Part shown: positions 1 through 57,368 of the stretch, piece by piece
How positions within the stretch are numbered: position 1 is the first letter of the stretch
Layout: each line of letters begins with the position of its first letter
From: a virus
Reading direction: 5' to 3' (one strand)
Virus record (IMG/VR): IMGVR_UViG_3300032560_001015
Coordinates: 1 to 57,368 of that record
DNA length: 57,368 nt
The notes under the pieces: model-generated
Databases searched by the model: none
What the model saw: the letters and a program-made list of their open reading frames with translations, nothing else
Told to the model about the DNA's origin: nothing
Translations under genes and position numbers: made by a program

Positions 1-2142
1 CCGTGTCTAGACTATTTGTTATAGGATTAAAGAATTGACGCACACCATAGCCACCTGAAGTGTTACCATAGATAACACTGGCATTGGCAATAATGTTACC
101 AGTAACACCAACAGCACCAGCAAGTATTGTAGAAGCCACTGAAGCTACGTTGGTGCTTGCTGTACCGTTGACTGTTAGGGTATTGTGTACGGCACCAGTT
201 GATAATATGTTACCTGATGCGTTTATAACACCTGTTACAGTTAAGCCAGTAGACTGTACATTAGCTATTGGTGCGTTAGCTGCCCAGAAACTTAGGTAAC
301 CATTTTGACTTGACGCCCCACGTACATATTGTGTAAAGCTATCCCAACCTGCTGTATTGTAGTTAATACCAAAGCGTGCTACTTCTGAACCGGTTGCATT
401 TGATAATACACCATTCTGTGCTGTTAATTGGAAGTTAGTATCATTACCGTGTGTAAATATTGCAGTTGCGGTATTGGCTGTGGTAATACCTTGTGTGATC
501 AACCCATTAACTGTTAGAGAGTTAAAGATACCGCCTGTGGCTACAATATTGCCGGCATTATTAATCCAACCGCCGTTTACAGTTAAACCGTTATTGGTAG
601 TTAATCCATTGAACACACCAAAGCCAGCTAAGATGTTACCACTGGCATTAATCACACCATTAACTGTCAATGCGTTAAGTACTGCGTTAGTGGCTAGTAC
701 ATTACCTGTGGTATTAATTTGCCCAGCGTTGACTGTACTAGCTGAGACATTACCATTAGCATTAATAAATCCAACCACAGTATGTGAACCTGTGTAAATA
801 GGATCATATATTATATTACCATCACTGACGTTGACATTGCCTGCAATAGGTTCAGCGATATTACTAAACAAGTACCAAGCATTATTAGTCCACGAACGTA
901 CAAATCCAGTATGTGCGTATGTGTTGGCAGGCCCGCCAATAAAGTGACCATAGAATCCAATACTAAAGTTATAGGGATATACGTTACCTTGAAGGTAGAT
1001 CAACGGATCGTTGACTGTTAAGTAACTATAATTTATACTAACTACGTTAGCCGCATATAAGTTACCGCCAATATATACGTCTTTAGCAAAGCTAGCACCA
1101 CCTTGTACAATTAGTGCACCTGTGCCTAAGGTAGTGGCATTAGTAGTTGGGGTAATAATTGGGGCTGAGTAAAAGGTACTAGTGCCGCCTACACTCAATG
1201 ATGTTAGATTACCAATTGAAGTGATATTAGTCTGACCAGCTGTGGTAATTAAGCCACTTAATGCATAAGCTGAAACAGTATTGGCTAAGACGTTACCTGA
1301 TGAATTTAATAATCCTGTGTTATCGATAGCTGATGATACATTACCAGTTACGTTAATACTTGGCGGGTTGAATGTAGCGTTGGCACCTAAAGTTACTGTG
1401 GATCCATTACTGCTAAACTGCCAAGTACCGCTTGGGTCAACGCCCATCGACTCACTGCCAATGTACACAGTGTTGCCACTAAAGTAAGCACTCTTAAATT
1501 TCTGTGTTGGCGATCCTAGGTTGTAGGTAACGTTGGCACTGGGTAATATATTGCCTGTGACAGTGATGGTACTGCCAACTGACAGCTGACCAAGAATAGT
1601 TTCGCTACCCTGATTATAAACATTGCCAACAGTTAGATTACCAGAGACCGTTACTACGTTTGACACTTTATTGTAGGTAAATGCTGTTGTCCCACTTAGG
1701 AATCCGGTGTCATTAAACTGTACCTGTGTGTTGCCACCGCCAGGAATACCTGACACCAGTTGAAATGTTAAACTTGTGTTGTTTAGTACTATAGGATCAG
1801 CTGTGGTTAAACGAAATTCTTGACCAGCATAGGTATTGCCCTGTGTAGATACCACAGTCATACCACTCTTGATAAACAGATTACTGCTGGCGTCTGTGGT
1901 GCGTATCCACCAACCATTTGATCCAGAACCAGGAGTTACAACGTCCCAGATACCATTTTGTGATCCTGTGGTTTGATTTTTTACTAGAATACGCATACCG
2001 TTGAATGTTGATACTCCATCAACAGTATTAGGTTGTGTGTTACCTAGATATAGGTTACCAACGTCAGCGGTAGTGGCCACATTGACTGGTTGTTTCCACT
2101 CGTCGTTAAAAACCTGTGCCTGATTAATTCTGGTTAACGCCA
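1..2142 (-). CDS. tail fibre-like virion protein, C-terminus cut by window edge
   Basis: An open frame of at least 714 codons runs from an ATG at 2142 (MALTRINQAQVFNDEWKQ...) to the left edge without a stop, so the 3' end is missing. The protein is rich in Gly, Asn, Thr, Ser and Val. It repeats blocks of the form LTVNGxINASGNIL and GNVxANTV, typical of beta-structured phage tail fibres. The N-terminal 150 residues are less repetitive and could be the virion-attachment part. A late-type promoter lies just upstream and an AAGAGAG ribosome site precedes the ATG. The plus-strand frames opposite it are shadows. It shares its repeat style with the next four genes. The fibre role is inferred from composition and neighbours. 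Confidence 0.8.
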
Positions 2143-2164
2143 TAATGCTCTCTTAATTATCTAG

Positions 2165-2172
2165 TATTTATC
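2165..2172 (-). promoter_or_regulatory. T4-type late promoter box (GATAAATA)
   Basis: GATAAATA on the minus strand, 23 bases upstream of the ATG at 2142. It differs by one base from the T4 late consensus TATAAATA. The same variant precedes the fibre gene starting at 8600. Confidence 0.5.
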
Positions 2173-2176
2173 AAGA

Positions 2177-2200
2177 AAATAGGACCCTGAGGTCCTATTT
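2177..2200 (-). terminator. intrinsic terminator after the 1292-aa virion gene
   Basis: A 10-bp stem (AAATAGGACC / GGTCCTATTT) with a CTGA loop lies 20 bases past the stop of the gene at 2221-6099 and is followed on the minus strand by a T-rich run. The symmetric stem makes it potentially bidirectional. Confidence 0.75.
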
Positions 2201-2220
2201 CTTTTAACACAATACTGCAA

Positions 2221-5200
2221 TTATGCTTGTGATTCGTTCCACTGAACTTGAATTTCACCTGTAACGTTAACACCAGCTGCTGTTGGTACTAGAGCAGTAA
2301 CGTTAATAGCTAGTAACTCTGGACCGTCTGGATAGATGTTAAATCCTGGAATACCACTGTTACCAATCTGTTTAACTTGACTCAAGTCTAGCTGACCTGA
2401 GTTGGTATAGTTAACTGGAATCGCAAACAAACGTTCACCACCTGTGGCCCAACTTGTACCACCACTAGCGTAACTGTAACCATTGAAACTCAATGAACCA
2501 GTGTATTGAGCTGCGCCTAAGATATTACCTGAAGCCACCTGTGTGTAGCTTGGTTGAATAGCACTTGATGGATTGTTCTGTGCGTTAAATGCCTGGTTGT
2601 ATAAGTAACTCCAAGTTGTGCTGGTAGTACTGATATTATTTGGATTTAGAATACCTTCAACTAGGTAACGTGCACCAGTTGTTTGGCTGACGTTGTTACC
2701 AGAGAAGTTAATAATCATGTTTTGTAGAATCAACTGCGCACGATTAACTAGATCACGTGTACCTAAGTCACCTGGAATTTGATTACTTACGCTTGGTGCT
2801 AGACGCATTGCAAACGCTGTAATAGTGCTAGATGTTGCTGAACTACCTGTTGGGAACGCAACGTTAGCTACTGAGTACGTATAAGCGTAACCGCGGTCAG
2901 TGTCAAAGCCGCCGTCTAGGATAACTGCACTACCCCAGTGGTTCAAGCTCGGTGCTGATGTACTGTTAATTACACGTACTGAAACGTTAGCACTATGTGG
3001 CTGAGCATTACCTGCTGAGAATGTAGTGTTTTTACCGTCTTGGAACAGGTTAAAGCTAGCTGCACGTGTCACACCTGTTACTGTAGCTGGTTGTACGTTA
3101 CTGTAAGTAGTTGGTGAGTAAACAATGTTACCGTAGGTAATACCTGTACATTTTAATATTTCGTTATCAATCAATACCCACACTGGTTGCGTTGGTGTTG
3201 GTGTTGGGAAGTGTGTAGCATCTTGTATATAGAATGTCGTATCACTTGATGTAATGCCACTATAGTTAGCACCATAGGTAGCACTGTTACCTAACAAGAT
3301 TTGATATGGTGTATCATTAATCGCTTGATAACGTGCCGGTAAGTTACCTGAACGCATATATGCTTGATAGTTAAAGTTGTTGTTCATAATTCTATGGCAG
3401 AAAATATAATCACCACGTGGGCCACGAACACCAAAGTCAATGAAACCAGCACCGTACCATGTGTACTGAATCATCAACATCTGCATCTTAGTGCCATCTA
3501 ACAAGTAACCACTTGGACCTGTGCCGTCTAGACGATCAAGGTTCCAATATTTTTGTGGATAACGTTGTTCAATAACTTTACTTGGTTTAATACGCACTTG
3601 GTTAGTTAAGCCGCGCCATACTGGACTAATTGTTAGGTTGTTGTCGTCAATAACTGATGTTACAGTGTGTGTCATACCGCGTAGGATAATTTTATCACCT
3701 GCAACAAACTGTTGTGTAAACAAGCAAGTACCGTCACCTGCACACAAGTTAGTAGCAACCTCAACTGACACTGTGCCTGTCATATAGAATGTAGCTGCAC
3801 GTAGGACTACACTGATTGTTACTCCGTTGTTTTCCCAGTACACGCCGTTTTGATCATCAAACAAACCAGCACGTACACTCGCACCTGCCCAGGTAACTGT
3901 AGCTATTTTAGGTTGGTTACCCACTACCGGAGTAGTACTACCTAAAGGTGTGGTTACGTTACATTGGAAGCTATTAAATCCAGTAACCTGTTGTACTAGA
4001 TAGTAGCCATTATAGCCTAGAGTGTTGATTTGTTGCACTAAAACATTAGCACCAATTTGTAGTTGATGTTCTGTGTCTGTGGTAATGTTAATAACGTTAC
4101 CAACGCCTGTACCTGTAGCAGAGATGCTGGTAATGTCAAAGTTACTGCCTAACAGTGTACCTGATGTCCACATAATACCTTTACCAGATTGGTAACGGAA
4201 ATATTTCTTAGTCTGTCTAGCTGCTGCCGCACCATGGTGTGGTGTACCAGTACCTAGGTTAACCCCACCGTCTGCCGCACGGTGTGTGAAGAATGAGTTT
4301 GGACGTACATAACAAGCACCTGTAACAGGTCCCGTAACAGTACCTCTGGCCACAAATGTAAACGTGGTTGCACTTGGAATAGTCTGAATCACCGCTGGAC
4401 CAAAACCAAATACTGTACCGCCTGAAGCGGCTATGTTAGCTAAGATTGGTGTACCTGGTGATAGACCATGTGCATAAGCACTAGTAGCTGTAATTGTACT
4501 TGGGTTAGCACCATCTGTGGTAAATGAAAGTTGTGGCAAGCTAGCTGTACCGTAGAAGCCTGCATAACGAATATAAGTGTCCCAACGGTTAACTTGATAA
4601 CCAATTGCTGTATTTGGTGGGTTCTTAGGTACATAGTCTAGATAGTTAGTATACACATCACTGACTTGATATTGTCCTTCTGTTACAGGAGTATAGTGGT
4701 TTTGTGTGCTAATAGCTGAGAATTTATTGAAACTATGACCTTTTAAGTTCATAGCCACCAATGGAACACTAGTATTACCAGCTGTGAATATACCTGATAA
4801 ACGTAAAACTAAACTGCCTGCACCTGCTTGTGCTATTGGAGTTGTGCCCATCGCACCACGTGTAAACTGCGCAATGTTAGCCTGTGCTGTACCAATTGTT
4901 GTCATCTGTACAATTTCAACGTTGGTACCACTTACTCCACCTGCGTCCCAGTAGGCTTTGGTAATAATAGTATTAGCGTACATACTGTCTTGTGGTGATG
5001 TATTTTGGTAGCCACGGTTAACGTTAATAGTTGTTGAGTTTGGCACGCTGACCACGTTGGCCATTTCTGCTTGACCAACCACACTAATACCTGCGCCTGA
5101 AGCAATAGCAATGTTGGCTGAGTTAGTGTTCCATCTGTTACGCACCACTGTTAGCGAACTTGTGCCGCCACCTGCTGTAACTACCATCAATTCTACTGGA

Positions 5201-6099
5201 TATTGTATGTTACCAGTGTTAACAGCAATCATACTACCGTTGACAATAGGTGTACCTGAAGCTACTGCTAACGCTGTTTGACCAGCTGTCAAGCTACTAG
5301 TTGTTGATGTAGTTGCTGTAACACCTTGTGCATTAGCATAAATCAATACAACGTTATCACCTGGATTAAATCCAGTTGAGCTAACCACTGTTAGACCACG
5401 TTGGTTCTGCGAAGCTACGTTGGTTGTTAAGTATGTGGTCAGTGTTGGTTTGCCCACAGGGTCACTGTTTAATAATAGTGCAAAGTCATTTTGTGTCCAG
5501 TTAGGTTGGTTGTTACCTGGACCTGCTTGTGAAAAGCCGTTTGAAATAATCTGTACGTTACTTGAACCAGCTGCCACCGCACCTGATGTTAGGCTGTTAC
5601 CTAAGAAACTAATGTATGAAATTGTGTTAGCATAAACGTCTGAACCTGGAACTTCATAGATACTTGGGTTATCATTGTTAGTAAATAGACTTTGCCATTT
5701 AGTGTTTTGTAAGCCGTACTCAAAGTCAGCGTCAATTAGTGACTGTGGGTTAGCTACACGTAAACGTTCAACTGCATCACGAGCAAATGGGCGATCTACT
5801 TGATATGGAGCTTCAACGTAAACGGCTAATTTATCAGTACTAGGATATTGTGTAGTATTAAGGTTTAAAGTAATAGTAGTTACACCATCAATACTAGTTG
5901 GGAAGTTACTGTTTGGACCTTGTGTCCAAGTAATCACACCCTGTAAAGTTGCATCAGCAAAGTTGTAAAGGAATGTCTGTGCTGTAGCATCTAAGATCGC
6001 TATGACCTGACCATTTGAATAGTTGCCAGGTATCTGCACATAGCCAACCCCTGAGTTGCCTGGTACAAATATGTATTGTTTAATTGCTTGTCTTGCCAT
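2221..6099 (-). CDS. large virion structural / tail fibre protein
   Basis: A 1292-residue protein beginning MARQAIKQYIFVPG. The N-terminal 120 residues form a compact region followed by long Thr/Ser/Asn/Gly-rich beta-type sequence with SSTGFNPGDNVVL-like segments repeated several times, each followed by a short TSLTV stretch. There is no signal peptide, membrane segment or enzymatic motif. It lies between other fibre-type genes, starts 3 bases from the stop of the 134-aa gene upstream, and ends at a strong terminator. It resembles the very long structural proteins of T4-like phages of aquatic bacteria. The exact virion position (fibre, baseplate wedge or tail accessory) cannot be told from sequence. 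Confidence 0.7.
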   Translation of the reverse strand: MARQAIKQYIFVPGNSGVGYVQIPGNYSNGQVIAILDATAQTFLYNFADATLQGVITWTQGPNSNFPTSIDGVTTITLNLNTTQYPSTDKLAVYVEAPYQVDRPFARDAVERLRVANPQSLIDADFEYGLQNTKWQSLFTNNDNPSIYEVPGSDVYANTISYISFLGNSLTSGAVAAGSSNVQIISNGFSQAGPGNNQPNWTQNDFALLLNSDPVGKPTLTTYLTTNVASQNQRGLTVVSSTGFNPGDNVVLIYANAQGVTATTSTTSSLTAGQTALAVASGTPIVNGSMIAVNTGNIQYPVELMVVTAGGGTSSLTVVRNRWNTNSANIAIASGAGISVVGQAEMANVVSVPNSTTINVNRGYQNTSPQDSMYANTIITKAYWDAGGVSGTNVEIVQMTTIGTAQANIAQFTRGAMGTTPIAQAGAGSLVLRLSGIFTAGNTSVPLVAMNLKGHSFNKFSAISTQNHYTPVTEGQYQVSDVYTNYLDYVPKNPPNTAIGYQVNRWDTYIRYAGFYGTASLPQLSFTTDGANPSTITATSAYAHGLSPGTPILANIAASGGTVFGFGPAVIQTIPSATTFTFVARGTVTGPVTGACYVRPNSFFTHRAADGGVNLGTGTPHHGAAAARQTKKYFRYQSGKGIMWTSGTLLGSNFDITSISATGTGVGNVINITTDTEHQLQIGANVLVQQINTLGYNGYYLVQQVTGFNSFQCNVTTPLGSTTPVVGNQPKIATVTWAGASVRAGLFDDQNGVYWENNGVTISVVLRAATFYMTGTVSVEVATNLCAGDGTCLFTQQFVAGDKIILRGMTHTVTSVIDDNNLTISPVWRGLTNQVRIKPSKVIEQRYPQKYWNLDRLDGTGPSGYLLDGTKMQMLMIQYTWYGAGFIDFGVRGPRGDYIFCHRIMNNNFNYQAYMRSGNLPARYQAINDTPYQILLGNSATYGANYSGITSSDTTFYIQDATHFPTPTPTQPVWVLIDNEILKCTGITYGNIVYSPTTYSNVQPATVTGVTRAASFNLFQDGKNTTFSAGNAQPHSANVSVRVINSTSAPSLNHWGSAVILDGGFDTDRGYAYTYSVANVAFPTGSSATSSTITAFAMRLAPSVSNQIPGDLGTRDLVNRAQLILQNMIINFSGNNVSQTTGARYLVEGILNPNNISTTSTTWSYLYNQAFNAQNNPSSAIQPSYTQVASGNILGAAQYTGSLSFNGYSYASGGTSWATGGERLFAIPVNYTNSGQLDLSQVKQIGNSGIPGFNIYPDGPELLAINVTALVPTAAGVNVTGEIQVQWNESQA

Positions 6100-6102
6100 G
6101 TT

Positions 6103-6507
6103 TTATGCCCCAAATAATAATGAATTAGCTAACAGTGTAGCTTTTGTCGTTGATGCAAATGAACCATATTGAATTGTGTTTGCTTGGAACATTGCATTTG
6201 TAATACTGTTGTTGCTAGGTGTACCAATGCTTAATACATCCCCTAATACCAAACAGAAAAATTTACCGTTGTTGGCACTAGTTGGTGCTATAGCAAATGA
6301 TATAGTACTGCCGCTGAAGAAATAGTCAACCCCTGGGTTTTGTATTGCACCCCCAAGGCCAACAATAGTAGCGTTTGGGTTACCTGGTGTGTATGGTGCA
6401 CCTGATACTGTAACGTTAAATGTCACAGTAACACCGTTAAATTGTGAACTAATATCGTCAATTTTAACGAAATTACCTACTTGTGGTCTTTGTCCAATGT
6501 ATGACAT
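6103..6507 (-). CDS. small tail-associated protein
   Basis: A 134-residue protein starting MSYIGQRPQVGNFVKIDDIS. Its N-terminus matches the style of the 490-aa neighbour (MAYVGIQPITQ), and it has the phrase NGVTVTFNVTVSGAPY, close to the GDGTTVNFTLQQSVGRA segment of that protein, so the two N-terminal modules are probably related. The layout is a beta-rich module of about 90 residues followed by a short SITNAMFQANTIQYG tail. It is co-transcribed with the fibre genes. A baseplate or fibre-connector role is inference. Confidence 0.6.
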   Translation of the reverse strand: MSYIGQRPQVGNFVKIDDISSQFNGVTVTFNVTVSGAPYTPGNPNATIVGLGGAIQNPGVDYFFSGSTISFAIAPTSANNGKFFCLVLGDVLSIGTPSNNSITNAMFQANTIQYGSFASTTKATLLANSLLFGA

Positions 6508-6515
6508 ACTATCTC

Positions 6516-7988
6516 CTAGTTTCTACCCACTACTACTTCAATAACACCTTCTAAGTCATTGTGACTTTCTAAGGCCTTACCAATTACTGACCCTACAACT
6601 GGATTAGATTCTGCACGTGCATATCCGTTACCTGCTGAAACTAACATATCACCTTTGTTAATATGACCTTGAACCTTACAAGGAACACGACCATAAAGTG
6701 CAACTGTACTTACATAGTTACCTTCTAAACCTTCGTTCATGATGTATCCTGGTTGTGTAGACACTACACCAGCTATACGTGTGTCCATGTTAACTGTTGA
6801 TTGTGTGACTTCTTGTTCACCACCAAATGATACCACTGTGCCTGGAGCATATTTGGCATCAGCTAAATATTTTTCTGCCAAGTCAGCGTATTGTGCTGTG
6901 GTTGCCTGTGCGTAGATAATATTAAAGCCAGCGCCACTTGTACCGATATTGCCTTGACCAGCTGTGCCACCGTTACCAATAGCAATAGCATTGTTTAAAC
7001 TGTTGACATAGATAGCTCCGCGAATACCCGCGCCACCCATAACCTGTAGTGCGCCTGTTTGACTGCTGGTCGAAGTACTAGTTTGTGTAACGTTAGCATT
7101 ACCAATCCACAAGTCAGCATAAACATAACTACCATCACTGGTAGTAACTGTTGTGCCTGGAGGAGTAACTAAGTTACTGAACAATCTCCAACGACCGTCT
7201 GCCGCTGTTTTGTATAGGCCTGTGTAGCGTTGCGCTGTACCATCATTGTATGTACCAGCAATACCAATATCAACTGCGTTACCTACGTTGGTATTAGCTA
7301 AGAATAAGAATGGATCGTTAACTGTTAAACTGTTAGTAGCTGTGGTATTAAACGCACCAGCAACTGTAAATGATCCAGCTACAGTCATTGACCCGCCTAG
7401 ATACATAGATCCAGTTACGCCAACCCCACCTGATACTACCAGTGCGCCAGTTGATTGGTTAGTTGAACCAGTTGTGCTGGTAGCATATATAGTACCACCC
7501 ACATAAGTTGCACCTGTAATACCAACGCCACCTTTGACCTGTAGTGCACCTGAGGTAGTGCTGGTTGCTGTTGGAGTGCCTGAAAATACAATAGTATTTT
7601 GACCTGCGGCAGTTACACCTAAAGATGTAGTTGTTGGCCAGTAAATACCTGTGGTACTTGCACCAATGCCTGAAATACTTGGAGCAACGTTAGTGCCCAA
7701 TGGATAAACGTTGGCTGTTAAGTTGATAGTGTTAAGTGCGCCAGCTAGATATGTTACTGAAATATTGTTTGTACCAGCAGTTGGTGCGGTAACAAAAGTT
7801 AAACTTGATCCTGCGGCTACATAGTTGGTAAATGGAACTTGTAAGGTACTGCCAACCTGTACAATCAAGTCAGAAGCTCTACCAACACTTTGTTGTAGAG
7901 TAAAGTTTACGGTTGTACCATCACCACTAAAAAACTGGTTACTAGTAGCCAGGGTTTGGGTAATTGGTTGTATACCTACGTATGCCAT
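6516..7988 (-). CDS. tail fibre protein with conserved C-terminal module
   Basis: A 490-residue protein. Residues 1-90 form a small beta domain with FFSGDGTTVNFTLQQ. Residues 90-330 carry repeats of the type SGALQVKGGVGITGATYVGG and GALVVSGGVGVTGSMYLGG, found in phage fibres. From about residue 370 a distinct module begins YADLAEKYLADAKYAPGTVV and ends ...VIEVVVGRN; its look is that of a folded C-terminal cap or chaperone-like domain rather than repeats. The start codon overlaps the stop region of the preceding gene, indicating translational coupling. Fibre identity is well supported by repeats; cap function is inference. Confidence 0.7.
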   Translation of the reverse strand: MAYVGIQPITQTLATSNQFFSGDGTTVNFTLQQSVGRASDLIVQVGSTLQVPFTNYVAAGSSLTFVTAPTAGTNNISVTYLAGALNTINLTANVYPLGTNVAPSISGIGASTTGIYWPTTTSLGVTAAGQNTIVFSGTPTATSTTSGALQVKGGVGITGATYVGGTIYATSTTGSTNQSTGALVVSGGVGVTGSMYLGGSMTVAGSFTVAGAFNTTATNSLTVNDPFLFLANTNVGNAVDIGIAGTYNDGTAQRYTGLYKTAADGRWRLFSNLVTPPGTTVTTSDGSYVYADLWIGNANVTQTSTSTSSQTGALQVMGGAGIRGAIYVNSLNNAIAIGNGGTAGQGNIGTSGAGFNIIYAQATTAQYADLAEKYLADAKYAPGTVVSFGGEQEVTQSTVNMDTRIAGVVSTQPGYIMNEGLEGNYVSTVALYGRVPCKVQGHINKGDMLVSAGNGYARAESNPVVGSVIGKALESHNDLEGVIEVVVGRN

Positions 7989-7989
7989 G

Positions 7990-8343
7990 TTATGAAAGCT
8001 CCAAAACGCTCATTACTACGTCAGCTGAGTTAGCAGCTGAAGTCTGAACAAAAACTGCATTATTAGATTGTAATACTACCTTTTGGTCAACACCAACTGG
8101 AATTAGTGTACCGCCTGCTGAAATAGGTGCATTATAAATCAAATAGATATTTGCACTACTACCAGCGGCATAGTTGCCAGTGAATATACCAACGTTGGCA
8201 CTAATAGTAGAGCCTGTGGTATTAGCAACTGCTATGCCTAGTATTACTGAAGATAACACAGTGCTACTTACAGTGTAGTTACCTACCAGTGACCATGTGT
8301 TACCAGCGTTTTTGCTTGTTTTTAAATAAAAATTACTTGCCAT
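7990..8343 (-). CDS. small structural protein of the fibre block
   Basis: A 117-residue protein (MASNFYLKTSKNAGNTWSLVG...) predicted to be all beta, with no catalytic motif. An AGGAT site stands 10 bases before the ATG. The segment KNAGNTWSLVGNYTVSSTV resembles receptor or carbohydrate-facing modules of virion proteins, but no specific family is recognised. It sits between two fibre genes in one transcription unit and is most simply read as a fibre accessory or connector. Confidence 0.55.
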   Translation of the reverse strand: MASNFYLKTSKNAGNTWSLVGNYTVSSTVLSSVILGIAVANTTGSTISANVGIFTGNYAAGSSANIYLIYNAPISAGGTLIPVGVDQKVVLQSNNAVFVQTSAANSADVVMSVLELS

Positions 8344-8357
8344 TTTATGTTATCCTA

Positions 8358-8600
8358 TTAACTTAATGCGATTGCAAATGCTTGCGCATCTGATACTGTG
8401 GCGGCTTGGACTCCATTGATGGTTAATCCTGCCGCGTGCGTTACTGATACGGTATTAGCTGTAAGGGTTTCTTGTGTGGTATTAGCTGTAAGACCTGCAA
8501 CTGACAAGTTACCTGTTGTGGTAATACTACCTGTTGCTGCATCTATCGTTAATGGTCCGACTGTTAAGCCGTTCTGAACTACAAAGTTGGTGTTAGCCAT
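8358..8600 (-). CDS. short fibre-repeat protein
   Basis: An 80-residue protein (MANTNFVVQNGLTVGPLTID...). It is made of the same LTV-GNLSVAGLTAN-type repeats as the large fibres and ends ATVSDAQAFAIALS. It is the first gene of the fibre operon, with a late-type box 45 bases upstream. It may be the N-terminal remnant or attachment piece of a fibre. Function is inferred only from the shared repeats. Confidence 0.55.
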   Translation of the reverse strand: MANTNFVVQNGLTVGPLTIDAATGSITTTGNLSVAGLTANTTQETLTANTVSVTHAAGLTINGVQAATVSDAQAFAIALS

Positions 8601-8644
8601 TTGGTTCCATATTCCCCAAGGTTAAATGATTACTTGCTTTAAGT

Positions 8645-8652
8645 TATTTATC
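8645..8652 (-). promoter_or_regulatory. T4-type late promoter box (GATAAATA)
   Basis: GATAAATA on the minus strand, 45 bases before the first fibre gene of the block (ATG at 8600). It is the same variant as at 2165-2172. Confidence 0.5.
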
Positions 8653-8681
8653 CTAGAGAATTGAAAAGTTCAAGACAAAAA

Positions 8682-8703
8682 AATAGCACCCGAAGGTGCT
8701 ATT
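8682..8703 (-). terminator. intrinsic terminator after groEL
   Basis: A perfect 9-bp stem AATAGCACC / GGTGCTATT with CGAA loop, 28 bases beyond the groEL stop, followed on the minus strand by seven T residues. It separates the chaperonin operon from the fibre genes. Confidence 0.85.
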
Positions 8704-8730
8704 CTTTTAAGCAATTAACTGGGTAGTTAA

Positions 8731-10652
<1,922 letters not shown>

Positions 10653-10660
10653 GATTTTAT

Positions 10661-10679
10661 TTCTCCTTAATTAAGCAAG
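10661..10679 (-). promoter_or_regulatory. shared chaperone leader element (groES copy)
   Basis: Minus-strand CTTGCTTAATTAAGGAGAA immediately upstream of groES. Nearly the same block precedes dnaK (55365-55384) and hsp20 (53402-53421). It contains the ribosome-binding site plus a conserved CTTGCTTAAT part that ribosome binding alone does not require. Confidence 0.5.
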
Positions 10680-10682
10680 TAA

Positions 10683-10706
10683 AATGTTTTGCCCCGAAGG
10701 CACAAA
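10683..10706 (-). other. hairpin in groES 5' leader
   Basis: Minus-strand TTTTGTGCCTTCGGGGCAAAA can fold into an imperfect hairpin (TGCC/GGCA core plus flanking T/A pairs). It lies between the predicted start site near 10725 and the groES ATG, so it would be in the leader RNA. It could be an attenuator, an mRNA stabiliser, or a terminator for the upstream HNH gene. Confidence 0.4.
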
Positions 10707-10731
10707 ACTACTAGTATATACTTGATAATAC

Positions 10732-10761
10732 AGTATACACTAGCAGAATTATTTATGTCAA
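10732..10761 (-). promoter_or_regulatory. sigma70-type promoter of groESL
   Basis: TTGACA at 10761-10756 and TATACT at 10737-10732, spacer 18. The -35 box overlaps a CATAAATA late-like box, so groESL might be read both early and late. No CIRCE inverted repeat and no sigma32-type box was seen. Confidence 0.6.
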
Positions 10762-10768
10762 GTGTTTT

Positions 10769-11200
10769 CTACTCTAAATGATTATCCATCCATACTTTAA
10801 AGTCATTCCATTCCTCTTTAAGCATATCTCGTTTCCAAATATTATATTTCTTTGGAACAATTTTAAGATTGTCTATAGTAGACGGACCGTTGTGTTTTTG
10901 CGGAATCACATGGTCTGGACTAGGTAAGAATATATCATCACTAGTTACTCTATTCTTACCGCGGCCATAACAAAACTTAAAACCATTATGATAATCAGGA
11001 CTAATATTGTACAACTCTTCCGGAGTTGCATCGTACTCCGGTTGCATACTCCAGTAGATACATTGTACCATTTTAAGATCCATTTTACCTGTAATTACCT
11101 TAAACCAAATATCTTTATTAAGATAAGTTGCTTCATCCATATCCGGATATGGATTATTTTCTACTTCAATAATCTTTTGGTTAATTAGTTCTACATCCAT
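10769..11200 (-). CDS. HNH-family endonuclease-like protein
   Basis: A 143-residue protein. The C-terminal half has SPDHVIPQKHNGPSTIDNLKIVPKKYNIWK, which fits the HNH pattern (D-H-x-I/V-P, an Asn-Leu motif, then Asn), and a CYGRGKN loop ahead of it. Such proteins are usually free-standing homing nucleases in T4-like phages. The start ATG overlaps the stop of the 432-aa gene upstream (ATGTAG), so the two are translationally coupled, which hints at a working pair rather than a recent insertion. Target unknown. Confidence 0.6.
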   Translation of the reverse strand: MDVELINQKIIEVENNPYPDMDEATYLNKDIWFKVITGKMDLKMVQCIYWSMQPEYDATPEELYNISPDYHNGFKFCYGRGKNRVTSDDIFLPSPDHVIPQKHNGPSTIDNLKIVPKKYNIWKRDMLKEEWNDFKVWMDNHLE

Positions 11201-12489
11201 TTTTTGTATCCTTCTGTGAATGATAACAATACTTTGTATGTCTCACCTTTTTCTGTTTTAGGCACAGTAAGTTTATATTTGGTACTGTAAGAATCATATA
11301 CGTGATATGTAGCGTGTGCAACTTTTACCTCAGGTGCAATACCACTTGGGTTACTTAAAGTATTAAACGCTTCCTTATACCAATTGTTAATTGCTTGCTT
11401 ACATTGGTCGTGATATGTACCAGAATTTTGACCTTTGTTTACATTACCAAAACGTTTTCCAATTATCTCAGCTAGATCCTCTAGTTTAGGATTTAGGATT
11501 GAATTATTTGGACCTTGGTAGTCTACATCTAACCACTCGGGTTCTTGTTGTTTCAATAACTCGCATAGTCCAACTAAGTTTGCTGACTTCATTGGATCAT
11601 TTGGGTAAACTTTAACTAGCACTGCTGCCGCAGCGTCCATTACGTCAAATCCCATGCGTGCAGATTTATACAAATCTGCCATGTGGCTAATACCTCTTGC
11701 ACCGTTAGCTACAGGATCCCCTACACGACAAATATTAACAGCCCAACGTTGAGCCCATTGTGCGATATCCCACATAAACTTATCTTCACGGATCGGTGGA
11801 CGATCAGCCTGGATATAAGCATCACAACGTTCTTTACGGTTGCGATAGTTATCGTATGCTTCTGACGGTAGGTTATCTACATTACAAGCACAGAACTGAT
11901 CAATGTCTACGTTTTCATCGTCACTGATGCGATATTGTACAGACATATATCTAATACCAAAAATCATACAAGCAATAGTACGGTGTTGGGCATCATTGAT
12001 AAACAGTCGTTTTAAATCTTTAGTCATGCGCCCAATGCCATTAAACACACTCCATGGATCAAATTTAAAAACAATCTGAACAATGTGACGTGCATATAAT
12101 GTACGCTGTGAACGATAGTTAATCCATAACTTTTCTACAGCGTGGCGTTCAACGCCTTCCATTGGCATGATATTCATCAAAGGAATATCAATACCCCATA
12201 ATGCTTTAGTATCTTCTAAGTGCTCTAACAAATCATAAAATGTTTGTAGAAGTTGCTGTTTGCCCCCACGCATATTAGCAAGGAATAGTTTTTCGTCAAC
12301 TAATTCAAGTCTGCTTTCTACTTCTGTTTGACTAATTTGGTCATATGGTCGTCGTTGGGATACTGGTCCAAGTATTTGGTCCAAATCTTTACCAAAACGT
12401 TGAGCAATTACTTCTGGGTATCCTTGATTAGGATATTTTGGGTCAGGGTTAGCAGCCAAGTGATTAACCCAAGATGTTGCTTGTGACAT
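11191..12489 (-). CDS. DGQHR/ParB-like domain protein, function unknown
   Basis: A 432-residue soluble protein. Around residue 160-180 it carries KRLFINDAQHRTIACMIFGI, resembling the DGQHR motif of DndB/ParB-like proteins that bind or process DNA, here with ND in place of DG. The remainder is helical without recognised catalytic motifs. It has its own near-consensus sigma70 promoter 68 bases upstream and an AAAGGAG site, suggesting early expression, and it overlaps a downstream HNH gene. A role in DNA binding or modification sensing is inference; confidence in the family is low, but the gene itself is certain. Confidence 0.45.
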   Translation of the reverse strand: MSQATSWVNHLAANPDPKYPNQGYPEVIAQRFGKDLDQILGPVSQRRPYDQISQTEVESRLELVDEKLFLANMRGGKQQLLQTFYDLLEHLEDTKALWGIDIPLMNIMPMEGVERHAVEKLWINYRSQRTLYARHIVQIVFKFDPWSVFNGIGRMTKDLKRLFINDAQHRTIACMIFGIRYMSVQYRISDDENVDIDQFCACNVDNLPSEAYDNYRNRKERCDAYIQADRPPIREDKFMWDIAQWAQRWAVNICRVGDPVANGARGISHMADLYKSARMGFDVMDAAAAVLVKVYPNDPMKSANLVGLCELLKQQEPEWLDVDYQGPNNSILNPKLEDLAEIIGKRFGNVNKGQNSGTYHDQCKQAINNWYKEAFNTLSNPSGIAPEVKVAHATYHVYDSYSTKYKLTVPKTEKGETYKVLLSFTEGYKKWM

Positions 12490-12556
12490 ATATTTCTCCT
12501 TTGTCCTAAAGTTGAATTAACGTATGCGTAGAACCAACTACGACATACTAGTTACT

Positions 12557-12585
12557 ATTATAGTATCATTTGGTATTGTTGTCAA
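12557..12585 (-). promoter_or_regulatory. sigma70-type promoter
   Basis: TTGACA (12585-12580), 17-base spacer, TATAAT (12562-12557), a perfect consensus match, driving the 432-aa gene that starts at 12489. Confidence 0.85.
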
Positions 12586-12603
12586 CCTCTTTTTAGAGGT
12601 AGC

Positions 12604-12623
12604 AAACCCGCCGAAGCGGGTTT
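12604..12623 (-). terminator. tmRNA 3' hairpin / probable terminator
   Basis: A perfect 8-bp stem AAACCCGC / GCGGGTTT with a CGAA loop lies about 50 bases past the tag stop codon. The T tract after it on the minus strand is short (TTT), so it may act with RNA processing rather than alone. Confidence 0.55.
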
Positions 12624-12629
12624 GGTTAT

Positions 12630-12938
12630 TTTGGGTAACAAGGCATAACTGCCCCGTGGTTGCTGTTTCTTAGGCAGCTACTGCTTCTGTACCACGAGCA
12701 AAGCGGAAACCGCGGCCCATAGATACTTTTACAGTACCAAGTGTAGATGCTTTTGCATTTACGGATTTTGCTTGATTTACAGTCATCGCCTACTGTGTTG
12801 TCCACTTGCCTACTAAGCCGTCAATCGATACCATGGCACCCCCAACGAAAAACTCTCTTTCAAAAATGCTTTGGTGGAGGCGACGGGAGTCGAACCCGTG
12901 TCTTGTCCGTTTTTGGACTCGCTTCATACAACAATTCT
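12630..12938 (-). ncRNA. ssrA: circularly permuted (two-piece) tmRNA
   Basis: Reading the minus strand, the acceptor part comes first: a T arm (ACGGG-TTCGACT-CCCGT), the strand CGCCTCC, then ACCA ending at 12872. A 28-base intervening loop follows. Then comes GGGGGTG at 12843, which pairs with CGCCTCC over all 7 positions (two G-U). Next are a TATCGATTGACGG block and the tag frame ending in TAA at 12670. This 3'-part-first order is the hallmark of permuted tmRNA genes of alphaproteobacteria, cyanobacteria and some betaproteobacteria. The tag frame ends ...GTEAVAA, the typical AA-type Clp degron. It is unusually long and basic: about 28-33 residues if translation resumes at the Ala codon near 12771 or 12756. 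Mature ends are approximate. The job would be rescue of stalled ribosomes and tagging for ClpP-type proteases. Confidence 0.8.
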
Positions 12939-13256
12939 TTAATCCCAATATGGAAGTGGTTCCTTAGCATTTAGTATAACTTCATACTCTGGATCCAACA
13001 ACCATTTTTGGATTTTTCTTTTAGCATCACGGCGATGTGGTCTTTGCATTACCATGTTAACCCACCATCCTTGTGGACAGTTGTTAAACTTATGTGTGCC
13101 TGCATCACTGTGATACTTGTTTACTACTCGTTTATACTGCTTGGTTTTTGGGTCCATTGGCACCCAAATTAATCTGCCTGGGACTTTGATCATTTCTCTA
13201 GTTTGCCAAGCTAGATCAGTGTGGTCGCCACGCTTACGTCTACGTGTTCTAGACAT
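12939..13256 (-). CDS. basic hypothetical protein
   Basis: A 105-residue, strongly basic protein beginning MSRTRRRKRGDHTDLAWQ with several Trp residues and HRRDAKRKIQKWL. The composition suggests nucleic-acid binding, but no family is recognised. The gene ends one base before the tmRNA acceptor region, so the tmRNA precursor may be cut from the same transcript. Confidence 0.55.
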   Translation of the reverse strand: MSRTRRRKRGDHTDLAWQTREMIKVPGRLIWVPMDPKTKQYKRVVNKYHSDAGTHKFNNCPQGWWVNMVMQRPHRRDAKRKIQKWLLDPEYEVILNAKEPLPYWD

Positions 13257-13322
13257 ATTATGCTCCTCGTAAAGTTTACGATCGCATAACAGTCTCCATG
13301 TACATTGTTTTCATGTTAATCT

Positions 13323-13433
13323 CTATTCGTCATCACTGCCCATGTATTCTTCATAGGCTGTTAAAAATTCATCTAGCATGACACAGACGATAATCACCAC
13401 TACCCCAACAGTAAATATTTCGCCAAAAGTCAT
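13323..13433 (-). CDS. 36-aa membrane miniprotein
   Basis: A small frame beginning MTFGEIFTVGVVVIIVCVML with one predicted membrane helix (residues 5-21) and an acidic tail (EEYMGSDDE). Its ATG overlaps the TGA of the gene above (CGATGAC), a 4-base coupling that supports it being translated. No family recognised. Confidence 0.5.
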   Translation of the reverse strand: MTFGEIFTVGVVVIIVCVMLDEFLTAYEEYMGSDDE

Positions 13434-13582
13434 CGTACGCACCACATGCCGTTATAGTAAACTTCAACTTGCCCAGTTGCCTTGTTAAGTTGTTGTTCAC
13501 CGTTGGTTGGCTCATTACTGACGAGGACCTTACTCAAATCCTGTTCAGTTACGCCAACATCAGTATAGTCTTTAATGTCCAT
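13430..13582 (-). CDS. 50-aa hypothetical protein
   Basis: A small frame beginning MDIKDYTDVGVTEQDLSKVL and ending YYNGMWCVR. It overlaps the following membrane miniprotein by 4 bases, suggesting translational coupling. The C-terminus (GQVEVYYNGMWCVR) resembles short virion-associated tails in phage. Function unknown. Confidence 0.5.
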   Translation of the reverse strand: MDIKDYTDVGVTEQDLSKVLVSNEPTNGEQQLNKATGQVEVYYNGMWCVR

Positions 13583-13616
13583 ACCATATTTATTATCATA
13601 TGGGTATGCCCATACA

Positions 13617-14021
13617 TTAAATTGAATTTGGTATATGTTCTGGCTTAACTTCTATTGGGGGTAGCTTAAAATCCCAACGCTGTTTAATTGGTCCAAATTG
13701 GCTGGCTTGGAATGTAGCACGATCGCCACCTTCCCAATAGGTATTAACCAACGGAATAATAGTCATACCCTGAACCTTTGGTGCATCATCTGTGCTTGGA
13801 CGTATCCAACACCCTTCATGCTTGATCTTACCTTCTTCATCTTCTGTAGCATAGGTTCGGAAAGGATAATCTTTTTTGACTCTGTCACCCAACTTGCATT
13901 CATCCATGGTTAACGTTACATAACCACCTGCGTCATTAGGCATGTATAATTCTTGAACTACTGTGTCTGCTAATGCTGTAGAAGACACAAAAAGACTGAT
14001 AACCGCTAAGTGTTTAAGCAT
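13617..14021 (-). CDS. secreted hypothetical protein
   Basis: A 134-residue protein with a signal peptide (MLKHLAVISLFVSSTALA) cleaved near residue 18, so it is exported to the periplasm or beyond. The mature part has two cysteines (C42 area in MDECKLGD and HEGCWIRPS), which could form a disulphide. No family recognised. A strong AGGAGAG-type ribosome site precedes the ATG and an AGTAAATA late-like box lies 55 bases upstream. Confidence 0.6.
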   Translation of the reverse strand: MLKHLAVISLFVSSTALADTVVQELYMPNDAGGYVTLTMDECKLGDRVKKDYPFRTYATEDEEGKIKHEGCWIRPSTDDAPKVQGMTIIPLVNTYWEGGDRATFQASQFGPIKQRWDFKLPPIEVKPEHIPNSI

Positions 14022-14075
14022 TTTACTCTCCTCATATTAGCGGTCAGATCATTATGAAGAGATCGCTTACACCAG

Positions 14076-14083
14076 TATTTACT
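14076..14083 (-). promoter_or_regulatory. late-like promoter box (AGTAAATA)
   Basis: AGTAAATA on the minus strand 55 bases before the secreted 134-aa protein. The same variant stands before csgF at 51001-51008. Weaker match to TATAAATA. Confidence 0.3.
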
Positions 14084-14090
14084 CTAAAAT

Positions 14091-14118
14091 AAAAAGCCCG
14101 CGTCAGAGCGGGCTTTTT
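14091..14118 (-). terminator. strong intrinsic terminator
   Basis: An 11-bp perfect stem AAAAAGCCCGC / GCGGGCTTTTT with a 6-base loop, ending the 103-aa gene on the minus strand. Symmetric, so it works in both directions. Confidence 0.9.
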
Positions 14119-14132
14119 AGGTCCTGCTCCAC

Positions 14133-14444
14133 TCAGGCAGCTTCTGTTTCAGTGATACCAGCACGAGCCTTGATTGCTTCTAGGCTAGGCTTAGTAACTT
14201 TAACAGTGCCAAGACCTGCATACTTTTCATCTGCCGCGTCAATTGCTGCTGCAAATTTACTGTAAAGGTCTGTGGTTTTCAAGTAGTTTACAGCGTCTAA
14301 CTTAGACATAGCTGTTGGTAACTCGATAAGGTTAATGTCTGTGTGACCATCTTTGTTTAAGATTTTAACACGGCTAACTAGATCATTAGCAAAACGAACC
14401 TTGGTCTTACCATTTAACGTTGAAATACCTGTTACTTTAAACAT
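14133..14444 (-). CDS. hypothetical protein
   Basis: A 103-residue protein beginning MFKVTGISTLNGKTKVRFAND, a small beta start followed by helices and an Ala/Glu-rich end (ITETEAA). No family recognised. Its ATG overlaps the stop of the 68-aa gene upstream, and a strong terminator follows, so this is the last gene of a short early unit. Confidence 0.6.
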   Translation of the reverse strand: MFKVTGISTLNGKTKVRFANDLVSRVKILNKDGHTDINLIELPTAMSKLDAVNYLKTTDLYSKFAAAIDAADEKYAGLGTVKVTKPSLEAIKARAGITETEAA

Positions 14445-14643
14445 TTACTACTCCTTCTTGTTGTTGTCTATCTTGAACTACGAAGCTTTGAATGTCTCCA
14501 AAGGCTTCACCCATCTCAAACATGTACTCCCAAAACTCTTGCTTTACGGCAGTAGTTTGAAATTCTAGATCAGCAAACACTCCTTTGAGTGCCTGCGGAG
14601 TGATGTTGCCACCACAAATTCTTGTTAAATTATTGTATTTCAT
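14437..14643 (-). CDS. 68-aa hypothetical protein, probably leaderless
   Basis: The frame is open further upstream, but the longer start would lie inside the promoter. The ATG at 14643 (MKYNNLTRICGGN...) is exactly 6 bases after the -10 box TATAAT, so the message very probably begins at the start codon. Acidic, helical protein with no recognised family. Confidence 0.6.
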   Translation of the reverse strand: MKYNNLTRICGGNITPQALKGVFADLEFQTTAVKQEFWEYMFEMGEAFGDIQSFVVQDRQQQEGVVNV

Positions 14644-14649
14644 AAAGCT

Positions 14650-14678
14650 ATTATAGCACCTTTTGATTTGATTGTCAA
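14650..14678 (-). promoter_or_regulatory. sigma70-type promoter, leaderless arrangement
   Basis: TTGACA (14678-14673), spacer 17, TATAAT (14655-14650), then AGCTTT and the ATG. The predicted +1 falls on the start codon. The same layout is seen at 21972-22000. Confidence 0.85.
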
Positions 14679-14684
14679 CCAAAA

Positions 14685-14870
14685 TTATACCGCTACAGTG
14701 TCATTTTCAACATATTCAAGTTCATCTAAGGCTTCTTGTTCACTGTCAAAGCCACAGACATCATACCCAGTAGCATAGTGCTTGACATACCAACGACCAT
14801 TACCCGGACTTGCTTCTGTATCAATACCAACTTCACCAACGCCCTGAATTACTTTCATTGCCTTATCCAT
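14685..14870 (-). CDS. 61-aa hypothetical protein
   Basis: A small acidic protein (MDKAMKVIQGVGEVGIDTEA...) with the phrase GRWYVKHYATGYDVCGFDSEQEALDELEYV, reminiscent of small ligand- or nucleic-acid-binding folds, but not assignable. Good ribosome site (AAGGAGCAAACA) before the ATG. Same unit as the 106-aa gene upstream. Confidence 0.55.
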   Translation of the reverse strand: MDKAMKVIQGVGEVGIDTEASPGNGRWYVKHYATGYDVCGFDSEQEALDELEYVENDTVAV

Positions 14871-14884
14871 TGTTTGCTCCTTAG

Positions 14885-15205
14885 TTAGTCTGCACGTGAA
14901 CCCATGTAAGCACGGAAACCATGTTTGGTTAACACATCTGCGTAAGCACGTGCACCTGCTTCTTTAACATCCATGCTTTGACCATTGTAGCTACCACAAG
15001 TCCATAGGTTCATTGTTTTTGGACGATAGCTTTTCTTAAAGCCCATTTCAGCTAGTGCTTTGGCTTCTTTTGAATTAGTACGCGATACAAACACATCTAC
15101 CCAAGCAAAACCACAGTAGGCCATTTCACCATGCTGGGCAATAAATGCTTGTTCTGCTGTAATTGCGGCTGTTTGTGCTTCATTTTTAATAGCTTGAATG
15201 TCCAT
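14885..15205 (-). CDS. conserved small phage protein
   Basis: A 106-residue protein beginning MDIQAIKNEAQTAAITAEQA. It has a Trp/Cys-containing core (YCGFAWVDVFV, NLWTCGSYNGQS) and ends TKHGFRAYMGSRAD. The type is common in early regions of large phages, with no known role. A consensus promoter lies 34 bases upstream and a GGAGCAATAA ribosome site precedes the ATG. Confidence 0.6.
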   Translation of the reverse strand: MDIQAIKNEAQTAAITAEQAFIAQHGEMAYCGFAWVDVFVSRTNSKEAKALAEMGFKKSYRPKTMNLWTCGSYNGQSMDVKEAGARAYADVLTKHGFRAYMGSRAD

Positions 15206-15238
15206 TTATTGCTCCTGTGTTGTTAGTGTATGTGTAAC

Positions 15239-15267
15239 ATTATACATTCTTTTAACCAAAAAGTCAA
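15239..15267 (-). promoter_or_regulatory. sigma70-type promoter
   Basis: TTGACT (15267-15262), spacer 17, TATAAT (15244-15239), driving the 106-aa gene at 15205. The spacer TTTTTGGTTAAAAGAATG is nearly the same as the one at 15588-15616. Confidence 0.8.
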
Positions 15268-15280
15268 CCAAAATCTAATC

Positions 15281-15556
15281 TTAAAAGTGTGGGTTCAACT
15301 CTTCTTTGCGGCCTTTGGTAAGTGTCCAAGTGCCATTGCCCACACTGACAAAGTATTCTTTCATAACATCTACATAGTCAAATGTAGCAGAGTCATACAC
15401 ACGTGAACGGAATTCTTTTAGATAAAACTTATGGCCTGTGAATGTAGTCAGATACTTTTTAGTGATACGAGCAACCTTACCTGCGTAATACCAATCACCA
15501 TTGAAACCGTAACTAACATCATCGCCTACTTGATAATCATGTTTAATTAGTTGCAT
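15281..15556 (-). CDS. 91-aa hypothetical protein
   Basis: A small protein (MQLIKHDYQVGDDVSYGFNGDWYYAG...). The beginning is SH3-like (VGDDVSYGFNGDWYYAGKVARI), followed by an aromatic-rich helix and a basic tail. No family assigned. It has its own consensus promoter, suggesting early expression. Confidence 0.55.
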   Translation of the reverse strand: MQLIKHDYQVGDDVSYGFNGDWYYAGKVARITKKYLTTFTGHKFYLKEFRSRVYDSATFDYVDVMKEYFVSVGNGTWTLTKGRKEELNPHF

Positions 15557-15587
15557 TTGTCTAGTTCCTTATTGTTAATATGTGTAT

Positions 15588-15616
15588 ATTATACAGTCAC
15601 TTAACCAAAAAGTCAA
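15588..15616 (-). promoter_or_regulatory. sigma70-type promoter
   Basis: TTGACT (15616-15611), spacer 17, TATAAT (15593-15588), upstream of the 91-aa gene at 15556. Confidence 0.8.
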
Positions 15617-15650
15617 CCAAAATCAGCAGAAAAGGGAAAATATCAGTGAC

Positions 15651-16823
15651 TTATAAGTCTTTGATTTTTTGTAGATAGCCAACTACATTTTCCATGTAAT
15701 TTAGGGCATTTTTTTGAGATGAAAGTACAGACAACAGTTCTGGACTATTTCTACGTATTAATTCAATTTGAATACTACTATCCATTAGTTGGTGTTTGAG
15801 ATCTTCTAAGGGCAGTCTGGCCACTAACTTAAACATATTCATATCTCTGAACGGAGTCCAAGTTAATGTTTTTCCTAAATGCCAGTGTTGCCAGTCATTG
15901 GCATTGTATTCGCAACACTGTTTTATAGCTTCGGCTAGTGTTGCAGATTGTGCGGGTGTGTTGGATAATTTTTCTATGTAACTACGTTTAAAAAAATCAT
16001 AATTAAGACTATTTTTAAATCTTTCCTCAGACATTACTTTGACAAATGAAGAGCCGTGGGCCTGCAATAGCTGATCAACTGTTACAGGATTTCTGGCAGT
16101 AAATTCATCACCAGGAGCTCCGCTGGCCAACACACAATTTTCTGCCCAATAGTGAATTTGGTTATATGCCCAAAATCTACTCAAATGCCCGTGATTTTTA
16201 AGATAAAAATAATCGTGTTCTATATACCCATTTGTAACTATATGGTAGTCGTCAGTGTAGTTTTTTATATATGAAAACAGCAGAGCGGTATCCACGCCAC
16301 CACTTAAAAATACACGCAAAGGCAGTCTATTGTATTCAATAAACTGTTGAACTTTTGATTTCAGTATAAGGTCAATTTGATCAACTGCCTGATCAAATGA
16401 CACAGGCGAATCGTCAATTGAGCCAATTGGGTCAAATGCAGTATGGATTAATTCTAGGTTATTGGTAAGACCAACTATTCCATCAGTGTACTGCAACTTG
16501 CCTATTTCTCTCAGATTTGTTAATCCAAGATCATAGTCATACCAAATTGGAAAACTTCTGAGATTATCAGTTCTTATCAGCAGGCCACTGTCAGTGACTT
16601 TGATAATACAAAAATTGCCGCTATGGGTGGGAGATATTTCTTCACTGATTCTTACAGCAAAATGACTTAGATCTGCGTTGTCTAAATATCCCTTGTACCA
16701 TACAAGATCACCGTGGTAGTCTTGTACCTGTGTCCACCCATCATCTAAATTTATAACAAAATGATCAGTTTGATAGTTATGTTTAAAATTAGTCTGTGCA
16801 GTTTTGCTAATGTGAAAAAACAT
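15651..16823 (-). CDS. asparagine synthase-like PP-loop protein
   Basis: A 390-residue protein. Residues 1-140 look like a decayed N-terminal glutamine-amidotransferase half. The first residue after Met is Phe, not the catalytic Cys, so ammonia release from glutamine is not expected. The second half has the ATP-pyrophosphatase loop LSGGVDTALL (S174-T179), used to adenylate a carboxylate, and continues with an asparagine-synthase-like helical domain. It may amidate or ligate a small substrate. It overlaps the clpP stop/start by one base, so the two are co-transcribed. Which molecule it acts on cannot be read from the sequence. Confidence 0.65.
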   Translation of the reverse strand: MFFHISKTAQTNFKHNYQTDHFVINLDDGWTQVQDYHGDLVWYKGYLDNADLSHFAVRISEEISPTHSGNFCIIKVTDSGLLIRTDNLRSFPIWYDYDLGLTNLREIGKLQYTDGIVGLTNNLELIHTAFDPIGSIDDSPVSFDQAVDQIDLILKSKVQQFIEYNRLPLRVFLSGGVDTALLFSYIKNYTDDYHIVTNGYIEHDYFYLKNHGHLSRFWAYNQIHYWAENCVLASGAPGDEFTARNPVTVDQLLQAHGSSFVKVMSEERFKNSLNYDFFKRSYIEKLSNTPAQSATLAEAIKQCCEYNANDWQHWHLGKTLTWTPFRDMNMFKLVARLPLEDLKHQLMDSSIQIELIRRNSPELLSVLSSQKNALNYMENVVGYLQKIKDL

Positions 16824-17443
16824 TATCTTTTTGTAATCACCTCGTCAGCAAGCCCATAGGCCACTGCTTCTTCTGCTGATAAGAATGTATCAAACTTCAT
16901 AGTGTCAAACAATTCTTCGTAGGTCTTACCTTGCGTATTATGTTTGACATAGAGTTCAGTTAGACGTTTGTTAATGCGCACACTTTCTTCAAAACTACGT
17001 TTAGCATCTTCAAACTGTAGATCTTGTACGTGTACACTACCACGTGTGCCAGGAGTACCTGAACTAACACGATGGATCATTGTACGTGCTTCTGGTAAGA
17101 CAAAACGCTTGCCTGGATGACCTGCTTGAGCAAGGAAACTACCCATACTACATGCCTGCCCAAGAACAATAGTACGCACATCTGGACGGATAAACTGCAT
17201 AGTATCATAGATAGCCAAGCCAGCAGTTACACTGCCACCTGGACTGTTGATATAGAATAAGATGTCTGCTTCTGAATTTTCTGCTTCTAGGTATAACATC
17301 TGTGCTACGATTGAACTGGCTGTATGTTCATTAACATCAGTATCTAACATCACGATACGATCTTTAAGTAGACGTGAATAAATGTCATAGGCACGTTCGC
17401 CTTGACTTGTACGTTCTACTACCATTGGGACTAAATTTGACAT
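16823..17443 (-). CDS. clpP: ClpP protease subunit
   Basis: A 206-residue serine protease that assembles as a tetradecameric chamber fed by Clp ATPases. The catalytic triad is visible: Ser99 in [10 protein letters not shown], His124 in TMIHRVS, and Asp180 in ELFDTMKFD. The [11 protein letters not shown] handle-strand region is near residue 66-75. Normal length with a very short propeptide. No Clp ATPase is in the window, so it probably works with the host's ClpX or ClpA. It lies beside a TraR/DksA gene and an asparagine-synthase-like gene, and on the same genome as ClpS and a tmRNA that supplies AA-ending tags. Confidence 0.96.
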
Positions 17444-17710
17444 TTATCTTCCTTTTGTTCGTTCTTGTAATTCTTGACAAAATACGCAGAGCTTGACTCC
17501 GCGAATAGCTGACCTACGCTTTTCTGGAATTTCATCTCCGCACTCTTCACAGTGCGTAAGGCTTGGTTGCGCCGCTTGCTGTTCTAATTGGCGGCGCACG
17601 TTAGCGATAGCATTCATGTTGTTGTGGATGGCATGTAACTGCCCCATTTCGGCTTCTTCTTCGTTATTGTACACGAAGTCGTCGTTTATTTGGATTTCTT
17701 TTACGGTCAT
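17444..17710 (-). CDS. TraR/DksA-type C4 zinc-finger protein
   Basis: An 88-residue protein with a coiled helical N-terminus (residues 20-50) and a C-terminal four-cysteine finger: C54-x2-C57 ... C75-x2-C78 (HCEECGDEIP / LCVFCQEL). This is the layout of TraR and short DksA homologues, which enter the RNA polymerase secondary channel and alter promoter kinetics in place of DksA/ppGpp. Directly upstream of clpP with no gap. With the omega subunit gene at 43076 it suggests direct control of host RNA polymerase. Confidence 0.75.
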   Translation of the reverse strand: MTVKEIQINDDFVYNNEEEAEMGQLHAIHNNMNAIANVRRQLEQQAAQPSLTHCEECGDEIPEKRRSAIRGVKLCVFCQELQERTKGR

Positions 17711-17904
17711 AGGCTGTCTTCACTTAGTAGCGGTTTATCTAATTTATCTCTGGGCGGTTCTAACTCACTTAACTTCTGATACATTGTAGCTAAAAGTCCT
17801 CGCAGACTTTCCATACGAGGATCTTTAACATCAGTGTGTCTGATGATATCGTGTACTAGCCCAATTTGGGTCTGTAATTCTTCTAATTTATTTTTATCTA
17901 CCAT
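17707..17904 (-). CDS. 65-aa hypothetical protein
   Basis: A small helical, charged protein (MVDKNKLEELQTQIGLVHDI...). It overlaps both neighbours by a few bases, so it is translated within the same operon. No family recognised. Confidence 0.5.
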   Translation of the reverse strand: MVDKNKLEELQTQIGLVHDIIRHTDVKDPRMESLRGLLATMYQKLSELEPPRDKLDKPLLSEDSL

Positions 17905-18314
17905 GAACTATTATAAAACACTTTTAGGCCTAAGAACAACTGGCTGCGTGCCTCCTTGATAAATTTTAAATCATCTTCGTAGTAGTAATCATCACTTGGA
18001 TCACCCCAGAAGAACCCCGTTGCTTCAACACCTTTAACACGACCTCGTTTGAGATCTTCTTCAAGTTGGTCAATGTCTTCCCAGGTCAGCTCTAGTTCAT
18101 CACCGTTGAACTCACCTTCATTGCCTTTACTGACCCAGAGATTGTACATCCAACCATGTAGGTTTGGATGCTTGCGCCAGTAGGCGATTTCAATAGGTTT
18201 ACTTACTTTGGGATTAACATACTCACCAGTTTCTTCGTTGAACTCACAGGTGTCCCAATATTCACTATTTTGACCTGCTTTGGCAGCAACGTAAGCATAC
18301 ATGTCTAAACCCAT
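17898..18314 (-). CDS. conserved phage protein of unknown function
   Basis: A 138-residue acidic protein beginning MGLDMYAYVAAKAG with the phrase YWRKHPNLHGWM and a DDYYYEDDLKFI stretch. Proteins of this look are widespread in phages and some bacteria without known role. It is the first gene of the operon leading to clpP and has a consensus sigma70 promoter 34 bases upstream. Confidence 0.6.
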   Translation of the reverse strand: MGLDMYAYVAAKAGQNSEYWDTCEFNEETGEYVNPKVSKPIEIAYWRKHPNLHGWMYNLWVSKGNEGEFNGDELELTWEDIDQLEEDLKRGRVKGVEATGFFWGDPSDDYYYEDDLKFIKEARSQLFLGLKVFYNSSW

Positions 18315-18347
18315 GATTGACCTTTCATACTTAAAAACATAAGTGTT

Positions 18348-18376
18348 ATTATACTATCAGTTTATGGTTGTGTCAA
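18348..18376 (-). promoter_or_regulatory. sigma70-type promoter of the clpP operon
   Basis: TTGACA (18376-18371), spacer 17, TATAAT (18353-18348), reading towards 18314. The plus-strand gene starting at 18400 lies just behind it, so any promoter for that gene must overlap this region. Confidence 0.85.
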
Positions 18377-18399
18377 CCAAAATTTCATTAAATATTAAA

Positions 18400-19452
18400 A
18401 TGATTATCTATAGTGATACCAGTGTTTGCGATAGTTGGGCAGAATTACCTAACATTACCATAGTAAAAAATATTAATGTTTATATGGATTCGCCAGGGCC
18501 AAAAACCGCAGTATTTCATGCGCCCTTTCCTAGGTATTCAGATTTTGATCATTTAGAAGAAACTTTCAACCAAATATATGATTCTAGTGAGCAGATAATA
18601 CTACTGGTCACAGAACTACACGATGTCACTGTAGATTTCATTGAAAAGTTTGATCGCCCTAAAATAGTCCTGTTCTTAAATGGTGATTTAAATTTCAAAC
18701 TAGATCATGCTACCTACTATCACTACCATCATTGGTTTGAGTCTACTACGTTGTTTTATAAAAATAATCAGTTTCTACTAGACAAGTTAACTCCTTATAC
18801 TGCTAAACCTAAATATTTTGACATATTATTAGGACAAGAAAGAAAACATCGTGATGAAATATTTTCTTATATCAAACACAATAACCTAGATGACAAAGTT
18901 ATTCTAACCTATATATCTAGTATAACAGAAAGTTTTCAAGAAAAATCCGCCACTGAGTGGCAATGGGAAAGTGAAGGATTAGAAATTCCTGATTGGCCTA
19001 TTAGGCATACTATACGCCCAGTAAAATACTACAATCAAATAATTTCATTAAGCCAGATCATTCCATTGAGCATTTATAACCAAACAGCCTACACAGTAGT
19101 AGCAGAAACATGGGGGATTGATAATCGCTTTACCTTTAACACTGAAAAAATCGTCAAACCTATTCTAGCTGAAAGGTTATTTTTAGTGGCCAGCAATCAA
19201 TACTATCTACGTAACTTACGTGCATTGGGATTTCGTACATTTGACACGGTCATAGATGAAAGTTATGATCTAGAACCTGATTATAAAATCAGATGCCAAA
19301 TGATTGGTGAACAGATAAAATTCTTAGCTGGTCAACCTCAGAAAGAACTTTTAGCTAAAATTAGTCCAATAACAAAGCATAACCAAAGTTTGATGTTAGG
19401 TACTGATTGGTATGGAGAATTTTTAAATTCTCTTGGCGCAATTATAGTTTAA
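18400..19452 (+). CDS. glycosyltransferase-like protein (paralogue A)
   Basis: The frame is open from 18343, but the ATG at 18400 (MIIYSDTSVCDSW...) is preferred because the longer start lies in the opposing promoter. About 350 residues. The C-terminal third carries FNTEKIVKPILAERLFLVAS and LRALGFRTFDTVIDESYDL. These motifs are shared with the protein at 26693-27967 and resemble the nucleotide-sugar-binding end of exostosin/fucosyltransferase-like GT-B enzymes. The N-terminus is unrelated to known families. It overlaps the frame of a B12-type radical SAM gene, so the two may modify the same glycan or small molecule. Enzyme class is an inference. Confidence 0.55.
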   Translation: MIIYSDTSVCDSWAELPNITIVKNINVYMDSPGPKTAVFHAPFPRYSDFDHLEETFNQIYDSSEQIILLVTELHDVTVDFIEKFDRPKIVLFLNGDLNFKLDHATYYHYHHWFESTTLFYKNNQFLLDKLTPYTAKPKYFDILLGQERKHRDEIFSYIKHNNLDDKVILTYISSITESFQEKSATEWQWESEGLEIPDWPIRHTIRPVKYYNQIISLSQIIPLSIYNQTAYTVVAETWGIDNRFTFNTEKIVKPILAERLFLVASNQYYLRNLRALGFRTFDTVIDESYDLEPDYKIRCQMIGEQIKFLAGQPQKELLAKISPITKHNQSLMLGTDWYGEFLNSLGAIIV

Positions 19453-19460
19453 ATACTAGT

Positions 19461-20942
19461 GTGCACCATACGTTAATTTTCAATTTAAGCTCTTATCAAC
19501 CAGAATATCGCAGAAGTCTAGGCGGTCATCGTATAGCCTCTTGGCTACGTGAACAAGGATGGGATGCCGAAGTAATTGACTTTATTGAATTTTGGACTTT
19601 AGAAGAATTACAAGAACTTTGTCGCGAACGTCTTAATGATCGCACAGTATTTGTTGGGTGTAGCACAACATTTTCTTATTCTAGTCCATTAATACAAAAA
19701 TTGTTTATATGGATTAAGGCAACATATCCTAAAATTAAACTGGTTGTGGGCGGGCAAAGCCTAGGACGTATTATTATACCTGCTGATTGGTACATTGAAG
19801 GATATGGCGAACATGCTATCTTAGAAGTAATAGCTCATCTGTTGGGTAATAATAACAAAGTCAAATACTCTCTATGGAACAACGGCAAGAAATTTATCAA
19901 TGCCATACACAGCTATCCAGCTTATCCAATGTCTAGTCTGCGTGTGCAGTACGAAGCTAGAGATTTTATACGTGAATTTGAATGGCTAGGTATTGAGATT
20001 GGGCGAGGTTGTAAATTTAAGTGTGACTTCTGCGCTTATCCTATACTGGGAGTCAAAGGTGATTATTCTAGAGCCGCAGATGATTTTCAACAAGAACTTC
20101 AGGACAATTATGATCAATGGGGAGTCAGCCATTATTATGCCGCTGATGAAACATTCAATGATCGCACAGAAAAAATTATTAAATTTGCAGATGCTGTTGA
20201 AAATTTAAACTTTAATCCTACCTTTATGGGATTCATACGCCCTGATTTGCTAGTGTCGCGTCGTGAAGATTGGGAACATCTACTGAGAATGAGATTTTTT
20301 ATGCATCACTATGGTGTAGAAAGTCTTAACTGGCAGTCAGCTAAAAGCATAGGCAAAGGCATGCCTACTGAAAAGTTAACTCAGGGATTGTTAGAAGCCA
20401 AGCAGTGGTTCAAACAATATGTTCCATATCATGGGGTAATGAGTTTTATTGTTGGATTACCGCACGAAACAAAAGAGACTATTCAAACTACATTTGATTG
20501 GGTTGATGCCAATTGGCAAGATCAGCATGCAACTTTTTATCCATTAAACATTGTTGTTGAGGATCGTCACAAATCTACCATTGGGGAAGATTGGGCTTCA
20601 AGAGGCTACAGAATTAAACCTCTTGAAAATATAAGCATGCCTGAAGAAAGTCTGGCACGCACAAACAATCTGCCATGGCATGATGAAATTTTAGGATTAC
20701 ACTGGGCCAATGATCACATGGATTTAAAATGGGCCATTGCAACTATCAATGATTGGAATGCAACTAAACAGATAAAGCATTCTGTATCAGGGTGGGCGTT
20801 TGGTCAGGTCCTGCCCTATACCAATTTATCAATTGAACAATTTGTTAATACACCTGCAGAAAAAATAAATCATTTTATAGTCCAACATCAGACTAAAAAA
20901 TTAATTAAAGAATATATTAACTCAAAGATCAATTATAGATAG
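19461..20942 (+). CDS. B12-binding radical SAM enzyme
   Basis: Start taken as GTG at 19461 (VHHTLIFNLSSYQPEYR...), after the stop of the previous gene; an earlier ATG at 19407 would overlap it by 46 bases. About 493 residues. Residues 1-130 form a cobalamin-binding-like domain (GWDAEVIDFIEFW, VGCSTTFSYSS, KLVVGGQSLG). The radical SAM core follows, with cluster cysteines C184-x3-C188-x2-C191 in RGCKFKCDFC. Such class B enzymes methylate or rearrange unactivated carbons. Its neighbours suggest action on a sugar-related or secondary-metabolite substrate. The 3' end overlaps the uvdE stop by 21 bases in a convergent arrangement. Confidence 0.8.
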   Translation: MHHTLIFNLSSYQPEYRRSLGGHRIASWLREQGWDAEVIDFIEFWTLEELQELCRERLNDRTVFVGCSTTFSYSSPLIQKLFIWIKATYPKIKLVVGGQSLGRIIIPADWYIEGYGEHAILEVIAHLLGNNNKVKYSLWNNGKKFINAIHSYPAYPMSSLRVQYEARDFIREFEWLGIEIGRGCKFKCDFCAYPILGVKGDYSRAADDFQQELQDNYDQWGVSHYYAADETFNDRTEKIIKFADAVENLNFNPTFMGFIRPDLLVSRREDWEHLLRMRFFMHHYGVESLNWQSAKSIGKGMPTEKLTQGLLEAKQWFKQYVPYHGVMSFIVGLPHETKETIQTTFDWVDANWQDQHATFYPLNIVVEDRHKSTIGEDWASRGYRIKPLENISMPEESLARTNNLPWHDEILGLHWANDHMDLKWAIATINDWNATKQIKHSVSGWAFGQVLPYTNLSIEQFVNTPAEKINHFIVQHQTKKLIKEYINSKINYR

Positions 20943-21965
20943 TTGCCGAGCACGTTCGTATAGTGCAAAACTAGCCAAATTCTTACCCTTGCTTTCGCAC
21001 ATGATGTCAAACTTGTCTAAGAATGACAATGCCCAATCGTTACAAGCAGTGTTCCAGTAGAAGTCACTGTGCGCACGCATCTTACTTTTCTTGTAGCCTT
21101 GCTCTAGTAGTAGGCTGTGGTTAGGAGCTGTACTAGATGAATGAGCGGGGAGAACGTCTTCTCTGGATACACTATAGTGTAGCGTAGGACGCAGGCCGCG
21201 CCAACTGTCAAGAATGCGTGCAATTCTGGCATCCTTAAGATCAATGTAATGCCCTTCGCGGATCCAATGGTGGTGGATATCAAGAACAATAGGTACAGTA
21301 TCGACAAGATTGAGGCAATCATCAAGACCATGTTTCATTTCCTCGTTTTCAATGGTAATAGTGTTGCGTGCTTCAACACTGAGTTTAGGGTAGACATCAA
21401 GGATACCTTGATAGCCTCTACGACCTGCAATATGCACGTTGCATTTAAAGTCTTGGAACTTTTGGCCATAGCCCATCATGCGAATCATGTCCGCATGATA
21501 CTCAAACTCTGCTATACTCCTGGCGACAATATCGTCATTATCGCTAGCCAAAACAGTAAACTGACCAGGATGAAAGGATAAACGTACACCACGATCCTTA
21601 GCAACCAATCCAACTTCTGCAAAAAGCTGTTCACAACGCCTTTTAACATCAGCTTGCTGCCAATAATAAGACCAGCTAGACTCAGTATATACAGGCAAGA
21701 TGTCACTGCTAATACGTACCATGCGAAGTGATTCATCTAAGTTACCTACCCTCTCAATTAGTTTGCGAGTGGACATAATGTTTTGTTCCATTAGGTCCCA
21801 TAGCCGCTGTTCAGCTACTTCGCGGGATTGACGATTAAGCCAAGCCACTGTAGTAGTACCTGTATTGAATTCTTTTGCAGCGTCTGTGGATTTGATACCC
21901 TCAACTTGATCAGGGCGATCAATCCACTTGCAGGCAAAACCGATGCGTTTGATTTGTGATGTCAT
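20922..21965 (-). CDS. uvsE: UV DNA damage endonuclease
   Basis: A 347-residue UVDE-family TIM-barrel nuclease, which nicks DNA 5' of UV photoproducts to start excision repair. Conserved pieces include IGFACKW at the start, TTVAWLNRQ, RISSDILP, LSFHPGQFTVL (metal ligand His), ENEE near residue 200 and DIHHHWI. Complete length for the family. It would give the virus light-independent repair of pyrimidine dimers, a usual need for surface-water phages. It has a consensus promoter whose +1 coincides with the ATG, so the message is probably leaderless. Confidence 0.93.
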   Translation of the reverse strand: MTSQIKRIGFACKWIDRPDQVEGIKSTDAAKEFNTGTTTVAWLNRQSREVAEQRLWDLMEQNIMSTRKLIERVGNLDESLRMVRISSDILPVYTESSWSYYWQQADVKRRCEQLFAEVGLVAKDRGVRLSFHPGQFTVLASDNDDIVARSIAEFEYHADMIRMMGYGQKFQDFKCNVHIAGRRGYQGILDVYPKLSVEARNTITIENEEMKHGLDDCLNLVDTVPIVLDIHHHWIREGHYIDLKDARIARILDSWRGLRPTLHYSVSREDVLPAHSSSTAPNHSLLLEQGYKKSKMRAHSDFYWNTACNDWALSFLDKFDIMCESKGKNLASFALYERARQLSIIDL

Positions 21966-21971
21966 AAAACT

Positions 21972-22000
21972 ATTATAACACCAAAATGTCTTTATGTCAA
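21972..22000 (-). promoter_or_regulatory. sigma70-type promoter, leaderless, for uvsE
   Basis: TTGACA (22000-21995), spacer 17, TATAAT (21977-21972), then AGTTTT and ATG. The -35 box overlaps the stop codon of the upstream fibre-like gene. Confidence 0.85.
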
Positions 22001-23265
22001 CCTACTTTACCAAAACTTGCCCACTGTGTTGCGCCCAAACAAACCCAGCCAATTGCTGAACCAGGCATAGGACTTTCATTCCAAACTATAGTACCTGTGA
22101 TAGCAGGATAGTTTGGTATTGTCGAAGCTGAGCTCATAGGAGTATTACCTATGCGTAGGTTTTCTATTTCTACACTACCATCAGGATCTAATAGAATATT
22201 TTGTTTGTTATTAGCACCAATGACCAACTGTTGACTACGTGGTGTGCCAATATAACCTGTGTCTTGACTGCGTTTGTTCACTACCACTTCAACTTCTTGG
22301 TCCCAAACACTTAACACCGCAGTAGGATCAATGGTGTTTACTCCTACTCGTCCCTGTGTAACATACAAGGTATCAACTAATAGATTTTCACCTGATGTCT
22401 GTAGGTCGTTAACCACACCCAAACGTCTGATGTTGGTATCAATGATATGGTATCCTAGCCTATTACCACTGACAATTTCTTTCCCACCTTGTGTGATCTT
22501 GTCTAGATCAATACCATCAGCCTGCATCTTTTTAAAGATAATGTCGCTGAATCCTGAAAATAAATCATCTGTTAGTAATTCTTTGACTGCTTGACTGGTT
22601 TGTTCTACCAGCTTTAAAAAGCCCTTGGCATCAGCCGCTACTTCACCATTAATCACCAAACGGCCATTGAGACTGATGTCACCTTTGACTGTGAGTTGTG
22701 GAGCAAACAATGGCCCTTCAAATGCAGTACCACGATCCATCAAGGTCATCTGTACACGAGTACTTAGATCTTCTATGCCTGTACTGCCAAAGTTTGTGAT
22801 AATACCGCCGCTGACCTGGTCACCTGTTAACTTTAGTCCTGAAAAATCTATGCTGTTGTGACTGATACTTTTTTCTGGGAAGCTGGTAGTCTGTAGCATA
22901 CTGCCTACTTTGTTCTGCACCAATGCTCCAATAACTTCTGTGACGTTTACTGCGGCTAGTTTTTGATTGATGTAGCTGCTGATCTGTTGGTTAGCAGTTG
23001 CAGTTAGGTTTTTATTAATCTGGTCAGTTAATTGTGCTACAATCTTTTGCAGTTGTTCATCGCTGGTGCTAACAAAGTTAAAATTGTCCAGGCGTGTACG
23101 GATTTGTTGTTCAACAAGGCGTTGTACAACGCTGTCAAATTCAGTATTGGCAATTTTAGCAACGATTTCATTGGAAATTTGATCGCGTAGTTCAGCTTCG
23201 ATAGTGCCTTTAAGGCTGTCTATGATGCTGGCGACAATAGGTTGTAACTGTTCATTGATATCCAT
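21997..23265 (-). CDS. coiled-coil fibre-like virion protein
   Basis: A 422-residue protein. Residues 1-130 are heptad-rich helix (MDINEQLQPIVASIIDSLKG...), likely a trimeric coiled coil. A fibre-like region follows, with LTVKGDISLNGRLVING and a C-terminal cap ending IGWVCLGATQWASFGKVG. That last segment is common at the end of structural proteins of T4-like phages. No signal peptide. It stands apart from the main fibre block, among metabolism genes. Confidence 0.6.
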   Translation of the reverse strand: MDINEQLQPIVASIIDSLKGTIEAELRDQISNEIVAKIANTEFDSVVQRLVEQQIRTRLDNFNFVSTSDEQLQKIVAQLTDQINKNLTATANQQISSYINQKLAAVNVTEVIGALVQNKVGSMLQTTSFPEKSISHNSIDFSGLKLTGDQVSGGIITNFGSTGIEDLSTRVQMTLMDRGTAFEGPLFAPQLTVKGDISLNGRLVINGEVAADAKGFLKLVEQTSQAVKELLTDDLFSGFSDIIFKKMQADGIDLDKITQGGKEIVSGNRLGYHIIDTNIRRLGVVNDLQTSGENLLVDTLYVTQGRVGVNTIDPTAVLSVWDQEVEVVVNKRSQDTGYIGTPRSQQLVIGANNKQNILLDPDGSVEIENLRIGNTPMSSASTIPNYPAITGTIVWNESPMPGSAIGWVCLGATQWASFGKVG

Positions 23266-23283
23266 AACACCTCTTTGAAAAAC

Positions 23284-24027
23284 TTAGAAACTAATTGAAA
23301 TAACGTGTTCGTAGTTTTTCTTGATTAAACTTTTATACATCAAGTTCTTATGTACATAAAAACTCTTTGCTCCAGCATCAATGCTGAATTTAGCCATCTG
23401 CTTGAAAAACATACTGCGACGAGCAAATGGGCCGGTGGTCACTGCATTAGCACCATGCATCTCATATACTGTGGTGCTCCAACTATTTCTATCATTGAAA
23501 TCATAATGATGATACTCTAAAAATAGTTTTGTATCGTTGTGTGCGTGAACTGCCAATGGTTGACTAAATTCACGATCACGGAAATCTTGGTTCTTATAGT
23601 CACGTAAGGTGGTTATAATAACATCTTTGGCTAGATCACTAGCTGACTTTATTTTATCTAACTGCTCTTGTTCTGAGTTGGCAAAGGTAAAATACTCATC
23701 GCTGGCCACTACCCAATTAAACTGCTTTTTATATTCTTTTAATTCTGCATCAGCAATATATACGTATTTAACTCCTGTAGTGTCTAGGAATTTTTTTGTA
23801 TCTGCTGTGATACCTGTAACAGCTATCTGTTTATATTTGGCACCCAACATCATAGGACTGAATCCGTAGAACAGTACACTGGTGGGAACTGCTCCATGAT
23901 GCTCTGAGATTGAACGAAGAATTTCTTGCTTCTTGTCAATAACTTCTTGGCTTTTAGGATTAAATTTGAAAGCACTTAAACTGGCTTCAGAATACGTGGC
24001 AAAACCTTGCGGCATAATTGTTTCCAT
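23284..24027 (-). CDS. hypothetical protein, possibly methyltransferase-like
   Basis: A 247-residue soluble protein. The central part (TSVLFYGFSPMMLGAKYKQIAVTG, KYVYIADAE, FNWVVASDEYFTF, LAKDVIITTLRDYKNQ) follows the beta-alpha rhythm of a class I SAM methyltransferase, with GFSP in place of the glycine loop. The glycine-rich motif is poor, so binding of SAM is uncertain. There is a second possible start four codons in (MPQGFATYSE), and no clear ribosome site at either. It is situated beside the amidinotransferase gene, in the same direction. Confidence 0.4.
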   Translation of the reverse strand: METIMPQGFATYSEASLSAFKFNPKSQEVIDKKQEILRSISEHHGAVPTSVLFYGFSPMMLGAKYKQIAVTGITADTKKFLDTTGVKYVYIADAELKEYKKQFNWVVASDEYFTFANSEQEQLDKIKSASDLAKDVIITTLRDYKNQDFRDREFSQPLAVHAHNDTKLFLEYHHYDFNDRNSWSTTVYEMHGANAVTTGPFARRSMFFKQMAKFSIDAGAKSFYVHKNLMYKSLIKKNYEHVISISF

Positions 24028-24042
24028 TTGTAACTATTTAGT

Positions 24043-24957
24043 TTATTCTCTAACTAAATCAAGCGTTACACAATGGAAGCTGCCTCCTAGTGTGCGGCTA
24101 TGGCGCAATTTTAATGGAATACTGGTAATACCTACTCGCTCTAGGTCTTTAATAAGCTGGGTCTGCGCCGCATCAATGATCACAGTGTTTGGATCAACAC
24201 TCAGCATATTCATACCAACCCACTTGCTGGCATAGGGATATTGATAAAAGTCCTGTGCTACTACATCCTGTACCCAAATCTTCTCCCATCCATCAAAGGC
24301 TTTTGGGCAGTTTACTTGATTAACACGACTAGCATTTAATACAACTAACCCTTCACGCAGTGGTGCTATGGTTGAATCAATATGCACACCGCTGTAGAAG
24401 TTACATAGTTCTATTTTGATTTGTGGGAACTGTTGACATAACCATTCGTAGGCCTTACGATTGCCGCTGGGGCTTTCTAAGTATAACCAAGTGTTACCTA
24501 AACGGCAAATGTTAGCGGCATCTAAGGTCATACCTTGACCACGCGGCATATTAAACACCATGCGTGCTGAATTAGTCACCGCTTGTAGTGCTTGAATTTC
24601 TTGATCACGGCAAGGATACATCATAGCAGGATCAACTACACAGCTACCCCATATTATCAATCTATCTCTAGGACAATAATTGTACATGCCACCTAGCTCT
24701 TGAAAGTTCATATCTGCGGGACGATGGACTTCAACGCCTATTTGTGTCAAGACATTGGCTAGGTCATCTAGATCCTCATTGGCTTCGTCAATGATCCACT
24801 GCGGCACTGGGCCACTAGGCACTGGTGTTTCTTTCCAAGTGGTCTTAGAACTTTCCTGAGCAAACACAGGATCTGTACTAGGCCAATTGGCATGTGTTGC
24901 TGATCCTACGACCACTGATTTTAGTTTTCCCCATTCATTACTTGTGCTGATCTTCAT
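24043..24957 (-). CDS. amidinotransferase (glycine/inosamine amidinotransferase family)
   Basis: A 304-residue pentein-fold enzyme. Visible catalytic pieces are GMTLDAANICRLG, the His/Asp segment SGVHIDSTIAPLREGLVVLN, and the nucleophile Cys296 in GGSFHCVTLD at the C-terminus. Members transfer the amidino group of arginine to an amine such as glycine or an inosamine. The protein is somewhat short but all blocks are in order. Its start overlaps the previous gene's stop by 4 bases, placing it in one operon with a 2OG oxygenase and a UDP-sugar dehydrogenase. A guanidino-sugar or guanidino-compound product is inference. Confidence 0.82.
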   Translation of the reverse strand: MKISTSNEWGKLKSVVVGSATHANWPSTDPVFAQESSKTTWKETPVPSGPVPQWIIDEANEDLDDLANVLTQIGVEVHRPADMNFQELGGMYNYCPRDRLIIWGSCVVDPAMMYPCRDQEIQALQAVTNSARMVFNMPRGQGMTLDAANICRLGNTWLYLESPSGNRKAYEWLCQQFPQIKIELCNFYSGVHIDSTIAPLREGLVVLNASRVNQVNCPKAFDGWEKIWVQDVVAQDFYQYPYASKWVGMNMLSVDPNTVIIDAAQTQLIKDLERVGITSIPLKLRHSRTLGGSFHCVTLDLVRE

Positions 24958-25460
24958 ACGTGTCCTGTAACTTGTAGTGTGTATCTTGGTGTGTAGCCCA
25001 TGTTAGCCGCTAGGTGCGGAGTATCGTACCACCATACTACCACATCACCCGCTGACCATTTAACCACAGGTTCACCTGCTACTTCTAAATAGTGGCCACT
25101 GGCCCAGTCTTCTAAAAACACAATAGCACGATAAATGCTTTGATGTGTAGTTTCTAATTCAAATACGTCAATATAGCGTTTATAAGTGTCTATATGATTA
25201 GGTAAGATTGTACCCGAATCCATGCGATAATAACTAGTACAGACATCTTTCCACTTTAGCTGTTCTTCAAAGTAAGCAATAATACGATTATTCCATACAG
25301 GCTGTGTCTTGCGCATATCACACATGCTGCCCACAAAGTTATCAGCAAAGCCCATGTCTGTCCAACGTGCAGTGTCGCTGGGATTGTTAAATGGTTCTTT
25401 GCTATAATCTAAATGCAGATATGCATCGCCCCAAAACGGCTCTATGTTAAATCTGTCCAC
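24954..25460 (-). CDS. 2-oxoglutarate/Fe(II)-dependent oxygenase-like protein
   Basis: A 168-residue double-stranded beta-helix protein. The iron facial triad is visible as His89 and Asp91 (PNHID) and His149 (DTPHLAANMG), and Arg159 (TPRYTLQ) would hold the 2-oxoglutarate carboxylate. This is typical of small phage hydroxylases. It overlaps both neighbours by 4-14 bases, so it belongs to the dehydrogenase-amidinotransferase operon and could hydroxylate the same metabolite. Confidence 0.72.
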   Translation of the reverse strand: MDRFNIEPFWGDAYLHLDYSKEPFNNPSDTARWTDMGFADNFVGSMCDMRKTQPVWNNRIIAYFEEQLKWKDVCTSYYRMDSGTILPNHIDTYKRYIDVFELETTHQSIYRAIVFLEDWASGHYLEVAGEPVVKWSAGDVVVWWYDTPHLAANMGYTPRYTLQVTGHV

Positions 25461-26691
25461 GTGTGTTTCCGTAGTGAATAACAGTATACGATGGGTTACG
25501 TGTAGAGTACCTACGCCATGGATCTACAATAATGCTACCGTGGCCTGGTGTAAAATATAGTTGTTGTTCTGGCAAGTTACCTGTATAGCCGTAGGTAATC
25601 TGACGATTGTGTGCTAGTAGAACAATACCTTCGGTGTCGTCATACACCGTATCGCCTGTTAGAGGATCACTGTACAAGTATTGTGCGCCATGTTCCTCTA
25701 GATAACTACCAATTAATAAGCTGTAACTGCCTTCTAACATATCTACATCTGGCTTGTAGGCCTTGCCATGAATAATAATTGGCATATCGTGTGTGTTTTG
25801 TAAATCTATTAGGTATAATGCTAGGTTCTCTGCTTGCTTTTCACGAGCGTGCATGACTGTGTCAAATATATCATAGCCTAGATCTAGTCTTTCTGCTAGA
25901 TATCGTAGAGCAATATTATCGCGAGGATGACAAGGGCCAGCATCGCCCATGCCTGCGGTCATGTACTTAGGACTCATAATACGTATAGTTGATTCTGCTA
26001 GGGCAGATGTTACTACATCTACATTCATGTTGCCATTCTTCATGGCCACATCTTGTATCATATTAACTAGGCCAATCTTGGTTGATATAAATGTATTGTA
26101 AAAGACTTTGATAGCTTCTGCTTCGTCCCATGTGCCGATAGCGTAGCGTGGATTGTTAGCCATGAGGGGTTGGTAGAAGTCTTTGAGTAATTGTGCATCA
26201 CCTGTTAGGCTACCATCTTCTGTGCCAATGATAACCATTTCTGGATTAACCATATCCCAGGCAACACTGCCCATGGCTATTAGGTAAGGATTATAGATAA
26301 AACGTGCGTTGGTAATATGACGACGTAATTCACGTCTTGTTGTGCCAGGTAGTACCGTTGAGATTAATACCACTAGTTGATCTTTGGTCACGTATTGATT
26401 GATGTCAGCTAAGACTTGATTAGCAATGGTGTAATCAAAATCTTTATTAGCCAAATGTGTACTAGGAATAGATCCATCATATACAGGATCATGTGGTGTT
26501 TGTACTGCTACAAAGATTACGTCTTTGCCTCGTACTGCACCTTCTAGTGTATCAGAAATCTTAATCTTCTTACTGTGTTTAGGGTAAATATCATAGCCAG
26601 TTACATCATATTCTTGTGCCATTACTTCTGCACAGGCTAGGCCTAATTTACCGATTCCAATGAATCCTACTGTTTTTAATTGAATTGACAT
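25447..26691 (-). CDS. UDP-glucose/GDP-mannose dehydrogenase-family protein
   Basis: A 414-residue NAD-dependent nucleotide-sugar 6-dehydrogenase. The Rossmann motif GFIGIGKLGLA is at residue 9-19, followed by STVLPGTT (112-119), YNPYLIAMG (134-142), and the catalytic Cys254 in GDAGPCHPRDN. The GGPC-F-KD signature is changed to AGPCHPRD, so substrate choice may differ from the usual UDP-glucose. The product would be a UDP-uronic acid for glycans. It heads the operon continuing with a 2OG oxygenase and an amidinotransferase. Its ATG stands back-to-back with the ATG of the plus-strand gene, with one base between. Confidence 0.85.
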   Translation of the reverse strand: MSIQLKTVGFIGIGKLGLACAEVMAQEYDVTGYDIYPKHSKKIKISDTLEGAVRGKDVIFVAVQTPHDPVYDGSIPSTHLANKDFDYTIANQVLADINQYVTKDQLVVLISTVLPGTTRRELRRHITNARFIYNPYLIAMGSVAWDMVNPEMVIIGTEDGSLTGDAQLLKDFYQPLMANNPRYAIGTWDEAEAIKVFYNTFISTKIGLVNMIQDVAMKNGNMNVDVVTSALAESTIRIMSPKYMTAGMGDAGPCHPRDNIALRYLAERLDLGYDIFDTVMHAREKQAENLALYLIDLQNTHDMPIIIHGKAYKPDVDMLEGSYSLLIGSYLEEHGAQYLYSDPLTGDTVYDDTEGIVLLAHNRQITYGYTGNLPEQQLYFTPGHGSIIVDPWRRYSTRNPSYTVIHYGNTRGQI

Positions 26692-26692
26692 A

Positions 26693-27967
26693 ATGCTCCA
26701 AATTGATCATATCTACGAATTTTTTTTAAAAAATGTCTTCCCAAAATCAGAGGGATATTTTCGTCCCAATGGGGTTGTGACTAAAGATAATGTAAATGTA
26801 TTTAATAGAAATAGTTCCAATTCTAAAATATTATTCTATGATCAAGAGCCATTCCTAAATGAAGTTGAGGATTTACTTGGTTGGTTTAAAACTCCAGAAC
26901 CCTTGACTAGAATTACAATCTTTGAAGATCTTAGATACCCTAAATTTAAAGAATATTCATTAGATGAATTGTATAATCTGTATTTCAATGATCCTAATAC
27001 TGATAAAACAGCCAATCATCCAGATGTTCATGCTACTACGTTGGCTTATCCTAATACCTTTTTTAAAGAACCACATATAATAGTAGTTTCTGAAATATCA
27101 GAATATCTGCAGACTCTATTAAAAAATTATGAATTGAATCCGCTTTACTACTTTTTCCATGGCTTTGCGGCCTTAGATTGGTATCGTGGATTCTATGCTT
27201 TGAACTTTAATAAATCAATAGTCAGATCATATGACTATGATTTTACCTCGTTTAATAGAATTATCAACTATGATCGTAGCTATAGGATTTACTTGATTAG
27301 TTTGCTAAAAGCTCAAGGTCTATTAAACAAAGGGCTAGTCAGTTTTAATGTTACTGACAACGCATTTGATGATTGGCGTGATGAAGTTGCTGATCCAAAT
27401 AGTAAACTAAGCGAGTTTGCAAAACAGCACGCAGAAACTCATTTGGTTAATGTTGATAAATTAGTCATAGACCATGCAGAATTGCCAGGTAGTGCCAGTG
27501 CTGACATTCCTAGAGGAAATGATGCACTGTGGAACATTGTAACTGAAACAGTGTTTTACTACAATAAGCTACATCTAACTGAAAAGATATTCAAACCTAT
27601 CGTCAGCAAGCAACCTTTTATGCTCGTGGCTGCACCAGGTAATCTTGCCTACTTACGCAGTTATGGATTTAAAACCTTTGATGGAATCATTGATGAAAGC
27701 TACGATCTTATTCAAGACAACGATCAGCGCACTGCCGCAGTAGTTGATCAATTGGCATGGTATTGCGGTTTATCTGAAGATGAAAAATTAGATGTCATAA
27801 AGCGTATAGAACCTATTGTTTTGCACAATTTCCATCACTTTTATGGCGAATTCCGCCACATAATCACACAAGAATTAATCACTAATGCAAAGACCTTGTT
27901 TAAAGATCTAGGCTATGATGACAGTCACATTAACTACCATGATATCTATCATGTGCTGACCCATTAA
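26693..27967 (+). CDS. glycosyltransferase-like protein (paralogue B)
   Basis: A 424-residue protein. Near residues 290-345 it has LTEKIFKPIVSKQPFMLVA and YLRSYGFKTFDGIIDESYDL, matching the paralogue at 18400-19452 in the same order. It likely shares a GT-B-like donor-binding C-terminus. The N-terminal half is Phe/Tyr-rich and not recognised. No ribosome site is possible in the 1-base gap before the ATG, so it is likely leaderless or started from within the opposing gene. Substrate unknown. Confidence 0.55.
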   Translation: MLQIDHIYEFFLKNVFPKSEGYFRPNGVVTKDNVNVFNRNSSNSKILFYDQEPFLNEVEDLLGWFKTPEPLTRITIFEDLRYPKFKEYSLDELYNLYFNDPNTDKTANHPDVHATTLAYPNTFFKEPHIIVVSEISEYLQTLLKNYELNPLYYFFHGFAALDWYRGFYALNFNKSIVRSYDYDFTSFNRIINYDRSYRIYLISLLKAQGLLNKGLVSFNVTDNAFDDWRDEVADPNSKLSEFAKQHAETHLVNVDKLVIDHAELPGSASADIPRGNDALWNIVTETVFYYNKLHLTEKIFKPIVSKQPFMLVAAPGNLAYLRSYGFKTFDGIIDESYDLIQDNDQRTAAVVDQLAWYCGLSEDEKLDVIKRIEPIVLHNFHHFYGEFRHIITQELITNAKTLFKDLGYDDSHINYHDIYHVLTH

Positions 27968-27980
27968 AATCTCACCTAAA

Positions 27981-27988
27981 TATAAATA
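27981..27988 (+). promoter_or_regulatory. T4-type late promoter TATAAATA
   Basis: Exact TATAAATA, 37 bases before the ATG of the holin-like gene at 28025, which also has a strong AAGGAG site. Confidence 0.65.
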
Positions 27989-28024
27989 CTAGTATAATAA
28001 AAATAGTATTTCAAGGAGCAGGAC

Positions 28025-28306
28025 ATGGGTGATGTATTCAAACTCATAGGTGATTTAGGTTTTCCTATCGCAGTGGCGCTAGCAGGCGGCTATTTCGTTT
28101 ATCTCACAATTAAACTATTACTACAGGGTGTGCTAGGCTCAATCAAGGGCATGGCAGGTATTATCACAGCCTTAGATAATCGTGTAAAAACAATGAACCA
28201 TGACGTTATCCGTATTGATACTATTGTAAGTAATGCACTTGGACTTAGACCAGACACTGATCGTATTGCACGTGCAGATGGTAAGACGGACGCCCGTCGC
28301 GATTAG
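28025..28306 (+). CDS. small membrane protein, holin-like (paralogue 1)
   Basis: A 93-residue protein beginning MGDVFKLIGDLGFPIAVALA. One membrane helix (about residues 14-34) is followed by a second hydrophobic patch and a heptad-like tail ending NALGLRPDTD. The arrangement (one N-terminal helix plus coiled coil) fits BhlA-type holin-like proteins. It is clearly related to the protein at 29774-30103: both share GFPI, a short hydrophobic run, an ALxxRxxxxxxDxIR helix and a VxxxLxLR end. Lysis or virion-membrane role is inference. Confidence 0.6.
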   Translation: MGDVFKLIGDLGFPIAVALAGGYFVYLTIKLLLQGVLGSIKGMAGIITALDNRVKTMNHDVIRIDTIVSNALGLRPDTDRIARADGKTDARRD

Positions 28307-28331
28307 CTATATCGTAAAAATGACGCAAAGA

Positions 28332-28339
28332 TATAAATA
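28332..28339 (+). promoter_or_regulatory. T4-type late promoter TATAAATA, leaderless layout
   Basis: TATAAATA at 28332-28339, five bases before the ATG at 28345, so the predicted start site is the start codon itself. Confidence 0.55.
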
Positions 28340-28344
28340 CATAT

Positions 28345-28908
28345 ATGAACAAATATTATGTATATGAATATCTCAGAGAAAATGGCACTCCTTATTATGT
28401 AGGTAAAGGTAGTGGGTTTAGAGCGTATTGTAAAAGGCCATATAAACCCAACGACAAATCTCGCATACGAATTGTTGCTGATAAGTTGACTGAACAAGAA
28501 GCATTTAATTTAGAAGTAGAACTAATTGCAAAATACGGTAGAAAAGATTTGGGCACTGGTATTTTAAAAAACAAAACAGATGGTGGAGAAGGGCCTTCAT
28601 TGACTGATGATATTAAACAAAAAATATCTGTAGCAGGAAAAGGTAGAACCCCTTGGAACAAAGGACTTACAGCATCTACTGATAAAAGAGTAAAAGAAAA
28701 TGCTAAATCTCGTTCTCGTGTTAGATATAGCGAAGAAACAAAAAAAGCATTTATGAAGCCAAAGTCTGAAGAAGGTAAAAAAAATATGTCCGTGGGACAA
28801 CTAGGAAAAAAATATCCTAAAAAGGCTTGCGAGCATTGTGGCAAAGAAATACCAACAAATGCAATGGCTTCTCATATGAGAACTCATAAGGGAGAGATTA
28901 ATGTTTAA
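28345..28908 (+). CDS. GIY-YIG homing endonuclease
   Basis: A 187-residue protein. The GIY-YIG core is YYVYEYLRENGTPYYVGKG at residues 4-22, followed by Arg and a Glu region. A NUMOD3-type stretch (SLTDDIKQKIS, YSEETKKAFMKPKSEEGKKNM) comes next. The C-terminus is a two-Cys two-His finger (CEHCGKEIP...MRTHKGE). This is a free-standing mobile endonuclease of the Seg type. It interrupts the small membrane-gene cluster. Low-complexity Lys-rich sequence and TATAAATA-only control fit a late-acquired element. Confidence 0.85.
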   Translation: MNKYYVYEYLRENGTPYYVGKGSGFRAYCKRPYKPNDKSRIRIVADKLTEQEAFNLEVELIAKYGRKDLGTGILKNKTDGGEGPSLTDDIKQKISVAGKGRTPWNKGLTASTDKRVKENAKSRSRVRYSEETKKAFMKPKSEEGKKNMSVGQLGKKYPKKACEHCGKEIPTNAMASHMRTHKGEINV

Positions 28909-29053
28909 ATTACCACATCAAGTATGGCTAGAGCAACAACCAAAGCATACCCAAATATGGTTAAAGAAACAAGCAATCTGGCACGATGCTGATTTGTTTA
29001 GATTCTTAGTTATAGGTATGTTATTAGGATTTTTAATTGGGCTGATATTTTAG
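28901..29053 (+). CDS. 50-aa membrane miniprotein
   Basis: A short frame starting MFKLPHQVWLEQQPKHTQIW with a C-terminal membrane helix (FRFLVIGMLLGFLIGLIF). Its ATG overlaps the end of the endonuclease gene by 8 bases and a GGGAGAG site stands before it. One of a string of small membrane proteins here; role unknown. Confidence 0.55.
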   Translation: MFKLPHQVWLEQQPKHTQIWLKKQAIWHDADLFRFLVIGMLLGFLIGLIF

Positions 29054-29063
29054 GAGATAGATA

Positions 29064-29642
29064 ATGGCATTAATGGATACAGTAATGAAAATGGTAACAC
29101 GTGAACCTAAACCAGGTGATGATAAAGCTCCGGCCACAGGCGGCCCTAGTCGCAGTGAACGCGAAGCAAAGATCAAAGGACACGCTGGCTTAGTAATTAA
29201 TATTTTTGCTGCCTTACTAGCATTTAACGTTTGGTATGGCGGTGGGTTAAGTTCAACTATTATGAACAACACTATCAAAGCAAACGATATTTGGAATTTT
29301 TATCAAGCAAAATCAATCAAACAAACAGAATACGAACTAGCTGCACAGACTACCTCTGATCCAGTCAAGGCTAAAAAGTTTAGTGAAAAAGCCGCTAATT
29401 ATGAACTAGGTGACGAAGGCAAACCTGCACTGTTTGAAAAGGCTAAAAAGTTAGAAGAAGAACGTGATCATGCTAAGAAAAAATCGCCGTGGATTGGCTA
29501 CGCTGGCACAGCATATCAACTAGCGATTGTTTTACTTTCAGCAAGTATTTTAGCAGTTAGCATGGCACTATTTTGGACCAGCTTTGGCGTATGCGCAGTT
29601 GGCATACTGCTAATGAGCCAAGGTCTTTTCCTTTGGTTCTAA
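29064..29642 (+). CDS. DUF4337-like membrane protein
   Basis: A 192-residue protein with helices near residues 45-65, 150-170 and 175-190, and a charged coiled segment in between. The phrase NDIWNFYQAKSIKQTEYELA is the signature look of DUF4337-type bacterial membrane proteins. It lies in the membrane cluster, with a GGAGATAG site upstream. Function of the family is unknown. Confidence 0.6.
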   Translation: MALMDTVMKMVTREPKPGDDKAPATGGPSRSEREAKIKGHAGLVINIFAALLAFNVWYGGGLSSTIMNNTIKANDIWNFYQAKSIKQTEYELAAQTTSDPVKAKKFSEKAANYELGDEGKPALFEKAKKLEEERDHAKKKSPWIGYAGTAYQLAIVLLSASILAVSMALFWTSFGVCAVGILLMSQGLFLWF

Positions 29643-29643
29643 T

Positions 29644-29772
29644 ATGAGAGTTGCATTAATTTGGATTTTTTGGTTAGCACTGGTGTTTTGGTGGCTGACT
29701 CCTGAGATAGACTCTATCAAAGATAGAGTAGCGGAACATAACGCACAAATTCAAAAGGCGTTAGAGGAGTAG
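29644..29772 (+). CDS. 42-aa membrane miniprotein
   Basis: A frame beginning MRVALIWIFWLALVFWWLTP, one Trp-rich membrane helix with a short charged tail (IDSIKDRVAEHNAQIQKALEE). The stop is followed one base later by the ATG of the next gene, so translational coupling is likely. Confidence 0.55.
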   Translation: MRVALIWIFWLALVFWWLTPEIDSIKDRVAEHNAQIQKALEE

Positions 29773-29773
29773 T

Positions 29774-30103
29774 ATGGATATTGTAATGTTAATCAATAAG
29801 TATGGCTTCCCCATTGTCATGGCAGTGGGCATGGGCTATATTATCAAATACGTATGGGAATGGAGCACAAAAGAAGTTAAGCCTGTGATTAGCGATGCTA
29901 ACACTGTGCTGATTGCGCTTATTGATCGTATACGTATGCTAGACAATGACCTAATACGCTTAAATCAAAAAGTAAACACAGTCTTACACCTACGTGGCAA
30001 AACAATTGAACACGAACGTGTTGAAGCTGAAAAAGAAATTAATATGAAAGTACATAAAGCTAAAACAGAAGACGACCAAGCCGCATCAAGCGGCGAAGGT
30101 TAA
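29774..30103 (+). CDS. small membrane protein, holin-like (paralogue 2)
   Basis: A 109-residue protein beginning MDIVMLINKYGFPIVMAVGM with a helix near residues 8-28, then a charged coiled tail with LIALIDRIRMLDNDLIRLNQ and VLHLRG. Related to the protein at 28025-28306. Ends convergent with the D,D-peptidase gene; the two stop codons overlap by 4 bases. Confidence 0.6.
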   Translation: MDIVMLINKYGFPIVMAVGMGYIIKYVWEWSTKEVKPVISDANTVLIALIDRIRMLDNDLIRLNQKVNTVLHLRGKTIEHERVEAEKEINMKVHKAKTEDDQAASSGEG

Positions 30104-30870
30104 CTTTTAATTAGCTCTTCTGCCTCTGGAAAGCGTGTATGTGCATTGCGACTTCCAAGTAGGGCAATTATACGCTGACCTAACTGCGTATTCATCAGCA
30201 TTACCAAACATCCGCCACTTTGGTGAATATACCCAGTTTTACTTACAATAATATCATCGTCATGTAGTCTAACAATAGGGCTGGTATTAAATGCCTGATA
30301 CCAATGTTTCTTTACTTTAATCTCAACGCTAGGTCGAGTAGCACTGACTATGTTGGGATAACTTTTAGCACTGATAATAAGTTTAATTAAATCGCGAGCT
30401 GTACTGACGTTGGTTTCCTCTAGGCCAGTGGGATCAGTGTAGTGTGTGTTGGCCATGCCAAGATTGATGGCCTTGAGATTCATAGCCTCTATACAACTAT
30501 CAACTCCGCCTGGATAGTTCGCGCATAAAGTATAGGCCGCAAAGTTATCACTTTTAACCATGGCTAGATCAATTAGGTCTTGGCGAGTAAGTGTTTTAAC
30601 ACTATGAGGTAAGTGTGTATGATATTGGCGGGTTAACTTATAGTCTAAGATAATCACGTCATCTAACGGCTGGCGAGAATCTAGCACAACCATAATGGTC
30701 ATTAGTTTAGTAATACTAGCAATAGGGCGTGGTTGATCTGCATCTTTCTCAATAACAACTTGTCCTTGAGTATCAGTGACCAAATAGCTCTTAGCAGTTA
30801 CACCAGCTTGTACGGTAACTGCAAACGATACCAAAAGAAAAAATATAATTTTATTCATAGTTAATAACAT
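30100..30870 (-). CDS. D-alanyl-D-alanine carboxypeptidase / endopeptidase (S11 family)
   Basis: A 256-residue penicillin-binding-type peptidase. Signal peptide to about residue 22 (alternate start at the ATG four codons in). The active-site motifs are present in order: SITK (S52-K55), SDN near residue 111 and SKTG near 209. It would act on peptidoglycan stem peptides in the periplasm. It ends near KTG+45 without the C-terminal domain and membrane anchor of PBP5, like PBP7. On a phage it may loosen the wall for lysis or for export of surface proteins. It overlaps the radical SAM gene start/stop by 20 bases. Confidence 0.85.
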   Translation of the reverse strand: MLLTMNKIIFFLLVSFAVTVQAGVTAKSYLVTDTQGQVVIEKDADQPRPIASITKLMTIMVVLDSRQPLDDVIILDYKLTRQYHTHLPHSVKTLTRQDLIDLAMVKSDNFAAYTLCANYPGGVDSCIEAMNLKAINLGMANTHYTDPTGLEETNVSTARDLIKLIISAKSYPNIVSATRPSVEIKVKKHWYQAFNTSPIVRLHDDDIIVSKTGYIHQSGGCLVMLMNTQLGQRIIALLGSRNAHTRFPEAEELIKS

Positions 30871-32008
30871 CCGTTATGACATTTCGTTTAATTAACTCTT
30901 TGAAGTCTTCCATGTTGTCTGCCTTTGGTGCGCAATACCCGCAGAAGCATATAGATTTTGCACACTTGACCACAGGCATAGATTTAGTTTCAAATTGCTC
31001 TTTAAGATTATTGATTAGTGCTGAGCTATTGCTCAAGTTGCCAATTGGTTCTACTTTGCCAGTGAATGACATCTTACAATCTTTATTAAAATAGACCTTG
31101 CCAGTGGTCTGTTGAACAAATAAGAAGAACCAATTTACACTACAGTTCCAGCCAAAGAATCCCTGTTTAGGCACAAATACCACAGCTGATTTCAAGTCTT
31201 TGTTTAAGGACATTTTCCTACCACCACAACATGCACGACCTTCACAGATGCTTACAACATCGCTGGTATCTGTTGCTATATCATTTAATTGTTCTATAGC
31301 TGGTTGATTATTTTTTGAATTGGTATTAGAAATCCAAAATGTTTTAAACTTTGAATATTGATCAGCGGTGTATGCTAGTTCTGGATTATCAAATGGTTTG
31401 GGTATACATCTAATATCGTGTTGCTTACAAAATTCCACAGCTTCAGATGATTTAATCCATAACTCAGGTACGGTGTGCATCATTACCACACATTTTACAC
31501 GCTTGTTATTGTTCTTTAATTCTAATAGATTTTCAAAGAATATCTTTTCTTGTTTAGGAAGATTTTCTGCATGATAGCTGACTGTAAATTCATCTATTAG
31601 ATCTATTACTTTGCTCCAGATACTTTGTTTAACAATAGCATTGGTAGTGGTGGTAATAGTTAATTCCCATTGGCTGGAATACTTTTTATATTTTTCTCTG
31701 CAGGCAGTGAGAATATCAATGATGTCTGGATGATACAAACTTTCGCCGCCATAGACGTTTAATACTACCTTACGTTGAGTGGGCTTTTTATTGGCCATGT
31801 ATAGGCTAACGTACTCATACATAAAGTCAATAGTTTGTAAACATTCATCTAGCGGAGGATGAGGTAACGAGTTATCGTGCCCTCCTTCTTCACCTATTTC
31901 GCAATAGCTGCAATCCAAATTGCACTTTTTGGTTAGTTCCCAATCTAATAGAAAGGCTGGTATATTATTGGGATCTAGAGCGATCCCAATTGATTTAATT
32001 TCTTCCAT
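30851..32008 (-). CDS. radical SAM enzyme with extra cysteines
   Basis: A 385-residue protein. The cluster motif CNLDCSYC (C29-x3-C33-x2-C36) opens a SAM radical core, with the GGES-like NVYGGESLYHP near residue 88. Additional cysteines appear as CEGRACCGGRK near residue 255 and CAKSICFCGYC near residue 350, fitting a SPASM-like second cluster region, as in enzymes that modify peptides. No candidate precursor peptide is directly adjacent. It overlaps the cyclase gene by one base, so the peptidase, SAM enzyme, cyclase and lipoprotein are one operon. Confidence 0.78.
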   Translation of the reverse strand: MEEIKSIGIALDPNNIPAFLLDWELTKKCNLDCSYCEIGEEGGHDNSLPHPPLDECLQTIDFMYEYVSLYMANKKPTQRKVVLNVYGGESLYHPDIIDILTACREKYKKYSSQWELTITTTTNAIVKQSIWSKVIDLIDEFTVSYHAENLPKQEKIFFENLLELKNNNKRVKCVVMMHTVPELWIKSSEAVEFCKQHDIRCIPKPFDNPELAYTADQYSKFKTFWISNTNSKNNQPAIEQLNDIATDTSDVVSICEGRACCGGRKMSLNKDLKSAVVFVPKQGFFGWNCSVNWFFLFVQQTTGKVYFNKDCKMSFTGKVEPIGNLSNSSALINNLKEQFETKSMPVVKCAKSICFCGYCAPKADNMEDFKELIKRNVITDVINYE

Positions 32009-34032
32009 TATTTGCTCGTAGCGTGATAAGTGCCGTCCCAGTTAGCTGGAACTCCCTCTTCAAGACGCTCAATCATCTTGTGATAGTATTCTTTAATTTC
32101 TACAGTTGGATCAGCTTCTAGTTCACGTGCCCATTTAAGTGCGGCAACCCAATTGCCACGTAGATATTCTTTCTTATATTCTTCGTGTTTGTATGCGACT
32201 GTATGACCCACAGCATAGATATCTAAGCCGATGGTTTTGCCTTTAACAGCAATGTTGTCTAACCATACCACAGGGAAGTCATCTTTACAATACTCAGCAG
32301 TCTTAGGTCCAATGATTAGTAATACACCATAGGCCTTAGTTTGTCCTTCTAAACGTGCCGCAGTGCTGACACTATCACCTAAGACATCATAGCCAAACTT
32401 ACTTTTAGCACCAATGTTACCAATTAAAGTTTCACCTGTGTTAACACCAGCACCCATGCCCACTGGTGGACGACCTTTGGCTGTTAGTTCCTTGTTGAAA
32501 TCAGCAATGGCATCAATCATTTCTAGTGCTGTACGTACCGCAGTCTTGGCATGGTTAGCATCATCCAATGGAGCACCATGAACGTGCAGGCTGGCATCAC
32601 CAATGAACTTGATCAGTGTACCGTCATTCTTAAGCACAGGAATACTCAGTGCTGTCATGTAGTCGTTCATGATCTGTGTAAGTCCTTCTACATCATCACC
32701 AAACGATTCGCCTAGGGTAGTAAACCCACGCAGGTCTGTCATGACAATTGATAGTTCTTTACGCTCACCACCTAGTTTGATCAGCTCTGGATTCTTTTGC
32801 AAGCGTTCTACTATAGTAGGATTAACATAGCTGCCAAACTGTTTCTTGATCTGTTGTTTCTGTAAGAATTCACTAACAAACTTAACACCATAAGCGTGTA
32901 GCATAACAAGAACTACACCTGCTGTAGGCACAATAGCATCTATTAAGAACTTGTAGTGCGCAAACACATACATGCTTGCTGGAATTAAACTAGCAGTTAA
33001 TACAACACCTACACCTAGGCCAACATATACCCAACGTGATAATATTAGGATAATAAGTGAGATAACTACAAGTGCTAATAGTTCAGCACCAGGAGCCCAA
33101 TCAGGACGTTCAATATTTACATTGTTAGCCAGCGTAGCAACTACAGCGGCCTGCATGTCTTGTGGCCAAACACTGCCTTTTGATGTTGCTACTGGATTAC
33201 CAATACCTGCGGCACTGGTACCTACAATAACAATACCTTTCTTAAAGTCTTTAGGTAGGTTAACTGCTGATACAGGAATACTCTGTTGACTCCAGTCTAC
33301 CCAGATACGACCTAGGCTGTCTGTACTAATAGGACGGAAGCTAGGCACACGCATTTTCTCAACGCCATTCTCATTTAGCTTAACTTGGAATGTGTCATCA
33401 TTACTAATAACACGCAGTACTTCTAAAGGAACGCTGGGATATAAGCCACCATTATAGCCCACAAACAATGGCAAGCGACGATTAACACCATCAATCTCTG
33501 GCATAGTGTTAGCAATACCAACACCAATGGCATTATTTTCTAATTCTGGAATGTTGGCAATAATGCCTGGATAGTTAATGATAGTATCTAAATAGTCTGC
33601 ACCAATTACAGCACTACCTGGTTTGCGTGGAATATTCTTGCTGGTCTGTGCGGGCATGTTAGTAAGAATAACATTAGCCTGTGTTCTTAACACTGTGGCT
33701 AGTGTTGCATCGCCACCTTGGCGATCCTTTTCTGGCATTAATACGTCCCAAACAACTAGGCCAGCATTGTGGGCGTATATTTGATCAATTAGATTAGCAT
33801 AGATGTCACGCTTAAATGGCCATTGACCATAACGGTCTATGGTAGCTTCATCTATGTTTACAGTATAGATATTATTTTGAGTAGGCTTCTGATTGGTAAT
33901 AAGTGTGTCAAAGTATCGGAGCCTAACACTTTCTACAAATGTAGGTCCTTGAAACACTACAGCTACAATAAGAGCTAGAGTAATGAGAGCAGTCCATGGA
34001 CTGACTAAGATTTTCTTAAGTTTGTTTTTCAT
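32008..34032 (-). CDS. CHASE2-domain membrane adenylyl cyclase
   Basis: A 674-residue membrane protein. One N-terminal helix (14-33), an extracytoplasmic CHASE2-type sensor (about 35-305), three helices (about 315-385) and a C-terminal class III cyclase (425-610). The catalytic domain has metal Asp433 (TDLRGFT) and Asp479 (KFIGDASLHVHGAP), Lys475 and Asp549 that select adenine, and Arg560. The usual transition-state Asn is Ser556 in GDSVSTAARLEG, so activity may be reduced or regulated differently. It would make cAMP when its sensor is occupied. Ends 1 base into the radical SAM gene and starts in the lipoprotein stop. A membrane cyclase is very uncommon in phage. Confidence 0.9.
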   Translation of the reverse strand: MKNKLKKILVSPWTALITLALIVAVVFQGPTFVESVRLRYFDTLITNQKPTQNNIYTVNIDEATIDRYGQWPFKRDIYANLIDQIYAHNAGLVVWDVLMPEKDRQGGDATLATVLRTQANVILTNMPAQTSKNIPRKPGSAVIGADYLDTIINYPGIIANIPELENNAIGVGIANTMPEIDGVNRRLPLFVGYNGGLYPSVPLEVLRVISNDDTFQVKLNENGVEKMRVPSFRPISTDSLGRIWVDWSQQSIPVSAVNLPKDFKKGIVIVGTSAAGIGNPVATSKGSVWPQDMQAAVVATLANNVNIERPDWAPGAELLALVVISLIILILSRWVYVGLGVGVVLTASLIPASMYVFAHYKFLIDAIVPTAGVVLVMLHAYGVKFVSEFLQKQQIKKQFGSYVNPTIVERLQKNPELIKLGGERKELSIVMTDLRGFTTLGESFGDDVEGLTQIMNDYMTALSIPVLKNDGTLIKFIGDASLHVHGAPLDDANHAKTAVRTALEMIDAIADFNKELTAKGRPPVGMGAGVNTGETLIGNIGAKSKFGYDVLGDSVSTAARLEGQTKAYGVLLIIGPKTAEYCKDDFPVVWLDNIAVKGKTIGLDIYAVGHTVAYKHEEYKKEYLRGNWVAALKWARELEADPTVEIKEYYHKMIERLEEGVPANWDGTYHATSK

Positions 34033-34241
34033 CTTTCTAATATACTTCCTCTAAATGGGCTAGCACAGACTTTTGGGGGTGATTGATAATCTTCTGGCCA
34101 TATTTCTTCTGGTGGTACGTACAATGTGTACGCTGGTTTATTTGGTGTTGTTTCAACTTGCTTATTATTTTTTGCGGGAGTAGGCTGGACAGCACAGCCT
34201 GTGATTAGTAGTACTACTAGAAATGATGTCGTTGGATTCAT
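34029..34241 (-). CDS. small lipoprotein
   Basis: A 70-residue protein with a lipobox (VVLLITGC, acylated Cys about residue 16) and a proline-rich mature part (TPNKPAYTLYVPPEEIWPED). It overlaps the cyclase start by 4 bases. The promoter TATAAATA ends 5 bases before the ATG, so the message may be leaderless. A role as periplasmic partner of the CHASE2 sensor is inference. Confidence 0.65.
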   Translation of the reverse strand: MNPTTSFLVVLLITGCAVQPTPAKNNKQVETTPNKPAYTLYVPPEEIWPEDYQSPPKVCASPFRGSILER

Positions 34242-34246
34242 ATTAA

Positions 34247-34254
34247 TATTTATA
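34247..34254 (-). promoter_or_regulatory. T4-type late promoter TATAAATA, leaderless layout
   Basis: TATAAATA then TTAAT then ATG of the lipoprotein gene. Late transcription of lipoprotein, cyclase, radical SAM and D,D-peptidase genes is predicted. Confidence 0.6.
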
Positions 34255-34255
34255 T

Positions 34256-34349
34256 TGGCGGAGAGCGAGGGATTCGAACCCTCGATACAGGTTTAAGCCC
34301 GTATGCTTCCTTAGCAGGGAAGTGCCTTCGACCACTCGGCCAGCTCTCC
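34256..34349 (-). tRNA. tRNA-Ser(GCU)
   Basis: Full class II cloverleaf with long variable arm; anticodon GCT in the loop CTGCTAA; acceptor GGAGAGC/GCTCTCC; G73 and CCA encoded. Confidence 0.95.
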
Positions 34350-34355
34350 AATTCT

Positions 34356-34430
34356 TGGTGCTGGATGTCGGGATTGAACTGACGACCTACCGCTTACAAG
34401 GCGGTTGCTCTACCACTGAGCTAATCCAGC
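34356..34430 (-). tRNA. tRNA-Thr(UGU)
   Basis: Acceptor GCTGGAT/ATCCAGC, anticodon stem ACCGC/GCGGT with loop CTTGTAA (TGT), A73, CCA encoded. Confidence 0.95.
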
Positions 34431-34437
34431 AATTTAA

Positions 34438-34522
34438 TGGTGCCCCAAGAGAGACTTGAACTCTCACACCTTTCGGTACTTGCTTCTAAGACAAGCGTGT
34501 CTGCCAATTCCACCATCGGGGC
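34438..34522 (-). tRNA. tRNA-Leu(UAG)
   Basis: Class II tRNA with long variable arm, loop CTTAGAA (anticodon TAG), CCA encoded. The only Leu gene recognised in the array. Confidence 0.94.
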
Positions 34523-34527
34523 AATAT

Positions 34528-34980
34528 TTAAACTGTTTCTTTTTTCTTTCTACCACCCTTACGATTAAGGGCAATTTTTCTTTTATGTTCTTCTGATTTA
34601 GGTTTACCTTTATTACCTGACCCATTGGTATTACCTTTTTTATTTTTACCATTCATTTTACAGGCTTCTTCATACCCATATTTGGCAACCATTCTATCCC
34701 AAGGACTATTATCTTTGCCCTGATCTATTCTATTTTCTTGTGCAGTGCCCCAATATAAATGTTTTGGGTTACTACACTTTTCATTGTTACAGGCATGGCA
34801 TATATGTATTTTATGTCCACTTGGGATACTCGTATCTAATACATGGGCCATTAGCCCTTTACAATAACTAGATAATCCACCTTTTTGTGGGCCACCTCTT
34901 TCTATGCAAGACTCCGTTAAAACTAAGTGTTGTTGCCTTGCTTCTTTAGATTGTTTAATATACTCTTCTATTAATAACAT
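34528..34980 (-). CDS. HNH endonuclease with NUMOD3 motif
   Basis: A 150-residue protein inside the tRNA array. The HNH core is HICHACNNEKCSNPKHLYWGTAQEN (two Cys pairs around the fold, Asn-His pair), followed by a Lys/Gly-rich NUMOD3 segment (NKGKPKSEEHKRKIALNRKG). An AAGGAG site precedes the ATG. A free-standing mobile nuclease lodged between tRNA-Leu and tRNA-Glu; its likely target is the matching tRNA intergenic region in related phages. Confidence 0.82.
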   Translation of the reverse strand: MLLIEEYIKQSKEARQQHLVLTESCIERGGPQKGGLSSYCKGLMAHVLDTSIPSGHKIHICHACNNEKCSNPKHLYWGTAQENRIDQGKDNSPWDRMVAKYGYEEACKMNGKNKKGNTNGSGNKGKPKSEEHKRKIALNRKGGRKKKETV

Positions 34981-35051
34981 TTTATATCTCCTTATGTTTA
35001 TTTAGCTAAACACATTGAAAAATGTCATTTATTGTAATTACCAAAATTAAT

Positions 35052-35127
35052 TGGTACATCTAACGAGATTCGAACTCGTGTTCCCGCCGTGAAAGGGCGG
35101 TGTCCTAGGCCTCTAGACGATAGATGC
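35052..35127 (-). tRNA. tRNA-Glu(UUC) copy 1
   Basis: Loop CTTTCAC (anticodon TTC), acceptor GCATCTA/TAGATGT with a G-U first pair, A73, CCA encoded. A second Glu gene lies at 41278. Confidence 0.94.
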
Positions 35128-35341
35128 ATTGTGTCCTGCTACCAGCACTACCTGGCCCAGAACTGAGCGGTTACTCTGTCCGTCTGTTTGCTTTGTGGTT
35201 AAAAACAGCAAAACACCCACGATACTTTCAAGGCTCCCGGCAATGGGACTTAGAGGTAGTCGCTAAACTTTATCGTGCGCACCCTGGCGTTATGGTATCA
35301 CCAATGACCCACTTTCTTTAAGGAAAAGTGTAACCTAGTGT
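35128..35341. other. non-coding spacer in tRNA array
   Basis: No convincing gene. Small hairpins can form, including CACTTTTCCTT/AAGAAAGTG-type pairing near 35310-35332. It may be leader or processing RNA between tRNA-Glu and tRNA-Met. A short plus-strand frame here has no ribosome site and is not annotated. Confidence 0.4.
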
Positions 35342-35416
35342 TGGTTGCGGTCGCAGGACTCGAACCTGGTCTCCAGCTTATGAGGCTGGCGAGCTGCCAA
35401 TTGCTCCACCACCGCT
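35342..35416 (-). tRNA. tRNA-Met(CAU), initiator-like, odd acceptor
   Basis: Loop CTCATAA in stem CCAGC/GCTGG. The D-arm wording GGTGGAGCA...TTGGCAGCTCG closely follows bacterial initiator tRNA. With a CCA end, positions 1 and 72 are A and A (unpaired, as initiators need) and there is one further mismatch near 7-66. The three G-C anticodon-stem pairs of normal initiators are missing. Initiator identity is an inference. Confidence 0.8.
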
Positions 35417-35422
35417 ATCAAC

Positions 35423-35662
35423 TTAAACGTTATTAACCCTAAGGTTAAGAACAAAATTCTCTACTAATAACTTAGTTACTGTGGCTAACAGTATTGCTTC
35501 ACCATCAGCACTATTGGTAAATTCTTCATACACTTCATAGGCTTGACTGCCAACGATTTGATAGATTCTATCTTTTTCTAAAGGCAGGCCTTCCCAATCA
35601 ATCATATCACTGAGCTCTACTTCTTTGGCCAGTTCAATAATCTCTTCTTGCGTATATTTCAT
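35423..35662 (-). CDS. 79-aa acidic hypothetical protein
   Basis: A small acidic, helical protein (MKYTQEEIIELAKEVELSDM...) sitting between tRNA genes in the same direction. No family recognised. Ends NFVLNLRVNNV. Confidence 0.55.
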   Translation of the reverse strand: MKYTQEEIIELAKEVELSDMIDWEGLPLEKDRIYQIVGSQAYEVYEEFTNSADGEAILLATVTKLLVENFVLNLRVNNV

Positions 35663-35698
35663 ATTATACTGCCTTTTAGTGACTATGTCAAATACTTA

Positions 35699-35773
35699 TG
35701 GTCCGGCGTGAGGGAATCGAACCCCCAACTAGGGAGTAGAAATCCCCTGTTATATCCATTTAACTAACACCGG
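35699..35773 (-). tRNA. tRNA-Arg(UCU)
   Basis: Loop TTTCTAC (anticodon TCT), acceptor CCGGTGT/ACGCCGG, A73, CCA encoded. Reads the rare AGA/AGG codons. Confidence 0.94.
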
Positions 35774-35775
35774 TT

Positions 35776-35852
35776 TGGTGGGCCCACCTGGACTTGAACC
35801 AGGAATCTCCAAATTATGAGTTTGTTGCTTCAACCAATTAAGCTATAGGCCC
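35776..35852 (-). tRNA. tRNA with CAU anticodon, probable tRNA-Ile2 (lysidine type)
   Basis: Loop CTCATAA, acceptor GGGCCTA/TGGGCCC, T arm CTGGTTCAAGTCCAG identical in style to bacterial tRNA-Ile2. If modified by host TilS it would read AUA; otherwise it is an elongator Met. Confidence 0.85.
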
Positions 35853-35859
35853 TGTAAAA

Positions 35860-35933
35860 TGGAGCGGGATAAGGGAATCGAACCCTCACCAAAAGATTGG
35901 AAATCTCTTGTTCTGCCATTAAACTAATCCCGC
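35860..35933 (-). tRNA. tRNA-Gly(UCC)
   Basis: Loop TTTCCAA (anticodon TCC), acceptor GCGGGAT/ATCCCGC, T73, CCA encoded. First gene after the array promoter at 35953. Confidence 0.95.
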
Positions 35934-35952
35934 ATTAACCAAACAAGCATAT

Positions 35953-35981
35953 ATTATACGCTCATTTGGCCGCTGTGTCAA
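35953..35981 (-). promoter_or_regulatory. sigma70-type promoter for tRNA genes
   Basis: TTGACA (35981-35976), spacer 17, TATAAT (35958-35953), reading into tRNA-Gly at 35933. It overlaps the 3' end of the YkuK-like gene. Confidence 0.82.
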
Positions 35982-36448
35982 CCATTTACTACGTGATGTA
36001 GACGGTCTGCCGCATAGCTAGCCGCAAACGCATTTGGTTTAACCAATGGTATGACATTACAGGTACCACGGATATAACCAATTGCTTGTTGCACCACACA
36101 GCTTGACCCATGCATTTCATCAGGGTTAATGTCTAAGTGAACTTCAACTTCACGATCTTCTAATACTTCGTGCAGTTTAAGGTATAGTTCTGAAATCTTA
36201 TATACTTCGTTCATTAGACGCATAGCTGGACGACTACGCTTTTGATCATAGTCAACTTCAACTGAGCTTTCACCAAAGATCTTACAGCCGTTTTTACCGT
36301 TAAGGTGTACAACCACTGCCAAGGTGTATTCAGCATACCATTTGCCATTTTTACGGAAACGACGGCTGTCTCCACCAATGTAGACTTTGGTTTCTGCGCT
36401 CTGTGATTCTATGTAATCACGGACATAATTGATGTCTAATTTTTTCAT
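35978..36448 (-). CDS. YkuK-type RNase H-like protein
   Basis: A 156-residue protein of the DUF458/YkuK family. Conserved segments: YIGGDSRRFRK with the first acidic residue, VEVHLDINPDEMHGSSCVVQQAIGYIRG with His-Leu-Asp, and the end KPNAFAASYAADRLHH. These give an RNase H-like acidic active site. Its precise substrate (RNA in RNA/DNA hybrids or tRNA-related) is not known. It lies inside the tRNA array, reading in the same direction. Confidence 0.72.
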   Translation of the reverse strand: MKKLDINYVRDYIESQSAETKVYIGGDSRRFRKNGKWYAEYTLAVVVHLNGKNGCKIFGESSVEVDYDQKRSRPAMRLMNEVYKISELYLKLHEVLEDREVEVHLDINPDEMHGSSCVVQQAIGYIRGTCNVIPLVKPNAFAASYAADRLHHVVNG

Positions 36449-36468
36449 GTTATACCTTTATTTAACGT

Positions 36469-36544
36469 TGGTGCTACCTCTTGGACTTGAACCAAGCACA
36501 CCCGACTCTTCAGGCCGGTGCTCTACCAGATGAGCTAAGGTAGC
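36469..36544 (-). tRNA. tRNA-Phe(GAA)
   Basis: Loop CTGAAGA (anticodon GAA), acceptor GCTACCT/AGGTAGC, A73, CCA encoded. Confidence 0.95.
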
Positions 36545-36546
36545 AT

Positions 36547-36966
36547 TTAAACTAAACCTAAATAGTGCATTAGCTTGTGTTTGACCATCAAGTTAGGAAT
36601 ACGAAATTTCTCTGTATCTCTAAACCCAATCATAACGCCAACTTCTGCTACTGCACCACTGCGTGCTACACCCATATGGCAGTGTACCACTACATTCATA
36701 TGTTCATTCCATGCTTCACGTAATGCTTCAGCAATACCTTTAGCATCTTCATTGGTAATTGCTGCATCATACAAACAACCGTCAGGCTCATTGTCTTCTA
36801 CGTCTAGGAAGTAGAACTGATAGGTCTTACGGAACTGATGTTTAGGCGTTGGAAACTCTACACCAGGATCTACAATCTGGATCAGCATACTGTTGAAACC
36901 TGGGTCGTAGTGATATCCCTTGCGAACATCATCAAGACTAATATTTTCAATCCACGGTTTCATCAT
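36547..36966 (-). CDS. dual-specificity/tyrosine phosphatase-like protein
   Basis: Start placed at the ATG at 36966 (MMKPWIENISLDDV...), 8 bases after an AAGGATGAG site; longer frames run into the gene above. About 139 residues. The signature loop VVVHCHMGVARSGA supplies nucleophile Cys96 and Arg102 (C-x5-R-S), and Asp in VEDNEPDG may be the general acid. A cysteine phosphatase that could remove phosphate from host proteins or from RNA/nucleotide 5' ends. The upstream gene's stop overlaps. Confidence 0.78.
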   Translation of the reverse strand: MMKPWIENISLDDVRKGYHYDPGFNSMLIQIVDPGVEFPTPKHQFRKTYQFYFLDVEDNEPDGCLYDAAITNEDAKGIAEALREAWNEHMNVVVHCHMGVARSGAVAEVGVMIGFRDTEKFRIPNLMVKHKLMHYLGLV

Positions 36967-37330
36967 CGTACTCATCCTTATAATATTCTGGGTGTTTAGC
37001 ACGGACAGCAAGATGCGTACCCATTGCCGCACCACAGCTAAACCGATCACCCTCTTTGAACTTTCTGCCGTTAAGTTTGAACGGCTTTAGAACTCTATCG
37101 CCATTCCACTGACCACGTTGGATATGAATGTAACCTAGCTCGCCTAACTGCTCACGCAAACGGGCAAACTCTGGGTGGTCTTCTGAACTTGTGCTACTAC
37201 ACTTACCTTTACCTTGTAGGATTAATAGCAGTTCATCATTGGTTGGCACACGACCATTATTCGTATAAGAATTCCATTCTTTATGAATAGTCACACTAGT
37301 CATATACTCTGGGTTAATTGTAAAGTCCAT
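36947..37330 (-). CDS. hypothetical protein
   Basis: Start placed at the ATG 37330 (MDFTINPEYMTSVTIHK...), 8 bases after AAGG; a GTG three codons earlier is possible. About 127 residues, with an Arg/Lys-rich core (HIQRGQWNGDRVLKPFKLNGRKF) and an acidic end. No family recognised. Overlaps the phosphatase start. Confidence 0.55.
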   Translation of the reverse strand: MDFTINPEYMTSVTIHKEWNSYTNNGRVPTNDELLLILQGKGKCSSTSSEDHPEFARLREQLGELGYIHIQRGQWNGDRVLKPFKLNGRKFKEGDRFSCGAAMGTHLAVRAKHPEYYKDEYDDETVD

Positions 37331-37524
37331 TATGCCCACCTTAACAAGAATAAAGTAAATTCATCTTCGTCCATTTCTACATATTTTCGTTTACTGGCGT
37401 AATGTTGCCAGGTAAACTTATATCCTAGGTCAGACAAAAATGTTATCCAATTAATATAGTCTTGCCTATAAAATTCTTTACACAATTTTGGAAACTCATT
37501 AACACTAAAATTAATCTTATTCAT
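37330..37524 (-). CDS. 64-aa hypothetical protein
   Basis: A small basic/aromatic protein (MNKINFSVNEFPKLCKEFYR...). Its TAA overlaps the ATG of the next gene (TAATG), showing translational coupling. No family. Confidence 0.5.
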   Translation of the reverse strand: MNKINFSVNEFPKLCKEFYRQDYINWITFLSDLGYKFTWQHYASKRKYVEMDEDEFTLFLLRWA

Positions 37525-37529
37525 TCAGT

Positions 37530-37745
37530 TTAAACTTTCCTGCCTTTGAACTTGGTATCTTTAGTACCACGACGTTTATACCAACCATATGGTTCACCGT
37601 TGGGTAATAGACCATCTATAACTCCTGCGACGCCCATTTCTCCTACAAACACAGGAGGCTCCTCAACATGTGTACGAAGAGCTTCTCGTGTCTCAACCCA
37701 ACTTGGTTGTTGCTTAGAAGTCATAGTCTTTTGATTCATATTCAT
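37530..37745 (-). CDS. 71-aa hypothetical protein
   Basis: A small protein (MNMNQKTMTSKQQPSWVETR...) with a GYKRRGTKDTKFKGRK-type basic end and the phrase GEPYGWYKRRG. It overlaps the gene above by 32 bases, so its true start may be the second ATG. No family. Confidence 0.5.
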   Translation of the reverse strand: MNMNQKTMTSKQQPSWVETREALRTHVEEPPVFVGEMGVAGVIDGLLPNGEPYGWYKRRGTKDTKFKGRKV

Positions 37746-38067
37746 TTGCTTGTAGTATTTCCCAAGTCATAGACTTTTGGAACTGTTCGTAAGCAGAACC
37801 TTTACGCAACCAATCAGCAACAATATCTTGGCTACCCCAACTACCTGGCGGAGCAAAGTCCTGTAGCCATAGTGAATATTCTTTTAAGCGTGTTTTGTTC
37901 CAATGGTCTGCACGTGCAATAACATCGGTCCACGGATCGCAACTTAACAAACTGGTTAAGAAACTACCTGGTGGTAGAGCATATAAGAAATAGTTCTTAA
38001 GTGCTTCTTGACTTACATCAGGTAAATCACTTAGACCATTCCAATCAAATTTGGTTTTCATATTCAT
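37714..38067 (-). CDS. 117-aa hypothetical protein
   Basis: A Trp-rich acidic/helical protein (MNMKTKFDWNGLSDLPDVSQ...). Contains LPPGSFLTSLLSCDPW and FAPPGSWGSQD. No family recognised. Overlaps both neighbours in one operon. Confidence 0.5.
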   Translation of the reverse strand: MNMKTKFDWNGLSDLPDVSQEALKNYFLYALPPGSFLTSLLSCDPWTDVIARADHWNKTRLKEYSLWLQDFAPPGSWGSQDIVADWLRKGSAYEQFQKSMTWEILQANEYESKDYDF

Positions 38068-38302
38068 GCCCTCGCCTTCCTAGTTCATCAATTAAGCCTG
38101 CGTAGGCTAAAGTAGTTTCTTGTCCTAATGCTTCTAGCATGTTAATACAGTTAATAATATAACCTGTTTCCATATCAGATATTAGTAATACCTTGCGTTC
38201 TTTAGTTAGCCATGTTGCATAGTGCATTCTGCGGTACTCTTTAAAGTCCGCATTGTCAGGTGTGCTTAATATATCCCAGGCTAATTGTTGTTCTTCAGTC
38301 AC
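38045..38302 (-). CDS. 85-aa hypothetical protein (GTG start)
   Basis: Starts with GTG at 38302 (VTEEQQLAWDILSTPDN...), directly after the TGA of the 54-aa gene (TGAGTG). Contains a basic helix and ends ELGRRGHEYENQI. No family. Confidence 0.5.
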   Translation of the reverse strand: MTEEQQLAWDILSTPDNADFKEYRRMHYATWLTKERKVLLISDMETGYIINCINMLEALGQETTLAYAGLIDELGRRGHEYENQI

Positions 38303-38467
38303 TCAGAAACTCTCATCTGCTGTGGCATACATATATTCAATATGTTTGACCTGATCGTGCCATTCAGCAAATCGTTCAACAGTCCACTGCCCAGATAATA
38401 CCATAGCATAGGCTGTTTCAGCATCTTCTGCTTCTTGGAACTTGGTGTATGTATTTTTATTTTTCAT
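38303..38467 (-). CDS. 54-aa hypothetical protein
   Basis: Small frame beginning MKNKNTYTKFQEAEDAETAY and ending YATADESF, with a FAEWHDQVKHIEYMY helix. It lies 6 bases past a consensus -10 box (TATAATACACATATG), giving a very short or absent leader. First gene of the five-gene unit leading to the phosphatase. Confidence 0.6.
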   Translation of the reverse strand: MKNKNTYTKFQEAEDAETAYAMVLSGQWTVERFAEWHDQVKHIEYMYATADESF

Positions 38468-38473
38468 ATGTGT

Positions 38474-38502
38474 ATTATACAGTCATTTAATCAAAATGTC
38501 AA
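38474..38502 (-). promoter_or_regulatory. sigma70-type promoter for the 54-aa gene
   Basis: TTGACA (38502-38497), spacer 17, TATAAT (38479-38474), then ACACAT and ATG. Another near-leaderless case. Confidence 0.83.
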
Positions 38503-38503
38503 G

Positions 38504-38578
38504 TGGGGTGTCTAACGGGGTTCGAACCCGTGATGCAGGAATCACAATCCTGAATGTTACCGCTACATTATAGACACC
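38504..38578 (-). tRNA. tRNA-His(GUG)
   Basis: Loop TTGTGAT (anticodon GTG). The extra G-1 at 38578 pairs with C73, the His identity mark; CCA encoded. Confidence 0.95.
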
Positions 38579-38580
38579 AT

Positions 38581-38654
38581 TGGAGCAGGATACGAGAATC
38601 GAACTCGTGACTAGACGTTGGCAACGTTTCGTTTTACCATTAAACTAATCCTGC
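38581..38654 (-). tRNA. tRNA-Gly(GCC)
   Basis: Loop TTGCCAA (anticodon GCC), acceptor GCAGGAT/ATCCTGC, T73, CCA encoded. Confidence 0.95.
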
Positions 38655-38662
38655 ATTAAAAC

Positions 38663-38740
38663 TGGAGCCCCCAGAGAGATTCGAACTCCCCACCTTTTGG
38701 TTCGTAGCCAAATGCTCTAATCCAAATGAGCTATGGAGGC
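38663..38740 (-). tRNA. tRNA-Arg(ACG)
   Basis: Loop CTACGAA (anticodon ACG), acceptor GCCTCCA/TGGGGGC, CCA encoded. A34 needs deamination to inosine by the host TadA enzyme to read CGU/CGC/CGA. Confidence 0.94.
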
Positions 38741-38741
38741 A

Positions 38742-38818
38742 TGGTAGCAATAACTAGATTCGAACTAGTGACCTTATCCGTATGAAGGATCTGCTCTGGC
38801 CAGCTGAGCTATATTGCT
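38742..38818 (-). tRNA. tRNA-Met(CAU), elongator-like
   Basis: Loop TTCATAC (anticodon CAT), acceptor AGCAATA/TATTGCT, CCA encoded. Third CAU tRNA of the array, presumably elongator Met. Confidence 0.9.
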
Positions 38819-38826
38819 ATGTTGGA

Positions 38827-39402
38827 TTATTTACGGACTATGAGCATTTGGATCTTTTCTCCAAATACTCCACAATTTAATAAGCTAGTTGGATACATAC
38901 CACAGACTTCGTTGATAGCCTGTTGTACTCCTAACATGTCTGAATCATGACAAAGTATGATTGCTTCATCTTCTGATAGTGTCATGGATTTAATAATATC
39001 ATTTTTGGCCATCTCGTATGAATGATCGCCATCAATGAATGTAACACCAAATTTAACATCATTGATTTCATCTAATAGGTATTCACTTGAATTAGTAATC
39101 AATTGAGTTCTTTTATCAATTATATTTGCTATATCTTTTGGCAATAAGTTTTCCACATCAATTGAATATAATTTACCTTTATTATTGTCCGTTAAAGCAC
39201 CACATATAGTCAAAGTTGATGTGCCATAACTACGGCCTATTTCTAATACATTTTCTGGTTTTTTAGAATAGATGATTGAATATAAAAATAGTATATCATT
39301 CTTAGAACATTTAGCATGCCCAGATGGGACCAATTCCAAAAAATCATCTAATCGATGAATGAAATCTGGATATGAGCCGTCAATAAAATCCATTGTTAAC
39401 AT
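38827..39402 (-). CDS. class I SAM methyltransferase-like protein
   Basis: A 191-residue protein (MLTMDFIDGSYPDFIHR...). Motif I is VLEIGRSYGTSTLTIC with the binding Asp in YSIDVENLL, followed by VTFIDGDHSYEMAKND, typical of small O-methyltransferase-like proteins (Methyltransf_24). It sits between tRNAs and may act on sugars or small molecules; nucleic-acid motifs are absent. No clear ribosome site; a second ATG three codons in is possible. Confidence 0.7.
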   Translation of the reverse strand: MLTMDFIDGSYPDFIHRLDDFLELVPSGHAKCSKNDILFLYSIIYSKKPENVLEIGRSYGTSTLTICGALTDNNKGKLYSIDVENLLPKDIANIIDKRTQLITNSSEYLLDEINDVKFGVTFIDGDHSYEMAKNDIIKSMTLSEDEAIILCHDSDMLGVQQAINEVCGMYPTSLLNCGVFGEKIQMLIVRK

Positions 39403-39424
39403 AGTATATATTTACATTTATTCT

Positions 39425-39496
39425 TGGAGCACAGGGCCGGATTTGAACCGGCGGCTTTAGGGATTTGCAGTCCCCGCCATTAGGCCACTCTGGTAC
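39425..39496 (-). tRNA. tRNA-Cys(GCA), imperfect acceptor
   Basis: Loop CTGCAAA (anticodon GCA), T arm CCGG/CCGG, CCA encoded. Two mismatches in the acceptor stem (GTACCAG against CCTGTGC), so folding is weaker than in its neighbours; possibly degrading or edited. Confidence 0.78.
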
Positions 39497-39509
39497 CGTT
39501 GCGTAAAAA

Positions 39510-39583
39510 TGGCTACCCCACACGGATTTGAACCGCGACTAAGAAGTTTGGAGCTTCGCGTGCTGCCGTTACACTATGGGGTA
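39510..39583 (-). tRNA. tRNA-Trp(CCA)
   Basis: Loop CTCCAAA (anticodon CCA), acceptor TACCCCA/TGGGGTA, G73, CCA encoded. Confidence 0.95.
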
Positions 39584-39591
39584 ATTGATTG

Positions 39592-40194
39592 TTAATGGTG
39601 GCCTAGTGTCCACCCTTTTTCTAAATATTCATTTATATCATCAGCTTTAATAAAACTAGATACTGTACCATTGTTCATCATCTTTCGTCCTAGCTGTGCC
39701 TTTGCTAGCGCATTTCTATGTGTATCTGTTTTAGGGATATCTTTGTTTATGCGTGATGCGTGTTTTCTAAATGCGTCTGGGTCTTGTTTTGCCCAATTAT
39801 TAACAGAACATTTTCTTCTTTTTTCATCTGTTGTTCCTTGGGCAAGGGCAGACAATCTTATTTTTTCAATCGACTCTTGCGAATGTTTTTTACCAGAAAA
39901 TGCACCCACAATGCCTGGATTACCACCCGAGCCGCCTATTTTGAAATTGTATGTATTTGTATCCTTAACAAATTCTTCATTTACTATTTCGCGTTCTTTA
40001 TTAAACATGTCTTGTTTATTGTCAAACACATGTAAAATCTCTTTAGTAAAATTTTGCTTTCCGTGTTTAGAAATAGCACGCTTAAGATACTTTCCGGACC
40101 CTAAGTAATCGTCATTCAACTCTTTAGTTTGGTGCGATCCGACATAAATTTTATTATCGATTAAATTTGTAGTCTTGTATATAATATAGAACAT
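39592..40194 (-). CDS. GIY-YIG homing endonuclease
   Basis: Start placed at the ATG at 40194 (MFYIIYKTTNLIDNKIYVGS), preceded by GGAG; the longer frame is promoter sequence. The GIY-YIG core (IIYKT...KIYVGSH, catalytic Arg near RAISKHG, Glu near EREIVNEEF) is in the first 80 residues. A NUMOD3-type end (FSGKKHSQESIEKIRLSALAQ) follows. A mobile nuclease lodged in the tRNA array, opposite in class to the HNH genes at 34528 and 41485. Confidence 0.85.
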   Translation of the reverse strand: MFYIIYKTTNLIDNKIYVGSHQTKELNDDYLGSGKYLKRAISKHGKQNFTKEILHVFDNKQDMFNKEREIVNEEFVKDTNTYNFKIGGSGGNPGIVGAFSGKKHSQESIEKIRLSALAQGTTDEKRRKCSVNNWAKQDPDAFRKHASRINKDIPKTDTHRNALAKAQLGRKMMNNGTVSSFIKADDINEYLEKGWTLGHH

Positions 40195-40211
40195 TTTTAT
40201 CTCCACTATAT

Positions 40212-40219
40212 TATTTATA
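40212..40219 (-). promoter_or_regulatory. T4-type late promoter TATAAATA
   Basis: Exact box 18 bases before the GIY-YIG gene start. Confidence 0.6.
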
Positions 40220-40378
40220 CAAAACTGCTGTGCTACCATTTTAATTAGGTTGGAGTTGTCCCCCAGGATGCCCGTAGCCCTATGCGTCCATAGGGTTCAC
40301 TGGTAAATTCCAGCTATAAGTGGAGTTTTCTCCTACTTATCGTAGGACTCGCATGCTCCGGACTGTTCTTTATTTATT
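40220..40378. other. structured non-coding spacer
   Basis: No gene. Contains a perfect 8-bp hairpin: ACCCTATG / CATAGGGT with a CGTC loop (40277-40296), and other partial pairings such as GGAGTTTTCTCC near 40323. A possible small RNA or processing signal upstream of the endonuclease. Confidence 0.35.
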
Positions 40379-40452
40379 TGGCAGGCCCACCTAGAATCGA
40401 ACTAGGACTAACAGGATCAAAACCTGTTGTGCTACCACTACACCATGAGCCA
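40379..40452 (-). tRNA. tRNA-Gln(UUG)
   Basis: Loop TTTTGAT (anticodon TTG), acceptor TGGCTCA/TGGGCCT (weak U-U first pair, as Gln tRNAs tolerate), G73, CCA encoded. Confidence 0.92.
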
Positions 40453-40464
40453 ATTAAACTTTTT

Positions 40465-40538
40465 TGGTGCTCTCACCAAGAATCGAACTTGGAATACATC
40501 CTTACCATGGATGCGTTATGCCACTTAACTATAAGAGC
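40465..40538 (-). tRNA. tRNA-Thr(GGU)
   Basis: Loop ATGGTAA (anticodon GGT), acceptor TGCTCTT-type pairing with GAGAGCA, CCA encoded. Confidence 0.94.
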
Positions 40539-40540
40539 AT

Positions 40541-40632
40541 TGGTCCTTCTGGAGGGACTCGAACCCCCATTAGCGGCTTATCTAGCACTCACTCCTTATA
40601 AGGGAGCCGTTCTACCATTGAACTACAGAAGG
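40541..40632 (-). tRNA. tRNA-Ile(UAU)-like with extended variable arm
   Basis: Loop CTTATAA gives anticodon TAT. Acceptor CCTTCTG/CAGAAGG and T arm GGGGG/CCCTC pair well, D arm GTTC/GAAC is class I in type. But the variable region is 22 bases, as in class II tRNAs (Leu, Ser, Tyr). A rare combination; amino-acid identity is uncertain. Confidence 0.75.
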
Positions 40633-40643
40633 ATAAAAATATT

Positions 40644-40733
40644 TGGCGGAAGCGGTGAGATTCGAACTCACGAAGGGTTTCCCCTTGTCTGTTTTCAAGA
40701 CAGGTGCAATCAGCCAGGCTCTGCCACGCTTCC
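40644..40733 (-). tRNA. tRNA-Ser(UGA)
   Basis: Class II with long variable arm, loop CTTGAAA (anticodon TGA), acceptor GGAAGCG/CGCTTCC, G73, CCA encoded. Confidence 0.95.
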
Positions 40734-40926
40734 AAAATAAGTGGGCGGTTTGCTGTACTCTCCTAACCTCGAATACGTAATGTTACAGCTTTCTCCCGGG
40801 TAGCAAGTCACCACATTGTTCTTCAGCTTGCGCTGTGATTCCTCCTTGCTTGGTAGGTATTTTTGATCTTACAGGGTTTTATTGGCACGCCCTACTTCAC
40901 CCTAAACGCGATGTGGTTGGAATACT
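40734..40926. other. non-coding spacer in tRNA array
   Basis: No tRNA arms, promoter or ORF recognised. Possible precursor or processing sequence between tRNA-Ile(GAU) and tRNA-Ser(UGA). Confidence 0.35.
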
Positions 40927-41000
40927 TGGTAGTCCGTACTGGTTACGATCCAGTGTTTGTCGATTATCAGTCGACTGTTCTCCCATTGAACTAACAGACT
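40927..41000 (-). tRNA. tRNA-Ile(GAU)
   Basis: Loop CTGATAA (anticodon GAT), acceptor AGTCTGT/ACGGACT, CCA encoded. T loop begins ATC rather than TTC. Confidence 0.93.
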
Positions 41001-41007
41001 ATAAAAA

Positions 41008-41083
41008 TGGCTCCGGTCGTTGGAATCGAACCAACCTTCATGGATTAACAGTCCACCGCCTACACCGTGTTTGCTTGACCGGA
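41008..41083 (-). tRNA. tRNA-Asn(GUU)
   Basis: Loop CTGTTAA (anticodon GTT), acceptor TCCGGTC/GACCGGA, G73, CCA encoded. Confidence 0.95.
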
Positions 41084-41106
41084 ATAAAACTTTACTACTA
41101 CTAACT

Positions 41107-41181
41107 TGGTGCGCAGTGAAAGGATTGAACTTTCGACCTTGGCCTTGTAAGGGCCCTGCTCTCCCGCTGAGCTAACCGCGC
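41107..41181 (-). tRNA. tRNA-Val(UAC)
   Basis: Loop CTTACAA (anticodon TAC), acceptor GCGCGGT/ACTGCGC, A73, CCA encoded. Confidence 0.95.
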
Positions 41182-41189
41182 AATTAATT

Positions 41190-41264
41190 TGGTGGACCGT
41201 CGGGGAGTCGAACCCCGTACTCCTGCGTGCAAGGCAGGTGTGTTCCCAAGTATACCAACAGCCC
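41190..41264 (-). tRNA. tRNA-Ala(UGC)
   Basis: Loop CTTGCAC (anticodon TGC), acceptor GGGCTGT/ACGGTCC with the G3-U70 alanine identity pair, A73, CCA encoded. Confidence 0.95.
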
Positions 41265-41277
41265 GTAACTTTAAAAC

Positions 41278-41353
41278 TGGTACTCCCAACGAGATTCGAA
41301 CTCGTGTTACCTGCGTGAAAGGCGGGTGTCCTAGGCCTCTAGACGATGGGAGC
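41278..41353 (-). tRNA. tRNA-Glu(UUC) copy 2
   Basis: Loop CTTTCAC (anticodon TTC), acceptor GCTCCCA/TGGGAGT, CCA encoded. The first tRNA behind the promoter at 41370. Confidence 0.94.
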
Positions 41354-41369
41354 AATGACTCTAATAAAC

Positions 41370-41398
41370 ATTATATAGCTAACAGACAATGCTGTCAA
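41370..41398 (-). promoter_or_regulatory. sigma70-type promoter for tRNA genes
   Basis: TTGACA (41398-41393), spacer 17, TATAAT (41375-41370), reading into the tRNA-Glu-Ala-Val-Asn-Ile unit. Confidence 0.82.
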
Positions 41399-41406
41399 CA
41401 ATTATT

Positions 41407-41482
41407 TGGCGCGATATAGGGGTTTCGATCCCCTTACCTCGGCAGTGACAGTGCCGTGCTCTCCCGATTGAGCTAATACCGC
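41407..41482 (-). tRNA. tRNA-Asp(GUC)
   Basis: Loop CTGTCAC (anticodon GTC), acceptor GCGGTAT/ATATCGC, G73, CCA encoded. T loop begins ATC as in the Ile and Lys genes here. Confidence 0.93.
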
Positions 41483-41484
41483 AT

Positions 41485-41895
41485 TTATAAACTACTATAC
41501 CATTTCATACCTTTAGTAGCACGACCATTTCCTATATTTCGTGCTTTATATGTATCTAACTGCGAGTCGCAATTTGGACACACTAATCTAAAATTATCCG
41601 GCATATTATTACTTGCGTCACCATCAATATGATCTATAATCATAACTAACGGCTTGTTATTATATTCTGGCGATTGTCCGCAAATAGAACACATTTCACC
41701 ATCTCTTAATTTAACAAACTTTTTAATTGCTGATCTATGCTTAAGTAAACCTTGTTCAAACAATAATTTATTATCTTCAAACCATTTAGCTGTGCGATGT
41801 GTTGCTTGACATTTGTTATTACAATATTTTCCTGTATAACTATAGCCTTTAATGATATTTTCTTTTCCGCAACATAAACAATTAAAATACTTCAT
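41485..41895 (-). CDS. HNH endonuclease
   Basis: A 136-residue protein. An N-terminal four-Cys element (CLCCGKENIIKGY...YCNNKCQ) is followed by the HNH core CSICGQSPEYNN, MIIDHIDGDASNN and LRLVCPNC-like FRLVCPNCDSQ. Good AAGGAG site. A mobile nuclease between tRNA-Lys and tRNA-Asp. Confidence 0.83.
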   Translation of the reverse strand: MKYFNCLCCGKENIIKGYSYTGKYCNNKCQATHRTAKWFEDNKLLFEQGLLKHRSAIKKFVKLRDGEMCSICGQSPEYNNKPLVMIIDHIDGDASNNMPDNFRLVCPNCDSQLDTYKARNIGNGRATKGMKWYSSL

Positions 41896-41942
41896 AGGTA
41901 GAGCTCCTTATTACTATTATTTAGCTCTATCTATAAAATACT

Positions 41943-42016
41943 TGGTGAGTCGTGACGGTTACGATCCGTCGTAGACTGGTTAAAAGCCAGCTATTCTCCC
42001 ATTGAATTAACGACCC
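41943..42016 (-). tRNA. tRNA-Lys(UUU)
   Basis: Loop CTTTTAA (anticodon TTT), acceptor GGGTCGT/ACGACTC, A73, CCA encoded. Confidence 0.93.
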
Positions 42017-42124
42017 TAAATTTTGGCGTCACAGTCTACCCAGAAGAAGTTGACTTTCTCGTGTCCTTTGCACACTAACAGCTTTGAACTGAGAGATTAA
42101 TGTAACTGGAACTGCGACATAACT

Positions 42125-42208
42125 TGGTGGGTGATCTAGGAGTCGAACCTAGTTTCCAGAGGACACAGATTTACAGTCTGCTGCAGTCGCCAATGCTGCT
42201 CATCACCC
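42125..42208 (-). tRNA. tRNA-Tyr(GUA)
   Basis: Class II with long variable arm, loop CTGTAAA (anticodon GTA), acceptor GGGTGAT/ATCACCC, A73, CCA encoded. Confidence 0.94.
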
Positions 42209-42214
42209 GCTAAA

Positions 42215-42288
42215 TGGTCTCAGTGGAAGGAATCAAACCTTCGACACATGGTCCCAAACCACGCATGTTATCTCTACACCACACTGAG
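42215..42288 (-). tRNA. tRNA-Pro(UGG)
   Basis: Loop TTTGGGA (anticodon TGG), acceptor CTCAGTG/CACTGAG, A73, CCA encoded. Last tRNA of the array at the 42 kb end. Confidence 0.94.
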
Positions 42289-42310
42289 TTTAAACACACT
42301 CTTGCGAATG

Positions 42311-42397
42311 CGTATAATAAAGCACACTGGTGTTTGGTATTGAAGGCGCCGCATTATACGACCCCAGCAAGTATATTCGTCCAATGTGTTTTATTAT
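42311..42397. repeat. long inverted repeat with alternative pairing
   Basis: Arms 42314-42330 and 42381-42397 are complementary at 16 of 17 positions counting one G-U pair. A second stem, CGTATAAT (42311-42318) with ATTATACG (42353-42360), is exclusive with the first. It lies in a 279-base gap between tRNA-Pro and the terminator of the 50-aa gene. Two-state RNA structure or a replication/cis element are both possible. Confidence 0.55.
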
Positions 42398-42511
42398 AAC
42401 TAGAATTTTTTTACCCACACAAGGGTAATCCATCCTCTAGTCCCGCCCGTTTAACATACAATCTTTAATGTGCCTTGCTTGGACCTCGTTTCCCTGACAC
42501 ATAAAACAAAA

Positions 42512-42540
42512 AACCCTAGTAACATTTCTGTTCTAGGGTT
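42512..42540 (-). terminator. intrinsic terminator after the 50-aa gene
   Basis: An 8-bp stem AACCCTAG / CTAGGGTT with a 13-base loop, followed on the minus strand by six T residues, 28 bases past the stop. Confidence 0.82.
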
Positions 42541-42567
42541 CTTAAAGTTTTGGATTTTGTTATTTAC

Positions 42568-42720
42568 TTAATAACCATCCCATCCCTCTCGAACCCCATC
42601 GATACTATTCGGTGCACGATCATTGCCTAATGTTGTCTCAATCGCTAGCCAATAAGATATCGTTACGAGTGCTTGCACTTGTTTCGATCCTCTAAATTGA
42701 TGTAGCTTGTTGTTAAACAT
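42568..42720 (-). CDS. 50-aa hypothetical protein
   Basis: A small frame beginning MFNNKLHQFRGSKQVQALVT and ending GVREGWDGY. AAGGAAAG ribosome site, dedicated consensus promoter, late promoter box upstream, and a strong terminator downstream: a complete mini-transcription unit. Function unknown. Confidence 0.65.
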   Translation of the reverse strand: MFNNKLHQFRGSKQVQALVTISYWLAIETTLGNDRAPNSIDGVREGWDGY

Positions 42721-42763
42721 TTTGCTTTCGCTTTCCTTTAATTAATTTGTTACTATAAAAACT

Positions 42764-42792
42764 ATTATACAGTCTAATATAAACTGTGTCAA
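42764..42792 (-). promoter_or_regulatory. sigma70-type promoter for the 50-aa gene
   Basis: TTGACA (42792-42787), spacer 17, TATAAT (42769-42764). A late box TATAAATA at 42817-42824 stands just upstream, giving dual control. Confidence 0.83.
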
Positions 42793-42816
42793 CCTCTTTT
42801 TTATTTCTTATAAATT

Positions 42817-42824
42817 TATTTATA
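42817..42824 (-). promoter_or_regulatory. T4-type late promoter TATAAATA
   Basis: Exact late box immediately downstream of the FeoA-like gene, reading towards the 50-aa gene and tRNAs. Confidence 0.55.
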
Positions 42825-42829
42825 CCGAA

Positions 42830-43054
42830 TTAAAATATATGTATATTTTTCGCCTCTTTTTGACGAATTGCTAATTCAGTAGTACCTATTATAACATGAA
42901 GTGGGCTACCTGTCAACCCCTTTCTAATAATTTTTATTTCTTTACCCTCTCGCAGTCCTAGACCATATAGTCGCTTATGGTAACCTAGATCATCAAACGC
43001 TAAGGCTTTGATCACTGCTACTTGGCCAACGGCTAGGTCTGCCAGGGTTTTCAT
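42830..43054 (-). CDS. FeoA-domain protein
   Basis: A 74-residue SH3-like protein, the size of FeoA: MKTLADLAVGQVAVIKALAFDDLGYHKRLYGLGLREGKEI... with the characteristic RLYGLGLREGKEI and PLHVIIGTTELAIRQKEA. FeoA assists the FeoB ferrous iron transporter; the same fold caps iron regulators. No FeoB is present. It may act on host iron transport or be a small regulator. It shares a transcript with the omega subunit gene. Confidence 0.8.
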   Translation of the reverse strand: MKTLADLAVGQVAVIKALAFDDLGYHKRLYGLGLREGKEIKIIRKGLTGSPLHVIIGTTELAIRQKEAKNIHIF

Positions 43055-43075
43055 GCAGAAACTTGTGCTTATTAG

Positions 43076-43324
43076 TTATCTTGCTTTGACTACTTTCATT
43101 AAGTATTCGCGGCCTATTTTACCATCTTCAATTTCTTTTAATGCTTCTGTGGTAATTTTAGTATCATACTTCAACGCTGGATTATTTCTATTAGCAATAT
43201 TGCGTATATTAGATATTTCACGGGCTCGTGTAGCTGCAATTAATATCAATTCAAAACGGCTACCCCCTACATTGTTTTCAATCTTTTGAATATCTAAGTC
43301 TTTACTGTAGGTTTTGTTGTCCAT
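43076..43324 (-). CDS. rpoZ: RNA polymerase omega subunit-like protein
   Basis: Start placed at the ATG 43324 (MDNKTYSKDLDIQKIENNVG...), 8 bases after GGAG; a TTG four codons earlier is possible. About 82 residues. The omega signature VGGSRFELILIAATRAREI near residues 19-38 matches the N-terminal helix that embraces beta prime. It could replace host omega and help phage-specific transcription, together with the TraR/DksA-like protein at 17444. Confidence 0.85.
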   Translation of the reverse strand: MDNKTYSKDLDIQKIENNVGGSRFELILIAATRAREISNIRNIANRNNPALKYDTKITTEALKEIEDGKIGREYLMKVVKAR

Positions 43325-43353
43325 GTATTTCTCCAAACGTTAGTATTTAAACT

Positions 43354-43382
43354 ATTATACAACAGATTTATCTTAAAGTCAA
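43354..43382 (-). promoter_or_regulatory. sigma70-type promoter for rpoZ-feoA
   Basis: TTGACT (43382-43377), spacer 17, TATAAT (43359-43354), upstream of the omega gene. Confidence 0.82.
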
Positions 43383-43431
43383 CAAAAATAATAAGGAATT
43401 ATCAATGTAATCTACACGTAATCGTCTAAGA

Positions 43432-43439
43432 TATAAATA
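43432..43439 (+). promoter_or_regulatory. T4-type late promoter TATAAATA
   Basis: Exact late box on the plus strand, 31 bases before the glycosyltransferase ATG at 43471, which has an AGAAAGG ribosome site. Confidence 0.65.
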
Positions 43440-43470
43440 GCTGTATATTATCAATTAGAAAGGTTTTTCA

Positions 43471-44523
43471 ATGAGCAAGGTACTTTTTATCCTCAAGCGG
43501 CGTGAGGATTTCAACCCAGTTAAACACAGTCCGCAGGGCCTTAGCACAGGCTTGTTTAACAGTGCCAGCTTTGTTGATCAAATGCTAAACGACATGGGAG
43601 TTGAGTCAGCTATGGAAGTGGCTATAGACAACAACTGCATTGATCGCTTGGTAACACGCCATAAGCCCACACACTGTATTGTTGAAGCACTTTGGGTTGT
43701 TCCGCAAAAGTTTGAAATTCTAACCAAACTACATCCTAACGTAACTTGGATCATACGCTTACACAGTGAAATGCCATTTATGGCTGGTGAAGGTATGGCC
43801 ATGGATTGGATTGGCGACTATGTCACATTCAAAAATATTGTTATTGGTGTCAATGCTCCTCGCATGTTAGATGAAGTTAGAACTTATCTGCAGATCAAAC
43901 AGGGGTGGACTGACGAAGAAACTCAGCGCCGTATCATCTACATGCCTAATTTCTATCCGCAAGAAATGAAACAGAAAAAATATGACAAGAACAAATACTG
44001 GGTAGACATTGCCTGTTTTGGTGCAGTGCGCCCGTTAAAGAATCATTTGGTACAGGCTGTAGCAGCTCTTAAGTTTGCTCAGACCGCAGGTAAACAACTG
44101 CGTTTCCATATCAACATGGGCCGTATTGAAATGAAGGGCGATCCTGTGATGCATAACCTACGTGGGCTATTTCAACATCTGGCTGGCCAAGGGCATCAAC
44201 TAATTGGACATGAGTGGACTCCACGTGAAGGATTCTTAGAAATCTGTTCAACCATGGACATTGGCCTACAGTGTAACTTCAGTGAAACATTTAATATTGT
44301 GTCAGCTGACTTGATCAGTCAAGGTGTGCCTGTAGTGGGCAGTTACGAAATTCCTTGGGCTACTAGATGGTTTAATGCTCGCCCAGCTGAAAGCGACGAA
44401 ATTGCTGATGCGCTACTGCGTACACACCGCTTTGCTGCTGTTAATGTAGCATTGAATCAAAGAAATTTAAATAAATACACAGATAACACCCGTAAGATTT
44501 GGGCAAAAATTTTTAAAGGATAA
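43471..44523 (+). CDS. glycosyltransferase, GT-B fold
   Basis: A 350-residue soluble protein. The C-terminal donor domain has CFGAVRPLKNHLVQAVAA, ICSTMDIGLQCNFSETFNIVSADLISQGVPVVGS with the E-x7-E-like SETFNIVSAD element of GT4-type enzymes. It probably transfers a nucleotide-activated sugar to phage or host glycans, possibly using the UDP-uronic acid pathway encoded around 25 kb. Preceded by a late promoter and followed by two small genes in one unit. Confidence 0.75.
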   Translation: MSKVLFILKRREDFNPVKHSPQGLSTGLFNSASFVDQMLNDMGVESAMEVAIDNNCIDRLVTRHKPTHCIVEALWVVPQKFEILTKLHPNVTWIIRLHSEMPFMAGEGMAMDWIGDYVTFKNIVIGVNAPRMLDEVRTYLQIKQGWTDEETQRRIIYMPNFYPQEMKQKKYDKNKYWVDIACFGAVRPLKNHLVQAVAALKFAQTAGKQLRFHINMGRIEMKGDPVMHNLRGLFQHLAGQGHQLIGHEWTPREGFLEICSTMDIGLQCNFSETFNIVSADLISQGVPVVGSYEIPWATRWFNARPAESDEIADALLRTHRFAAVNVALNQRNLNKYTDNTRKIWAKIFKG

Positions 44524-44528
44524 TAAAA

Positions 44529-44771
44529 ATGGCACATCACAATAAGCATCACGTTAAAGTACACAAATGGCAAAGAGGTCGTTTAACAGTTCAAGATCAT
44601 GAATTTGAAGATCTAGGACAGGCTCTTACATTTGCTAATCAAGCTGAAGTAAATCATCAAAAAACAATTTACGAAGTTGAAACAGAACAAGTAATTAAGA
44701 TATATGATGACGAAGACGGTTCACTAGTACAATCAGTTGGGTTATCTAGTCAGGATTCAACTTACGCTTAA
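44529..44771 (+). CDS. small acidic protein (paralogue 1)
   Basis: An 80-residue protein (MAHHNKHHVKVHKWQRGRLT...) with VHKWQRGRLTVQDHEFEDLGQALTFA and an EQVIKIYDDEDGSLV end. Same layout as the next gene: K-W-x-G start, EFE, AL-FA, V-K-Y-x-E/D-G-LV, ending TYA. Beta-alpha-beta fold likely. Function unknown. Confidence 0.65.
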   Translation: MAHHNKHHVKVHKWQRGRLTVQDHEFEDLGQALTFANQAEVNHQKTIYEVETEQVIKIYDDEDGSLVQSVGLSSQDSTYA

Positions 44772-44773
44772 TC

Positions 44774-44974
44774 ATGGGCTTAGTTAAAATCAACAGATGG
44801 ATCAAAGGCGTACTAGAACAAATAGAGTATGAGTTTGAAACTATCAAAGAAGCTCTAAGTTTTGCACGTAAAGATGTAAAACCTGAAGTTGATGTTGATC
44901 AAACCGTTAAAGTCTACAATGCCGAAGGCGAGCTAGTAGAAGCAACAAAAATTAACCCAGATACCTACGCATAA
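44774..44974 (+). CDS. small acidic protein (paralogue 2)
   Basis: A 66-residue protein (MGLVKINRWIKGVLEQIEYE...) related to the previous gene: INRWIKGVLEQIEYEFETIKEALSFA and TVKVYNAEGELV, ending DTYA. The two stand 2 bases apart, a tandem duplication. Followed by a strong terminator. Confidence 0.65.
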   Translation: MGLVKINRWIKGVLEQIEYEFETIKEALSFARKDVKPEVDVDQTVKVYNAEGELVEATKINPDTYA

Positions 44975-44989
44975 GAAAACTAACTCAAT

Positions 44990-45015
44990 AAAAAGCCCCA
45001 ATTAAGGGGCTTTTT
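44990..45015. terminator. bidirectional intrinsic terminator
   Basis: A perfect 10-bp stem AAAAAGCCCC / GGGGCTTTTT with a 6-base loop, between the converging 44774 gene and the 45026 gene; ends both transcripts. Confidence 0.9.
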
Positions 45016-45025
45016 ATTGATACAG

Positions 45026-45187
45026 TTAGATCCTAACTATAGACCATTTGCTGTTGAATGGCTTCCCTTCGGCCTTGTGTTTCACAATTTTAAGAAACTC
45101 TTTTTTACGTAGTTCTTTAATTGCTTCTGTATCGTGGTCGAGACAAGCACGATACAACTTAGTTACTAGTTTACTTTGTTTCATCAT
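45026..45187 (-). CDS. 53-aa basic hypothetical protein
   Basis: A small basic frame (MMKQSKLVTKLYRACLDHDT...) ending PFNSKWSIVRI. A strong AAAGGAGGA site is 5 bases upstream of the ATG, and TATAAATA stands 20 bases before it. Possible nucleic-acid or protein binder; no family recognised. Confidence 0.6.
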   Translation of the reverse strand: MMKQSKLVTKLYRACLDHDTEAIKELRKKEFLKIVKHKAEGKPFNSKWSIVRI

Positions 45188-45207
45188 GATGTCCTCCTTT
45201 AGTAAGA

Positions 45208-45215
45208 TATTTATA
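45208..45215 (-). promoter_or_regulatory. T4-type late promoter TATAAATA
   Basis: Exact late box 20 bases before the ATG of the 53-aa gene. Confidence 0.6.
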
Positions 45216-45258
45216 AAGAATATCCTATTAAAAGATTACATTTTAGATTACAGTTTAG

Positions 45259-46734
45259 TTACGGTCCTTGACGTACAGTCACAGTACCGCAGCCTCCTGC
45301 TTGTACGCAGGTTTGACTTATACCATAACTTTGTCCGCCTGTTTGTGTTAGATTTACACTAGCGGGGCCACCAGCATTGGTTAGGTTGATGGTTGCTGTG
45401 TTGGCTGTATTGCCTGACTGATTTACTGTAGCAGTGTTACCATCTCCATTTAGATTAACATCTAGAAAATGCTGCCCAAGTCCAGTTTGACTAATTGTTT
45501 CTGTATTTTGATTGCCTGAGACTGCGGTGAATAACTGTTTAGGTGAGTTACCAGTTTGTATTAGACCTATGTTATTCTGATTGCCTGTGACATTGATGCT
45601 GGCATAGTTGCCTACGTTATTATTAACTGTGGCCTGCTGTTGAACGTTAACTGAATTGTTAACTCCACTAACATATATGCTACTATAATGATATCCAGAG
45701 TCTGTGCCACTACCGTTACCGTTTGCGTCTGTGCCTTGATTAACTGTTAGACTATTGCTTCCCCCTAGTAGGTCTGCGGCTATGACGTTATGTGTGCTTA
45801 ATGTATTAGTAGGGTCGCCCTGATGTATAGTAACTGTGTTATTGCCGCCACGAACTTTCATAGCAGTTTGATCTTGTCCACCTATTAGGTTAGACTGATT
45901 GTTTACTGTGATATTAATATGATCACCACTGCCAATTTGATCTATATAGACGTGGCTGGGTGTGGGCAAGTTGACCTGCTGATTACGAGAAATGTTCATT
46001 GATGTTTGTTCAGCATTGGTAATACCACTGCCCCCACCCACAGTAGTTGTGCTTAATAGTACTGCACTGCCATTGTTAACCACAGTCTGAGAGCCATCAC
46101 TATAGGTTGTAGTGGTAATAGGTTGACTGTAGGTATAGACCGTCGCTCCACTTGTAGCTGTTGTGGTAATTGTTGAGTTTACTCTGCTGGTTATAGTAAC
46201 AGCAGGTGGCGCCGACTGTCCTGCCGCTAAGGGAGTAGTGTTAGGCGGAGTATAATTAGTCATGTAGGTATTACTAGGATAACTCTGTGTGATAGTCCAA
46301 GATCCACCTTGCCCATAACTATATCCCTGTGCTGTAGTGAACAATGTACCCCAACTGCCATTACCATTATAGAATATAGCACCATCTGCCAGAGCCACAA
46401 AGGTCCCTGTGTAGTCCAACACACGAACTAGATTATTGTTAGTGTCATATACTCCAAGTCCAAAGGTTCCAGGATTAGTTGAGCTATGAAAAAAAGCCAA
46501 ATAATCACCAGCTGATGCATAGGCATTAGTTTGTGTAGATGTTAGTCTGCCCGCTTGTAATTGGCCACTTGCGTTGACACTGGCATACAAATAATTGAAA
46601 CTGCTGGCATATAATTTGCCGTTGCTGGTATACCACTGTACATCAAATACCTGTGCGAAGCTAAAATGTTCTTGGGTAACGTCAGCCCATGCACTAGAAC
46701 ATACAAGTAATAAGATTAACAGTAACTTTTTCAT
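45259..46734 (-). CDS. secreted protein with curlin-type repeats (curlin 3)
   Basis: A 491-residue exported protein (signal peptide MKKLLLILLLVCSSAWA). Residues 20-170 form an unrecognised N-terminal domain with several Tyr/Ser beta strands. From about residue 265 the chain is built of curlin-like repeats: VYIDQIGSGDHINITVNNQ, INVTGNQNNIGLIQTGN, VNLNGDGNTATVNQSG. That is the pattern G-x2-N-x5-Q of amyloid fibre subunits. It ends with a Cys pair (GISQTCVQAGGCGTVTV). It is the last gene of the operon and could cap or anchor the fibre. Overlaps the FecR gene by 4 bases. Confidence 0.75.
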   Translation of the reverse strand: MKKLLLILLLVCSSAWADVTQEHFSFAQVFDVQWYTSNGKLYASSFNYLYASVNASGQLQAGRLTSTQTNAYASAGDYLAFFHSSTNPGTFGLGVYDTNNNLVRVLDYTGTFVALADGAIFYNGNGSWGTLFTTAQGYSYGQGGSWTITQSYPSNTYMTNYTPPNTTPLAAGQSAPPAVTITSRVNSTITTTATSGATVYTYSQPITTTTYSDGSQTVVNNGSAVLLSTTTVGGGSGITNAEQTSMNISRNQQVNLPTPSHVYIDQIGSGDHINITVNNQSNLIGGQDQTAMKVRGGNNTVTIHQGDPTNTLSTHNVIAADLLGGSNSLTVNQGTDANGNGSGTDSGYHYSSIYVSGVNNSVNVQQQATVNNNVGNYASINVTGNQNNIGLIQTGNSPKQLFTAVSGNQNTETISQTGLGQHFLDVNLNGDGNTATVNQSGNTANTATINLTNAGGPASVNLTQTGGQSYGISQTCVQAGGCGTVTVRQGP

Positions 46735-47855
46735 CGTTGTATCACCGTTATAGTACTGCCCGCACCTTGATTGACACGGTTTTTAATAGTAACTGCGCCC
46801 TGTGTTTCTACTAGTAGACTATTTTGATCTTTAGGAGTACTAATACATTGATTGTTACTGCCATCACTACGGCATAAGGTAACTTCACTTGCGCCAATAC
46901 TTTCAGTAACACCTGTAGACTTTTTATAGTCTGGCAGTATGTTATTAGTTTGACTTGGTGCTATCAAGTTAGCTAGTAGTCCAGCTTGTTCTTCTTGTAG
47001 CTGTTGTGCCAAGATGTCAAAAATGTTTTCAAGGAAGTATTGTTCTAATAGTGGGTGTGCCAATGGGTTATCTCCAAAGGGTGTGCCTTCTTTTTCAAAC
47101 TCATTTTTTAAATAATCTTGTTTAAGAAAGTCTACATTTAACATATCAGCAGGATTTTTAGTTGATATGTTTTTAGTTTCTATTCCTTCCTTGCGTAGTT
47201 CTTTGGGCGGACTAACGATCAGCAGGTTGTTAATCGTATCAGGTGACAAGTTTAATACTGTTGGTTTCATTGGCATTGTAGTACGACTGGCTACCTTAGT
47301 GCCTTGAAAGGCTACATTAAGACTAACCATACCAGCATCGTTAATAACGTCAATGGCACCTGTTTTACAATCTCTGTCTATATCTGCCCAACCTTTAGGA
47401 CAACTTGGCAGTAGAATAACAGTACTTTCGCCCATTTCATCTACTGTAGCCGTAAAGTCTGTACCACGCACTGCTATGGTCGCGCTAGGCGTGTTTAGTG
47501 CTACTTTGTTAGGGTTACTGTGCGCAATAGCACCTGATGCGTAACGAACTGTGCCCTGTGTAAACTTCATAGCCAGTTTGCCGGCACTGGGCTTTTTAGG
47601 ATCAAATACAAAATCATCAATGACTAACTTACTACTTTCATTAACTTCTACTTTAGTATCGTCTTGGAATGTAATGCCAATCTTACCTTTAGTAGTCTGT
47701 ACCTTGTCATTCATTTCAATGCCAGCACCTTTCTTACCTTCCATGGCAGTAAAACTACGAGTAATAGTACCAGGCAGGGCTGTTTGTTCTGTGATAGTAC
47801 CCACTGCGGCATTGGCTAGTAAAGGGACAAGTAACAAGATTAGTAGTTGCTTCAT
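46731..47855 (-). CDS. FecR-domain protein in the curli operon
   Basis: A 374-residue exported protein (signal peptide to about residue 16). The FecR core covers KKGAGIEMNDKVQTTKGKIGITFQDDTKVEVNESSKLVIDDF..., RYASGAIAHSNPNKVALNTPSATIAVRGTDF, the usual periplasmic beta module. The C-terminal part has long charged stretches and ends ...GSTITVIQR with curlin-like character. FecR domains often sense or stabilise matrix or iron-linked export. Coupled by 4-base overlaps to curlin 2 and curlin 3, so it is a true operon member. Confidence 0.85.
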   Translation of the reverse strand: MKQLLILLLVPLLANAAVGTITEQTALPGTITRSFTAMEGKKGAGIEMNDKVQTTKGKIGITFQDDTKVEVNESSKLVIDDFVFDPKKPSAGKLAMKFTQGTVRYASGAIAHSNPNKVALNTPSATIAVRGTDFTATVDEMGESTVILLPSCPKGWADIDRDCKTGAIDVINDAGMVSLNVAFQGTKVASRTTMPMKPTVLNLSPDTINNLLIVSPPKELRKEGIETKNISTKNPADMLNVDFLKQDYLKNEFEKEGTPFGDNPLAHPLLEQYFLENIFDILAQQLQEEQAGLLANLIAPSQTNNILPDYKKSTGVTESIGASEVTLCRSDGSNNQCISTPKDQNSLLVETQGAVTIKNRVNQGAGSTITVIQR

Positions 47856-48667
47856 CTTGACATACTCGTTATGTTGATAACATTATTACTGCCAGTGGTT
47901 TTAAGATTTATATTACTATCTGCTACTAGACTACTTTGATTAACAGCAATGGTATTACTATTACCACTAATGTCTAGGTTTGTGCGATGTCCATTTGCAG
48001 CGCCATCTGTTTGATTTACTGTGACTATATTAGCAGTACCATTTAAGTTAGTCTGCGCCGTGCCATTTGTGCCAGATTGTGTTACCGTGACAATATTGTA
48101 ACTACCATTAGCGGCACTGGTAGTCTGTGTATTAGTACTACCGCTTACGCTTGTATTAACTGTTTGGTTAAGTCCTGTAGTTGATACAGTCACTGAGTTA
48201 TGGTCGCCAATAAAACGCCCATTGTATACGGCATTATCACCTATCTGTGACACATCCATGCCATTACTCACTGAAGTATTCTTGCCATCTGCGTTGACAT
48301 CTATAACCGCTTTGGCATTGTTACCATTAATGTTATAACTCCAACTGTTGCCTTGTACAGGTTGTGGGCATGTAGGACAACTAACATTGGTCATCGGACG
48401 TGGCATACTGGAAGTTTCCATGTTCAACTGTAGTTGATCGTTGGAGCCTGTTTGTTGTATGGTTACTACATTACCATTACCATGAATGGTAGCTGTATTT
48501 GTGGGAATAGCAGGGCCGCCTATACCATATAGGCCATTGCCTACTCCATCTTGTAATACGTAAATATCTGAGAATTGACCAGATTGATCAATATATGCTT
48601 GGTTGTCGCCAGCAAAAGAGGGCAGAGTCGTAACAAATAAGACTGCTGCCCATATCCATGCTCGCAT
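47852..48667 (-). CDS. curlin-repeat protein (curlin 2)
   Basis: A 271-residue exported protein (signal peptide to about residue 19; mature start GDNQAYIDQSGQ). Repeats follow the curlin pattern: AYIDQSGQFSDIYVLQDG, ATIHGNGNVVTIQQTG, NIVTVTQSGTN, IVTVNQTDGA, SGNSNTIAVNQSS. Between them a 60-residue insert has CPTCPQP, unusual for curlins. Likely the nucleator or minor fibre subunit. Confidence 0.85.
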   Translation of the reverse strand: MRAWIWAAVLFVTTLPSFAGDNQAYIDQSGQFSDIYVLQDGVGNGLYGIGGPAIPTNTATIHGNGNVVTIQQTGSNDQLQLNMETSSMPRPMTNVSCPTCPQPVQGNSWSYNINGNNAKAVIDVNADGKNTSVSNGMDVSQIGDNAVYNGRFIGDHNSVTVSTTGLNQTVNTSVSGSTNTQTTSAANGSYNIVTVTQSGTNGTAQTNLNGTANIVTVNQTDGAANGHRTNLDISGNSNTIAVNQSSLVADSNINLKTTGSNNVINITSMSR

Positions 48668-48679
48668 TTTACACCCCGC

Positions 48680-49510
48680 TTAGTGAGCGTTGGTGTTGAT
48701 AGTGATTGAGTTACTGCTGCCTACTGAAGTAACATTAACGTTGCTTACACCTGTACTACCTTGCTGTGTAACTGCAACTGTATTGCTACTACCATTGAAA
48801 CTCAATTCAGCATCGTGACCTGTGCCCGTTTGACTAACTGTGTAGGTATTGCTTGCGCCAACACTGGTCAAATTGATAATATTGCTACCACCAGTTTGTG
48901 TTAGTGTTGCTGCGTTGCTACCGCCACCTGTTAGGCTGATACCTTGACTATTTCCACTACCTGTGATTGTTGAAGTAAGTGTATTGCTACTACCACCACT
49001 GGTTAATGCTGTAACGTCGTTGGTGCTACCTGTAATACTTAAAGTAACTCCAGCACTGTTACCGCTTTGATTAATATTAACTAGGTTGCCTGAGCTGGCT
49101 GTTGCTGCACCGCCACTAGGTGTACCTGTAATATTAATAACACCAGTTGAACTGTCACCAGTTACGCTATAATTGAATGTTTTGTTATATGTATTACCAT
49201 TGCGTGTTTCTGATGTAAAGCCACTTGTAGCATTGTTATTGATATTCAATTTTAAGGTATCACTTGTACCAGCTTGATCTACGTTGACAACATTGTTGTT
49301 ACCGTAAATTTTAGCACGATTACCTGTGCCGGCACTGCCGCTGCCTGTACCACCAATATTGTCACTGCCTGTGCTGCCACTACCATCACCTTGTGTTACT
49401 GTGATAGTGTTAGAGTCACCGCTTTGATCAATATAGATGTTGTTGTCAGCATAGGCCACACTTGTAGTAAGTAATAACACTGCGAATAAACTTTTAATGT
49501 AATTTAACAT
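48680..49510 (-). CDS. curlin-repeat protein (curlin 1, major-subunit candidate)
   Basis: A 276-residue exported protein (signal peptide MLNYIKSLFAVLLLTTSVAYA). The mature protein opens NNIYIDQSGDSNTITVTQ, the textbook curlin repeat, and continues with about ten related units (VNVDQAGTSDTLKLNI, LVNINQSGNSAGVTLSI, YTVSQTGTGHDAELSF, VAVTQQGSTGVSNVNV). It lacks cysteine and charged stretches, as an amyloid subunit should. It overlaps csgG by 17 bases, so it is the first fibre gene behind the pore. Confidence 0.88.
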   Translation of the reverse strand: MLNYIKSLFAVLLLTTSVAYADNNIYIDQSGDSNTITVTQGDGSGSTGSDNIGGTGSGSAGTGNRAKIYGNNNVVNVDQAGTSDTLKLNINNNATSGFTSETRNGNTYNKTFNYSVTGDSSTGVINITGTPSGGAATASSGNLVNINQSGNSAGVTLSITGSTNDVTALTSGGSSNTLTSTITGSGNSQGISLTGGGSNAATLTQTGGSNIINLTSVGASNTYTVSQTGTGHDAELSFNGSSNTVAVTQQGSTGVSNVNVTSVGSSNSITINTNAH

Positions 49511-50525
49511 CTATCTGCTCCTTGGACACTTTAGGTCCGTTATCCACCACTGGCATTAGTTTATTAGTTTTCTTTTTTACCTGTGGTTTCTTAGTTTCCT
49601 GTTTTACTTCCACTGGTGCTGTTGGCTCTTCCACCGCCTTGGCCTCAATTGGTTCCTCTTTAGCTATTGGTTGTGTTACCACCGCTGGCTCTGGAGGTTG
49701 TGCTACAGGAGTACTTGGTACTACAGGTAATGCCTGTGGAGCATTAGTTCTATAGTCCCAAATTCCTTTACGTTGACCTTCTTTGATCAACTCTACTACT
49801 GCGGCTTCAATTGTAGTTTTCACCGCTAAACTTGTTGGCTCGTTTATAGTCAAGCCTGTTTCAAATTCAAATGATTGTGTGCCACCTTTAAAGAACTTAA
49901 GCACAGCAATACTATCAGCTGTTGAATAAATTGTTTTACTTTCTGTTACTGTGGCTAGAACTTTACCAGAGTTAACTGATATTGCTCGCAAACTAACTGT
50001 AACTACATCTTTACTGTACTGTGTCTGTGGACCAATGCCCAACCATTTATAAGCTGTACCACCGCTTTCTATACTGCTATCATAACCAATAATACCACCT
50101 TCCATAATAACACCAGCAAACTGTAAGGGCATTAGTGGTTTAGCATTAGTGCCTTCGTAGGCATCGCGCATCTGTTTGATAATAGTACGCTCTTTAACTA
50201 GGTTGTCCACGTTAACACGTTCTACTACATCAAACCATTGTCCGTGTCCTACTTCCTGTAAGGCACGTATTAAAAACGGCTCAGCACCCTGTGTTACCGC
50301 AGTACTAAAACTAGCAATGTTTGGTATATTACGGCGTTGCCCAGTTTGATCTTTAAAACTATACACAGCCACAGTAATAGGCTTGCCCATTGGTGCTGGT
50401 ATAGTATCAAACTCTTTTTGTAGTTTAATACCCACTGTTTCTGGTTTAGACTCATATCCAGCTTTCTGTATAGTGGCACAGCCAGTCAACGATAATATAG
50501 CTAATATTGTTATTATTCTTTTCAT
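49494..50525 (-). CDS. csgG: CsgG-like curli secretion pore lipoprotein
   Basis: A 343-residue outer-membrane lipoprotein. Lipobox LTGC with acylated Cys16, then ITVAVYSFKDQTGQRRNIPNIASFSTAVTQGAEPFLIRALQEVG, GQWFDVVERVNVDNLVKERTII, GVIMEGGIIGYDSSIESGGTAYKWLGIG, VTVSLRAISVNSGKVLATVTESKTIYS, which reproduce the E. coli CsgG order closely. CsgG forms the nonameric channel for unfolded curlin. The extra 65-residue C-terminal tail is Pro/Glu/Lys-rich and not part of the classical pore. It overlaps csgF and curlin 1 with no gap. Confidence 0.94.
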   Translation of the reverse strand: MKRIITILAILSLTGCATIQKAGYESKPETVGIKLQKEFDTIPAPMGKPITVAVYSFKDQTGQRRNIPNIASFSTAVTQGAEPFLIRALQEVGHGQWFDVVERVNVDNLVKERTIIKQMRDAYEGTNAKPLMPLQFAGVIMEGGIIGYDSSIESGGTAYKWLGIGPQTQYSKDVVTVSLRAISVNSGKVLATVTESKTIYSTADSIAVLKFFKGGTQSFEFETGLTINEPTSLAVKTTIEAAVVELIKEGQRKGIWDYRTNAPQALPVVPSTPVAQPPEPAVVTQPIAKEEPIEAKAVEEPTAPVEVKQETKKPQVKKKTNKLMPVVDNGPKVSKEQIDVKLH

Positions 50526-50526
50526 A

Positions 50527-50979
50527 TTATGGTTGTGTAAATGTAAATGATCCTAGTGGTACATTGATCGTGGTTACATTCCCCAAGTTATCCGTTACTT
50601 GTAATTCTACAGAATTCCCTAGGTTATGCCAAAATATTGTATTACCTTGGAAATTAAATGTTCCGCTAGTGGCTGCACCAGGAGCAAACATAGCAGTAGC
50701 TAGGTTTTGACTTACCTGTGCTAGCACACGTGATTCTAAGTTTACTAGGAACTGGTTAATAGGAGTATTAGCTGCATCTGTTTTGGCCTGTTGCTGTGCT
50801 GCTTGTAAGGCCTGCTCAATTGCCTGCTTGCGAGTAAACTCTTCGTTCTGTATGGTTAAGACATAAGTGCCGTAACCATTGCCATTGAAGCTTGGGCTTT
50901 TGAATGTATAGTCAGGCAGAGGTGCGGCCGTCGCAGTTGATGCCGCTAAGAAAGTGATTGTTATTATTATTTTTTTCAC
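50527..50979 (-). CDS. csgF: CsgF-like curli assembly protein
   Basis: A 150-residue exported protein (signal peptide to about residue 18), GTG start 8 bases after GGAG. The mature N-terminus LPDYTFKSPSFNGNGYGTYVLTIQ is the CsgF signature (FxxPSFGGN) that plugs into the CsgG pore and positions the nucleator. The C-terminal half is beta-rich and somewhat longer than in E. coli. First gene of the operon. Confidence 0.88.
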   Translation of the reverse strand: MKKIIITITFLAASTATAAPLPDYTFKSPSFNGNGYGTYVLTIQNEEFTRKQAIEQALQAAQQQAKTDAANTPINQFLVNLESRVLAQVSQNLATAMFAPGAATSGTFNFQGNTIFWHNLGNSVELQVTDNLGNVTTINVPLGSFTFTQP

Positions 50980-51000
50980 TGTCTAGGCTCCTAGTATTAA

Positions 51001-51008
51001 TATTTACT
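51001..51008 (-). promoter_or_regulatory. late-like promoter box before csgF (AGTAAATA)
   Basis: AGTAAATA on the minus strand, 22 bases upstream of the csgF start codon. A TATAAA stretch lies further up at about 51027-51032. Confidence 0.35.
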
Positions 51009-51043
51009 AGAACCCTAGGGTGAAGTTTTATAGTACTTTAATC

Positions 51044-51057
51044 TTAATCTAGATTAA
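51044..51057. promoter_or_regulatory. perfect 14-bp palindrome upstream of csgF
   Basis: TTAATCT|AGATTAA, a complete palindrome overlapping the stop codon of the preceding gene and about 65 bases upstream of csgF. It fits an operator for a dimeric regulator; no regulator gene is adjacent. An extra TTAATC repeat lies beside it on the plus strand. Confidence 0.4.
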
Positions 51058-51374
51058 ACTTTGACGTCTTTTTCGTTGATACGACGAAGAATTTCATCGT
51101 AGAATGTGTCTACTTCTCCGCCAAACTTGCCGCGAAGATGTTCAATGCATTGTAGGCAGTAGTCATATTCTTGTTTAGAATACCCATTAAGGAAATCGTG
51201 ATGTAGTTTAACCCAGCTTTCTAACTGTGGTAAATCACCTAGACCAATTTTATCACCAGGAATTAGACAAAATACTTCTAGACTGTGTCCATCTTTTTCT
51301 ACTGTTTCTAGATCAAGTACTGTGTACTTTTCTCTGAGTTTTTCTGCGTTTTCACGCCCAAATATAATCTGCAT
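51054..51374 (-). CDS. hypothetical protein
   Basis: A 106-residue charged helical protein (MQIIFGRENAEKLREKYTVL...), common style in phage DNA-metabolism regions, no motif recognised. It overlaps the exonuclease gene by one base. Its stop codon lies within the palindrome upstream of csgF. Confidence 0.6.
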   Translation of the reverse strand: MQIIFGRENAEKLREKYTVLDLETVEKDGHSLEVFCLIPGDKIGLGDLPQLESWVKLHHDFLNGYSKQEYDYCLQCIEHLRGKFGGEVDTFYDEILRRINEKDVKV

Positions 51375-51907
51375 TAACGCTTCTCCGTAATACCTGCTTG
51401 TTTAAACACGTACTGCACAGCCTGTGCTTGACTTACTGCATCTTCTAAGGCATTGTGTAGGCCTGCTTTGTTCTTTTCACGTGGGTCACCTAGGCTACTT
51501 AACAAGGTACGACTATCACGGATCTGCCAGAACTGCCATGGGCATGGTAAGCCCATTTGGCGATATAGGTTTTCTAAAATAACAATGTCAAATACTGGAC
51601 CTTGTGCCCAGATATTATCACAACCTACAATAAATCTGTTTAGTTCTTGCGTAAACTTTTCTAAGCTGACTCTATCACCTTCACCCAGAGCTTCTTCACG
51701 GACATCTTCTGCTTGATTACCCCACCAAGCAATAGTATTGTCATCTACATGTCGTCCTAGAGCAATTTGACTGTCAATGTCAATGCGGAAGTAGATACCG
51801 TCTACAATGTCTTCTTGGTTATAAGGACTAAATTTACAAGCACCAAATGTACAAATTGTAGCATCAGGACGCACACTTAGCGTTTCTAAGTCTAACATCA
51901 CATCCAT
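51374..51907 (-). CDS. DEDD-family 3'-5' exonuclease
   Basis: A 177-residue RNase T/DnaQ-like nuclease. Exo motifs are visible: MLDLETLS (D-x-E, first block), GPVFDIVILENLYRQ (second, Asp), and HNALEDAVSQA (H-x4-D, third). Single-domain, so a stand-alone trimming nuclease. Downstream of the nucleotidyltransferase unit and one base from the hypothetical gene. Confidence 0.8.
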   Translation of the reverse strand: MDVMLDLETLSVRPDATICTFGACKFSPYNQEDIVDGIYFRIDIDSQIALGRHVDDNTIAWWGNQAEDVREEALGEGDRVSLEKFTQELNRFIVGCDNIWAQGPVFDIVILENLYRQMGLPCPWQFWQIRDSRTLLSSLGDPREKNKAGLHNALEDAVSQAQAVQYVFKQAGITEKR

Positions 51908-52092
51908 TAGTGTTTCTCCATTTTCTTACGACATTCTTCTTTGACCTTGGGTGGCACATCTGGACTAATCTCAGCTATGCGGCAGTCATAGAACACTGTT
52001 ACTTCTGGTTTAGGTGGAAAAAATGCCATGACCATTGATGCAATAACAACAAATAGTAGGATAAAAAATTTTGTATCTTCACTTAGTTTCAT
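51907..52092 (-). CDS. 61-aa membrane protein
   Basis: A short protein with one helix (FFILLFVVIASMVMAFFPPK) and a Cys-containing tail (YDCRIAEISPDVPPKVKEECRKK). Overlaps both neighbours. No family; the tail may carry a disulphide in the periplasm. Confidence 0.55.
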   Translation of the reverse strand: MKLSEDTKFFILLFVVIASMVMAFFPPKPEVTVFYDCRIAEISPDVPPKVKEECRKKMEKH

Positions 52093-52567
52093 GTTTAGCC
52101 TTCAATAATTTTTCAGTTTCGGCATGTGCTACACGTTTACGTAAACTTGAACTACTAAATGAATGATCACGTTTATTGTAAATTAATTCAATGCCACGAT
52201 ATAGACATTCTTCTTTACCAGTAAAATCAGTATGTTGATATTCTTCACCTAAAATACGCACATCAAGTGGTAGGATTAACAGCAAGTCAATTAGGTCTTG
52301 TTCTGTTTGGTAGATAACAACTTCATCTACATAACGACAAGCGGCCAATTGAATTTGACGTTCAACAATACTTTGAACAGGTTTGTTCTTAGTGTCAGGA
52401 CGATCAATAGTTGGATCTGTTTGTAATCCACATATTAGGTAATCACAGTGGTTTTTAGCTTCACTTAACATGGCTATATGGCCAGCATGTAGCATGTCAA
52501 AGGTACTAAAGGTGATACCTATGCGCTTACCTTCAGCTTTGAGTTCTTTAATCTTGTTGAAAATCAT
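52079..52567 (-). CDS. cytidylyltransferase-like nucleotidyltransferase
   Basis: A 162-residue protein of the HxGH nucleotidyltransferase superfamily. GITFSTFDMLHAGHIAMLSEA holds the HAGH catalytic motif, and SFSSSSLRKRVA the C-terminal ISTS-like signature. Likely transfers CMP or AMP to a phosphorylated small molecule (glycerol-3-phosphate-like). Overlaps ClpS by 4 bases. Confidence 0.75.
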   Translation of the reverse strand: MIFNKIKELKAEGKRIGITFSTFDMLHAGHIAMLSEAKNHCDYLICGLQTDPTIDRPDTKNKPVQSIVERQIQLAACRYVDEVVIYQTEQDLIDLLLILPLDVRILGEEYQHTDFTGKEECLYRGIELIYNKRDHSFSSSSLRKRVAHAETEKLLKAKHETK

Positions 52568-52896
52568 GCGTCTGGTTCTAGTTTAACTTGCAGTGGAAAT
52601 CCGTTGTTACGGGCCAGTTGCGTTACTTCTACACCTTTTTGTTCTGCCATTTCATATGGTAGTACAGCGGCAATACCTGATCCTTCTTCATGGATCTTCA
52701 TTGTAACTGCTTCTGCTGATTCTGGTGTATGATTGAATATAGTTACCAATGTTTCCACAACAAACTCCATGGTAGTTACATTATCATTAATGTAGATCAC
52801 ACGATACATTGGAGGTTCTTGCAAATCAAAGTTAGGGACAGGCTTTGTCCTTGTGACAGCTTTGGTACCCATATGTTCCTTTTCTATAATTGACAT
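52564..52896 (-). CDS. clpS: ClpS adaptor
   Basis: A 110-residue N-end-rule adaptor. MYRVIYINDNVTTMEFVVETLVTIFNH carries the conserved DN pair, and the binding helix AEAVTMKIHEEGSGIAAVLPYEMAEQK follows. ClpS delivers N-degron substrates to ClpA; with the phage ClpP at 16823 it could redirect host proteolysis. Two starts are possible (MSIIE or MGTKAV). Located near hsp20 and dnaK. Confidence 0.93.
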   Translation of the reverse strand: MSIIEKEHMGTKAVTRTKPVPNFDLQEPPMYRVIYINDNVTTMEFVVETLVTIFNHTPESAEAVTMKIHEEGSGIAAVLPYEMAEQKGVEVTQLARNNGFPLQVKLEPDA

Positions 52897-52950
52897 AATT
52901 TTTTAGTTGAATAGCGGGGTAAGTTTCCTTACCCCTTACTATTAATTATA

Positions 52951-53394
52951 CTACTTCTGAAAGGTAATTGCAATCTTTTTTGGCTTTTCGTGTTCAGGAA
53001 CAAACACTTCCAATTTGATTGTTAAGATGCCGTTTTTAACACTAGCACCTTTGACTTCAACGTTGTCTGCAAGAGCAAACGTGCGTGTAAAGTCACGTGC
53101 AGCAATGCCTTGATGTAAGTAGTTGCCCACACGTGTGTCAGTGGCTTTTGATTCACCACGCACAAACAGTTCACCATTTTGCATTTCAACATCTAGTTCG
53201 TCTTCTGCAAAGCCAGCGACTGCTACTTCAATTTCATACTCGTTCTCAGCAACACGAACGATGTTGTATGGTGGATAGTTACTTGAGTTTAATGTACCTG
53301 CTGTACGAGCAAGTTCATCAAACATACGGTCAAAGCCCACAGCAAATCTGTGAATTTGTGGGATATCTAACGAATTTACATATACTTGTTTCAT
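52951..53394 (-). CDS. Hsp20 small heat-shock protein
   Basis: A 147-residue alpha-crystallin-domain chaperone. The core spans PPYNIVRVAENEYEIEVAVAGFAEDELDVEMQNGELFVRG to the TFALADNVEVKGASVKNGILTIKLEVFVPEHEKPKKIAI end, including the A-x-x-x-N-G-I/V-L signature (ASVKNGILTI). It holds unfolding proteins for DnaK. The shared chaperone leader element precedes it and a weak hairpin (52916-52935) follows. Confidence 0.95.
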   Translation of the reverse strand: MKQVYVNSLDIPQIHRFAVGFDRMFDELARTAGTLNSSNYPPYNIVRVAENEYEIEVAVAGFAEDELDVEMQNGELFVRGESKATDTRVGNYLHQGIAARDFTRTFALADNVEVKGASVKNGILTIKLEVFVPEHEKPKKIAITFQK

Positions 53395-53401
53395 AGCTTA
53401 T

Positions 53402-53421
53402 TCTCCTTATATTAAGCAAGA
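53402..53421 (-). promoter_or_regulatory. shared chaperone leader element (hsp20 copy)
   Basis: Minus-strand CTTGCTTAATATAAGGAGAA before hsp20. Nearly the same block precedes groES and dnaK. Confidence 0.5.
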
Positions 53422-53437
53422 TTAATTAAAGGACCCC

Positions 53438-55360
53438 TTAGGCATCCTTTTTAACTTCAGTGAACTCAGCATCTACTACTTCACCTTCTACTGGTTTCTC
53501 TGAATTGGGTTGTGCACCAGGTTGAACTTCAGCTTGTTTAGCTACTTCAGCCTGTTGCATAATATCAAACAATGGTTTAACTGGCTCAGCTAGTGCTGAG
53601 ATAGCTTCCATGATCTTGTCAGCATCTTCTGTAGCTTTGGCTGTTTCAAGATCTTTTAGTGCTGATTCAATTTTTTCTTTCATGCCATCATCTAACTTGT
53701 CACCGTGTTCTTTTAATGCTTTGTTAATACCGTGTACTTGTTCATCAGCACGGTTTTTAGCATCAACTACAGCACGAGCTTTAACGTCAGCATCTTTGTT
53801 AGCTTCAGCTTCTTGAATCATCTTTTCAATTTCTTCTTCAGTTAAGCCTGAGTTAGCTTTGATAGTGATCTTGTTTTCTTTGCCAGTGTTTTTATCTTTG
53901 GCACTTACTTTCAAGATACCGTTAGCATCAATGTCAAGTGTAATTTCAATTGCTGGCACGCCACGTGGAGCAGGAGCAATACCTTCTAGGTTAAATTCAC
54001 CTAGTTTCTTGTTGTCCTTGATAAACTCACGTTCACCTTGTCCAATAGCTACTGTAACTGCTGGTTGGTTGTCTTCTGCTGTTGAGAATGTTTGACTAAC
54101 TTTAGTAGGAATAGTTGTATTCTTTTTAATCAGTTTAGTCATAACACCGCCAACTGTTTCAATACCTAGGCTCAACGGAGTAACGTCTAACAATAACACG
54201 TCTGTTTTATCACCTGCTAGAACAGCACCTTGGATAGCCGCACCAACTGCTACAGCTTCGTCTGGGTTAACGTCTTTGCGTGGATCACGTCCAAAGATCT
54301 CTTTAACTGATTCCTGTACCTTAGGCATGCGTGTTTGGCCACCAACTAAGATAACATCATCAATGTCGCTGGCACTTACACCTGCATCTTTCAATGCTAC
54401 CTTACATGGCTCGCTAGCACGTTTGATCAAATCTTCTACTAGGCCTTCAAACTTAGCACGTGTAATAGTTACGTTTAAGTGTTTAGGACCAGTGGCATCA
54501 GCAGTAACGTACGGTAAGTTTACTGTGGTTTGTTGGCTGCTTGATAGTTCAATTTTAGCTTTTTCTGCTGATTCTTTTAGGCGTTGTAGAGCTAGAACAT
54601 CTTTTGACAGGTCAACGCCTGACTCTTTTAAGAATTCATCAATTAAGTAGTTCATTAGACGTTGGTCAAAGTCTTCACCGCCTAGGAATGTGTCACCATT
54701 GGTAGCTAGTACTTCAAATTGTTTTTCGCCATCAACATCTACAATTTCAATGATTGATACGTCAAATGTACCACCACCTAGATCGTATACAGCAATCTTA
54801 CGATCTTTCTTAGAATCTTTATCCATACCAAACGCTAGTGCAGCCGCTGTTGGCTCATTGATAATACGTAAGACTTCTAGGCCTGCAATAGTACCTGCAT
54901 CTTTAGTTGCTTGACGTTGGCTGTCATTAAAGTAAGCAGGAACAGTAATAACTGCCTGTGTTACTTCATGTCCAAGATAGTCTTCAGCGGTCTTTTTCAT
55001 TTTGCGTAAGACTTCAGCTGAAATCTGTGGTGGTGCTAGTTCTTGATCATCAATCTTAACCCATGCATCACCATTTTTGTTTTTAACAATTTTGTATGGC
55101 ATTAGGTCAATGTCTTTTTGTACTTCTTTTTCGTCAAACTTACGACCAATTAAGCGTTTAGCCGCATAGACTGTTTTCTTTGGATTTGTAACTGCTTGAC
55201 GTTTAGCTGGTGCACCAACTACGATCTCATCGCCGTAGGCAACGATACTAGGTGTAGTACGAGCACCTTCGTTATTTTCAATTACTTTTGGTTTGTTGTT
55301 TTCAAGAATGGCCACACATGAGTTAGTGGTGCCGAGGTCAATACCAATGATCTTAGACAT
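53438..55360 (-). CDS. dnaK: DnaK chaperone (Hsp70)
   Basis: Full-length 640-residue Hsp70. Signatures [33 protein letters not shown] and [15 protein letters not shown] are intact; the linker [13 protein letters not shown] and substrate-binding domain follow, with a helical lid and a bacterial-like tail ending [14 protein letters not shown]. It binds exposed hydrophobic stretches in an ATP-driven cycle with DnaJ and GrpE, which are not in the window. Complete frame, normal bacterial length. Preceded by the chaperone leader element and a micro-ORF. Confidence 0.98.
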
Positions 55361-55364
55361 ATAG

Positions 55365-55384
55365 TTTCTCCTTTATTAAGCAAG
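55365..55384 (-). promoter_or_regulatory. shared chaperone leader element (dnaK copy)
   Basis: Minus-strand CTTGCTTAATAAAGGAGAA before dnaK. Third copy of the block also found at groES and hsp20. Confidence 0.5.
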
Positions 55385-55404
55385 ATCTAAAATGTAAACC
55401 CTCA

Positions 55405-55467
55405 TCAGAGCAGTCTACCGTATGTTGGGAAGCCAAAGCCTCCCACTTCTGTATCAGAATTATTCAT
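55405..55467 (-). CDS. 20-aa micro-ORF upstream of dnaK
   Basis: Frame MNNSDTEVGGFGFPTYGRLL with an AAAGGAGGA site 9 bases before the ATG and a shortened form of the CTTGCTTAAT leader (CTTGCTAAAGGAGG). Conserved-looking Gly/Pro content (GGFGFPTYGR). It may be a translated leader that controls dnaK or a true micropeptide. Confidence 0.45.
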   Translation of the reverse strand: MNNSDTEVGGFGFPTYGRLL

Positions 55468-55560
55468 TCTGCCATCCTCCTTTAGCAAGTTTAGCCGCCT
55501 GCAATTAAGTATAAATCAGCGGTTGTATAATTATTTATTTCTTGTATTAGTTATTATATA

Positions 55561-55794
55561 CTAATATAATTTTTTGGGCAACTCTTGGCTGGAAATTTTC
55601 TTTTTCCAACGGTTTTTAGCTGCCGACGCTTTTTTCTTACGAGTAGCTGTGGGCTTTTCATAAAATTCACGATCACGTAGTTCTTGTAGCAGGCCGCTGT
55701 CCATCATTTTCTTTTTGAACTTGCGCATGGCCGCTTCTACGTTATCATTCTTAACGTAAACAGTACTGCCTTTAAGTGGGTTTTCGTATGGCAT
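55561..55794 (-). CDS. rpsU: ribosomal protein bS21
   Basis: A 77-residue basic protein ([43 protein letters not shown]). It matches bS21, which sits at the mRNA exit of the small subunit and affects start-site choice. Phage bS21 genes are thought to bias ribosomes to viral messages. It has its own consensus-type promoter with an 18-base spacer. Confidence 0.93.
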
Positions 55795-55836
55795 AAAATC
55801 CTTTATTATATTAGTATATTATTTACCAATACTAGC

Positions 55837-55866
55837 ATTATAACAGGGATTTATCTGGAGTGTCAA
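55837..55866 (-). promoter_or_regulatory. sigma70-type promoter for bS21
   Basis: TTGACA (55866-55861), spacer 18, TATAAT (55842-55837), upstream of bS21 at 55794. The -35 overlaps the 3' end of the preceding gene. Confidence 0.78.
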
Positions 55867-56201
55867 CTATTTTGAGCAGCATAGCGACGGAAATAGTCTA
55901 TACAACTCTTTAGGTCTAGATCTGGACCATAGCGTTGACCATCTGGGACTACTGAAACTTCACTGACTGTGTTGATCAGCACTGCATCAGCATTTTTGGT
56001 AATTTCACTTAGATACTCTAAATCACCAGTTTCGCCTGTGTAGAAGTACACATCAAAGTTAAGTGAACAAGATTGTAAAAATATAGTAAGAACTTTGGTT
56101 TCTAATTCGTATGGATCAACTAAGACTACTGTGTGACTTGTGGTGCTTTTTTCTAAAACTGTTGGGTGTGTGATGAATCTACTTTCAGTTGGGTTTGTCA
56201 T
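55863..56201 (-). CDS. hypothetical protein
   Basis: A 112-residue acidic protein (MTNPTESRFITHPTVLEKST...) with a Rossmann-like alternation (TVVLVDPYELETKVLTIFLQ, FDVYFYTGET, ADAVLINTVSEV). The core resembles a response-regulator-like or flavodoxin-like fold without obvious catalytic Asp. Function unknown. Overlaps the membrane protein gene. Confidence 0.5.
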   Translation of the reverse strand: MTNPTESRFITHPTVLEKSTTSHTVVLVDPYELETKVLTIFLQSCSLNFDVYFYTGETGDLEYLSEITKNADAVLINTVSEVSVVPDGQRYGPDLDLKSCIDYFRRYAAQNS

Positions 56202-57368
56202 TGTTTAAGTACCTTGAAATTTGCTCTTGTTCAGCGACGGACAACATGTCCACATCATACTCTCCGCTGTCAATCTTCTCGATTAGATGTTGTATATATG
56301 CGGCGTCGTAGGCAAAACTGTCAGTCTTGGTTTTATCTACTTCTATCCACTTCTTTTCATTCCACTTGAACAGCTTGCTGGGCAACATGTCTACACGTAG
56401 AAACATATCACCTTTGTTTGGATTTGGTGGAAACTCTGTACCAAATCCAGCATCCACTGGATTATTGTCTGCTTCACTGATAGCAAAACTAGGAATATCC
56501 ACAGATCTAGGTTTGATAATAGGTTCTGGATCAAACTTATCTGGATGGTGTACTACCTCTGGTTCTTCAACTGTGTTAGCCAAATGATGATGGAATAGAG
56601 TACGTTGTTGTGGTTTTGGTCTAGCAGGTACTGCAACTTCTTCTACTGTGGCCACAGGTATACTTGCAACTGGTTCTGGATTTTCTGCTACTACAGTGTT
56701 AGCAGTGATAAAATCAATGAAATCTTCAGCGGCAATGCCGTTGAGTTCAGGTTCTGGCTTTTTTATTTCAGCAGGCTCTTCAGGTAGTGTAACAACTACG
56801 TCTGGGTTTGATTCCGGCACAGCAATACGACTAATGAATAAAGGCTCTTTAGCAACTAAGCCTACATTACCAGAAGCACTTGGCCATGCCCATGGTTTGT
56901 TTAGATATCCATTATTGGCATCTATTTCTTTAGCTAGTTCCTTACCTTCATCAAAGAACGACGTCATTTCAATGTCATTGTCTACGTTGGCTTCTTGTTT
57001 GATAGCCTCTATTTGCTCTTCAGTGATTTCATCGTCCCACTCAGGCCATGCTTCTGTGTCGGGTACCCACTCTTGATGCCAGCCCTTGCGTTTTTCTTTG
57101 TCATCTCGAGCCCAGGCAATAGTTTGTTCTGCGGCCAAGATTAATATAAGTGCTAGGGGATCAAATACAAATACTAGTAAGATGATTACCCAACGCACAG
57201 CACGCTCTAATAGATCAGCATTGGGATTGTCACCGTAGATCAGTGCGGCTATGTACTTAATTGGTCCTATGTGGCTTTCAGCAACACGACTTTTGGCCGC
57301 AATAGGCGCACGTTCTGCTTGTAGTGTGCTAATATTTTTCTGTGCTATACTAATATCTGCTTGTAATG
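56185..57368 (-). CDS. membrane protein with coiled-coil start, 5' end cut by window edge
   Basis: The frame stays open to the right edge beyond the GTG at 57198 (LQADISIAQKNISTLQAERA...), so the true start is outside the window. The visible part has a helical coiled segment, a paired membrane helix (VRWVIILLVFVFDPLALILILAA), then a Pro/Glu-rich cytoplasmic stretch and a folded end with SKLFKWNEKKWIEVD. It resembles phage membrane or virion-associated proteins with a central transmembrane pair. Function unknown. Confidence 0.65.
   Translation of the reverse strand, partial: LQADISIAQKNISTLQAERAPIAAKSRVAESHIGPIKYIAALIYGDNPNADLLERAVRWVIILLVFVFDPLALILILAAEQTIAWARDDKEKRKGWHQEWVPDTEAWPEWDDEITEEQIEAIKQEANVDNDIEMTSFFDEGKELAKEIDANNGYLNKPWAWPSASGNVGLVAKEPLFISRIAVPESNPDVVVTLPEEPAEIKKPEPELNGIAAEDFIDFITANTVVAENPEPVASIPVATVEEVAVPARPKPQQRTLFHHHLANTVEEPEVVHHPDKFDPEPIIKPRSVDIPSFAISEADNNPVDAGFGTEFPPNPNKGDMFLRVDMLPSKLFKWNEKKWIEVDKTKTDSFAYDAAYIQHLIEKIDSGEYDVDMLSVAEQEQISRYLNNDKPN

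What the first reader, a model, noticed from the sequence alone, without database searches (positions are those of the whole stretch)
12630..12938. Permuted tmRNA with an unusually long, basic tag frame
The 3'-part-first order, matching acceptor halves and 28-base loop show a two-piece tmRNA. The tag frame after the resume region runs for roughly 28-33 residues and contains several Arg/Lys before ending EAVAA. Standard tags are 8-15 residues. A long basic tag could add a targeting function beyond degradation.
Basis: partly seen in the sequence, partly recalled or inferred. Interest (0 to 1): 0.75.

Follow-up and report, generated by a model that had tools for sequence, protein, structure and literature searches.

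The report
Phage two-piece tmRNA with extended tag
A phage carries its own circularly permuted version of the bacterial ribosome-rescue RNA (tmRNA), and the peptide tag it encodes is about twice the usual length, positively charged, and shared with related phages, so it looks like a real but unexplained variant of a known system.

Summary
On the minus strand (about 12933-12604) lies a permuted, two-piece tmRNA: Rfam RF04321 112.8 bits, RF01850 98 bits, found also by ARAGORN. The 28-base spacer, 7-bp acceptor with G3·U70 and encoded CCA are present. The tag, AKASTLGTVKVSMGRGFRFARGTEAVAA, is 28 residues, net charge +4; its resume signal scores 14.4 bits against 4.7 for the next candidate. It is not a stand-alone gene.

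New here: ARAGORN-invisible homologues L170 and L163 have 29- and 30-residue tags sharing a basic core, while L163 has lost the AVAA end. A second phage family (37 loci, ANK[KR]AL-FAD tags of 22-25 residues) shares a neighbouring ParB/sulfiredoxin-like gene, absent from 96 short-tag viral loci, and, in five members, the D-loop variant. In Pseudomonadota long tags are rare: 4 of 136 readable loci.

Best explanation: a working phage tmRNA doing trans-translation with host SmpB, its products degraded by a ClpP protease. A dedicated role for the extension is open; peptide-level selection is only weakly supported. New variant of a known kind.

The parts
12604..12933 (-). permuted tmRNA gene (3' acceptor piece first, then coding piece), from the outer helix strand to the terminator-like hairpin
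   Evidence: RF04321 112.8 bits 12933-12670, RF01850 98 bits 12987-12636; ARAGORN 12964-12579; exact mature ends not determined
12883..12899 (-). T-arm, stem ACGGG/CCCGT with loop TTCGACT
   Evidence: 5 of 5 pairs kept in 3 of 3 sequences, 2 with changes on both sides
12872..12882 (-). acceptor 3' strand CGCCTCC, discriminator A, encoded CCA
12844..12871 (-). 28-base spacer between the two halves, expected to be removed
   Evidence: removal inferred from known two-piece tmRNAs
12818..12843 (-). acceptor 5' strand GGGGGTG (third pair G-U, the alanine identity pair) and D-loop GGTATCGATTGACGG
   Evidence: G-U pair kept in 3 of 3 sequences
12780..12795 (-). stem CAGT/ACTG upstream of the resume codon (pseudoknot 1 region)
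   Evidence: alignment; of 4 pairs, 2 are kept in all 3 sequences (one of them compensatory) and 2 are broken in both relatives
12670..12756 (-). tag reading frame, 28 codons plus TAA: AKASTLGTVKVSMGRGFRFARGTEAVAA
   Evidence: resume context CCGTAAATGCA at 12764-12754
12659..12681 (-). hairpin GTAGCTG...CAGCAAC with the stop codon in its loop
   Evidence: same sequence in window and L170; L163 has a different hairpin there that my alignment does not align well (14 of 18 cells paired)
12604..12623 (-). terminator-like hairpin AAACCCGCTTCGGCGGGTTT; the scan scored it only on the + strand
   Evidence: on the minus strand it has only a short T run, while L170 and L163 have hairpins with TTTTTT at the same place
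12557..12585 (-). perfect sigma-70 promoter TTGACA-17-TATAAT, 3' of the tmRNA, facing the ParB/Srx-like gene
   Evidence: 12 of 12 matches; consensus match only
11191..12489 (-). 432-residue ParB/sulfiredoxin-fold protein with INDAQHR (DGQHR-type) motif, conserved neighbour of extended-tag tmRNAs
   Evidence: predicted fold, mean pLDDT 65.6, best PDB match ParB 7bnk E 4.9e-4
10769..11200 (-). 143-residue HNH-type protein (PHROG 1035 endonuclease VII)
   Evidence: E 3.1e-8 in PHROGs; Pfam HNH below cut-off
16823..17443 (-). phage ClpP-family protease, 206 residues; possible proteolytic partner
   Evidence: PF00574 217 bits; also matches PHROG 94 head maturation protease, 140 bits

Best explanation
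It is a phage-encoded, circularly permuted (two-piece) tmRNA that works by ordinary trans-translation. Shown: the tRNA-like half with its alanine identity pair, the permuted order, the resume signal, and a 28-codon tag frame closed by a stop in a hairpin loop. Inferred: the transcript is cut by host RNase P and tRNA 3' processing enzymes into two pieces, is charged with alanine, binds host SmpB (none found in the phage), enters ribosomes stalled on broken mRNA during infection, and adds alanine plus the 28 encoded residues. The hydrophobic-Ala-Ala end (AVAA) then sends the product to ClpXP, with host ClpX and either host ClpP or the phage's own ClpP homologue. The 15-20 extra basic residues replace the acidic AND-N start to which the SspB adaptor binds in some hosts (recalled), so degradation would be adaptor-independent, with the extra length serving as an unstructured grip for ClpX. 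This last point is a guess.
For: Two Rfam models above threshold and ARAGORN. Resume signal 14.4 bits, next 4.7. Two diverged homologues, L170 and L163, with a partly conserved neighbourhood: helices 1-4 (22 pairs) are paired in 66 of 66 cells with 2 compensatory pairs in the T-stem; whole structure 91.7% of cells paired against 29-55% when slid. G3-U70 kept in 3 of 3. Terminator-type hairpin at the same place in all three. AVAA is an ordinary ending. A ClpP-family protein is in all 5 records searched, the window's phage (4 records) and L016's contig.
Against: No SmpB in any of 5 records of this clade or of 14 further records, so function depends wholly on the host. L163's tag ends AAVLV, which does not fit a universal ClpX degron. 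L170 encodes CCT in place of CCA. The phage ClpP may be a head maturation protease. No expression data exist; no promoter was found just upstream.
Confidence: 0.72

Rival explanations
1. The extended basic tag has its own job: it sends rescued chains somewhere other than ClpXP (another protease such as Lon, nucleic acid, the ribosome, or a phage structure), or acts as a bioactive peptide when added to host proteins.
For: The core KAST[LF]G--KV[SA]M--[GD]FRF is shared by three diverged tags while the degron end is lost in one. The ANK family, 37 loci, keeps an 11-residue basic start (most recruited by that pattern), and three members not recruited by tag sequence give pN/pS 0.24-0.45. Long-tag families are more often basic: 5 of 7 families against 5 of 99 short distinct tags, Fisher p 5e-5, post hoc and with families collapsed by me. 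Precedent: an extended tag read by Lon in Mycoplasma (title seen in the reference list of PMC3985003).
Against: pN/pS in the window family 0.81-0.93 over the whole tag and 0.55-0.92 over the core, on about 15-23 synonymous sites, not distinguishable from shifted frames. RNA structure constraint can mimic peptide conservation. No partner is known.
Confidence: 0.25
2. The frame is a stand-alone small protein (38 residues from the ATG at 12786), and the tmRNA resemblance is residual or decayed.
For: An in-frame ATG precedes the tag; in L170 and L163 the tag frame is open for 86 and 87 codons through the whole RNA.
Against: An upstream open frame of 57 or more codons is found in 9 of 107 viral and 16 of 120 bacterial unique tmRNA genes, so it is unremarkable. 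In the window the long frame is closed by TAG. Compensatory pairs keep the tRNA-like fold. No similar protein: tblastn of the tag against 50,697 phage records gave no match.
Confidence: 0.02
3. The RNA is an inhibitor or SmpB sponge that blocks host trans-translation, as proposed for the tRNA-like-only tmRNA of phage DS6A.
For: PMC11915505 and PMC4131195 (passages) report that a DS6A-type molecule inhibits tmRNA; no phage SmpB.
Against: Unlike DS6A the whole coding piece, with resume signal and stop hairpin, is kept in three diverged genomes.
Confidence: 0.05

Closest known systems
Permuted (two-piece) tmRNA, Rfam RF04321 / RF01850 / RF01849
   Same: Permuted order, tRNA-like domain, CCA, resume signal, stop in hairpin; above threshold for RF04321 and RF01850.
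   Different: Tag 28 residues and basic instead of 9-15 residues in 118 of 121 bacterial controls, mostly acidic or neutral; D-loop TATCGATTGACG.
Phage-encoded two-piece tmRNAs (for example Methylophilales phage Melnitz, PMC9004378, passages read)
   Same: Complete permuted tmRNA in a large phage. That paper counts 53 phage two-piece tmRNAs, 50 from marine or aquatic samples.
   Different: Neither extended tag has a match in 50,697 phage records by tblastn (positive control).
Extended tmRNA tag of Mycoplasma, read by Lon (Ge and Karzai 2009; title seen in a reference list; tag length recalled)
   Same: A much longer tag than usual in a functional tmRNA.
   Different: Mycoplasma tags end AFA and those hosts lack ClpXP (PMC3985003 passage); this one ends AVAA and the phage carries a ClpP.
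Permuted tmRNAs of Brevundimonas jumbo phages (found here)
   Same: Same D-loop motif GTATCGATTGACG and a closely similar T-arm region.
   Different: Tag A[HS]NDNFAAGERVLLAA, 16 residues; T-loop TGCGA with A18.

Membership tests
permuted two-piece tmRNA (RF04321) | 3' acceptor piece precedes 5' coding piece, joined by a spacer | tested here: met
permuted two-piece tmRNA (RF04321) | 7-bp acceptor with G3-U70 and CCA end | tested here: met
   (7 pairs, 100% of cells); the relative L170 has CCT
permuted two-piece tmRNA (RF04321) | score above the curated threshold | tested here: met
   112.8 against 47 bits
permuted two-piece tmRNA (RF04321) | resume signal and in-frame tag ending in hydrophobic-Ala-Ala | tested here: met
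   not met in relative L163, which ends VLV
permuted two-piece tmRNA (RF04321) | transcript processed to two pieces, alanylated, SmpB-dependent | not testable with these tools
   needs experiment; no SmpB in 5 records of the clade
beta-type subfamily (RF01850) | matches the clade model best | tested here: inconclusive
   window 98 bits beta, but homologues L163 and L170 pass only the alpha model and have the T-loop commonest in the bacterial sample
Lon-directed extended tag (Mycoplasma type) | ends AFA, host without ClpXP | tested here: not met
   ends AVAA; the phage carries ClpP; host unknown
stand-alone small protein gene | protein-level conservation without RNA structure | tested here: not met

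The most novel reading that the evidence does not exclude
Several lineages of large phages carry a distinct class of extended-tag tmRNA in which the long basic peptide, not the ClpX degron, is the conserved part, and which travels with a ParB/sulfiredoxin-fold protein (and, in the genomes looked at, an HNH-type or similarly placed small protein); the phage reprogrammes ribosome rescue so that rescued chains get a phage-specific fate.
Probability: 0.22. Interest if true: 0.78.

Novelty: new variant of a known kind. Interest (0 to 1): 0.5.

Why it matters
Why phages carry their own tmRNA is unanswered; proposals in print (PMC9004378, passages) are upkeep of the hijacked translation machinery or selective degradation of host proteins. 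Phage tmRNAs whose tags differ sharply from the bacterial norm, yet recur in related genomes, make the question testable: replace the tag and see what the phage loses. If the extension directs rescued chains anywhere but ClpXP, it would be a viral rewrite of bacterial quality control. ARAGORN misses two of the three members of the window family, so the class is probably undercounted.

Tried and rejected
1) Origin of the extension from a phage gene: tblastn and blastn of the tag and RNA against the window gave only chance-level hits (best non-self tblastn E 0.18; 'LGTVKV' also in the 14133-14444 protein, E 1.8). Rejected.

2) Stand-alone protein: open upstream frames are common in tmRNA genes. 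Rejected.

3) Unusual T-loop in L170 and L163 as a sign of decay: GGC[GA]G with A18 is the commonest form in the bacterial sample, 60 of 67 distinct sequences. Rejected.

4) Internal resume codon giving a 9-residue tag ARGTEAVAA: the best internal in-frame candidates score 4.7 or less against 14.4, and that GCT is not among the best three. Rejected.

5) Purifying selection on the window-family peptide: not shown. In the ANK family the low ratio for codons 1-11 (0.14) is biased, because 31 of the 37 loci came in only through a pattern of that peptide; codons 12-22 give 0.51 against 0.58 in frame 1 and 2.69 in frame 2.

6) Common descent of the window and ANK tags: ungapped residues 1-14, shuffle p 0.004; p 0.02 with offsets allowed. 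Suggestive only.

7) Phage excess of long tags: 8 of 46 distinct tags in the viral loci not recruited by tag sequence (L001-L133), 3 of 63 bacterial, Fisher p 0.05.

8) L064's 33-residue tag resembles cyanobacterial tags (recalled); its resume codon scores -1.2 by my matrix, so its length is uncertain. It is one of the 5 basic long families in the Fisher test above.

Full report
What was checked. Rfam's merged model RF04321 scores 112.8 bits over its full length and the beta-type model RF01850 98 bits; ARAGORN calls the gene 12964-12579. The order is T-arm, acceptor 3' strand, CCA (12872), 28-base spacer, acceptor 5' strand (12843), D-loop, upstream stem, resume context, tag, stop hairpin, terminator-like hairpin.

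The tag. The frame 12756-12670 encodes AKASTLGTVKVSMGRGFRFARGTEAVAA, 28 residues, net charge +4. Because a wrong resume codon would make a normal tag look long, I built a weight matrix from 134 distinct contexts (-12 to +3) of short-tag genes. It gives 14.4 bits to the first GCA (training median 13.0, 5th percentile 8.0); the next candidate in the window has 4.7. The length is therefore secure by homology, though not by experiment.

The genome. The window is a 57,368-base IMG/VR record. Three other contigs (149,159, 95,183 and 41,529 bases) carry the same tmRNA; the first two are 100% identical to the window over 57,368 and 57,340 bases, and the third is identical over the 431 bases round the tmRNA. 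They are treated as one phage, not as independent evidence. The window has 28 tRNA genes, GroEL, GroES, Hsp70, Hsp20, ClpP and a CHASE2-cyclase. No SmpB was found in its four records or in L016's (0 of 5), nor in 14 other records of tmRNA-bearing phages, long-tag and Brevundimonas ones among them (0 of 14).

Homologues. The D-loop pattern brought in L170 and L163, which ARAGORN misses but RF04321 accepts at 106.3 and 101.6 bits. They have GroES/GroEL and several flanking genes in common with the window. Their tags are AKASTLGTVKVAMNKGFRFGSRASEAVAA (29) and ATKASTFGVAKVSMGRDFRFGSAKKAAVLV (30). With the window they keep helices 1-4 of the tRNA-like domain in 66 of 66 cells, two T-stem pairs having changed on both sides; the upstream stem and the stop hairpin are less well kept (66.7% and 77.8% of cells). 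L163's last residues, AAVLV, are not a standard degron. L170 has CCT for CCA. A fourth relative, L016's 17,200-base contig, has the neighbour genes but no tmRNA.

A wider class. Among 181 viral loci examined, 147 have an ARAGORN permuted tmRNA, with 61 distinct tags, 22 of them 18 residues or more; 48 of the 181 loci were recruited by tag or D-loop patterns, so these are not frequencies. The largest extended family, ANK[KR]AL[GR]FAD..., was read in 37 loci, 22-25 residues; 31 of the 37 came in only through the tag pattern, the other six through earlier tRNA-domain patterns. Five of the 37, and the window's phage, carry the exact D-loop motif TGGTATCGATTGACG with the spacer pattern. The tag pattern was absent from 398 of 398 Pseudomonadota genomes, and tblastn with the tag gave no match in 50,697 phage records (a 20-residue positive control found seven Brevundimonas phages).

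Bacterial control. RF04321 over 398 genomes gave 157 with a match over the cut-off. I took the 137 best listed matches (96.7 bits and up) and left the weaker ones. ARAGORN read 121, with 63 distinct tags, most often 12 residues; of the other 16, 15 were read by hand, one with a 22-residue tag, and one (L217) was not resolved. Long tags: 4 of 136 readable loci, two of them basic (+8 and +6). So a long basic tag is rare in bacteria but not unheard of.

Neighbour. The gene after the window tmRNA encodes a ParB/sulfiredoxin-fold protein (AlphaFold mean pLDDT 65.6, pTM 0.63; Foldseek best ParB E 4.9e-4, low TM; viral matches include ParB/Sulfiredoxin phage proteins). An HMM built from six members hits 8 of 8 window-like loci (3 distinct genomes), 24 of 37 ANK loci (22 of 35 without the two used in the HMM), 0 of 96 short-tag loci and 0 of 12 other long-tag loci. 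In ANK loci it lies within about 5 kb of the tmRNA, on either strand. Sequence near the tmRNA is comparable: median 5,310 bases within 5 kb for short-tag loci, 6,382 for ANK. This probably reflects shared phage ancestry rather than function.

Selection. Nei-Gojobori counts do not show peptide-level selection in the window family (whole tag pS 0.19-0.36, pN 0.18-0.31). The ANK members not recruited by tag sequence (L009, L032, L157) give pN/pS 0.24-0.45, which is suggestive on few sites.

Interpretation. The best-supported reading is an active phage tmRNA working with host SmpB, whose tag still ends in AVAA and so is probably a ClpXP degron. The extension is real, shared within the clade and paralleled in another phage family, but its purpose is not shown. 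The literature consulted was seen as passages (PMC11915505, PMC9004378, PMC3985003, PMC4131195, PMC11242549); PMC11915505 reports a most frequent tag length of 10 and 79 phage tmRNA sequences. In eight paper searches I noticed no description of these extended phage tags; the library lacks most subscription journals.

Noticed in passing
L153-L156 (Brevundimonas phages Kabachok, Kikimora, Gurke, Bambus), about 1477-1822 in each: A permuted tmRNA not annotated in the records and missed by ARAGORN (RF04321 57-58 bits), tag A[HS]NDNFAAGERVLLAA; tblastn finds the tag in three further Brevundimonas jumbo phages.
   Followed up: partly
tmRNA D-loop and T-loop across viral and bacterial loci: Tertiary positions 18 and 55 covary in permuted tmRNAs: A18/G55 in 82, G18/U55 in 52, G18/G55 in 4 and A18/U55 in 0 of 138 distinct sequences with G19 and C56; 13 others with a different D-loop letter at 19 were left out. 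The window has G/U while its near homologues L170 and L163 have A/G, so T-arm and D-loop changed together.
   Followed up: partly
window 11191-12489 and 10769-11200, minus strand: ParB/sulfiredoxin-fold protein plus HNH-type protein beside extended-tag phage tmRNAs; function unknown, no PADLOC match.
   Followed up: partly
L170 1294-2055 and L163 5930-6682: An endonuclease-like ORF (GIY-YIG by eye, not tested) ends inside the 5' edge of the tmRNA, directly upstream of it.
   Followed up: no
window 32008-34032, 8731-10652, 16823-17443, 52951-55360: The phage carries a CHASE2-cyclase and a large set of protein-quality genes: GroEL, GroES, ClpP, Hsp20, Hsp70.
   Followed up: no
window 45259-50525: Neighbouring ORFs rich in N/Q/G/S repeats that look like curlin-type amyloid subunits, next to a possible CsgG-like ORF (49494-50525); by eye only.
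   Followed up: no
L284, L232, L285, L321 (bacterial genomes G375, G083, G367, G363): Long bacterial tags that look like duplicated tags (a second ANDN or ANRN inside), two of them strongly basic and in genomes of 1.2 and 1.4 Mb.
   Followed up: partly
L159, L161, L165, L166, L171, L172, L173: Viral permuted tmRNAs with spacers of 83-134 bases between the halves, all missed by ARAGORN.
   Followed up: no

Follow-up and report, generated by a model that had tools for sequence, protein, structure and literature searches.

Large phages of the Rak2-like group are known to carry parts of the cellular machinery for protein quality control: Clp sets, DnaJ, Hsp20 and GroES have all been published (PMC6102473, PMC11242549, PMC7824862), and the authors describing Agrobacterium phage Atu_ph07 suggested that these genes help the host through the stress of infection (PMC6102473). 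A preliminary description of the DNA analyzed here proposed that a nearly complete kit of this type gives a phage control over proteolysis and folding during a long infection, much the same idea as that published for Atu_ph07 (PMC6102473). We examined the window, by which we mean the whole stretch of 57,368 bases (IMG/VR virus record IMGVR_UViG_3300032560_001015, positions 1 to 57,368). Its kit is a fuller version of those already published; what looks new is the tag encoded by its tmRNA.

Origin of the sequence

The whole window matches, at 100% identity, a segment of G001, a viral contig of 149,159 bases that is itself a fragment, and from base 29 onward it likewise matches, at 100% identity, a 95-kb contig (G002). 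Virion proteins are encoded at 2.2-6.5 kb of the window, ARAGORN recognizes 28 tRNAs, and G001 additionally codes for a DNA polymerase of the T4 type and for a protein that partially matches a major head protein. The best isolate matches by ClpP are the PA5oct-like Pseudomonas phages (61-62%), Sinorhizobium phage Phosso (58%) and Atu_ph07 (54%); these matches, a tree built from ClpA and DnaJ, and the T4-type polymerase supply the core genes common to Atu_ph07 and PA5oct by which membership in the Rak2-like group is recognized. Judged by its genes, the window is a fragment of a tailed phage, as had been supposed, and its near relatives are viral contigs and jumbo phages of the Rak2/PA5oct/Atu_ph07 type. 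Its source is a Rak2-like jumbo phage whose hosts are probably freshwater Betaproteobacteria.

The minus strand of the window also encodes several other functions. Among the 28 tRNA genes (34256-42288) lie small ORFs, genes resembling those of homing endonucleases and a number of perfect sigma-70 consensus sites, and another such site lies just upstream of a UV endonuclease UvdE (20922-21965) that adjoins a radical-SAM protein. A phage D-alanyl-D-alanine carboxypeptidase (Peptidase_S11) occupies 30100-30870, and a gene at 32008-34032 joins a CHASE2 sensor domain to an adenylate/guanylate cyclase domain; this phage enzyme of cyclic-nucleotide signalling recurs in six of the eight relatives examined. 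A curli-like cluster (45259-50979) comprises CsgF, CsgG, a curlin-repeat protein, a FecR-domain protein and two unknowns; relatives of CsgG and CsgF are also present in G005, G006 and G012-G015 and absent from G003 and G008, and curli pore genes are already known from marine phages (PMC9004378).

Chaperone and protease genes

The protein-coding members of the kit are as follows, the last two lying on G001.

8731-10350, minus strand: GroEL chaperonin, 539 aa (Pfam PF00118 Cpn60, 7.6e-75; NCBIfam TIGR02348, 820 bits against a cut-off of 582)
10362-10652, minus strand: GroES co-chaperonin, 96 aa (Pfam PF00166, 7.5e-31; NF001527, 127.5 against a cut-off of 120)
16823-17443, minus strand: ClpP peptidase, 206 aa (Pfam CLP_protease PF00574, 2.1e-64)
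52564-52896, minus strand: ClpS, the N-degron adaptor of ClpA, 110 aa (Pfam PF02617, 8.6e-28)
52951-53394, minus strand: Hsp20 small heat-shock protein, 147 aa, nearest to IbpA (Pfam PF00011, 7.1e-20; NF008013, 1.9e-39, below cut-off)
53438-55360, minus strand: DnaK, 640 aa (Pfam HSP70, 3.3e-254; TIGR02350, 905.6 bits against a cut-off of 822.6)
116853-117710 of G001: DnaJ, adjoining ClpA
117734-120037 of G001: ClpA, starting 23 bases after DnaJ

The preliminary description named ClpP, ClpS, GroEL, GroES, DnaK, Hsp20 and a tmRNA; Pfam, NCBIfam, ARAGORN and Rfam confirm each of these seven parts as intact, with matches that cannot be due to chance, and, as that description held, they span folding, holding, ribosome rescue, tagging and degradation. 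The interval to which it assigned them (16823-17443, minus strand) coincides with a single gene, that of ClpP; the remaining six map to other places in the window. GroEL and DnaK both exceed the cut-offs of their equivalog models, GroES lies 11 bases upstream of GroEL in a groES-groEL operon, and Hsp20 has the alpha-crystallin domain. DnaK, Hsp20 and ClpS form a tight run, separated by 43 and then by 54 bases. The nearest cellular relatives of this DnaK are those of Betaproteobacteria (69-76%), and six phage DnaKs form a single clade in a midpoint-rooted tree: DnaK was acquired once, with its closest affinity to Betaproteobacteria, and kept across the clade. This affinity, which speaks to the origin of the gene and not to the host, fits a freshwater betaproteobacterial host as well as the score of the tmRNA against the beta-type model.

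ClpP retains its Ser-His-Asp triad in alignment with ClpP structures from the PDB and matches the S14 family profile. The N-terminal stretch that forms the axial loop in cellular ClpP is also retained, and the handle region is longer by some 10 residues. The protein passes the PRK00277 subfamily cut-off narrowly (251 vs. 249, NCBIfam) and falls below that of the equivalog TIGR00493 (238 bits vs. 308.6), such that, on its profile scores, it is best described as a divergent protein of the ClpP family rather than as the equivalog itself. ClpS, aligned with its Caulobacter counterpart, conserves the residues that line the N-degron pocket (Asn, Asp, Met and His); it scores under every NCBIfam equivalog cut-off and far over that of Pfam. 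We had sought ClpS at the gene adjoining ClpP (17444-17710, minus strand, directly upstream), which instead encodes a DksA/TraR-type zinc-finger protein; ClpS itself is 35 kb away. Relatives of the zinc-finger protein occur near ClpP in several of the phages with long tags.

The Clp ATPase, DnaJ and GrpE had been expected to come from the host. This holds for GrpE, which was found in none of 19 records, and fails for the other two, which are neighbors on G001. ClpA has both Walker A motifs and an IGF tripeptide in the position of the ClpP docking loop, and its 755-residue fragment scores 822.7 bits against TIGR02639, below the cut-off of 993. DnaJ retains the HPD motif and scores below the NCBIfam equivalog cut-off, far above chance. 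Sixteen records, among them those of the isolates PA5oct, Phosso and Atu_ph07, have both genes, and in every one the two are no more than about 4 kb apart. ClpX-type ATPases of about 400 residues occur in G003, G004, G007, G008, G009, G011 and the same three isolates, and were not found in the DnaK-bearing records. Because ClpA is encoded on G001 and both ClpP and ClpS in the window, the components of a ClpAP protease with its ClpS adaptor are complete.

SmpB, for which a search had been suggested, and the Aat transferase, which would complete the N-degron branch, were, like GrpE, found in none of the 19 records in searches that detected their controls; for GrpE and SmpB, absence from the clade rests on G006 (329 kb), the sole near-full-length member, as absences from fragments prove little. 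Since neither GrpE nor SmpB was found in these records, the phage DnaK and tmRNA appear to lean on those of the host.

A two-piece tmRNA with a long tag

The tmRNA gene and its parts are the following.

About 12579-12987, minus strand: circularly permuted (two-piece) tmRNA (ARAGORN; Rfam RF04321, 112.8 bits; RF01850, beta tmRNA, 98 bits)
About 12872-12910, minus strand: 3' tRNA-like part
About 12817-12843, minus strand: 5' tRNA-like part, with the tag downstream
12670-12756, minus strand: tag frame of 28 codons, AKASTLGTVKVSMGRGFRFARGTEAVAA (ARAGORN; resume and stop regions aligned through Rfam; relatives)
12603-12624, minus strand: terminator-like hairpin 3' of the tmRNA, AAACCCGC TTCG GCGGGTTT (palindromic stem scan)

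That the gene is of the permuted kind is a detail missing from the preliminary description. The acceptor stem forms all seven of its pairs, includes G3-U70 and is followed by an encoded CCA. Among relatives the stem covaries, with G3-U70 and CCA kept, and the few rows that seemed partly unpaired proved, when re-read by eye, to be shifts of one or two bases in the boundary placed by ARAGORN. The hairpin, reported on the plus strand, has a weak T run on the minus strand, and a similar one follows the tmRNAs of most relatives. An SmpB gene on the same genome does not define a phage tmRNA, but the molecule needs SmpB to function; with no SmpB gene found in the 19 records, that of the host would have to serve.

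Near relatives have tags of 28-30 residues with the core KVSMGRGFRF, whereas sister phages have ordinary 10-residue tags (e.g., ANDEQFALAA). When extended tags were found without recourse to the motif, the core was exact in eight, had Lys for Arg in G053, and read KVKAAKGFRF in the 33-residue tag of G020; the DnaK-bearing G036 has a hand-read candidate tag of 21 residues that lacks the core. A pattern of the exact codons of the core retrieved 24 viral contigs, all in a tag-like context: ARAGORN predicted a tmRNA at 19, and the other five share the resume and stop context. The pattern, confined to the exact codons and to exact KVSMGRGFRF, was absent from 84,980 prokaryote genomes; tblastn gave no match to the tag in sequenced phage isolates, for which a 28-residue query is weak; and the core was not found within another phage protein among the loci scanned. 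No report of a long conserved tag turned up in open papers, and absence there is not proof. Another departure from the usual form occurs among the short tags: those of G003, G004 and G011 (ANDSQFLMVA or ANDEQFLMVA; tmRNA loci L203, L282 and L284) end in MVA followed by two stops, as opposed to the usual ALAA.

Does the tag have a special role as a peptide? It is quite possible, although we put the chance at less than even, that it does not, and that the extra codons reflect a feature at the RNA level or recent shared descent. All eight long-tag genomes belong to one clade with 100/100 support in the ClpA-DnaJ tree, and because they do, conservation of the core is partly due to descent. In addition, G036 carries DnaK together with a candidate tag that lacks the core. 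Arguing against this reading, pairwise differences within the core are distributed 16/16/62 over the three codon positions, unlike those in the flanks (89/123/101 upstream and 90/128/106 downstream, G020 omitted), in a comparison among related sequences whose flanks were not gap-aligned; at the level of sites this bias is only suggestive (Fisher p = 0.08, or 0.23 without G020). Moreover, the core tolerates the Lys-for-Arg change and the use of two serine codon families, and no RNA structure within it was supported.

DnaK is present in six of the eight long-tag genomes (none was seen in the other two, fragments of 90 and 110 kb) and in none of the short-tag contigs of at least 240 kb. We considered a functional link between DnaK and the long tag and rejected it: both mark one clade of the ClpA-DnaJ tree, and the coincidence therefore counts as a single evolutionary event. 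The ClpP tree was too weak for this question.

A more tentative proposal, which we think rather unlikely but worth stating, is that of a private trans-translation pathway, in which KVSMGRGFRF would be read by phage machinery (ClpAP, an unknown adaptor, or the phage DnaK) such that the phage, and not the host, sorts the rescued proteins. The suggestion that the core might be bound by DnaK, or might act as a private degron, is a guess: it draws on the composition of the core, which is basic and aromatic with no acidic residue, and on the company of its gene.

Promoter-like sites and proposed function of the kit

A scan for TTGACA-16/18-TATAAT with at least 11 of 12 matches returned 14 sigma-70-like sites on the minus strand of the window, compared with about 1.2 expected per strand from a base-shuffled control. 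These sites precede the GroES, ClpP and DnaK runs and also occur among the tRNAs. Those ahead of the kit are:

10732-10761, minus strand: promoter-like site with 11 of 12 matches, 80 bases upstream of GroES
18348-18376, minus strand: perfect promoter-like site ahead of the gene run ending in ClpP
55837-55866, minus strand: perfect promoter-like site, separated by 43 bases from a small ORF (55561-55794) that it precedes and that is upstream of DnaK-Hsp20-ClpS

Promoters of the host type suggest early expression, a timing that we infer from the sites themselves. The explanation that we favor, and consider reasonably probable, is that the kit would act as an early and largely self-sufficient phage proteostasis module that borrows GrpE and SmpB from the host. 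Host RNA polymerase would transcribe the kit operons early in infection; GroES/GroEL, DnaK with DnaJ, and Hsp20 would fold and hold newly made phage proteins, with host GrpE serving the phage DnaK. Phage ClpA may dock onto phage ClpP to form ClpAP, to which phage ClpS would add recognition of N-degrons, though ClpP could instead serve the ClpX or ClpA of the host. Where mRNAs have been cut or depleted, stalled ribosomes would be rescued by the two-piece tmRNA with host SmpB, and the product, bearing a long tag that ends in a small hydrophobic degron, would most likely pass to ClpAP.

Alternatively, phage ClpP, ClpS and ClpA might redirect proteolysis toward host regulators or defense proteins, with DnaJ and DnaK detuning the host heat-shock response. 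The early-type promoters would suit such a takeover, the deployment of jumbo-phage ClpP and ClpS against the host has been discussed (PMC7824862), and a J-domain protein of phage RB43 stabilizes host sigma-32, to judge from a title cited in PMC12619734. Nevertheless, takeover alone leaves GroELS, Hsp20 and the tmRNA unexplained, and we consider it a possible but not a likely account, albeit one that is not exclusive with a proteostasis module.

Less probable still is that the kit serves mainly to build virions, its chaperones folding large structural proteins and its ClpP acting in head maturation or being packaged. PHROGs labels the ClpP match as 'head maturation protease', the ClpP of PA5oct is annotated ESI-MS/MS (mass spectrometry), which may mean a virion role, and GroES/GroEL adjoin structural genes at 2-8 kb. 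However, an S77 prohead protease is present in seven of the eight relatives of at least about 289 kb and in PA5oct, Phosso and Atu_ph07, leaving ClpP free for another job; and the cellular ClpP model fits the protein better (251 bits, over its cut-off) than does the head-protease model NF045542 (82 bits vs. a cut-off of 120). No capsid gene was found beside ClpP. Both the S77 protease and the low NF045542 score thus speak against a head protease, and ClpP is probably not one.

That the contig is bacterial or chimeric, and its kit therefore ordinary, is scarcely credible: the kit genes are bacterial in origin, but the virion proteins, the 28 tRNAs, the phage polymerase of G001 and the recurrence of the kit in numerous independent viral contigs and isolates speak against it, and the 100% match to viral G001, together with the relatives, already refutes it.

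If the phage ClpA, ClpP and ClpS cooperate as the proteostasis module would have them do, the virus brings a complete AAA+ protease with an N-degron adaptor, plus Hsp70/Hsp40, Hsp60/Hsp10 and Hsp20, and would need few host partners (GrpE and SmpB). What large phages must degrade or rescue then becomes directly testable, and the tag offers a handle: it is a conserved peptide of known sequence, confined to one clade, with which a receptor can be fished out.

Comparison with known systems

Atu_ph07 (PMC6102473) is likewise a Rak2-like jumbo phage, with ClpX, ClpA, ClpB, ClpP, ClpS and a DnaJ adjoining ClpA; it differs in lacking DnaK and any match to the permuted tmRNA, and its ClpP is 54% identical. 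Pseudomonas phage PA5oct (NC_071039, Arenbergviridae) shares ClpP (62% identical), ClpS beside Hsp20, DnaJ beside ClpA and a small 'chaperonin', but has ClpX and FtsH, and searches of it for DnaK and a permuted tmRNA gave no match. Among Sinorhizobium phages, AP-J-162 (PMC11242549) has GroES, Hsp20, DnaJ, six Clp proteins and a tmRNA, and Phosso (PV764938) has ClpP, ClpS, ClpA, a ClpX-type ATPase and a permuted tmRNA; Phosso differs in lacking DnaK and in its 13-residue candidate tag, ANDNVSTKVALAA.

The moraphages, mainly freshwater jumbo phages, also carry DnaK, DnaJ, Hsp20 and ClpA (PMC12619734); unlike the phage described here, they form a separate lineage with DnaK of the Bacteroidota type, in a paper that makes no mention of tmRNA (PMC12619734). 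The methylophage Melnitz and the pelagimyophages combine a phage two-piece tmRNA with curli pore genes and differ in being marine myophages apparently without this chaperone and Clp set (PMC9004378). With the bacterial ssrA/tmRNA, finally, the phage molecule shares the tRNA-like domain, G3-U70, CCA, the resume region and a small hydrophobic end to the tag; in bacteria the most frequent tag length is 10 (PMC11915505), as against 28-30 residues with a conserved middle in this clade.

Follow-up and report, generated by a model that had tools for sequence, protein, structure and literature searches.

Guanidine-bearing sugar chemistry is best known from streptomycin, and phage-made glycans are already known. 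A viral GAMT is reported in PMC11360552, a glycine amidinotransferase of a karst-lake virus is listed, by KEGG label only, in PMC8226683, and the depositors of Synechococcus cyanophage S-SCSM2R (PQ898602) already label an enzyme of that phage inosamine amidinotransferase. The window analyzed here, a stretch of 57,368 nucleotides from a virus (IMG/VR record IMGVR_UViG_3300032560_001015), contains three overlapping minus-strand genes at 24043-26691 that were originally predicted to encode a nucleotide-sugar dehydrogenase, a 2OG oxygenase, and an amidinotransferase, identities that are borne out by open reading frames, profiles, and fold models. The combination had been described as not being a known phage pathway, and no description of such a cassette was found in the literature searched, with most subscription journals and all preprints outside the reach of that search. 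We somewhat favor reading the locus as a glycan-tailoring cassette with which the phage makes a guanidino-sugar. The genes of the locus and its surroundings are as follows.

25447-26691, minus strand: UGDH-like gene for a divergent nucleotide-sugar 6-dehydrogenase of a phage subfamily; 414 aa, operon gene 1 (Pfam/NCBIfam and PHROG 9148)
24954-25460, minus strand: small 2OG-Fe(II) oxygenase; 168 aa, GTG start (alignments, structure model, Foldseek and VIA)
24043-24957, minus strand: StrB1-like amidinotransferase; 304 aa (PDB sequence searches, alignment, tree)
26693-27967, plus strand: GT-B glycosyltransferase-like gene, conserved operon partner; 424 aa, TEK motif (fold model)
23284-24027, minus strand: 247-aa protein downstream of the operon; limited to part of the clade and outside the core set
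21997-23265, minus strand: 422-aa protein, downstream, of no confident family; limited to part of the clade and outside the core set
19407-20942: B12 radical SAM protein gene (radical SAM domain, 46.6 bits)

The UGDH-like gene overlaps the 2OG gene by 14 bases, and the 2OG gene overlaps the amidinotransferase gene by 4 bases; the GT-B gene abuts the operon and is divergently transcribed. A promoter scan gave no excess over shuffled sequence (21 versus a shuffle mean of 20.2), and a terminator scan was about equal to its shuffles (5 versus 3.2).

The amidinotransferase matched StrB1 (1bwd) with an E value of 1.5e-55 in the PDB sequence search, and its profile likewise placed StrB1 as the nearest solved structure (E value of 1.2e-87, 297 bits), with weaker matches to HsvA (3.7e-50, 174 bits), the glycine amidinotransferase AGAT (6.1e-49, 170 bits), SxtG (162 bits), and the DDAH hydrolases (2e-4, 24 bits). 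As judged from sequence, the viral enzyme is closer to amidinotransferases of the AGAT/StrB1 type, with the pentein fold, than to deiminases or hydrolases; with Pfam PF02274 it scored 16 bits, below the gathering score of 22.8. The residues at which catalysis is expected are D98, D146, H192, D194, and C296, Asp, His, and Cys positions that we take to correspond to the catalytic ones of AGAT. In the alignment of 34 rows, H192, D194, and C296 are invariant and D146 is nearly so. A tree was built from the top two matches for each bacterial locus, none below 120 bits, with bacterial rows trimmed to their last 365 residues and bacterial loci L135, L136, and L139 left out as broken or partial; the viral amidinotransferases grouped together (100/100) in a long-branched clade separate from that of Streptomyces StrB1. 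The amidinotransferases of Campylobacter phages are only distantly related and had a very long branch in this tree. A virus-encoded route through creatine or guanidinoacetate was considered and set aside because StrB1 outscores AGAT by a wide margin.

The structure model of the 2OG gene product (pLDDT of 95) has the double-stranded beta-helix fold of 2OG-Fe(II) oxygenases, and its Foldseek and VIA matches were prolyl hydroxylases and PiuC, including 3dkq (VIA Z of 15.5, rmsd of 2.5, 152 aligned) and PiuC 9qn4 (Z of 15.0, rmsd of 2.7, 148 aligned). The PDB sequence search with this gene gave no match, and its identity was settled by the fold model. The Pfam Asp_Arg_Hydrox match was weak (E value of 0.09, 13.1 bits versus a cutoff of 22.6), and the same family was matched at an E value of <=0.1 by 13 of 31 family members, the best at 8.8e-6. 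Invariant throughout the 31 aligned rows, which include S-SCSM2R, are H89-x-D91, H149, and R159, matching the HxD...H iron triad and the 2OG-binding Arg of this enzyme class.

The UGDH-like protein exceeded the Pfam cutoffs in its N domain (58.8 bits) and central domain (55.4 bits) and matched PHROG 9148 with an E value of 3.7e-98; its C-terminal domain (24.1 versus 30 bits) and the NCBIfam model TIGR03026 (142 versus 189.8 bits) were below cutoff. According to PMC4794789, 18 residues are invariant in 229 members of the UGDH family, and Tyr10, present in 98% of the family, has a role in thioester hydrolysis. Compared with that set, the phage enzyme keeps 15 of the 18 residues, and in our reading of the alignment, it departs at Glu141 (Y136 throughout), Gly257 (A or G), and Asn287 (R283). 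The catalytic residues Lys204, Asn208, Cys260, and Asp264 correspond to K195, N199, C254, and D258 and are invariant in 25 aligned rows, as is K15 at the Tyr10 position. Replacement of Tyr10 and Glu141 in every row sets the phage enzyme apart from canonical UDP-glucose dehydrogenases, and the expectation of an ordinary enzyme of that type was not borne out. As for inactive catalytic residues, which the original prediction had named as evidence that would count against it, the alignments show the expected catalytic positions to be conserved in each of the three.

A glycosyltransferase-like neighbor had also been predicted, and the fold model of the divergent gene at 26693-27967 supports a GT-B assignment (pLDDT of 78; Foldseek E value of only 4e-3). 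All 50 VIA matches listed for this model (Z of 11.3 to 8.4) were glycosyltransferases, which we take to be of the GT-B fold; the top match among those listed was T4 BGT (Z of 11.3, rmsd of 4.8, 270 aligned), tied with an alpha-1,3-fucosyltransferase (Z of 11.0, rmsd of 4.5, 255 aligned). The PDB sequence search gave no match to this protein, the identity of which was settled by the fold model, and neither did tblastn in the phage collection.

Large freshwater phages carry this tightly conserved gene set. A search for the operon elsewhere, the lack of which the original prediction had likewise named as counting against it, found the 2OG gene together with the amidinotransferase gene in 126 of 127 viral loci seeded with the amidinotransferase, some in records of >340 kb, and the pair was likewise found in 71 of 72 loci seeded with the 2OG gene. 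Within a set of 80 loci, the pair was present in all 80, UGDH in 72, and the GT-B gene in 72. With this co-occurrence of pair and UGDH, and with dN far below dS (dS being near saturation), the association of the genes is not due to chance. Counted against the cassette were 32 of 197 loci in which UGDH is not adjacent to the pair and locus L179, which keeps UGDH and the amidinotransferase without the 2OG gene. The UGDH family occurs in all 15 large relatives. A search for UGDH elsewhere covered eight loci representing six records, five of them without an operon UGDH; none of those five, which are of 28 to 177 kb and probably fragments, contained it. A scan of genome contigs returned 54 loci, including one viral-looking contig (L086) with a glycosyltransferase-2OG-amidinotransferase arrangement, and the 2OG family was absent from the other 53 within the flanks examined. 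The radical SAM part of the originally predicted B12 radical SAM enzyme stands, the B12 domain is below cutoff (18.1 versus 32.1 bits), and the gene was rejected as part of the cassette, being confined to the window and 3 of 80 loci, those with an identical amidinotransferase.

DegT-type aminotransferases are encoded in 14 of the 15 large relatives, in clusters separate from the operon; none was found in the operon or in a 149-kb fragment that belongs to this virus. Among 12 short-DegT regions that were opened, 11 have a nearby gene with a TGxxGxIG extended-SDR start, and in 2 of the 12 a 2OG homolog follows directly. A joint pathway is favored because StrB1 is the nearest structure, the catalytic positions are conserved, the pair is linked, and it recurs with glycosyltransferase and aminotransferase genes. 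From the observed genes, folds, conserved residues, linkage, and recurrence, we infer likely substrates, acceptor amine, step order, aminotransferase partner, and final target. The divergent NDP-sugar dehydrogenase would oxidize C6 of a nucleotide sugar, and the StrB1-like enzyme would transfer the amidino group of arginine to an amine of that sugar or of a linked one, producing a guanidino-sugar. The amine might be supplied by the host or by DegT-type aminotransferases that these phages encode outside the operon. The small 2OG oxygenase may hydroxylate the sugar or its guanidino product, and the GT-B enzyme would move the sugar onto an acceptor. A glycan of the virion or of the host surface is the likeliest acceptor, with DNA as another candidate target. 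The predicted resemblance to guanidino-sugar antibiotic chemistry holds for the StrB1 relationship, the glycosyltransferases, and the aminotransferase genes of relatives but not for the acceptor amine, which is made by no operon gene, and successive action of the three enzymes on a single nucleotide sugar is not supported.

The amidinotransferase could instead make a small guanidino metabolite, such as an amino acid or polyamine, that the 2OG oxygenase hydroxylates, with the sugar genes acting separately or amide-coupling the product to a uronic acid. AGAT, HsvA, and SxtG are relatives of the viral enzyme, the operon is without an aminotransferase, and NadE-like amide ligases lie beside UGDH family genes in Bellamy, HTVC008M, AG-345-E15, LR756502, and three large relatives. 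Moreover, some bacterial StrB1-like genes adjoin genes for Asn synthase and AMP-binding enzymes, or for lyases and a PLP decarboxylase, rather than sugar genes, so that homology to StrB1 is not by itself proof that the acceptor is a sugar. However, the StrB1 score is well above that of AGAT, and the pairs of S-SCSM2R and marine contig L105 lie in glycosyltransferase/aminotransferase clusters, and we consider a small-metabolite product unlikely. That the genes stand together through gene order kept within a single phage lineage, and form no pathway, has a low probability in our estimation. Unrelated genes share this synteny, among them UvdE, which is often conserved downstream (62 of 80 loci), so that conserved order alone is no proof of a joint pathway, and in 3 of the 15 large relatives UGDH has its place outside the operon, next to a NadE-like gene. 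Yet at 181 of 197 loci the members of the pair overlap or lie <=30 bases apart, despite a fall in amidinotransferase identity, relative to the window, to 63%; some loci have genes inserted between the two, a glycosyltransferase gene and a radical SAM gene among them; and a distant cyanophage has the pair as well, surrounded by different genes.

Hypermodification of phage DNA, in which a base would be hydroxylated and then glycosylated with a guanidino sugar for protection from restriction, would be consistent with T4 BGT as the best structural match of the glycosyltransferase model, although that match is tied with the fucosyltransferase, and with Bacillus phage SP-15, which encodes a UGDH and has DNA bearing glucuronolactone (PMC5977210). 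Among the 15 large relatives, however, DNA_methylase PF00145 was found in none (the control was found in 10 of 14), Tet_JBP was found in none in a search without a positive control, and the thymidylate synthase family PF00303 was found in 4, so that most have no obvious dCMP hydroxymethylase. DNA modification by known routes was rejected on these counts, and we regard hypermodification by the cassette as very improbable.

A broader extension of the guanidino-sugar reading, which we regard as rather doubtful, is that large phages make and install an undescribed guanidinylated, carbamoylated, or amidated sugar. The rebuilt dehydrogenase, with Tyr10 and Glu141 lost and the catalytic Cys kept, may then release no free uronic acid through hydrolysis and instead pass a C6 aldehyde or a thioester on to an amine; the resulting sugar would be cationic and streptidine-like and would decorate virions, host surfaces, or phage DNA. 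How the thioester of this unusual dehydrogenase is resolved is a directly testable question. That hundreds of environmental phage contigs retain a streptomycin-type amidinotransferase suggests that viruses make cationic guanidino sugars. If so, they would add to the chemistry of virion, host-surface, or DNA decoration, antibiotic-type tailoring chemistry would be shown to circulate in viruses, and small, well-conserved enzymes would be on offer for making guanidino-sugars.

In comparison with StrB1 (1bwd), the viral amidinotransferase matches over its full length, with the same Asp, His, and Cys positions and a similar C-terminal GG-FHC-TLD stretch, but has about 23 fewer residues between R117 and D146, and its gene lies with UGDH, 2OG oxygenase, and glycosyltransferase genes rather than streptomycin genes. 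The hypermodified-DNA cluster of SP-15 shares a phage UGDH and glycosyltransferases with this locus; its UGDH is remote (23.5%), and its sugar is placed on DNA, according to PMC5977210. The UGDH-NadE-carbamoyltransferase clusters of phages Bellamy and HTVC008M contain the same UGDH subfamily (57% and 51% identical) and tailoring enzymes but have a NadE-like ligase where the 2OG-amidinotransferase pair stands here. L105 combines a B12 radical SAM gene, a 2OG gene (PF13640), an amidinotransferase, a glycosyltransferase, a short DegT gene, and a carbamoyltransferase; its 2OG gene adjoins the StrB1-like gene but is unrelated to that of the window. S-SCSM2R has the same overlapping 2OG-amidinotransferase pair among glycosyltransferases, whereas its run is without UGDH, a remote homolog of which (26.8% identical) is encoded elsewhere in that genome, and includes short DegT and radical SAM genes.

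The window, a virus record of 57,368 bases, has a gene for a virion structural protein with relatives in cyanophages and carries an array of tRNA genes. The genes considered here are the following.

26691-24043, minus strand: three overlapping genes, with open reading frames for a UGDH-family dehydrogenase (414 aa), then a 168-aa protein, then a 304-aa amidinotransferase
26693-27967, plus strand: GT-B glycosyltransferase-like gene (424 aa), 1 base from the start of the dehydrogenase gene and directed away from it

The window also contains, all on the minus strand, a phage GroEL chaperonin gene (8731-10350; phrog_5725, E 1e-179), a putative tmRNA (12579-12964; ARAGORN call, marked tmRNA*), a UvdE-like UV endonuclease gene slightly below the TIGR00629 cut-off (20922-21965), a D-alanyl-D-alanine carboxypeptidase gene (30100-30870; Peptidase_S11, 135.8 bits), and a curlin-repeat gene (48680-49510) close to a FecR-domain gene (46731-47855). 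The carboxypeptidase gene is overlapped by a radical SAM gene (30851-32008) whose product weakly resembles peptide maturases and viperin.

The amidinotransferase profile scored 297 bits against StrB1 (1bwd), the inosamine-phosphate amidinotransferase of streptomycin biosynthesis, compared with 174 for HsvA, 170 for AGAT, 162 for SxtG, and 24 for the hydrolase DDAH. No confident sequence family was found for the 168-aa protein; its model (pLDDT 95) matched 2-oxoglutarate (2OG) oxygenases, with Z scores of 15.5 (3dkq) and 15.0 (PiuC) followed by PHD2 and prolyl hydroxylases, and H89-x-D91, H149, and R159 are invariant in its alignment. The family search with the 424-aa protein likewise gave no match. 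Structural matches to its model (pLDDT 78) are GT-B glycosyltransferases, with T4 beta-glucosyltransferase (Z 11.3) and alpha-1,3-fucosyltransferase (Z 11.0) tied; Foldseek alone reached only E 4e-3.

The original prediction placed the dehydrogenase, oxygenase, and amidinotransferase in one viral operon, and this operon, sought in other phages, recurs. An amidinotransferase scan of viral contigs matched 125 stretches (110 relatives), and the 80 loci kept contained the 2OG gene in 80, UGDH in 72, the glycosyltransferase in 72, and UvdE in 62; the corresponding counts among 51 representatives at 90% identity were 51, 43, 46, and 41. A profile scan matched at least 600 stretches, at least 584 of which are relatives; 80 loci were kept, and 47 of these were new. 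Scanning with a 2OG profile matched at least 599 stretches (at least 597 relatives) and added 72 new loci, some of which are slices of the same contigs. When the listed matches were pooled, the 2OG gene was present in 126 of 127 amidinotransferase-seeded loci, the exception being L179, where UGDH directly abuts the amidinotransferase, and 71 of 72 2OG-seeded loci had the amidinotransferase, the exception lying about 1 kb from a contig end. Both genes share a strand in all 197 listed loci that have the pair, with a gap of 30 bases or less (overlaps counted) in 181, UGDH adjacent in 165, and the divergent glycosyltransferase present in 173. Genes inserted between the two include a second glycosyltransferase (L052-L054) and a radical SAM gene (L178). 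Pairwise dN was 0.06-0.34, versus dS of 0.8-2.3 or saturated.

Part of the conserved order comes from shared descent within one phage lineage, a point against the pathway proposed below. In Synechococcus phage S-SCSM2R, a 2OG gene (30% identical) overlaps an amidinotransferase gene (41% identical; labelled inosamine amidinotransferase by its depositors), and the run in which this pair lies also includes glycosyltransferases, one short DegT, and one radical SAM gene. Locus L105, on a contig binned as Chloroflexi that looks viral with phage-like content, has a one-strand run of B12 radical SAM, 2OG (PF13640, a different family), StrB1-like amidinotransferase, glycosyltransferase (the same family as that of the cassette), short DegT, and carbamoyltransferase genes. 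From the window-type loci, S-SCSM2R, and L105, there are therefore three contexts in which a StrB1-like amidinotransferase lies beside a 2OG oxygenase and glycosyltransferases, two of them with DegT in the same run. Glycosyltransferase, 2OG, and amidinotransferase genes also occur on a contig in a Bacteroidetes MAG (L086), by appearance a viral piece.

The dehydrogenase matches PHROG 9148 (E 3.7e-98); its UDPG_MGDP_dh_N and central domains score above the Pfam cut-offs and its C-terminal domain below. Eighteen residues are invariant among 229 NDP-sugar dehydrogenases (PMC4794789). By alignment and our residue matching, the phage subfamily keeps 15 of the 18 (G12, G14, G17, T65, S111, T112, P135, E192, K195, N199, N210, G252, C254, D258, and K313); the position of Asn287 reads Arg283, and that of Gly257 has either Ala or Gly. 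Tyr136 replaces Glu141, the equivalent of human UGDH Glu161, in all rows. Lys15 occupies, also in all rows, the position of Tyr10, which is credited with thioester hydrolysis (PMC4794789). Human UGDH altered at Glu161 is reported to trap a thiohemiacetal intermediate (PMC3184952). The first-oxidation and thiol residues are thus retained, in rebuilt surroundings; the phage enzymes may use a different substrate or resolve the thioester in another way.

A possible amine source was surveyed in 15 large records (149-364 kb), all with the cassette. Each has one full-length UGDH-subfamily member, which in three (G008, G011, and G015) lies apart from the cassette and adjoins a NadE-like gene, an adjacency also seen in Bellamy, HTVC008M, AG-345-E15, and LR756502; NadE was found in nine. 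DegT (PF01041) is present in 14 and, by our count, a short DegT frame (194-241 aa) accompanies the full-length one in 13. Twelve of these 13 regions were examined, and in 11 of the 12 the short frame matches the S-SCSM2R protein at 121-157 bits; in the twelfth (L275), ORF tiling chose an opposite-strand frame, and the DegT match is nonetheless listed there. A nearby gene begins with TGxxGxIG, as extended SDRs do, in 11 of 12 (exception, L273), and a protein of about 400 aa, weakly glycosyltransferase group 1-like in the one example searched, is also common. A 2OG-family member directly follows the short DegT in L277 and L278 and, by coordinates, in record G012. Half-length DegT genes (about 200 aa) recur in large phages, often next to extended SDR and glycosyltransferase-like genes. 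Full-length DegT clusters contain an epimerase, members of the glycosyltransferase family, and another amidinotransferase-like protein, which scores 62 bits with the profile; some clusters also have a carbamoyltransferase. The same phages carry two more families of larger amidinotransferase-like proteins, of about 350 aa (CC instead of the HC motif; in DegT/glycosyltransferase clusters) and 375-423 aa.

Half-length DegT: L273-L284; L001 5296-5883; L105 10570-11169; LR756502.1 461770-462348
Larger amidinotransferase-like proteins, both families: L261 15239-16300, L262 1699-2739, L264 13864-14883; L012 11761-12891, L016 11658-12785, L019, L025, L076

In the most likely working route, the dehydrogenase would oxidise C6 of a nucleotide sugar, an aminotransferase provided in trans would aminate it, the StrB1-like enzyme would move an amidino group from arginine, the 2OG enzyme would hydroxylate, and the GT-B enzyme would transfer the sugar. 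Counting against this pathway are the lack of an aminotransferase gene in the window operon, the long branch of the viral amidinotransferase clade in the tree, and its weak link (89/35) to S-SCSM2R, whose own row is long as well. A further point against it is that some bacterial StrB1-like genes are found outside sugar clusters, beside Asn synthase and AMP-binding enzymes in Vibrio and beside lyases and a PLP decarboxylase in Cellvibrionaceae. As the acceptor, a cell-surface or virion glycan is preferred to DNA because DNA-cytosine methylases were found in 0 of the 15 large records, where the control was positive in 10 of 14, and only four of the 15 have a member of the thymidylate-synthase family.

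Enzyme presence, fold, residues, and linkage were computed for the cassette; substrates, step order, and acceptor are what we infer. Searches of open papers turned up no account of a phage sugar operon that includes an amidinotransferase. The cassette probably belongs to a known kind, phage glycan-tailoring clusters, and the proposed route mirrors the dehydrogenase, aminotransferase, and amidinotransferase logic of streptidine.

Follow-up and report, generated by a model that had tools for sequence, protein, structure and literature searches.

Curli (type VIII) secretion operons of phages have already been discussed in PMC7029224 (2020), PMC9004378 and PMC9599517 (2022), and have been a puzzle since 2020 in that both their time of expression and their cargo are unclear; sibling capture and a block of superinfection are among the guesses made in these papers. 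Pelagibacter phage HTVC008M and Methylophilales phage Melnitz (Kyanoviridae) share the order csgF-csgG-curlin-FecR-curlin-cyclase and carry h93/h109-like genes just upstream of the operon. In the T8SS cluster of HTVC023P-type podophages (PMC9599517), FecR and cyclase genes are likewise linked to csgF/csgG/curlin, CsgG belongs to a single viral clade, and one or two short 'histidine kinases' are placed before csgF. Bacterial curli, i.e., csgBAC/csgDEFG of E. coli, have the CsgG pore, CsgF and the curlin repeats in common with the phage systems.

Here, we analyse a curli operon within a window of 57,368 nucleotides, i.e., the whole stretch taken from IMG/VR virus record IMGVR_UViG_3300032560_001015. 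The first-pass annotation had read it as a phage-borne operon for an extracellular fibre and was aware of nothing comparable described for phages. The former reading is supported, i.e., the operon would be a curli secretion system meant for building such a fibre; the claim of novelty is wrong, given that the same operon, published 2020-2022, is found in the cultured HTVC008M and Melnitz as well as in many pelagiphages, as literature and database matches show. The window has the conserved phage-module order csgF-csgG-curlin-FecR-curlin plus cyclase. It differs from HTVC008M and Melnitz by two tandem first curlins, another adhesin module and a displaced cyclase, which lies about 11 kb off past a 28-tRNA array with h93/h109 further on. 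Compared to E. coli, CsgE is absent while a FecR protein, the cyclase, a small membrane pair, a modular adhesin curlin and a predicted phage late gate are added.

Along its full length, the window matches part of a 149-kb contig with 100% identity, and a 95-kb contig shows 100% identity with it across 57,340 bases. Thus, the assembly is unbroken at 45 and 51 kb, and the contig is not chimeric. The rest of the genome is phage rather than bacterial chromosome or plasmid, with relatives of 230-329 kb that encode T4 gp23 and gp55; the gp55 late sigma is found in 4/4 of the largest relatives. The operon-bearing virus is a large T4-like phage of aquatic bacteria (relatives up to 329 kb), and an origin of the operon as chimera or bacterial island can be dismissed given the identical longer contigs and the phage genome. 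A recent gift from bacteria is dismissed as well, since the nearest non-phage CsgG is at most 51% identical. The full module occurs in few MAG contigs, and all of these but L164 resemble phage contigs.

The operon (45,259-50,979) comprises six genes, all on the minus strand, in the order csgF, csgG, curlin 1, curlin 2, FecR-domain protein and adhesin-type curlin. Their tight, unidirectional packing is confirmed by intergenic gaps of 1, -17, 12, -4 and -4 bases. The operon is complete, and its proteins have signal-peptide-like N-termini. The first gene, csgF (50527-50979, GTG start), encodes the pore accessory or nucleation factor (Pfam CsgF 3.9e-14, PHROG 35372 8.4e-47); a phmmer search with CsgF matched no solved structure. 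It is followed by csgG (49494-50525), the outer-membrane lipoprotein secretion pore (Pfam CsgG 8.8e-44), which ends in a proline/lysine-rich C-terminal tail. The lipobox ascribed to CsgG earlier is present and reads LTGC, with C16 invariant in phages, and the core of the protein aligns to solved E. coli CsgG (PDB 6lqh/3x2r) with E about 1e-46. The absence of CsgE also holds beyond the window, as it was not found in any of the 17 viral records searched; CsgE boosts yield yet is not essential (PMC7029224). Neither a csgC nor a csgD gene was recognised next to the operon. A strong intrinsic-terminator-like site with a 15-pair stem (44985-45020, minus strand) comes after the operon and a further small ORF downstream of it. 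A scan for sigma-70 promoters gave sites no commoner than in shuffles. The module genes, curlins included, are under strong purifying selection (median dN/dS 0.07-0.13; 0.087 for csgF among relatives), which argues against decay or a use of the pore alone.

Phage CsgG forms one clade: a single branch (SH-aLRT 94) separates 103 phage rows from 52 bacterial rows. The window's CsgG lies inside the viral clade and is 43-47% identical to that of HTVC008M/Melnitz. This separation from bacterial CsgG is a new result.

With regard to the fibre subunits, a Pfam curlin repeat match (2.8e-8) is limited to curlin 1 (48680-49510, minus strand), which also shows a motif excess and resembles the solved curlin-repeat protein 8c50 (2.3e-11). 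The other two curlins stay below Pfam's model. They hold 4 and 6 G-x2-N-x5-Q repeats where shuffles give 0.3 and 0.5, and a looser strand motif occurs 6 and 7 times vs 0.5 and 0.8 expected, a result reached in 0/1000 shuffles. That is, the repeats noted in the first-pass annotation do exceed chance, while its 'dozens' was overstated (5, 4 and 6 exact repeats). Curlin 2 (47852-48667, minus strand) is assigned as second fibre subunit by its motif excess over shuffles, a weak CsgB model match (0.0019) and synteny. Most relatives have a single curlin at the curlin 1/curlin 2 position; the window has two.

The protein encoded at 46731-47855 (minus strand) carries FecR as the sole domain found by Pfam (3.1e-8). 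Its signal peptide is followed by no further hydrophobic or membrane segment, and its curlin-like C-terminal end has the conserved NRxNxGxxTxITxxQN. Its structure model shows a C-terminal strand series (pLDDT 72-86) and a weak structural match to FecR/PupR-type domains. An identity as FecR transmembrane anti-sigma regulator does not fit, given that neither a transmembrane helix beyond the N-terminal signal nor an anti-sigma domain on the cytoplasmic side is seen. Because of the signal peptide, the lack of other membrane segments and the curlin-like end, the protein is more likely a fibre part than a regulator, and probably serves as fibre base or nucleator.

The last gene, the adhesin-type curlin (45259-46734, minus strand), encodes a signal peptide, an N-terminal module, a linker, curlin repeats and a C-terminal cap with two conserved cysteines, as delineated by alignments. 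The module (residues 18-178, 46201-46683, minus strand) is a new domain whose profile matches solely curlin proteins among all loci examined, at varying positions. We considered a tail-fibre origin of this module and dismissed it: the 149-kb contig holds no second copy, and tblastn against 50,697 phage records gave no match. Other last curlins have N-terminal modules of PA14 (6/28; also in HTVC008M) or F5/8 type C (7/28), and modules are exchanged while CsgG remains 78-87% identical (pairs L025/L071 and L069/L091). A sizeable fraction of viral curlins in this position are short and have no extra module. In the adhesin curlin model, the repeats form beta strands (blocks with pLDDT 63-94, residues 261 to 470); overall, the quality of the structure models is low (pLDDT about 62), and AlphaFold with Foldseek gave nothing usable, i.e., no structural match for the window's module. 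Since the N-terminal modules (PA14, F5/8 type C, new domain) are swappable, the last curlin looks like part of an adhesin-tipped fibre. The heads are of sugar-binding type, i.e., putatively carbohydrate-binding, lectin-like modules, which favours a putative role in capture or retention.

Three partners accompany the operon. The CHASE2-adenylate/guanylate cyclase (32008-34032, minus strand; CHASE2 2.5e-38, Guanylate_cyc 1e-17) is 41% identical to Melnitz gp104, which directly follows the Melnitz curli operon, and in many relatives the cyclase is found directly or closely downstream. The small membrane proteins h93 (28025-28306, plus strand; 93 aa, holin-like, PHROG 18771) and its paralogue h109 (29774-30103, plus strand; 109 aa) complete the set. 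Among 53 long loci found via h109, h93 is present in all and the cyclase in 52. Full-flank viral csgG loci show FecR in 32/32, the cyclase in 30/32 and h109 in 27/32 cases, while chromosomal csgG loci have none of the three nearby. That is, FecR, the cyclase and the two holin-like proteins are near-constant in viral loci and absent around chromosomal csgG, which is also new. Holin PHROG 4898 is matched by 8/18 members of the h93/h109 family (best 8.7e-5). We infer that the 'histidine kinases' of PMC9599517 are h93/h109-type genes: unlike that annotation, the loci studied here have membrane proteins of about 90 aa with holin resemblance before csgF, and neither HisKA/HATPase domains nor any other kinase model are found at E <= 0.1.

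A hairpin in the csgF leader (50975-51024, minus strand) pairs the csgF Shine-Dalgarno (SD; 50988-50991) and encloses a near-consensus late-promoter-like box, AGTAAATA (51001-51008, minus strand). The leader RNA folds with -22.6 kcal/mol (z -5.36), equalled by 0/200 shuffles. The SD is predicted to be paired with 0.75 in read-through RNA vs 0.24 in RNA begun after the box. A hairpin that seals the SD and encloses a late box occurs for 44/83 operon-heading csgF (1.2 expected) and for 0/21 non-heading ones. The window's AGTAAATA has two mismatches from TATAAATA; some relatives have exact boxes, i.e., close to 9/103 csgF starts vs 0.5 expected. For T4 lysozyme, such a hairpin-leader layout is documented and keeps the gene silent until late (PMC3014915). 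The leaders of T4 genes e, soc, 49 and I-TevI likewise hold the SD in a hairpin of longer transcripts, with the late promoter placed such that late transcripts lack the 5' arm; these control lysozyme, capsid and nuclease genes, while the predicted gate of the window controls a secretion operon. By prediction, the csgF leader fits a late-only translational gate of T4 e type, with the SD sealed in read-through RNA and free in RNA begun at the internal promoter. Such a predicted gate on a phage curli operon is a further new result.

Gene content, order, conservation, purifying selection, module swapping and the predicted leader structure are read from the sequence; from these we infer, with moderate confidence, that the infected cell makes an amyloid fibre with adhesins late and bears it on its surface, and likewise the roles of the FecR protein and the adhesin and the purpose of the fibre. 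Early read-through mRNA, being longer, would have its ribosome site sealed. Late in infection, gp55-type transcription would begin inside the leader hairpin and yield mRNA with a free ribosome site. CsgG and CsgF would then form the outer-membrane pore, which would export the two curlins, the FecR-domain protein (probably the fibre's anchor or nucleator) and the adhesin curlin, whose N-terminal module may bind a surface ligand. Shortly before lysis, the cell would be coated with adhesive amyloid, which most likely would keep neighbouring cells or debris near such that progeny meet new hosts. For this fibre we count the full operon, synteny in cultured phages, partner constancy, selection, the modules, the leader gate and gp55; the missing CsgE, the lack of clumping in the Melnitz-infected OM43 cells examined (PMC9004378), the short module-less curlins, the inexact box of the window and the weak structure models count against it.

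A lysis timer, already proposed for Melnitz (PMC9004378), would use the CsgG/CsgF pore with h93/h109 to trigger or speed lysis, the curlins being passengers. The predicted late-only gate is of the kind found at the T4 lysozyme gene, h93/h109 resemble holins and travel with the module, and in phage contig L122 genes for a holin-like protein and an endolysin come after the operon. However, selection on curlins, FecR protein and adhesin is as strong as on CsgG, the adhesin modules diversify, and the Melnitz operon, said to have no csgA/csgB, does encode curlin-repeat proteins, such that we regard a timer as unlikely. The pore might instead be ungated due to the missing CsgE plug and admit nutrients or cofactors, with FecR as iron-linked regulator (PMC7029224, PMC9599517). 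This leaves the kept curlins and adhesin unexplained, late expression is a bad time for uptake, and the FecR protein has neither a second membrane segment nor an anti-sigma domain; uptake is thus the least probable use, with hardly any chance of being correct.

Two further explanations accept the fibre and differ in its use. As a shield, an idea raised in PMC9599517, the coat would hide receptors, soak up competing virions or deter grazers. A surface matrix can restrict phage access, and other virions or surfaces could be ligands of the adhesin modules, but the predicted leader gate would delay expression beyond most of the period relevant for exclusion. The predicted late-only gate speaks against early superinfection exclusion, and the shield as a whole appears quite improbable. 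Adhesin curlins could also stay on particles after release and fasten these to surfaces, in line with their predicted late timing, which is that of virion proteins, and with modules of carbohydrate-binding type. Given that the signal-peptide-like N-termini, together with an outer-membrane pore dedicated to these proteins, point to export from the cell before lysis, we give this virion or lysate component only a very small chance.

Returning to the late-made fibre, the adhesin curlin with its modules suggests that attachment, and not a bare pore, is what matters, and reading FecR and the 'histidine kinases' anew alters the view of the module's job. If this holds, viruses would influence how some of the most common planktonic bacteria aggregate. 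A broader version, which we put forward tentatively and with some doubt, is that many T4-like aquatic phages make an RNA-gated amyloid net at the end of infection whose swappable lectin-like heads capture the next hosts or hold progeny on them. If true, it would be a phage-encoded extracellular hunting device with heads diversifying much as tail-fibre tips do, under the RNA lock that also spares the cell a lysozyme made too soon. The leader gate makes the timing directly testable in cultured phages. In the window, h93 is shortly preceded by an exact T4-type late promoter TATAAATA (27981-27988, plus strand), and exact boxes are found close to 16/104 h93 starts vs 0.5 expected.

All six genes of the operon described in the first-pass annotation (csgF, csgG, curlin 1, curlin 2, a FecR-domain protein and an adhesin curlin; 45259-50979) are present on the minus strand, almost without gaps, and csgG and csgF are both identified beyond doubt. 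Of the three curlins, Pfam detects the first, while repeat statistics and synteny support the others; exact repeats number 15 instead of the claimed "dozens". All module genes tested, among them csgF, csgG, the curlins and FecR, are under strong purifying selection. The genome is indeed that of a phage, with virion, head-protease and tail-fibre-type genes within the window. With regard to a possible chimera, a 149-kb IMG/VR contig, which also encodes phage-type DNA polymerase and ribonucleotide reductase, contains the entire window with zero mismatches, and a 95-kb contig includes it minus 28 bases. Relatives of 230-329 kb bearing the same operon encode the T4 major capsid protein and late sigma factor gp55. 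A permuted tmRNA (12636-12987, minus strand) matching the betaproteobacterial family may point to a betaproteobacterial host; phage tmRNAs are poor host guides, however, since that of Melnitz is SAR11-like despite its OM43 host (PMC9004378).

Contrary to the claim that no such phage system had been described, the phage curli operon as such is not new: the cultured phages HTVC008M (Pelagibacter) and Melnitz (Methylophilales) both have csgF-csgG-curlin-FecR-curlin-cyclase, and phage curli are discussed in PMC7029224, PMC9004378 and PMC9599517. A CsgG relative is encoded by at least 593 viral contigs; the freshwater SAR11 phages studied in PMC7029224 were reported without the operon.

Among 32 viral csgG loci with full flanks, FecR occurs in 32, the CHASE2-adenylate/guanylate cyclase in 30, and two small paralogous membrane proteins of 93 and 109 aa, h93 and h109, in 21 and 27, respectively. 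Seeding the search with h109 yields h93 in 53/53 loci of at least 12 kb, with cyclase in 52, FecR in 38 and csgG in 33, counted within an inspected flank of 8 kb only. In the window, h93 (28025-28306, plus strand), h109 (29774-30103, plus strand) and the cyclase are shifted past an array of 28 tRNA genes (34256-42288, minus strand) between operon and cyclase, their relative order being unchanged. The pair looks holin-like and probably corresponds to the "histidine kinases" of PMC9599517. A D-alanyl-D-alanine carboxypeptidase gene (30100-30870, minus strand) adjoins the cyclase, as in several relatives.

Bacterial assemblies contributed 80 csgG loci; only about ten of them have partners of the FecR, cyclase or h93/h109 kind, and most of these ten are contigs with phage genes. 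In the CsgG tree, whose bacterial sampling is limited to about 80 best matches plus a few alphaproteobacteria, phage sequences fall together on one side of a branch. A locus from a MAG labelled Maricaulis (229-6667) is in fact a phage contig, in which a holin-like gene, an endolysin and structural genes come immediately after the curli operon; misfiled phage curli thus occurs in bacterial assemblies. One of the ten, from a MAG labelled Saprospirales, carries the entire module including h93, h109 and cyclase (4562-11101), adjoined by outer-membrane genes of bacterial look, and may be of either phage or host origin.

The window's csgF leader folds into a hairpin (-22.6 kcal/mol, z -5.36) in which the Shine-Dalgarno is base-paired and AGTAAATA lies close to the loop. 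Late-like box and Shine-Dalgarno are found for 48/104 non-redundant csgF genes, and for 22 of the 104 the ribosome site is predicted to be occluded in read-through transcripts but accessible in late ones, compared to 10/1225 other long ORFs, which were called mechanically and include some false genes (Fisher p about 2e-18; box-bearing genes only, p = 3e-4). Under a looser helix rule, this gate appears in 44/83 operon-heading csgF (shuffles expect 1.2) and in 0/21 directly preceded by h93/h109. Leader stems vary widely in sequence with base pairing preserved. Exact TATAAATA is enriched close to starts of csgF (9/103) and h93 (16/104), with none ahead of internal operon genes. In T4, lysozyme, soc, 49 and I-TevI are controlled through the same layout (PMC3014915); the phage-curli gate is a prediction from sequence. 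A short ORF directly past the operon (about 44999-45187, minus strand) has exact TATAAATA at 45208 and is followed by a strong terminator-like site.

The gene 3' of FecR combines curlin repeats and a conserved cap with two conserved cysteines; exchangeable modules lie N-terminal to the repeats (PA14 in 6/28, F5/8 type C in 7/28). A profile of the window-type module matches about 33 curlin proteins at varying position and nothing else in the protein set searched. At 78-87% CsgG identity, the locus pairs L025/L071 and L069/L091 carry unrelated modules on similar curlin ends, and between L005 and the window the module is present in one and absent from the other. We found no prior report of a modular adhesin curlin: PA14 and lectin are absent words in the main text of PMC9599517, and PA14 is likewise unmentioned in PMC9004378 and PMC7029224.

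The published reading of the FecR protein as an iron regulator is unlikely, because its N-terminus is signal-peptide-like, no membrane segment was found after it, and the FecR domain is accompanied by a curlin-like end that is conserved. This end forms strands in regular series in the predicted structure model; a putative role as fibre base or nucleator fits better. Our preferred reading, based jointly on the predicted late timing, the retention of fibre subunits and the diversification of adhesin heads, is an adhesive fibre that the infected cell would assemble just before it lyses; in Melnitz cultures, no clumping was seen (PMC9004378). A CsgG/CsgF pore serving lysis would also fit, given the holin-like h93/h109 pair and the lysozyme-style gate, and is compatible with the adhesive fibre rather than exclusive.

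Further genes in the window encode GroEL and a full DnaK (8731-10350 and 53438-55360, minus strand), the latter with exact late promoters upstream in some relatives, as well as the auxiliary UDP-glucose dehydrogenase (25447-26691, minus strand) and a UvdE-type UV endonuclease (20922-21965, minus strand).
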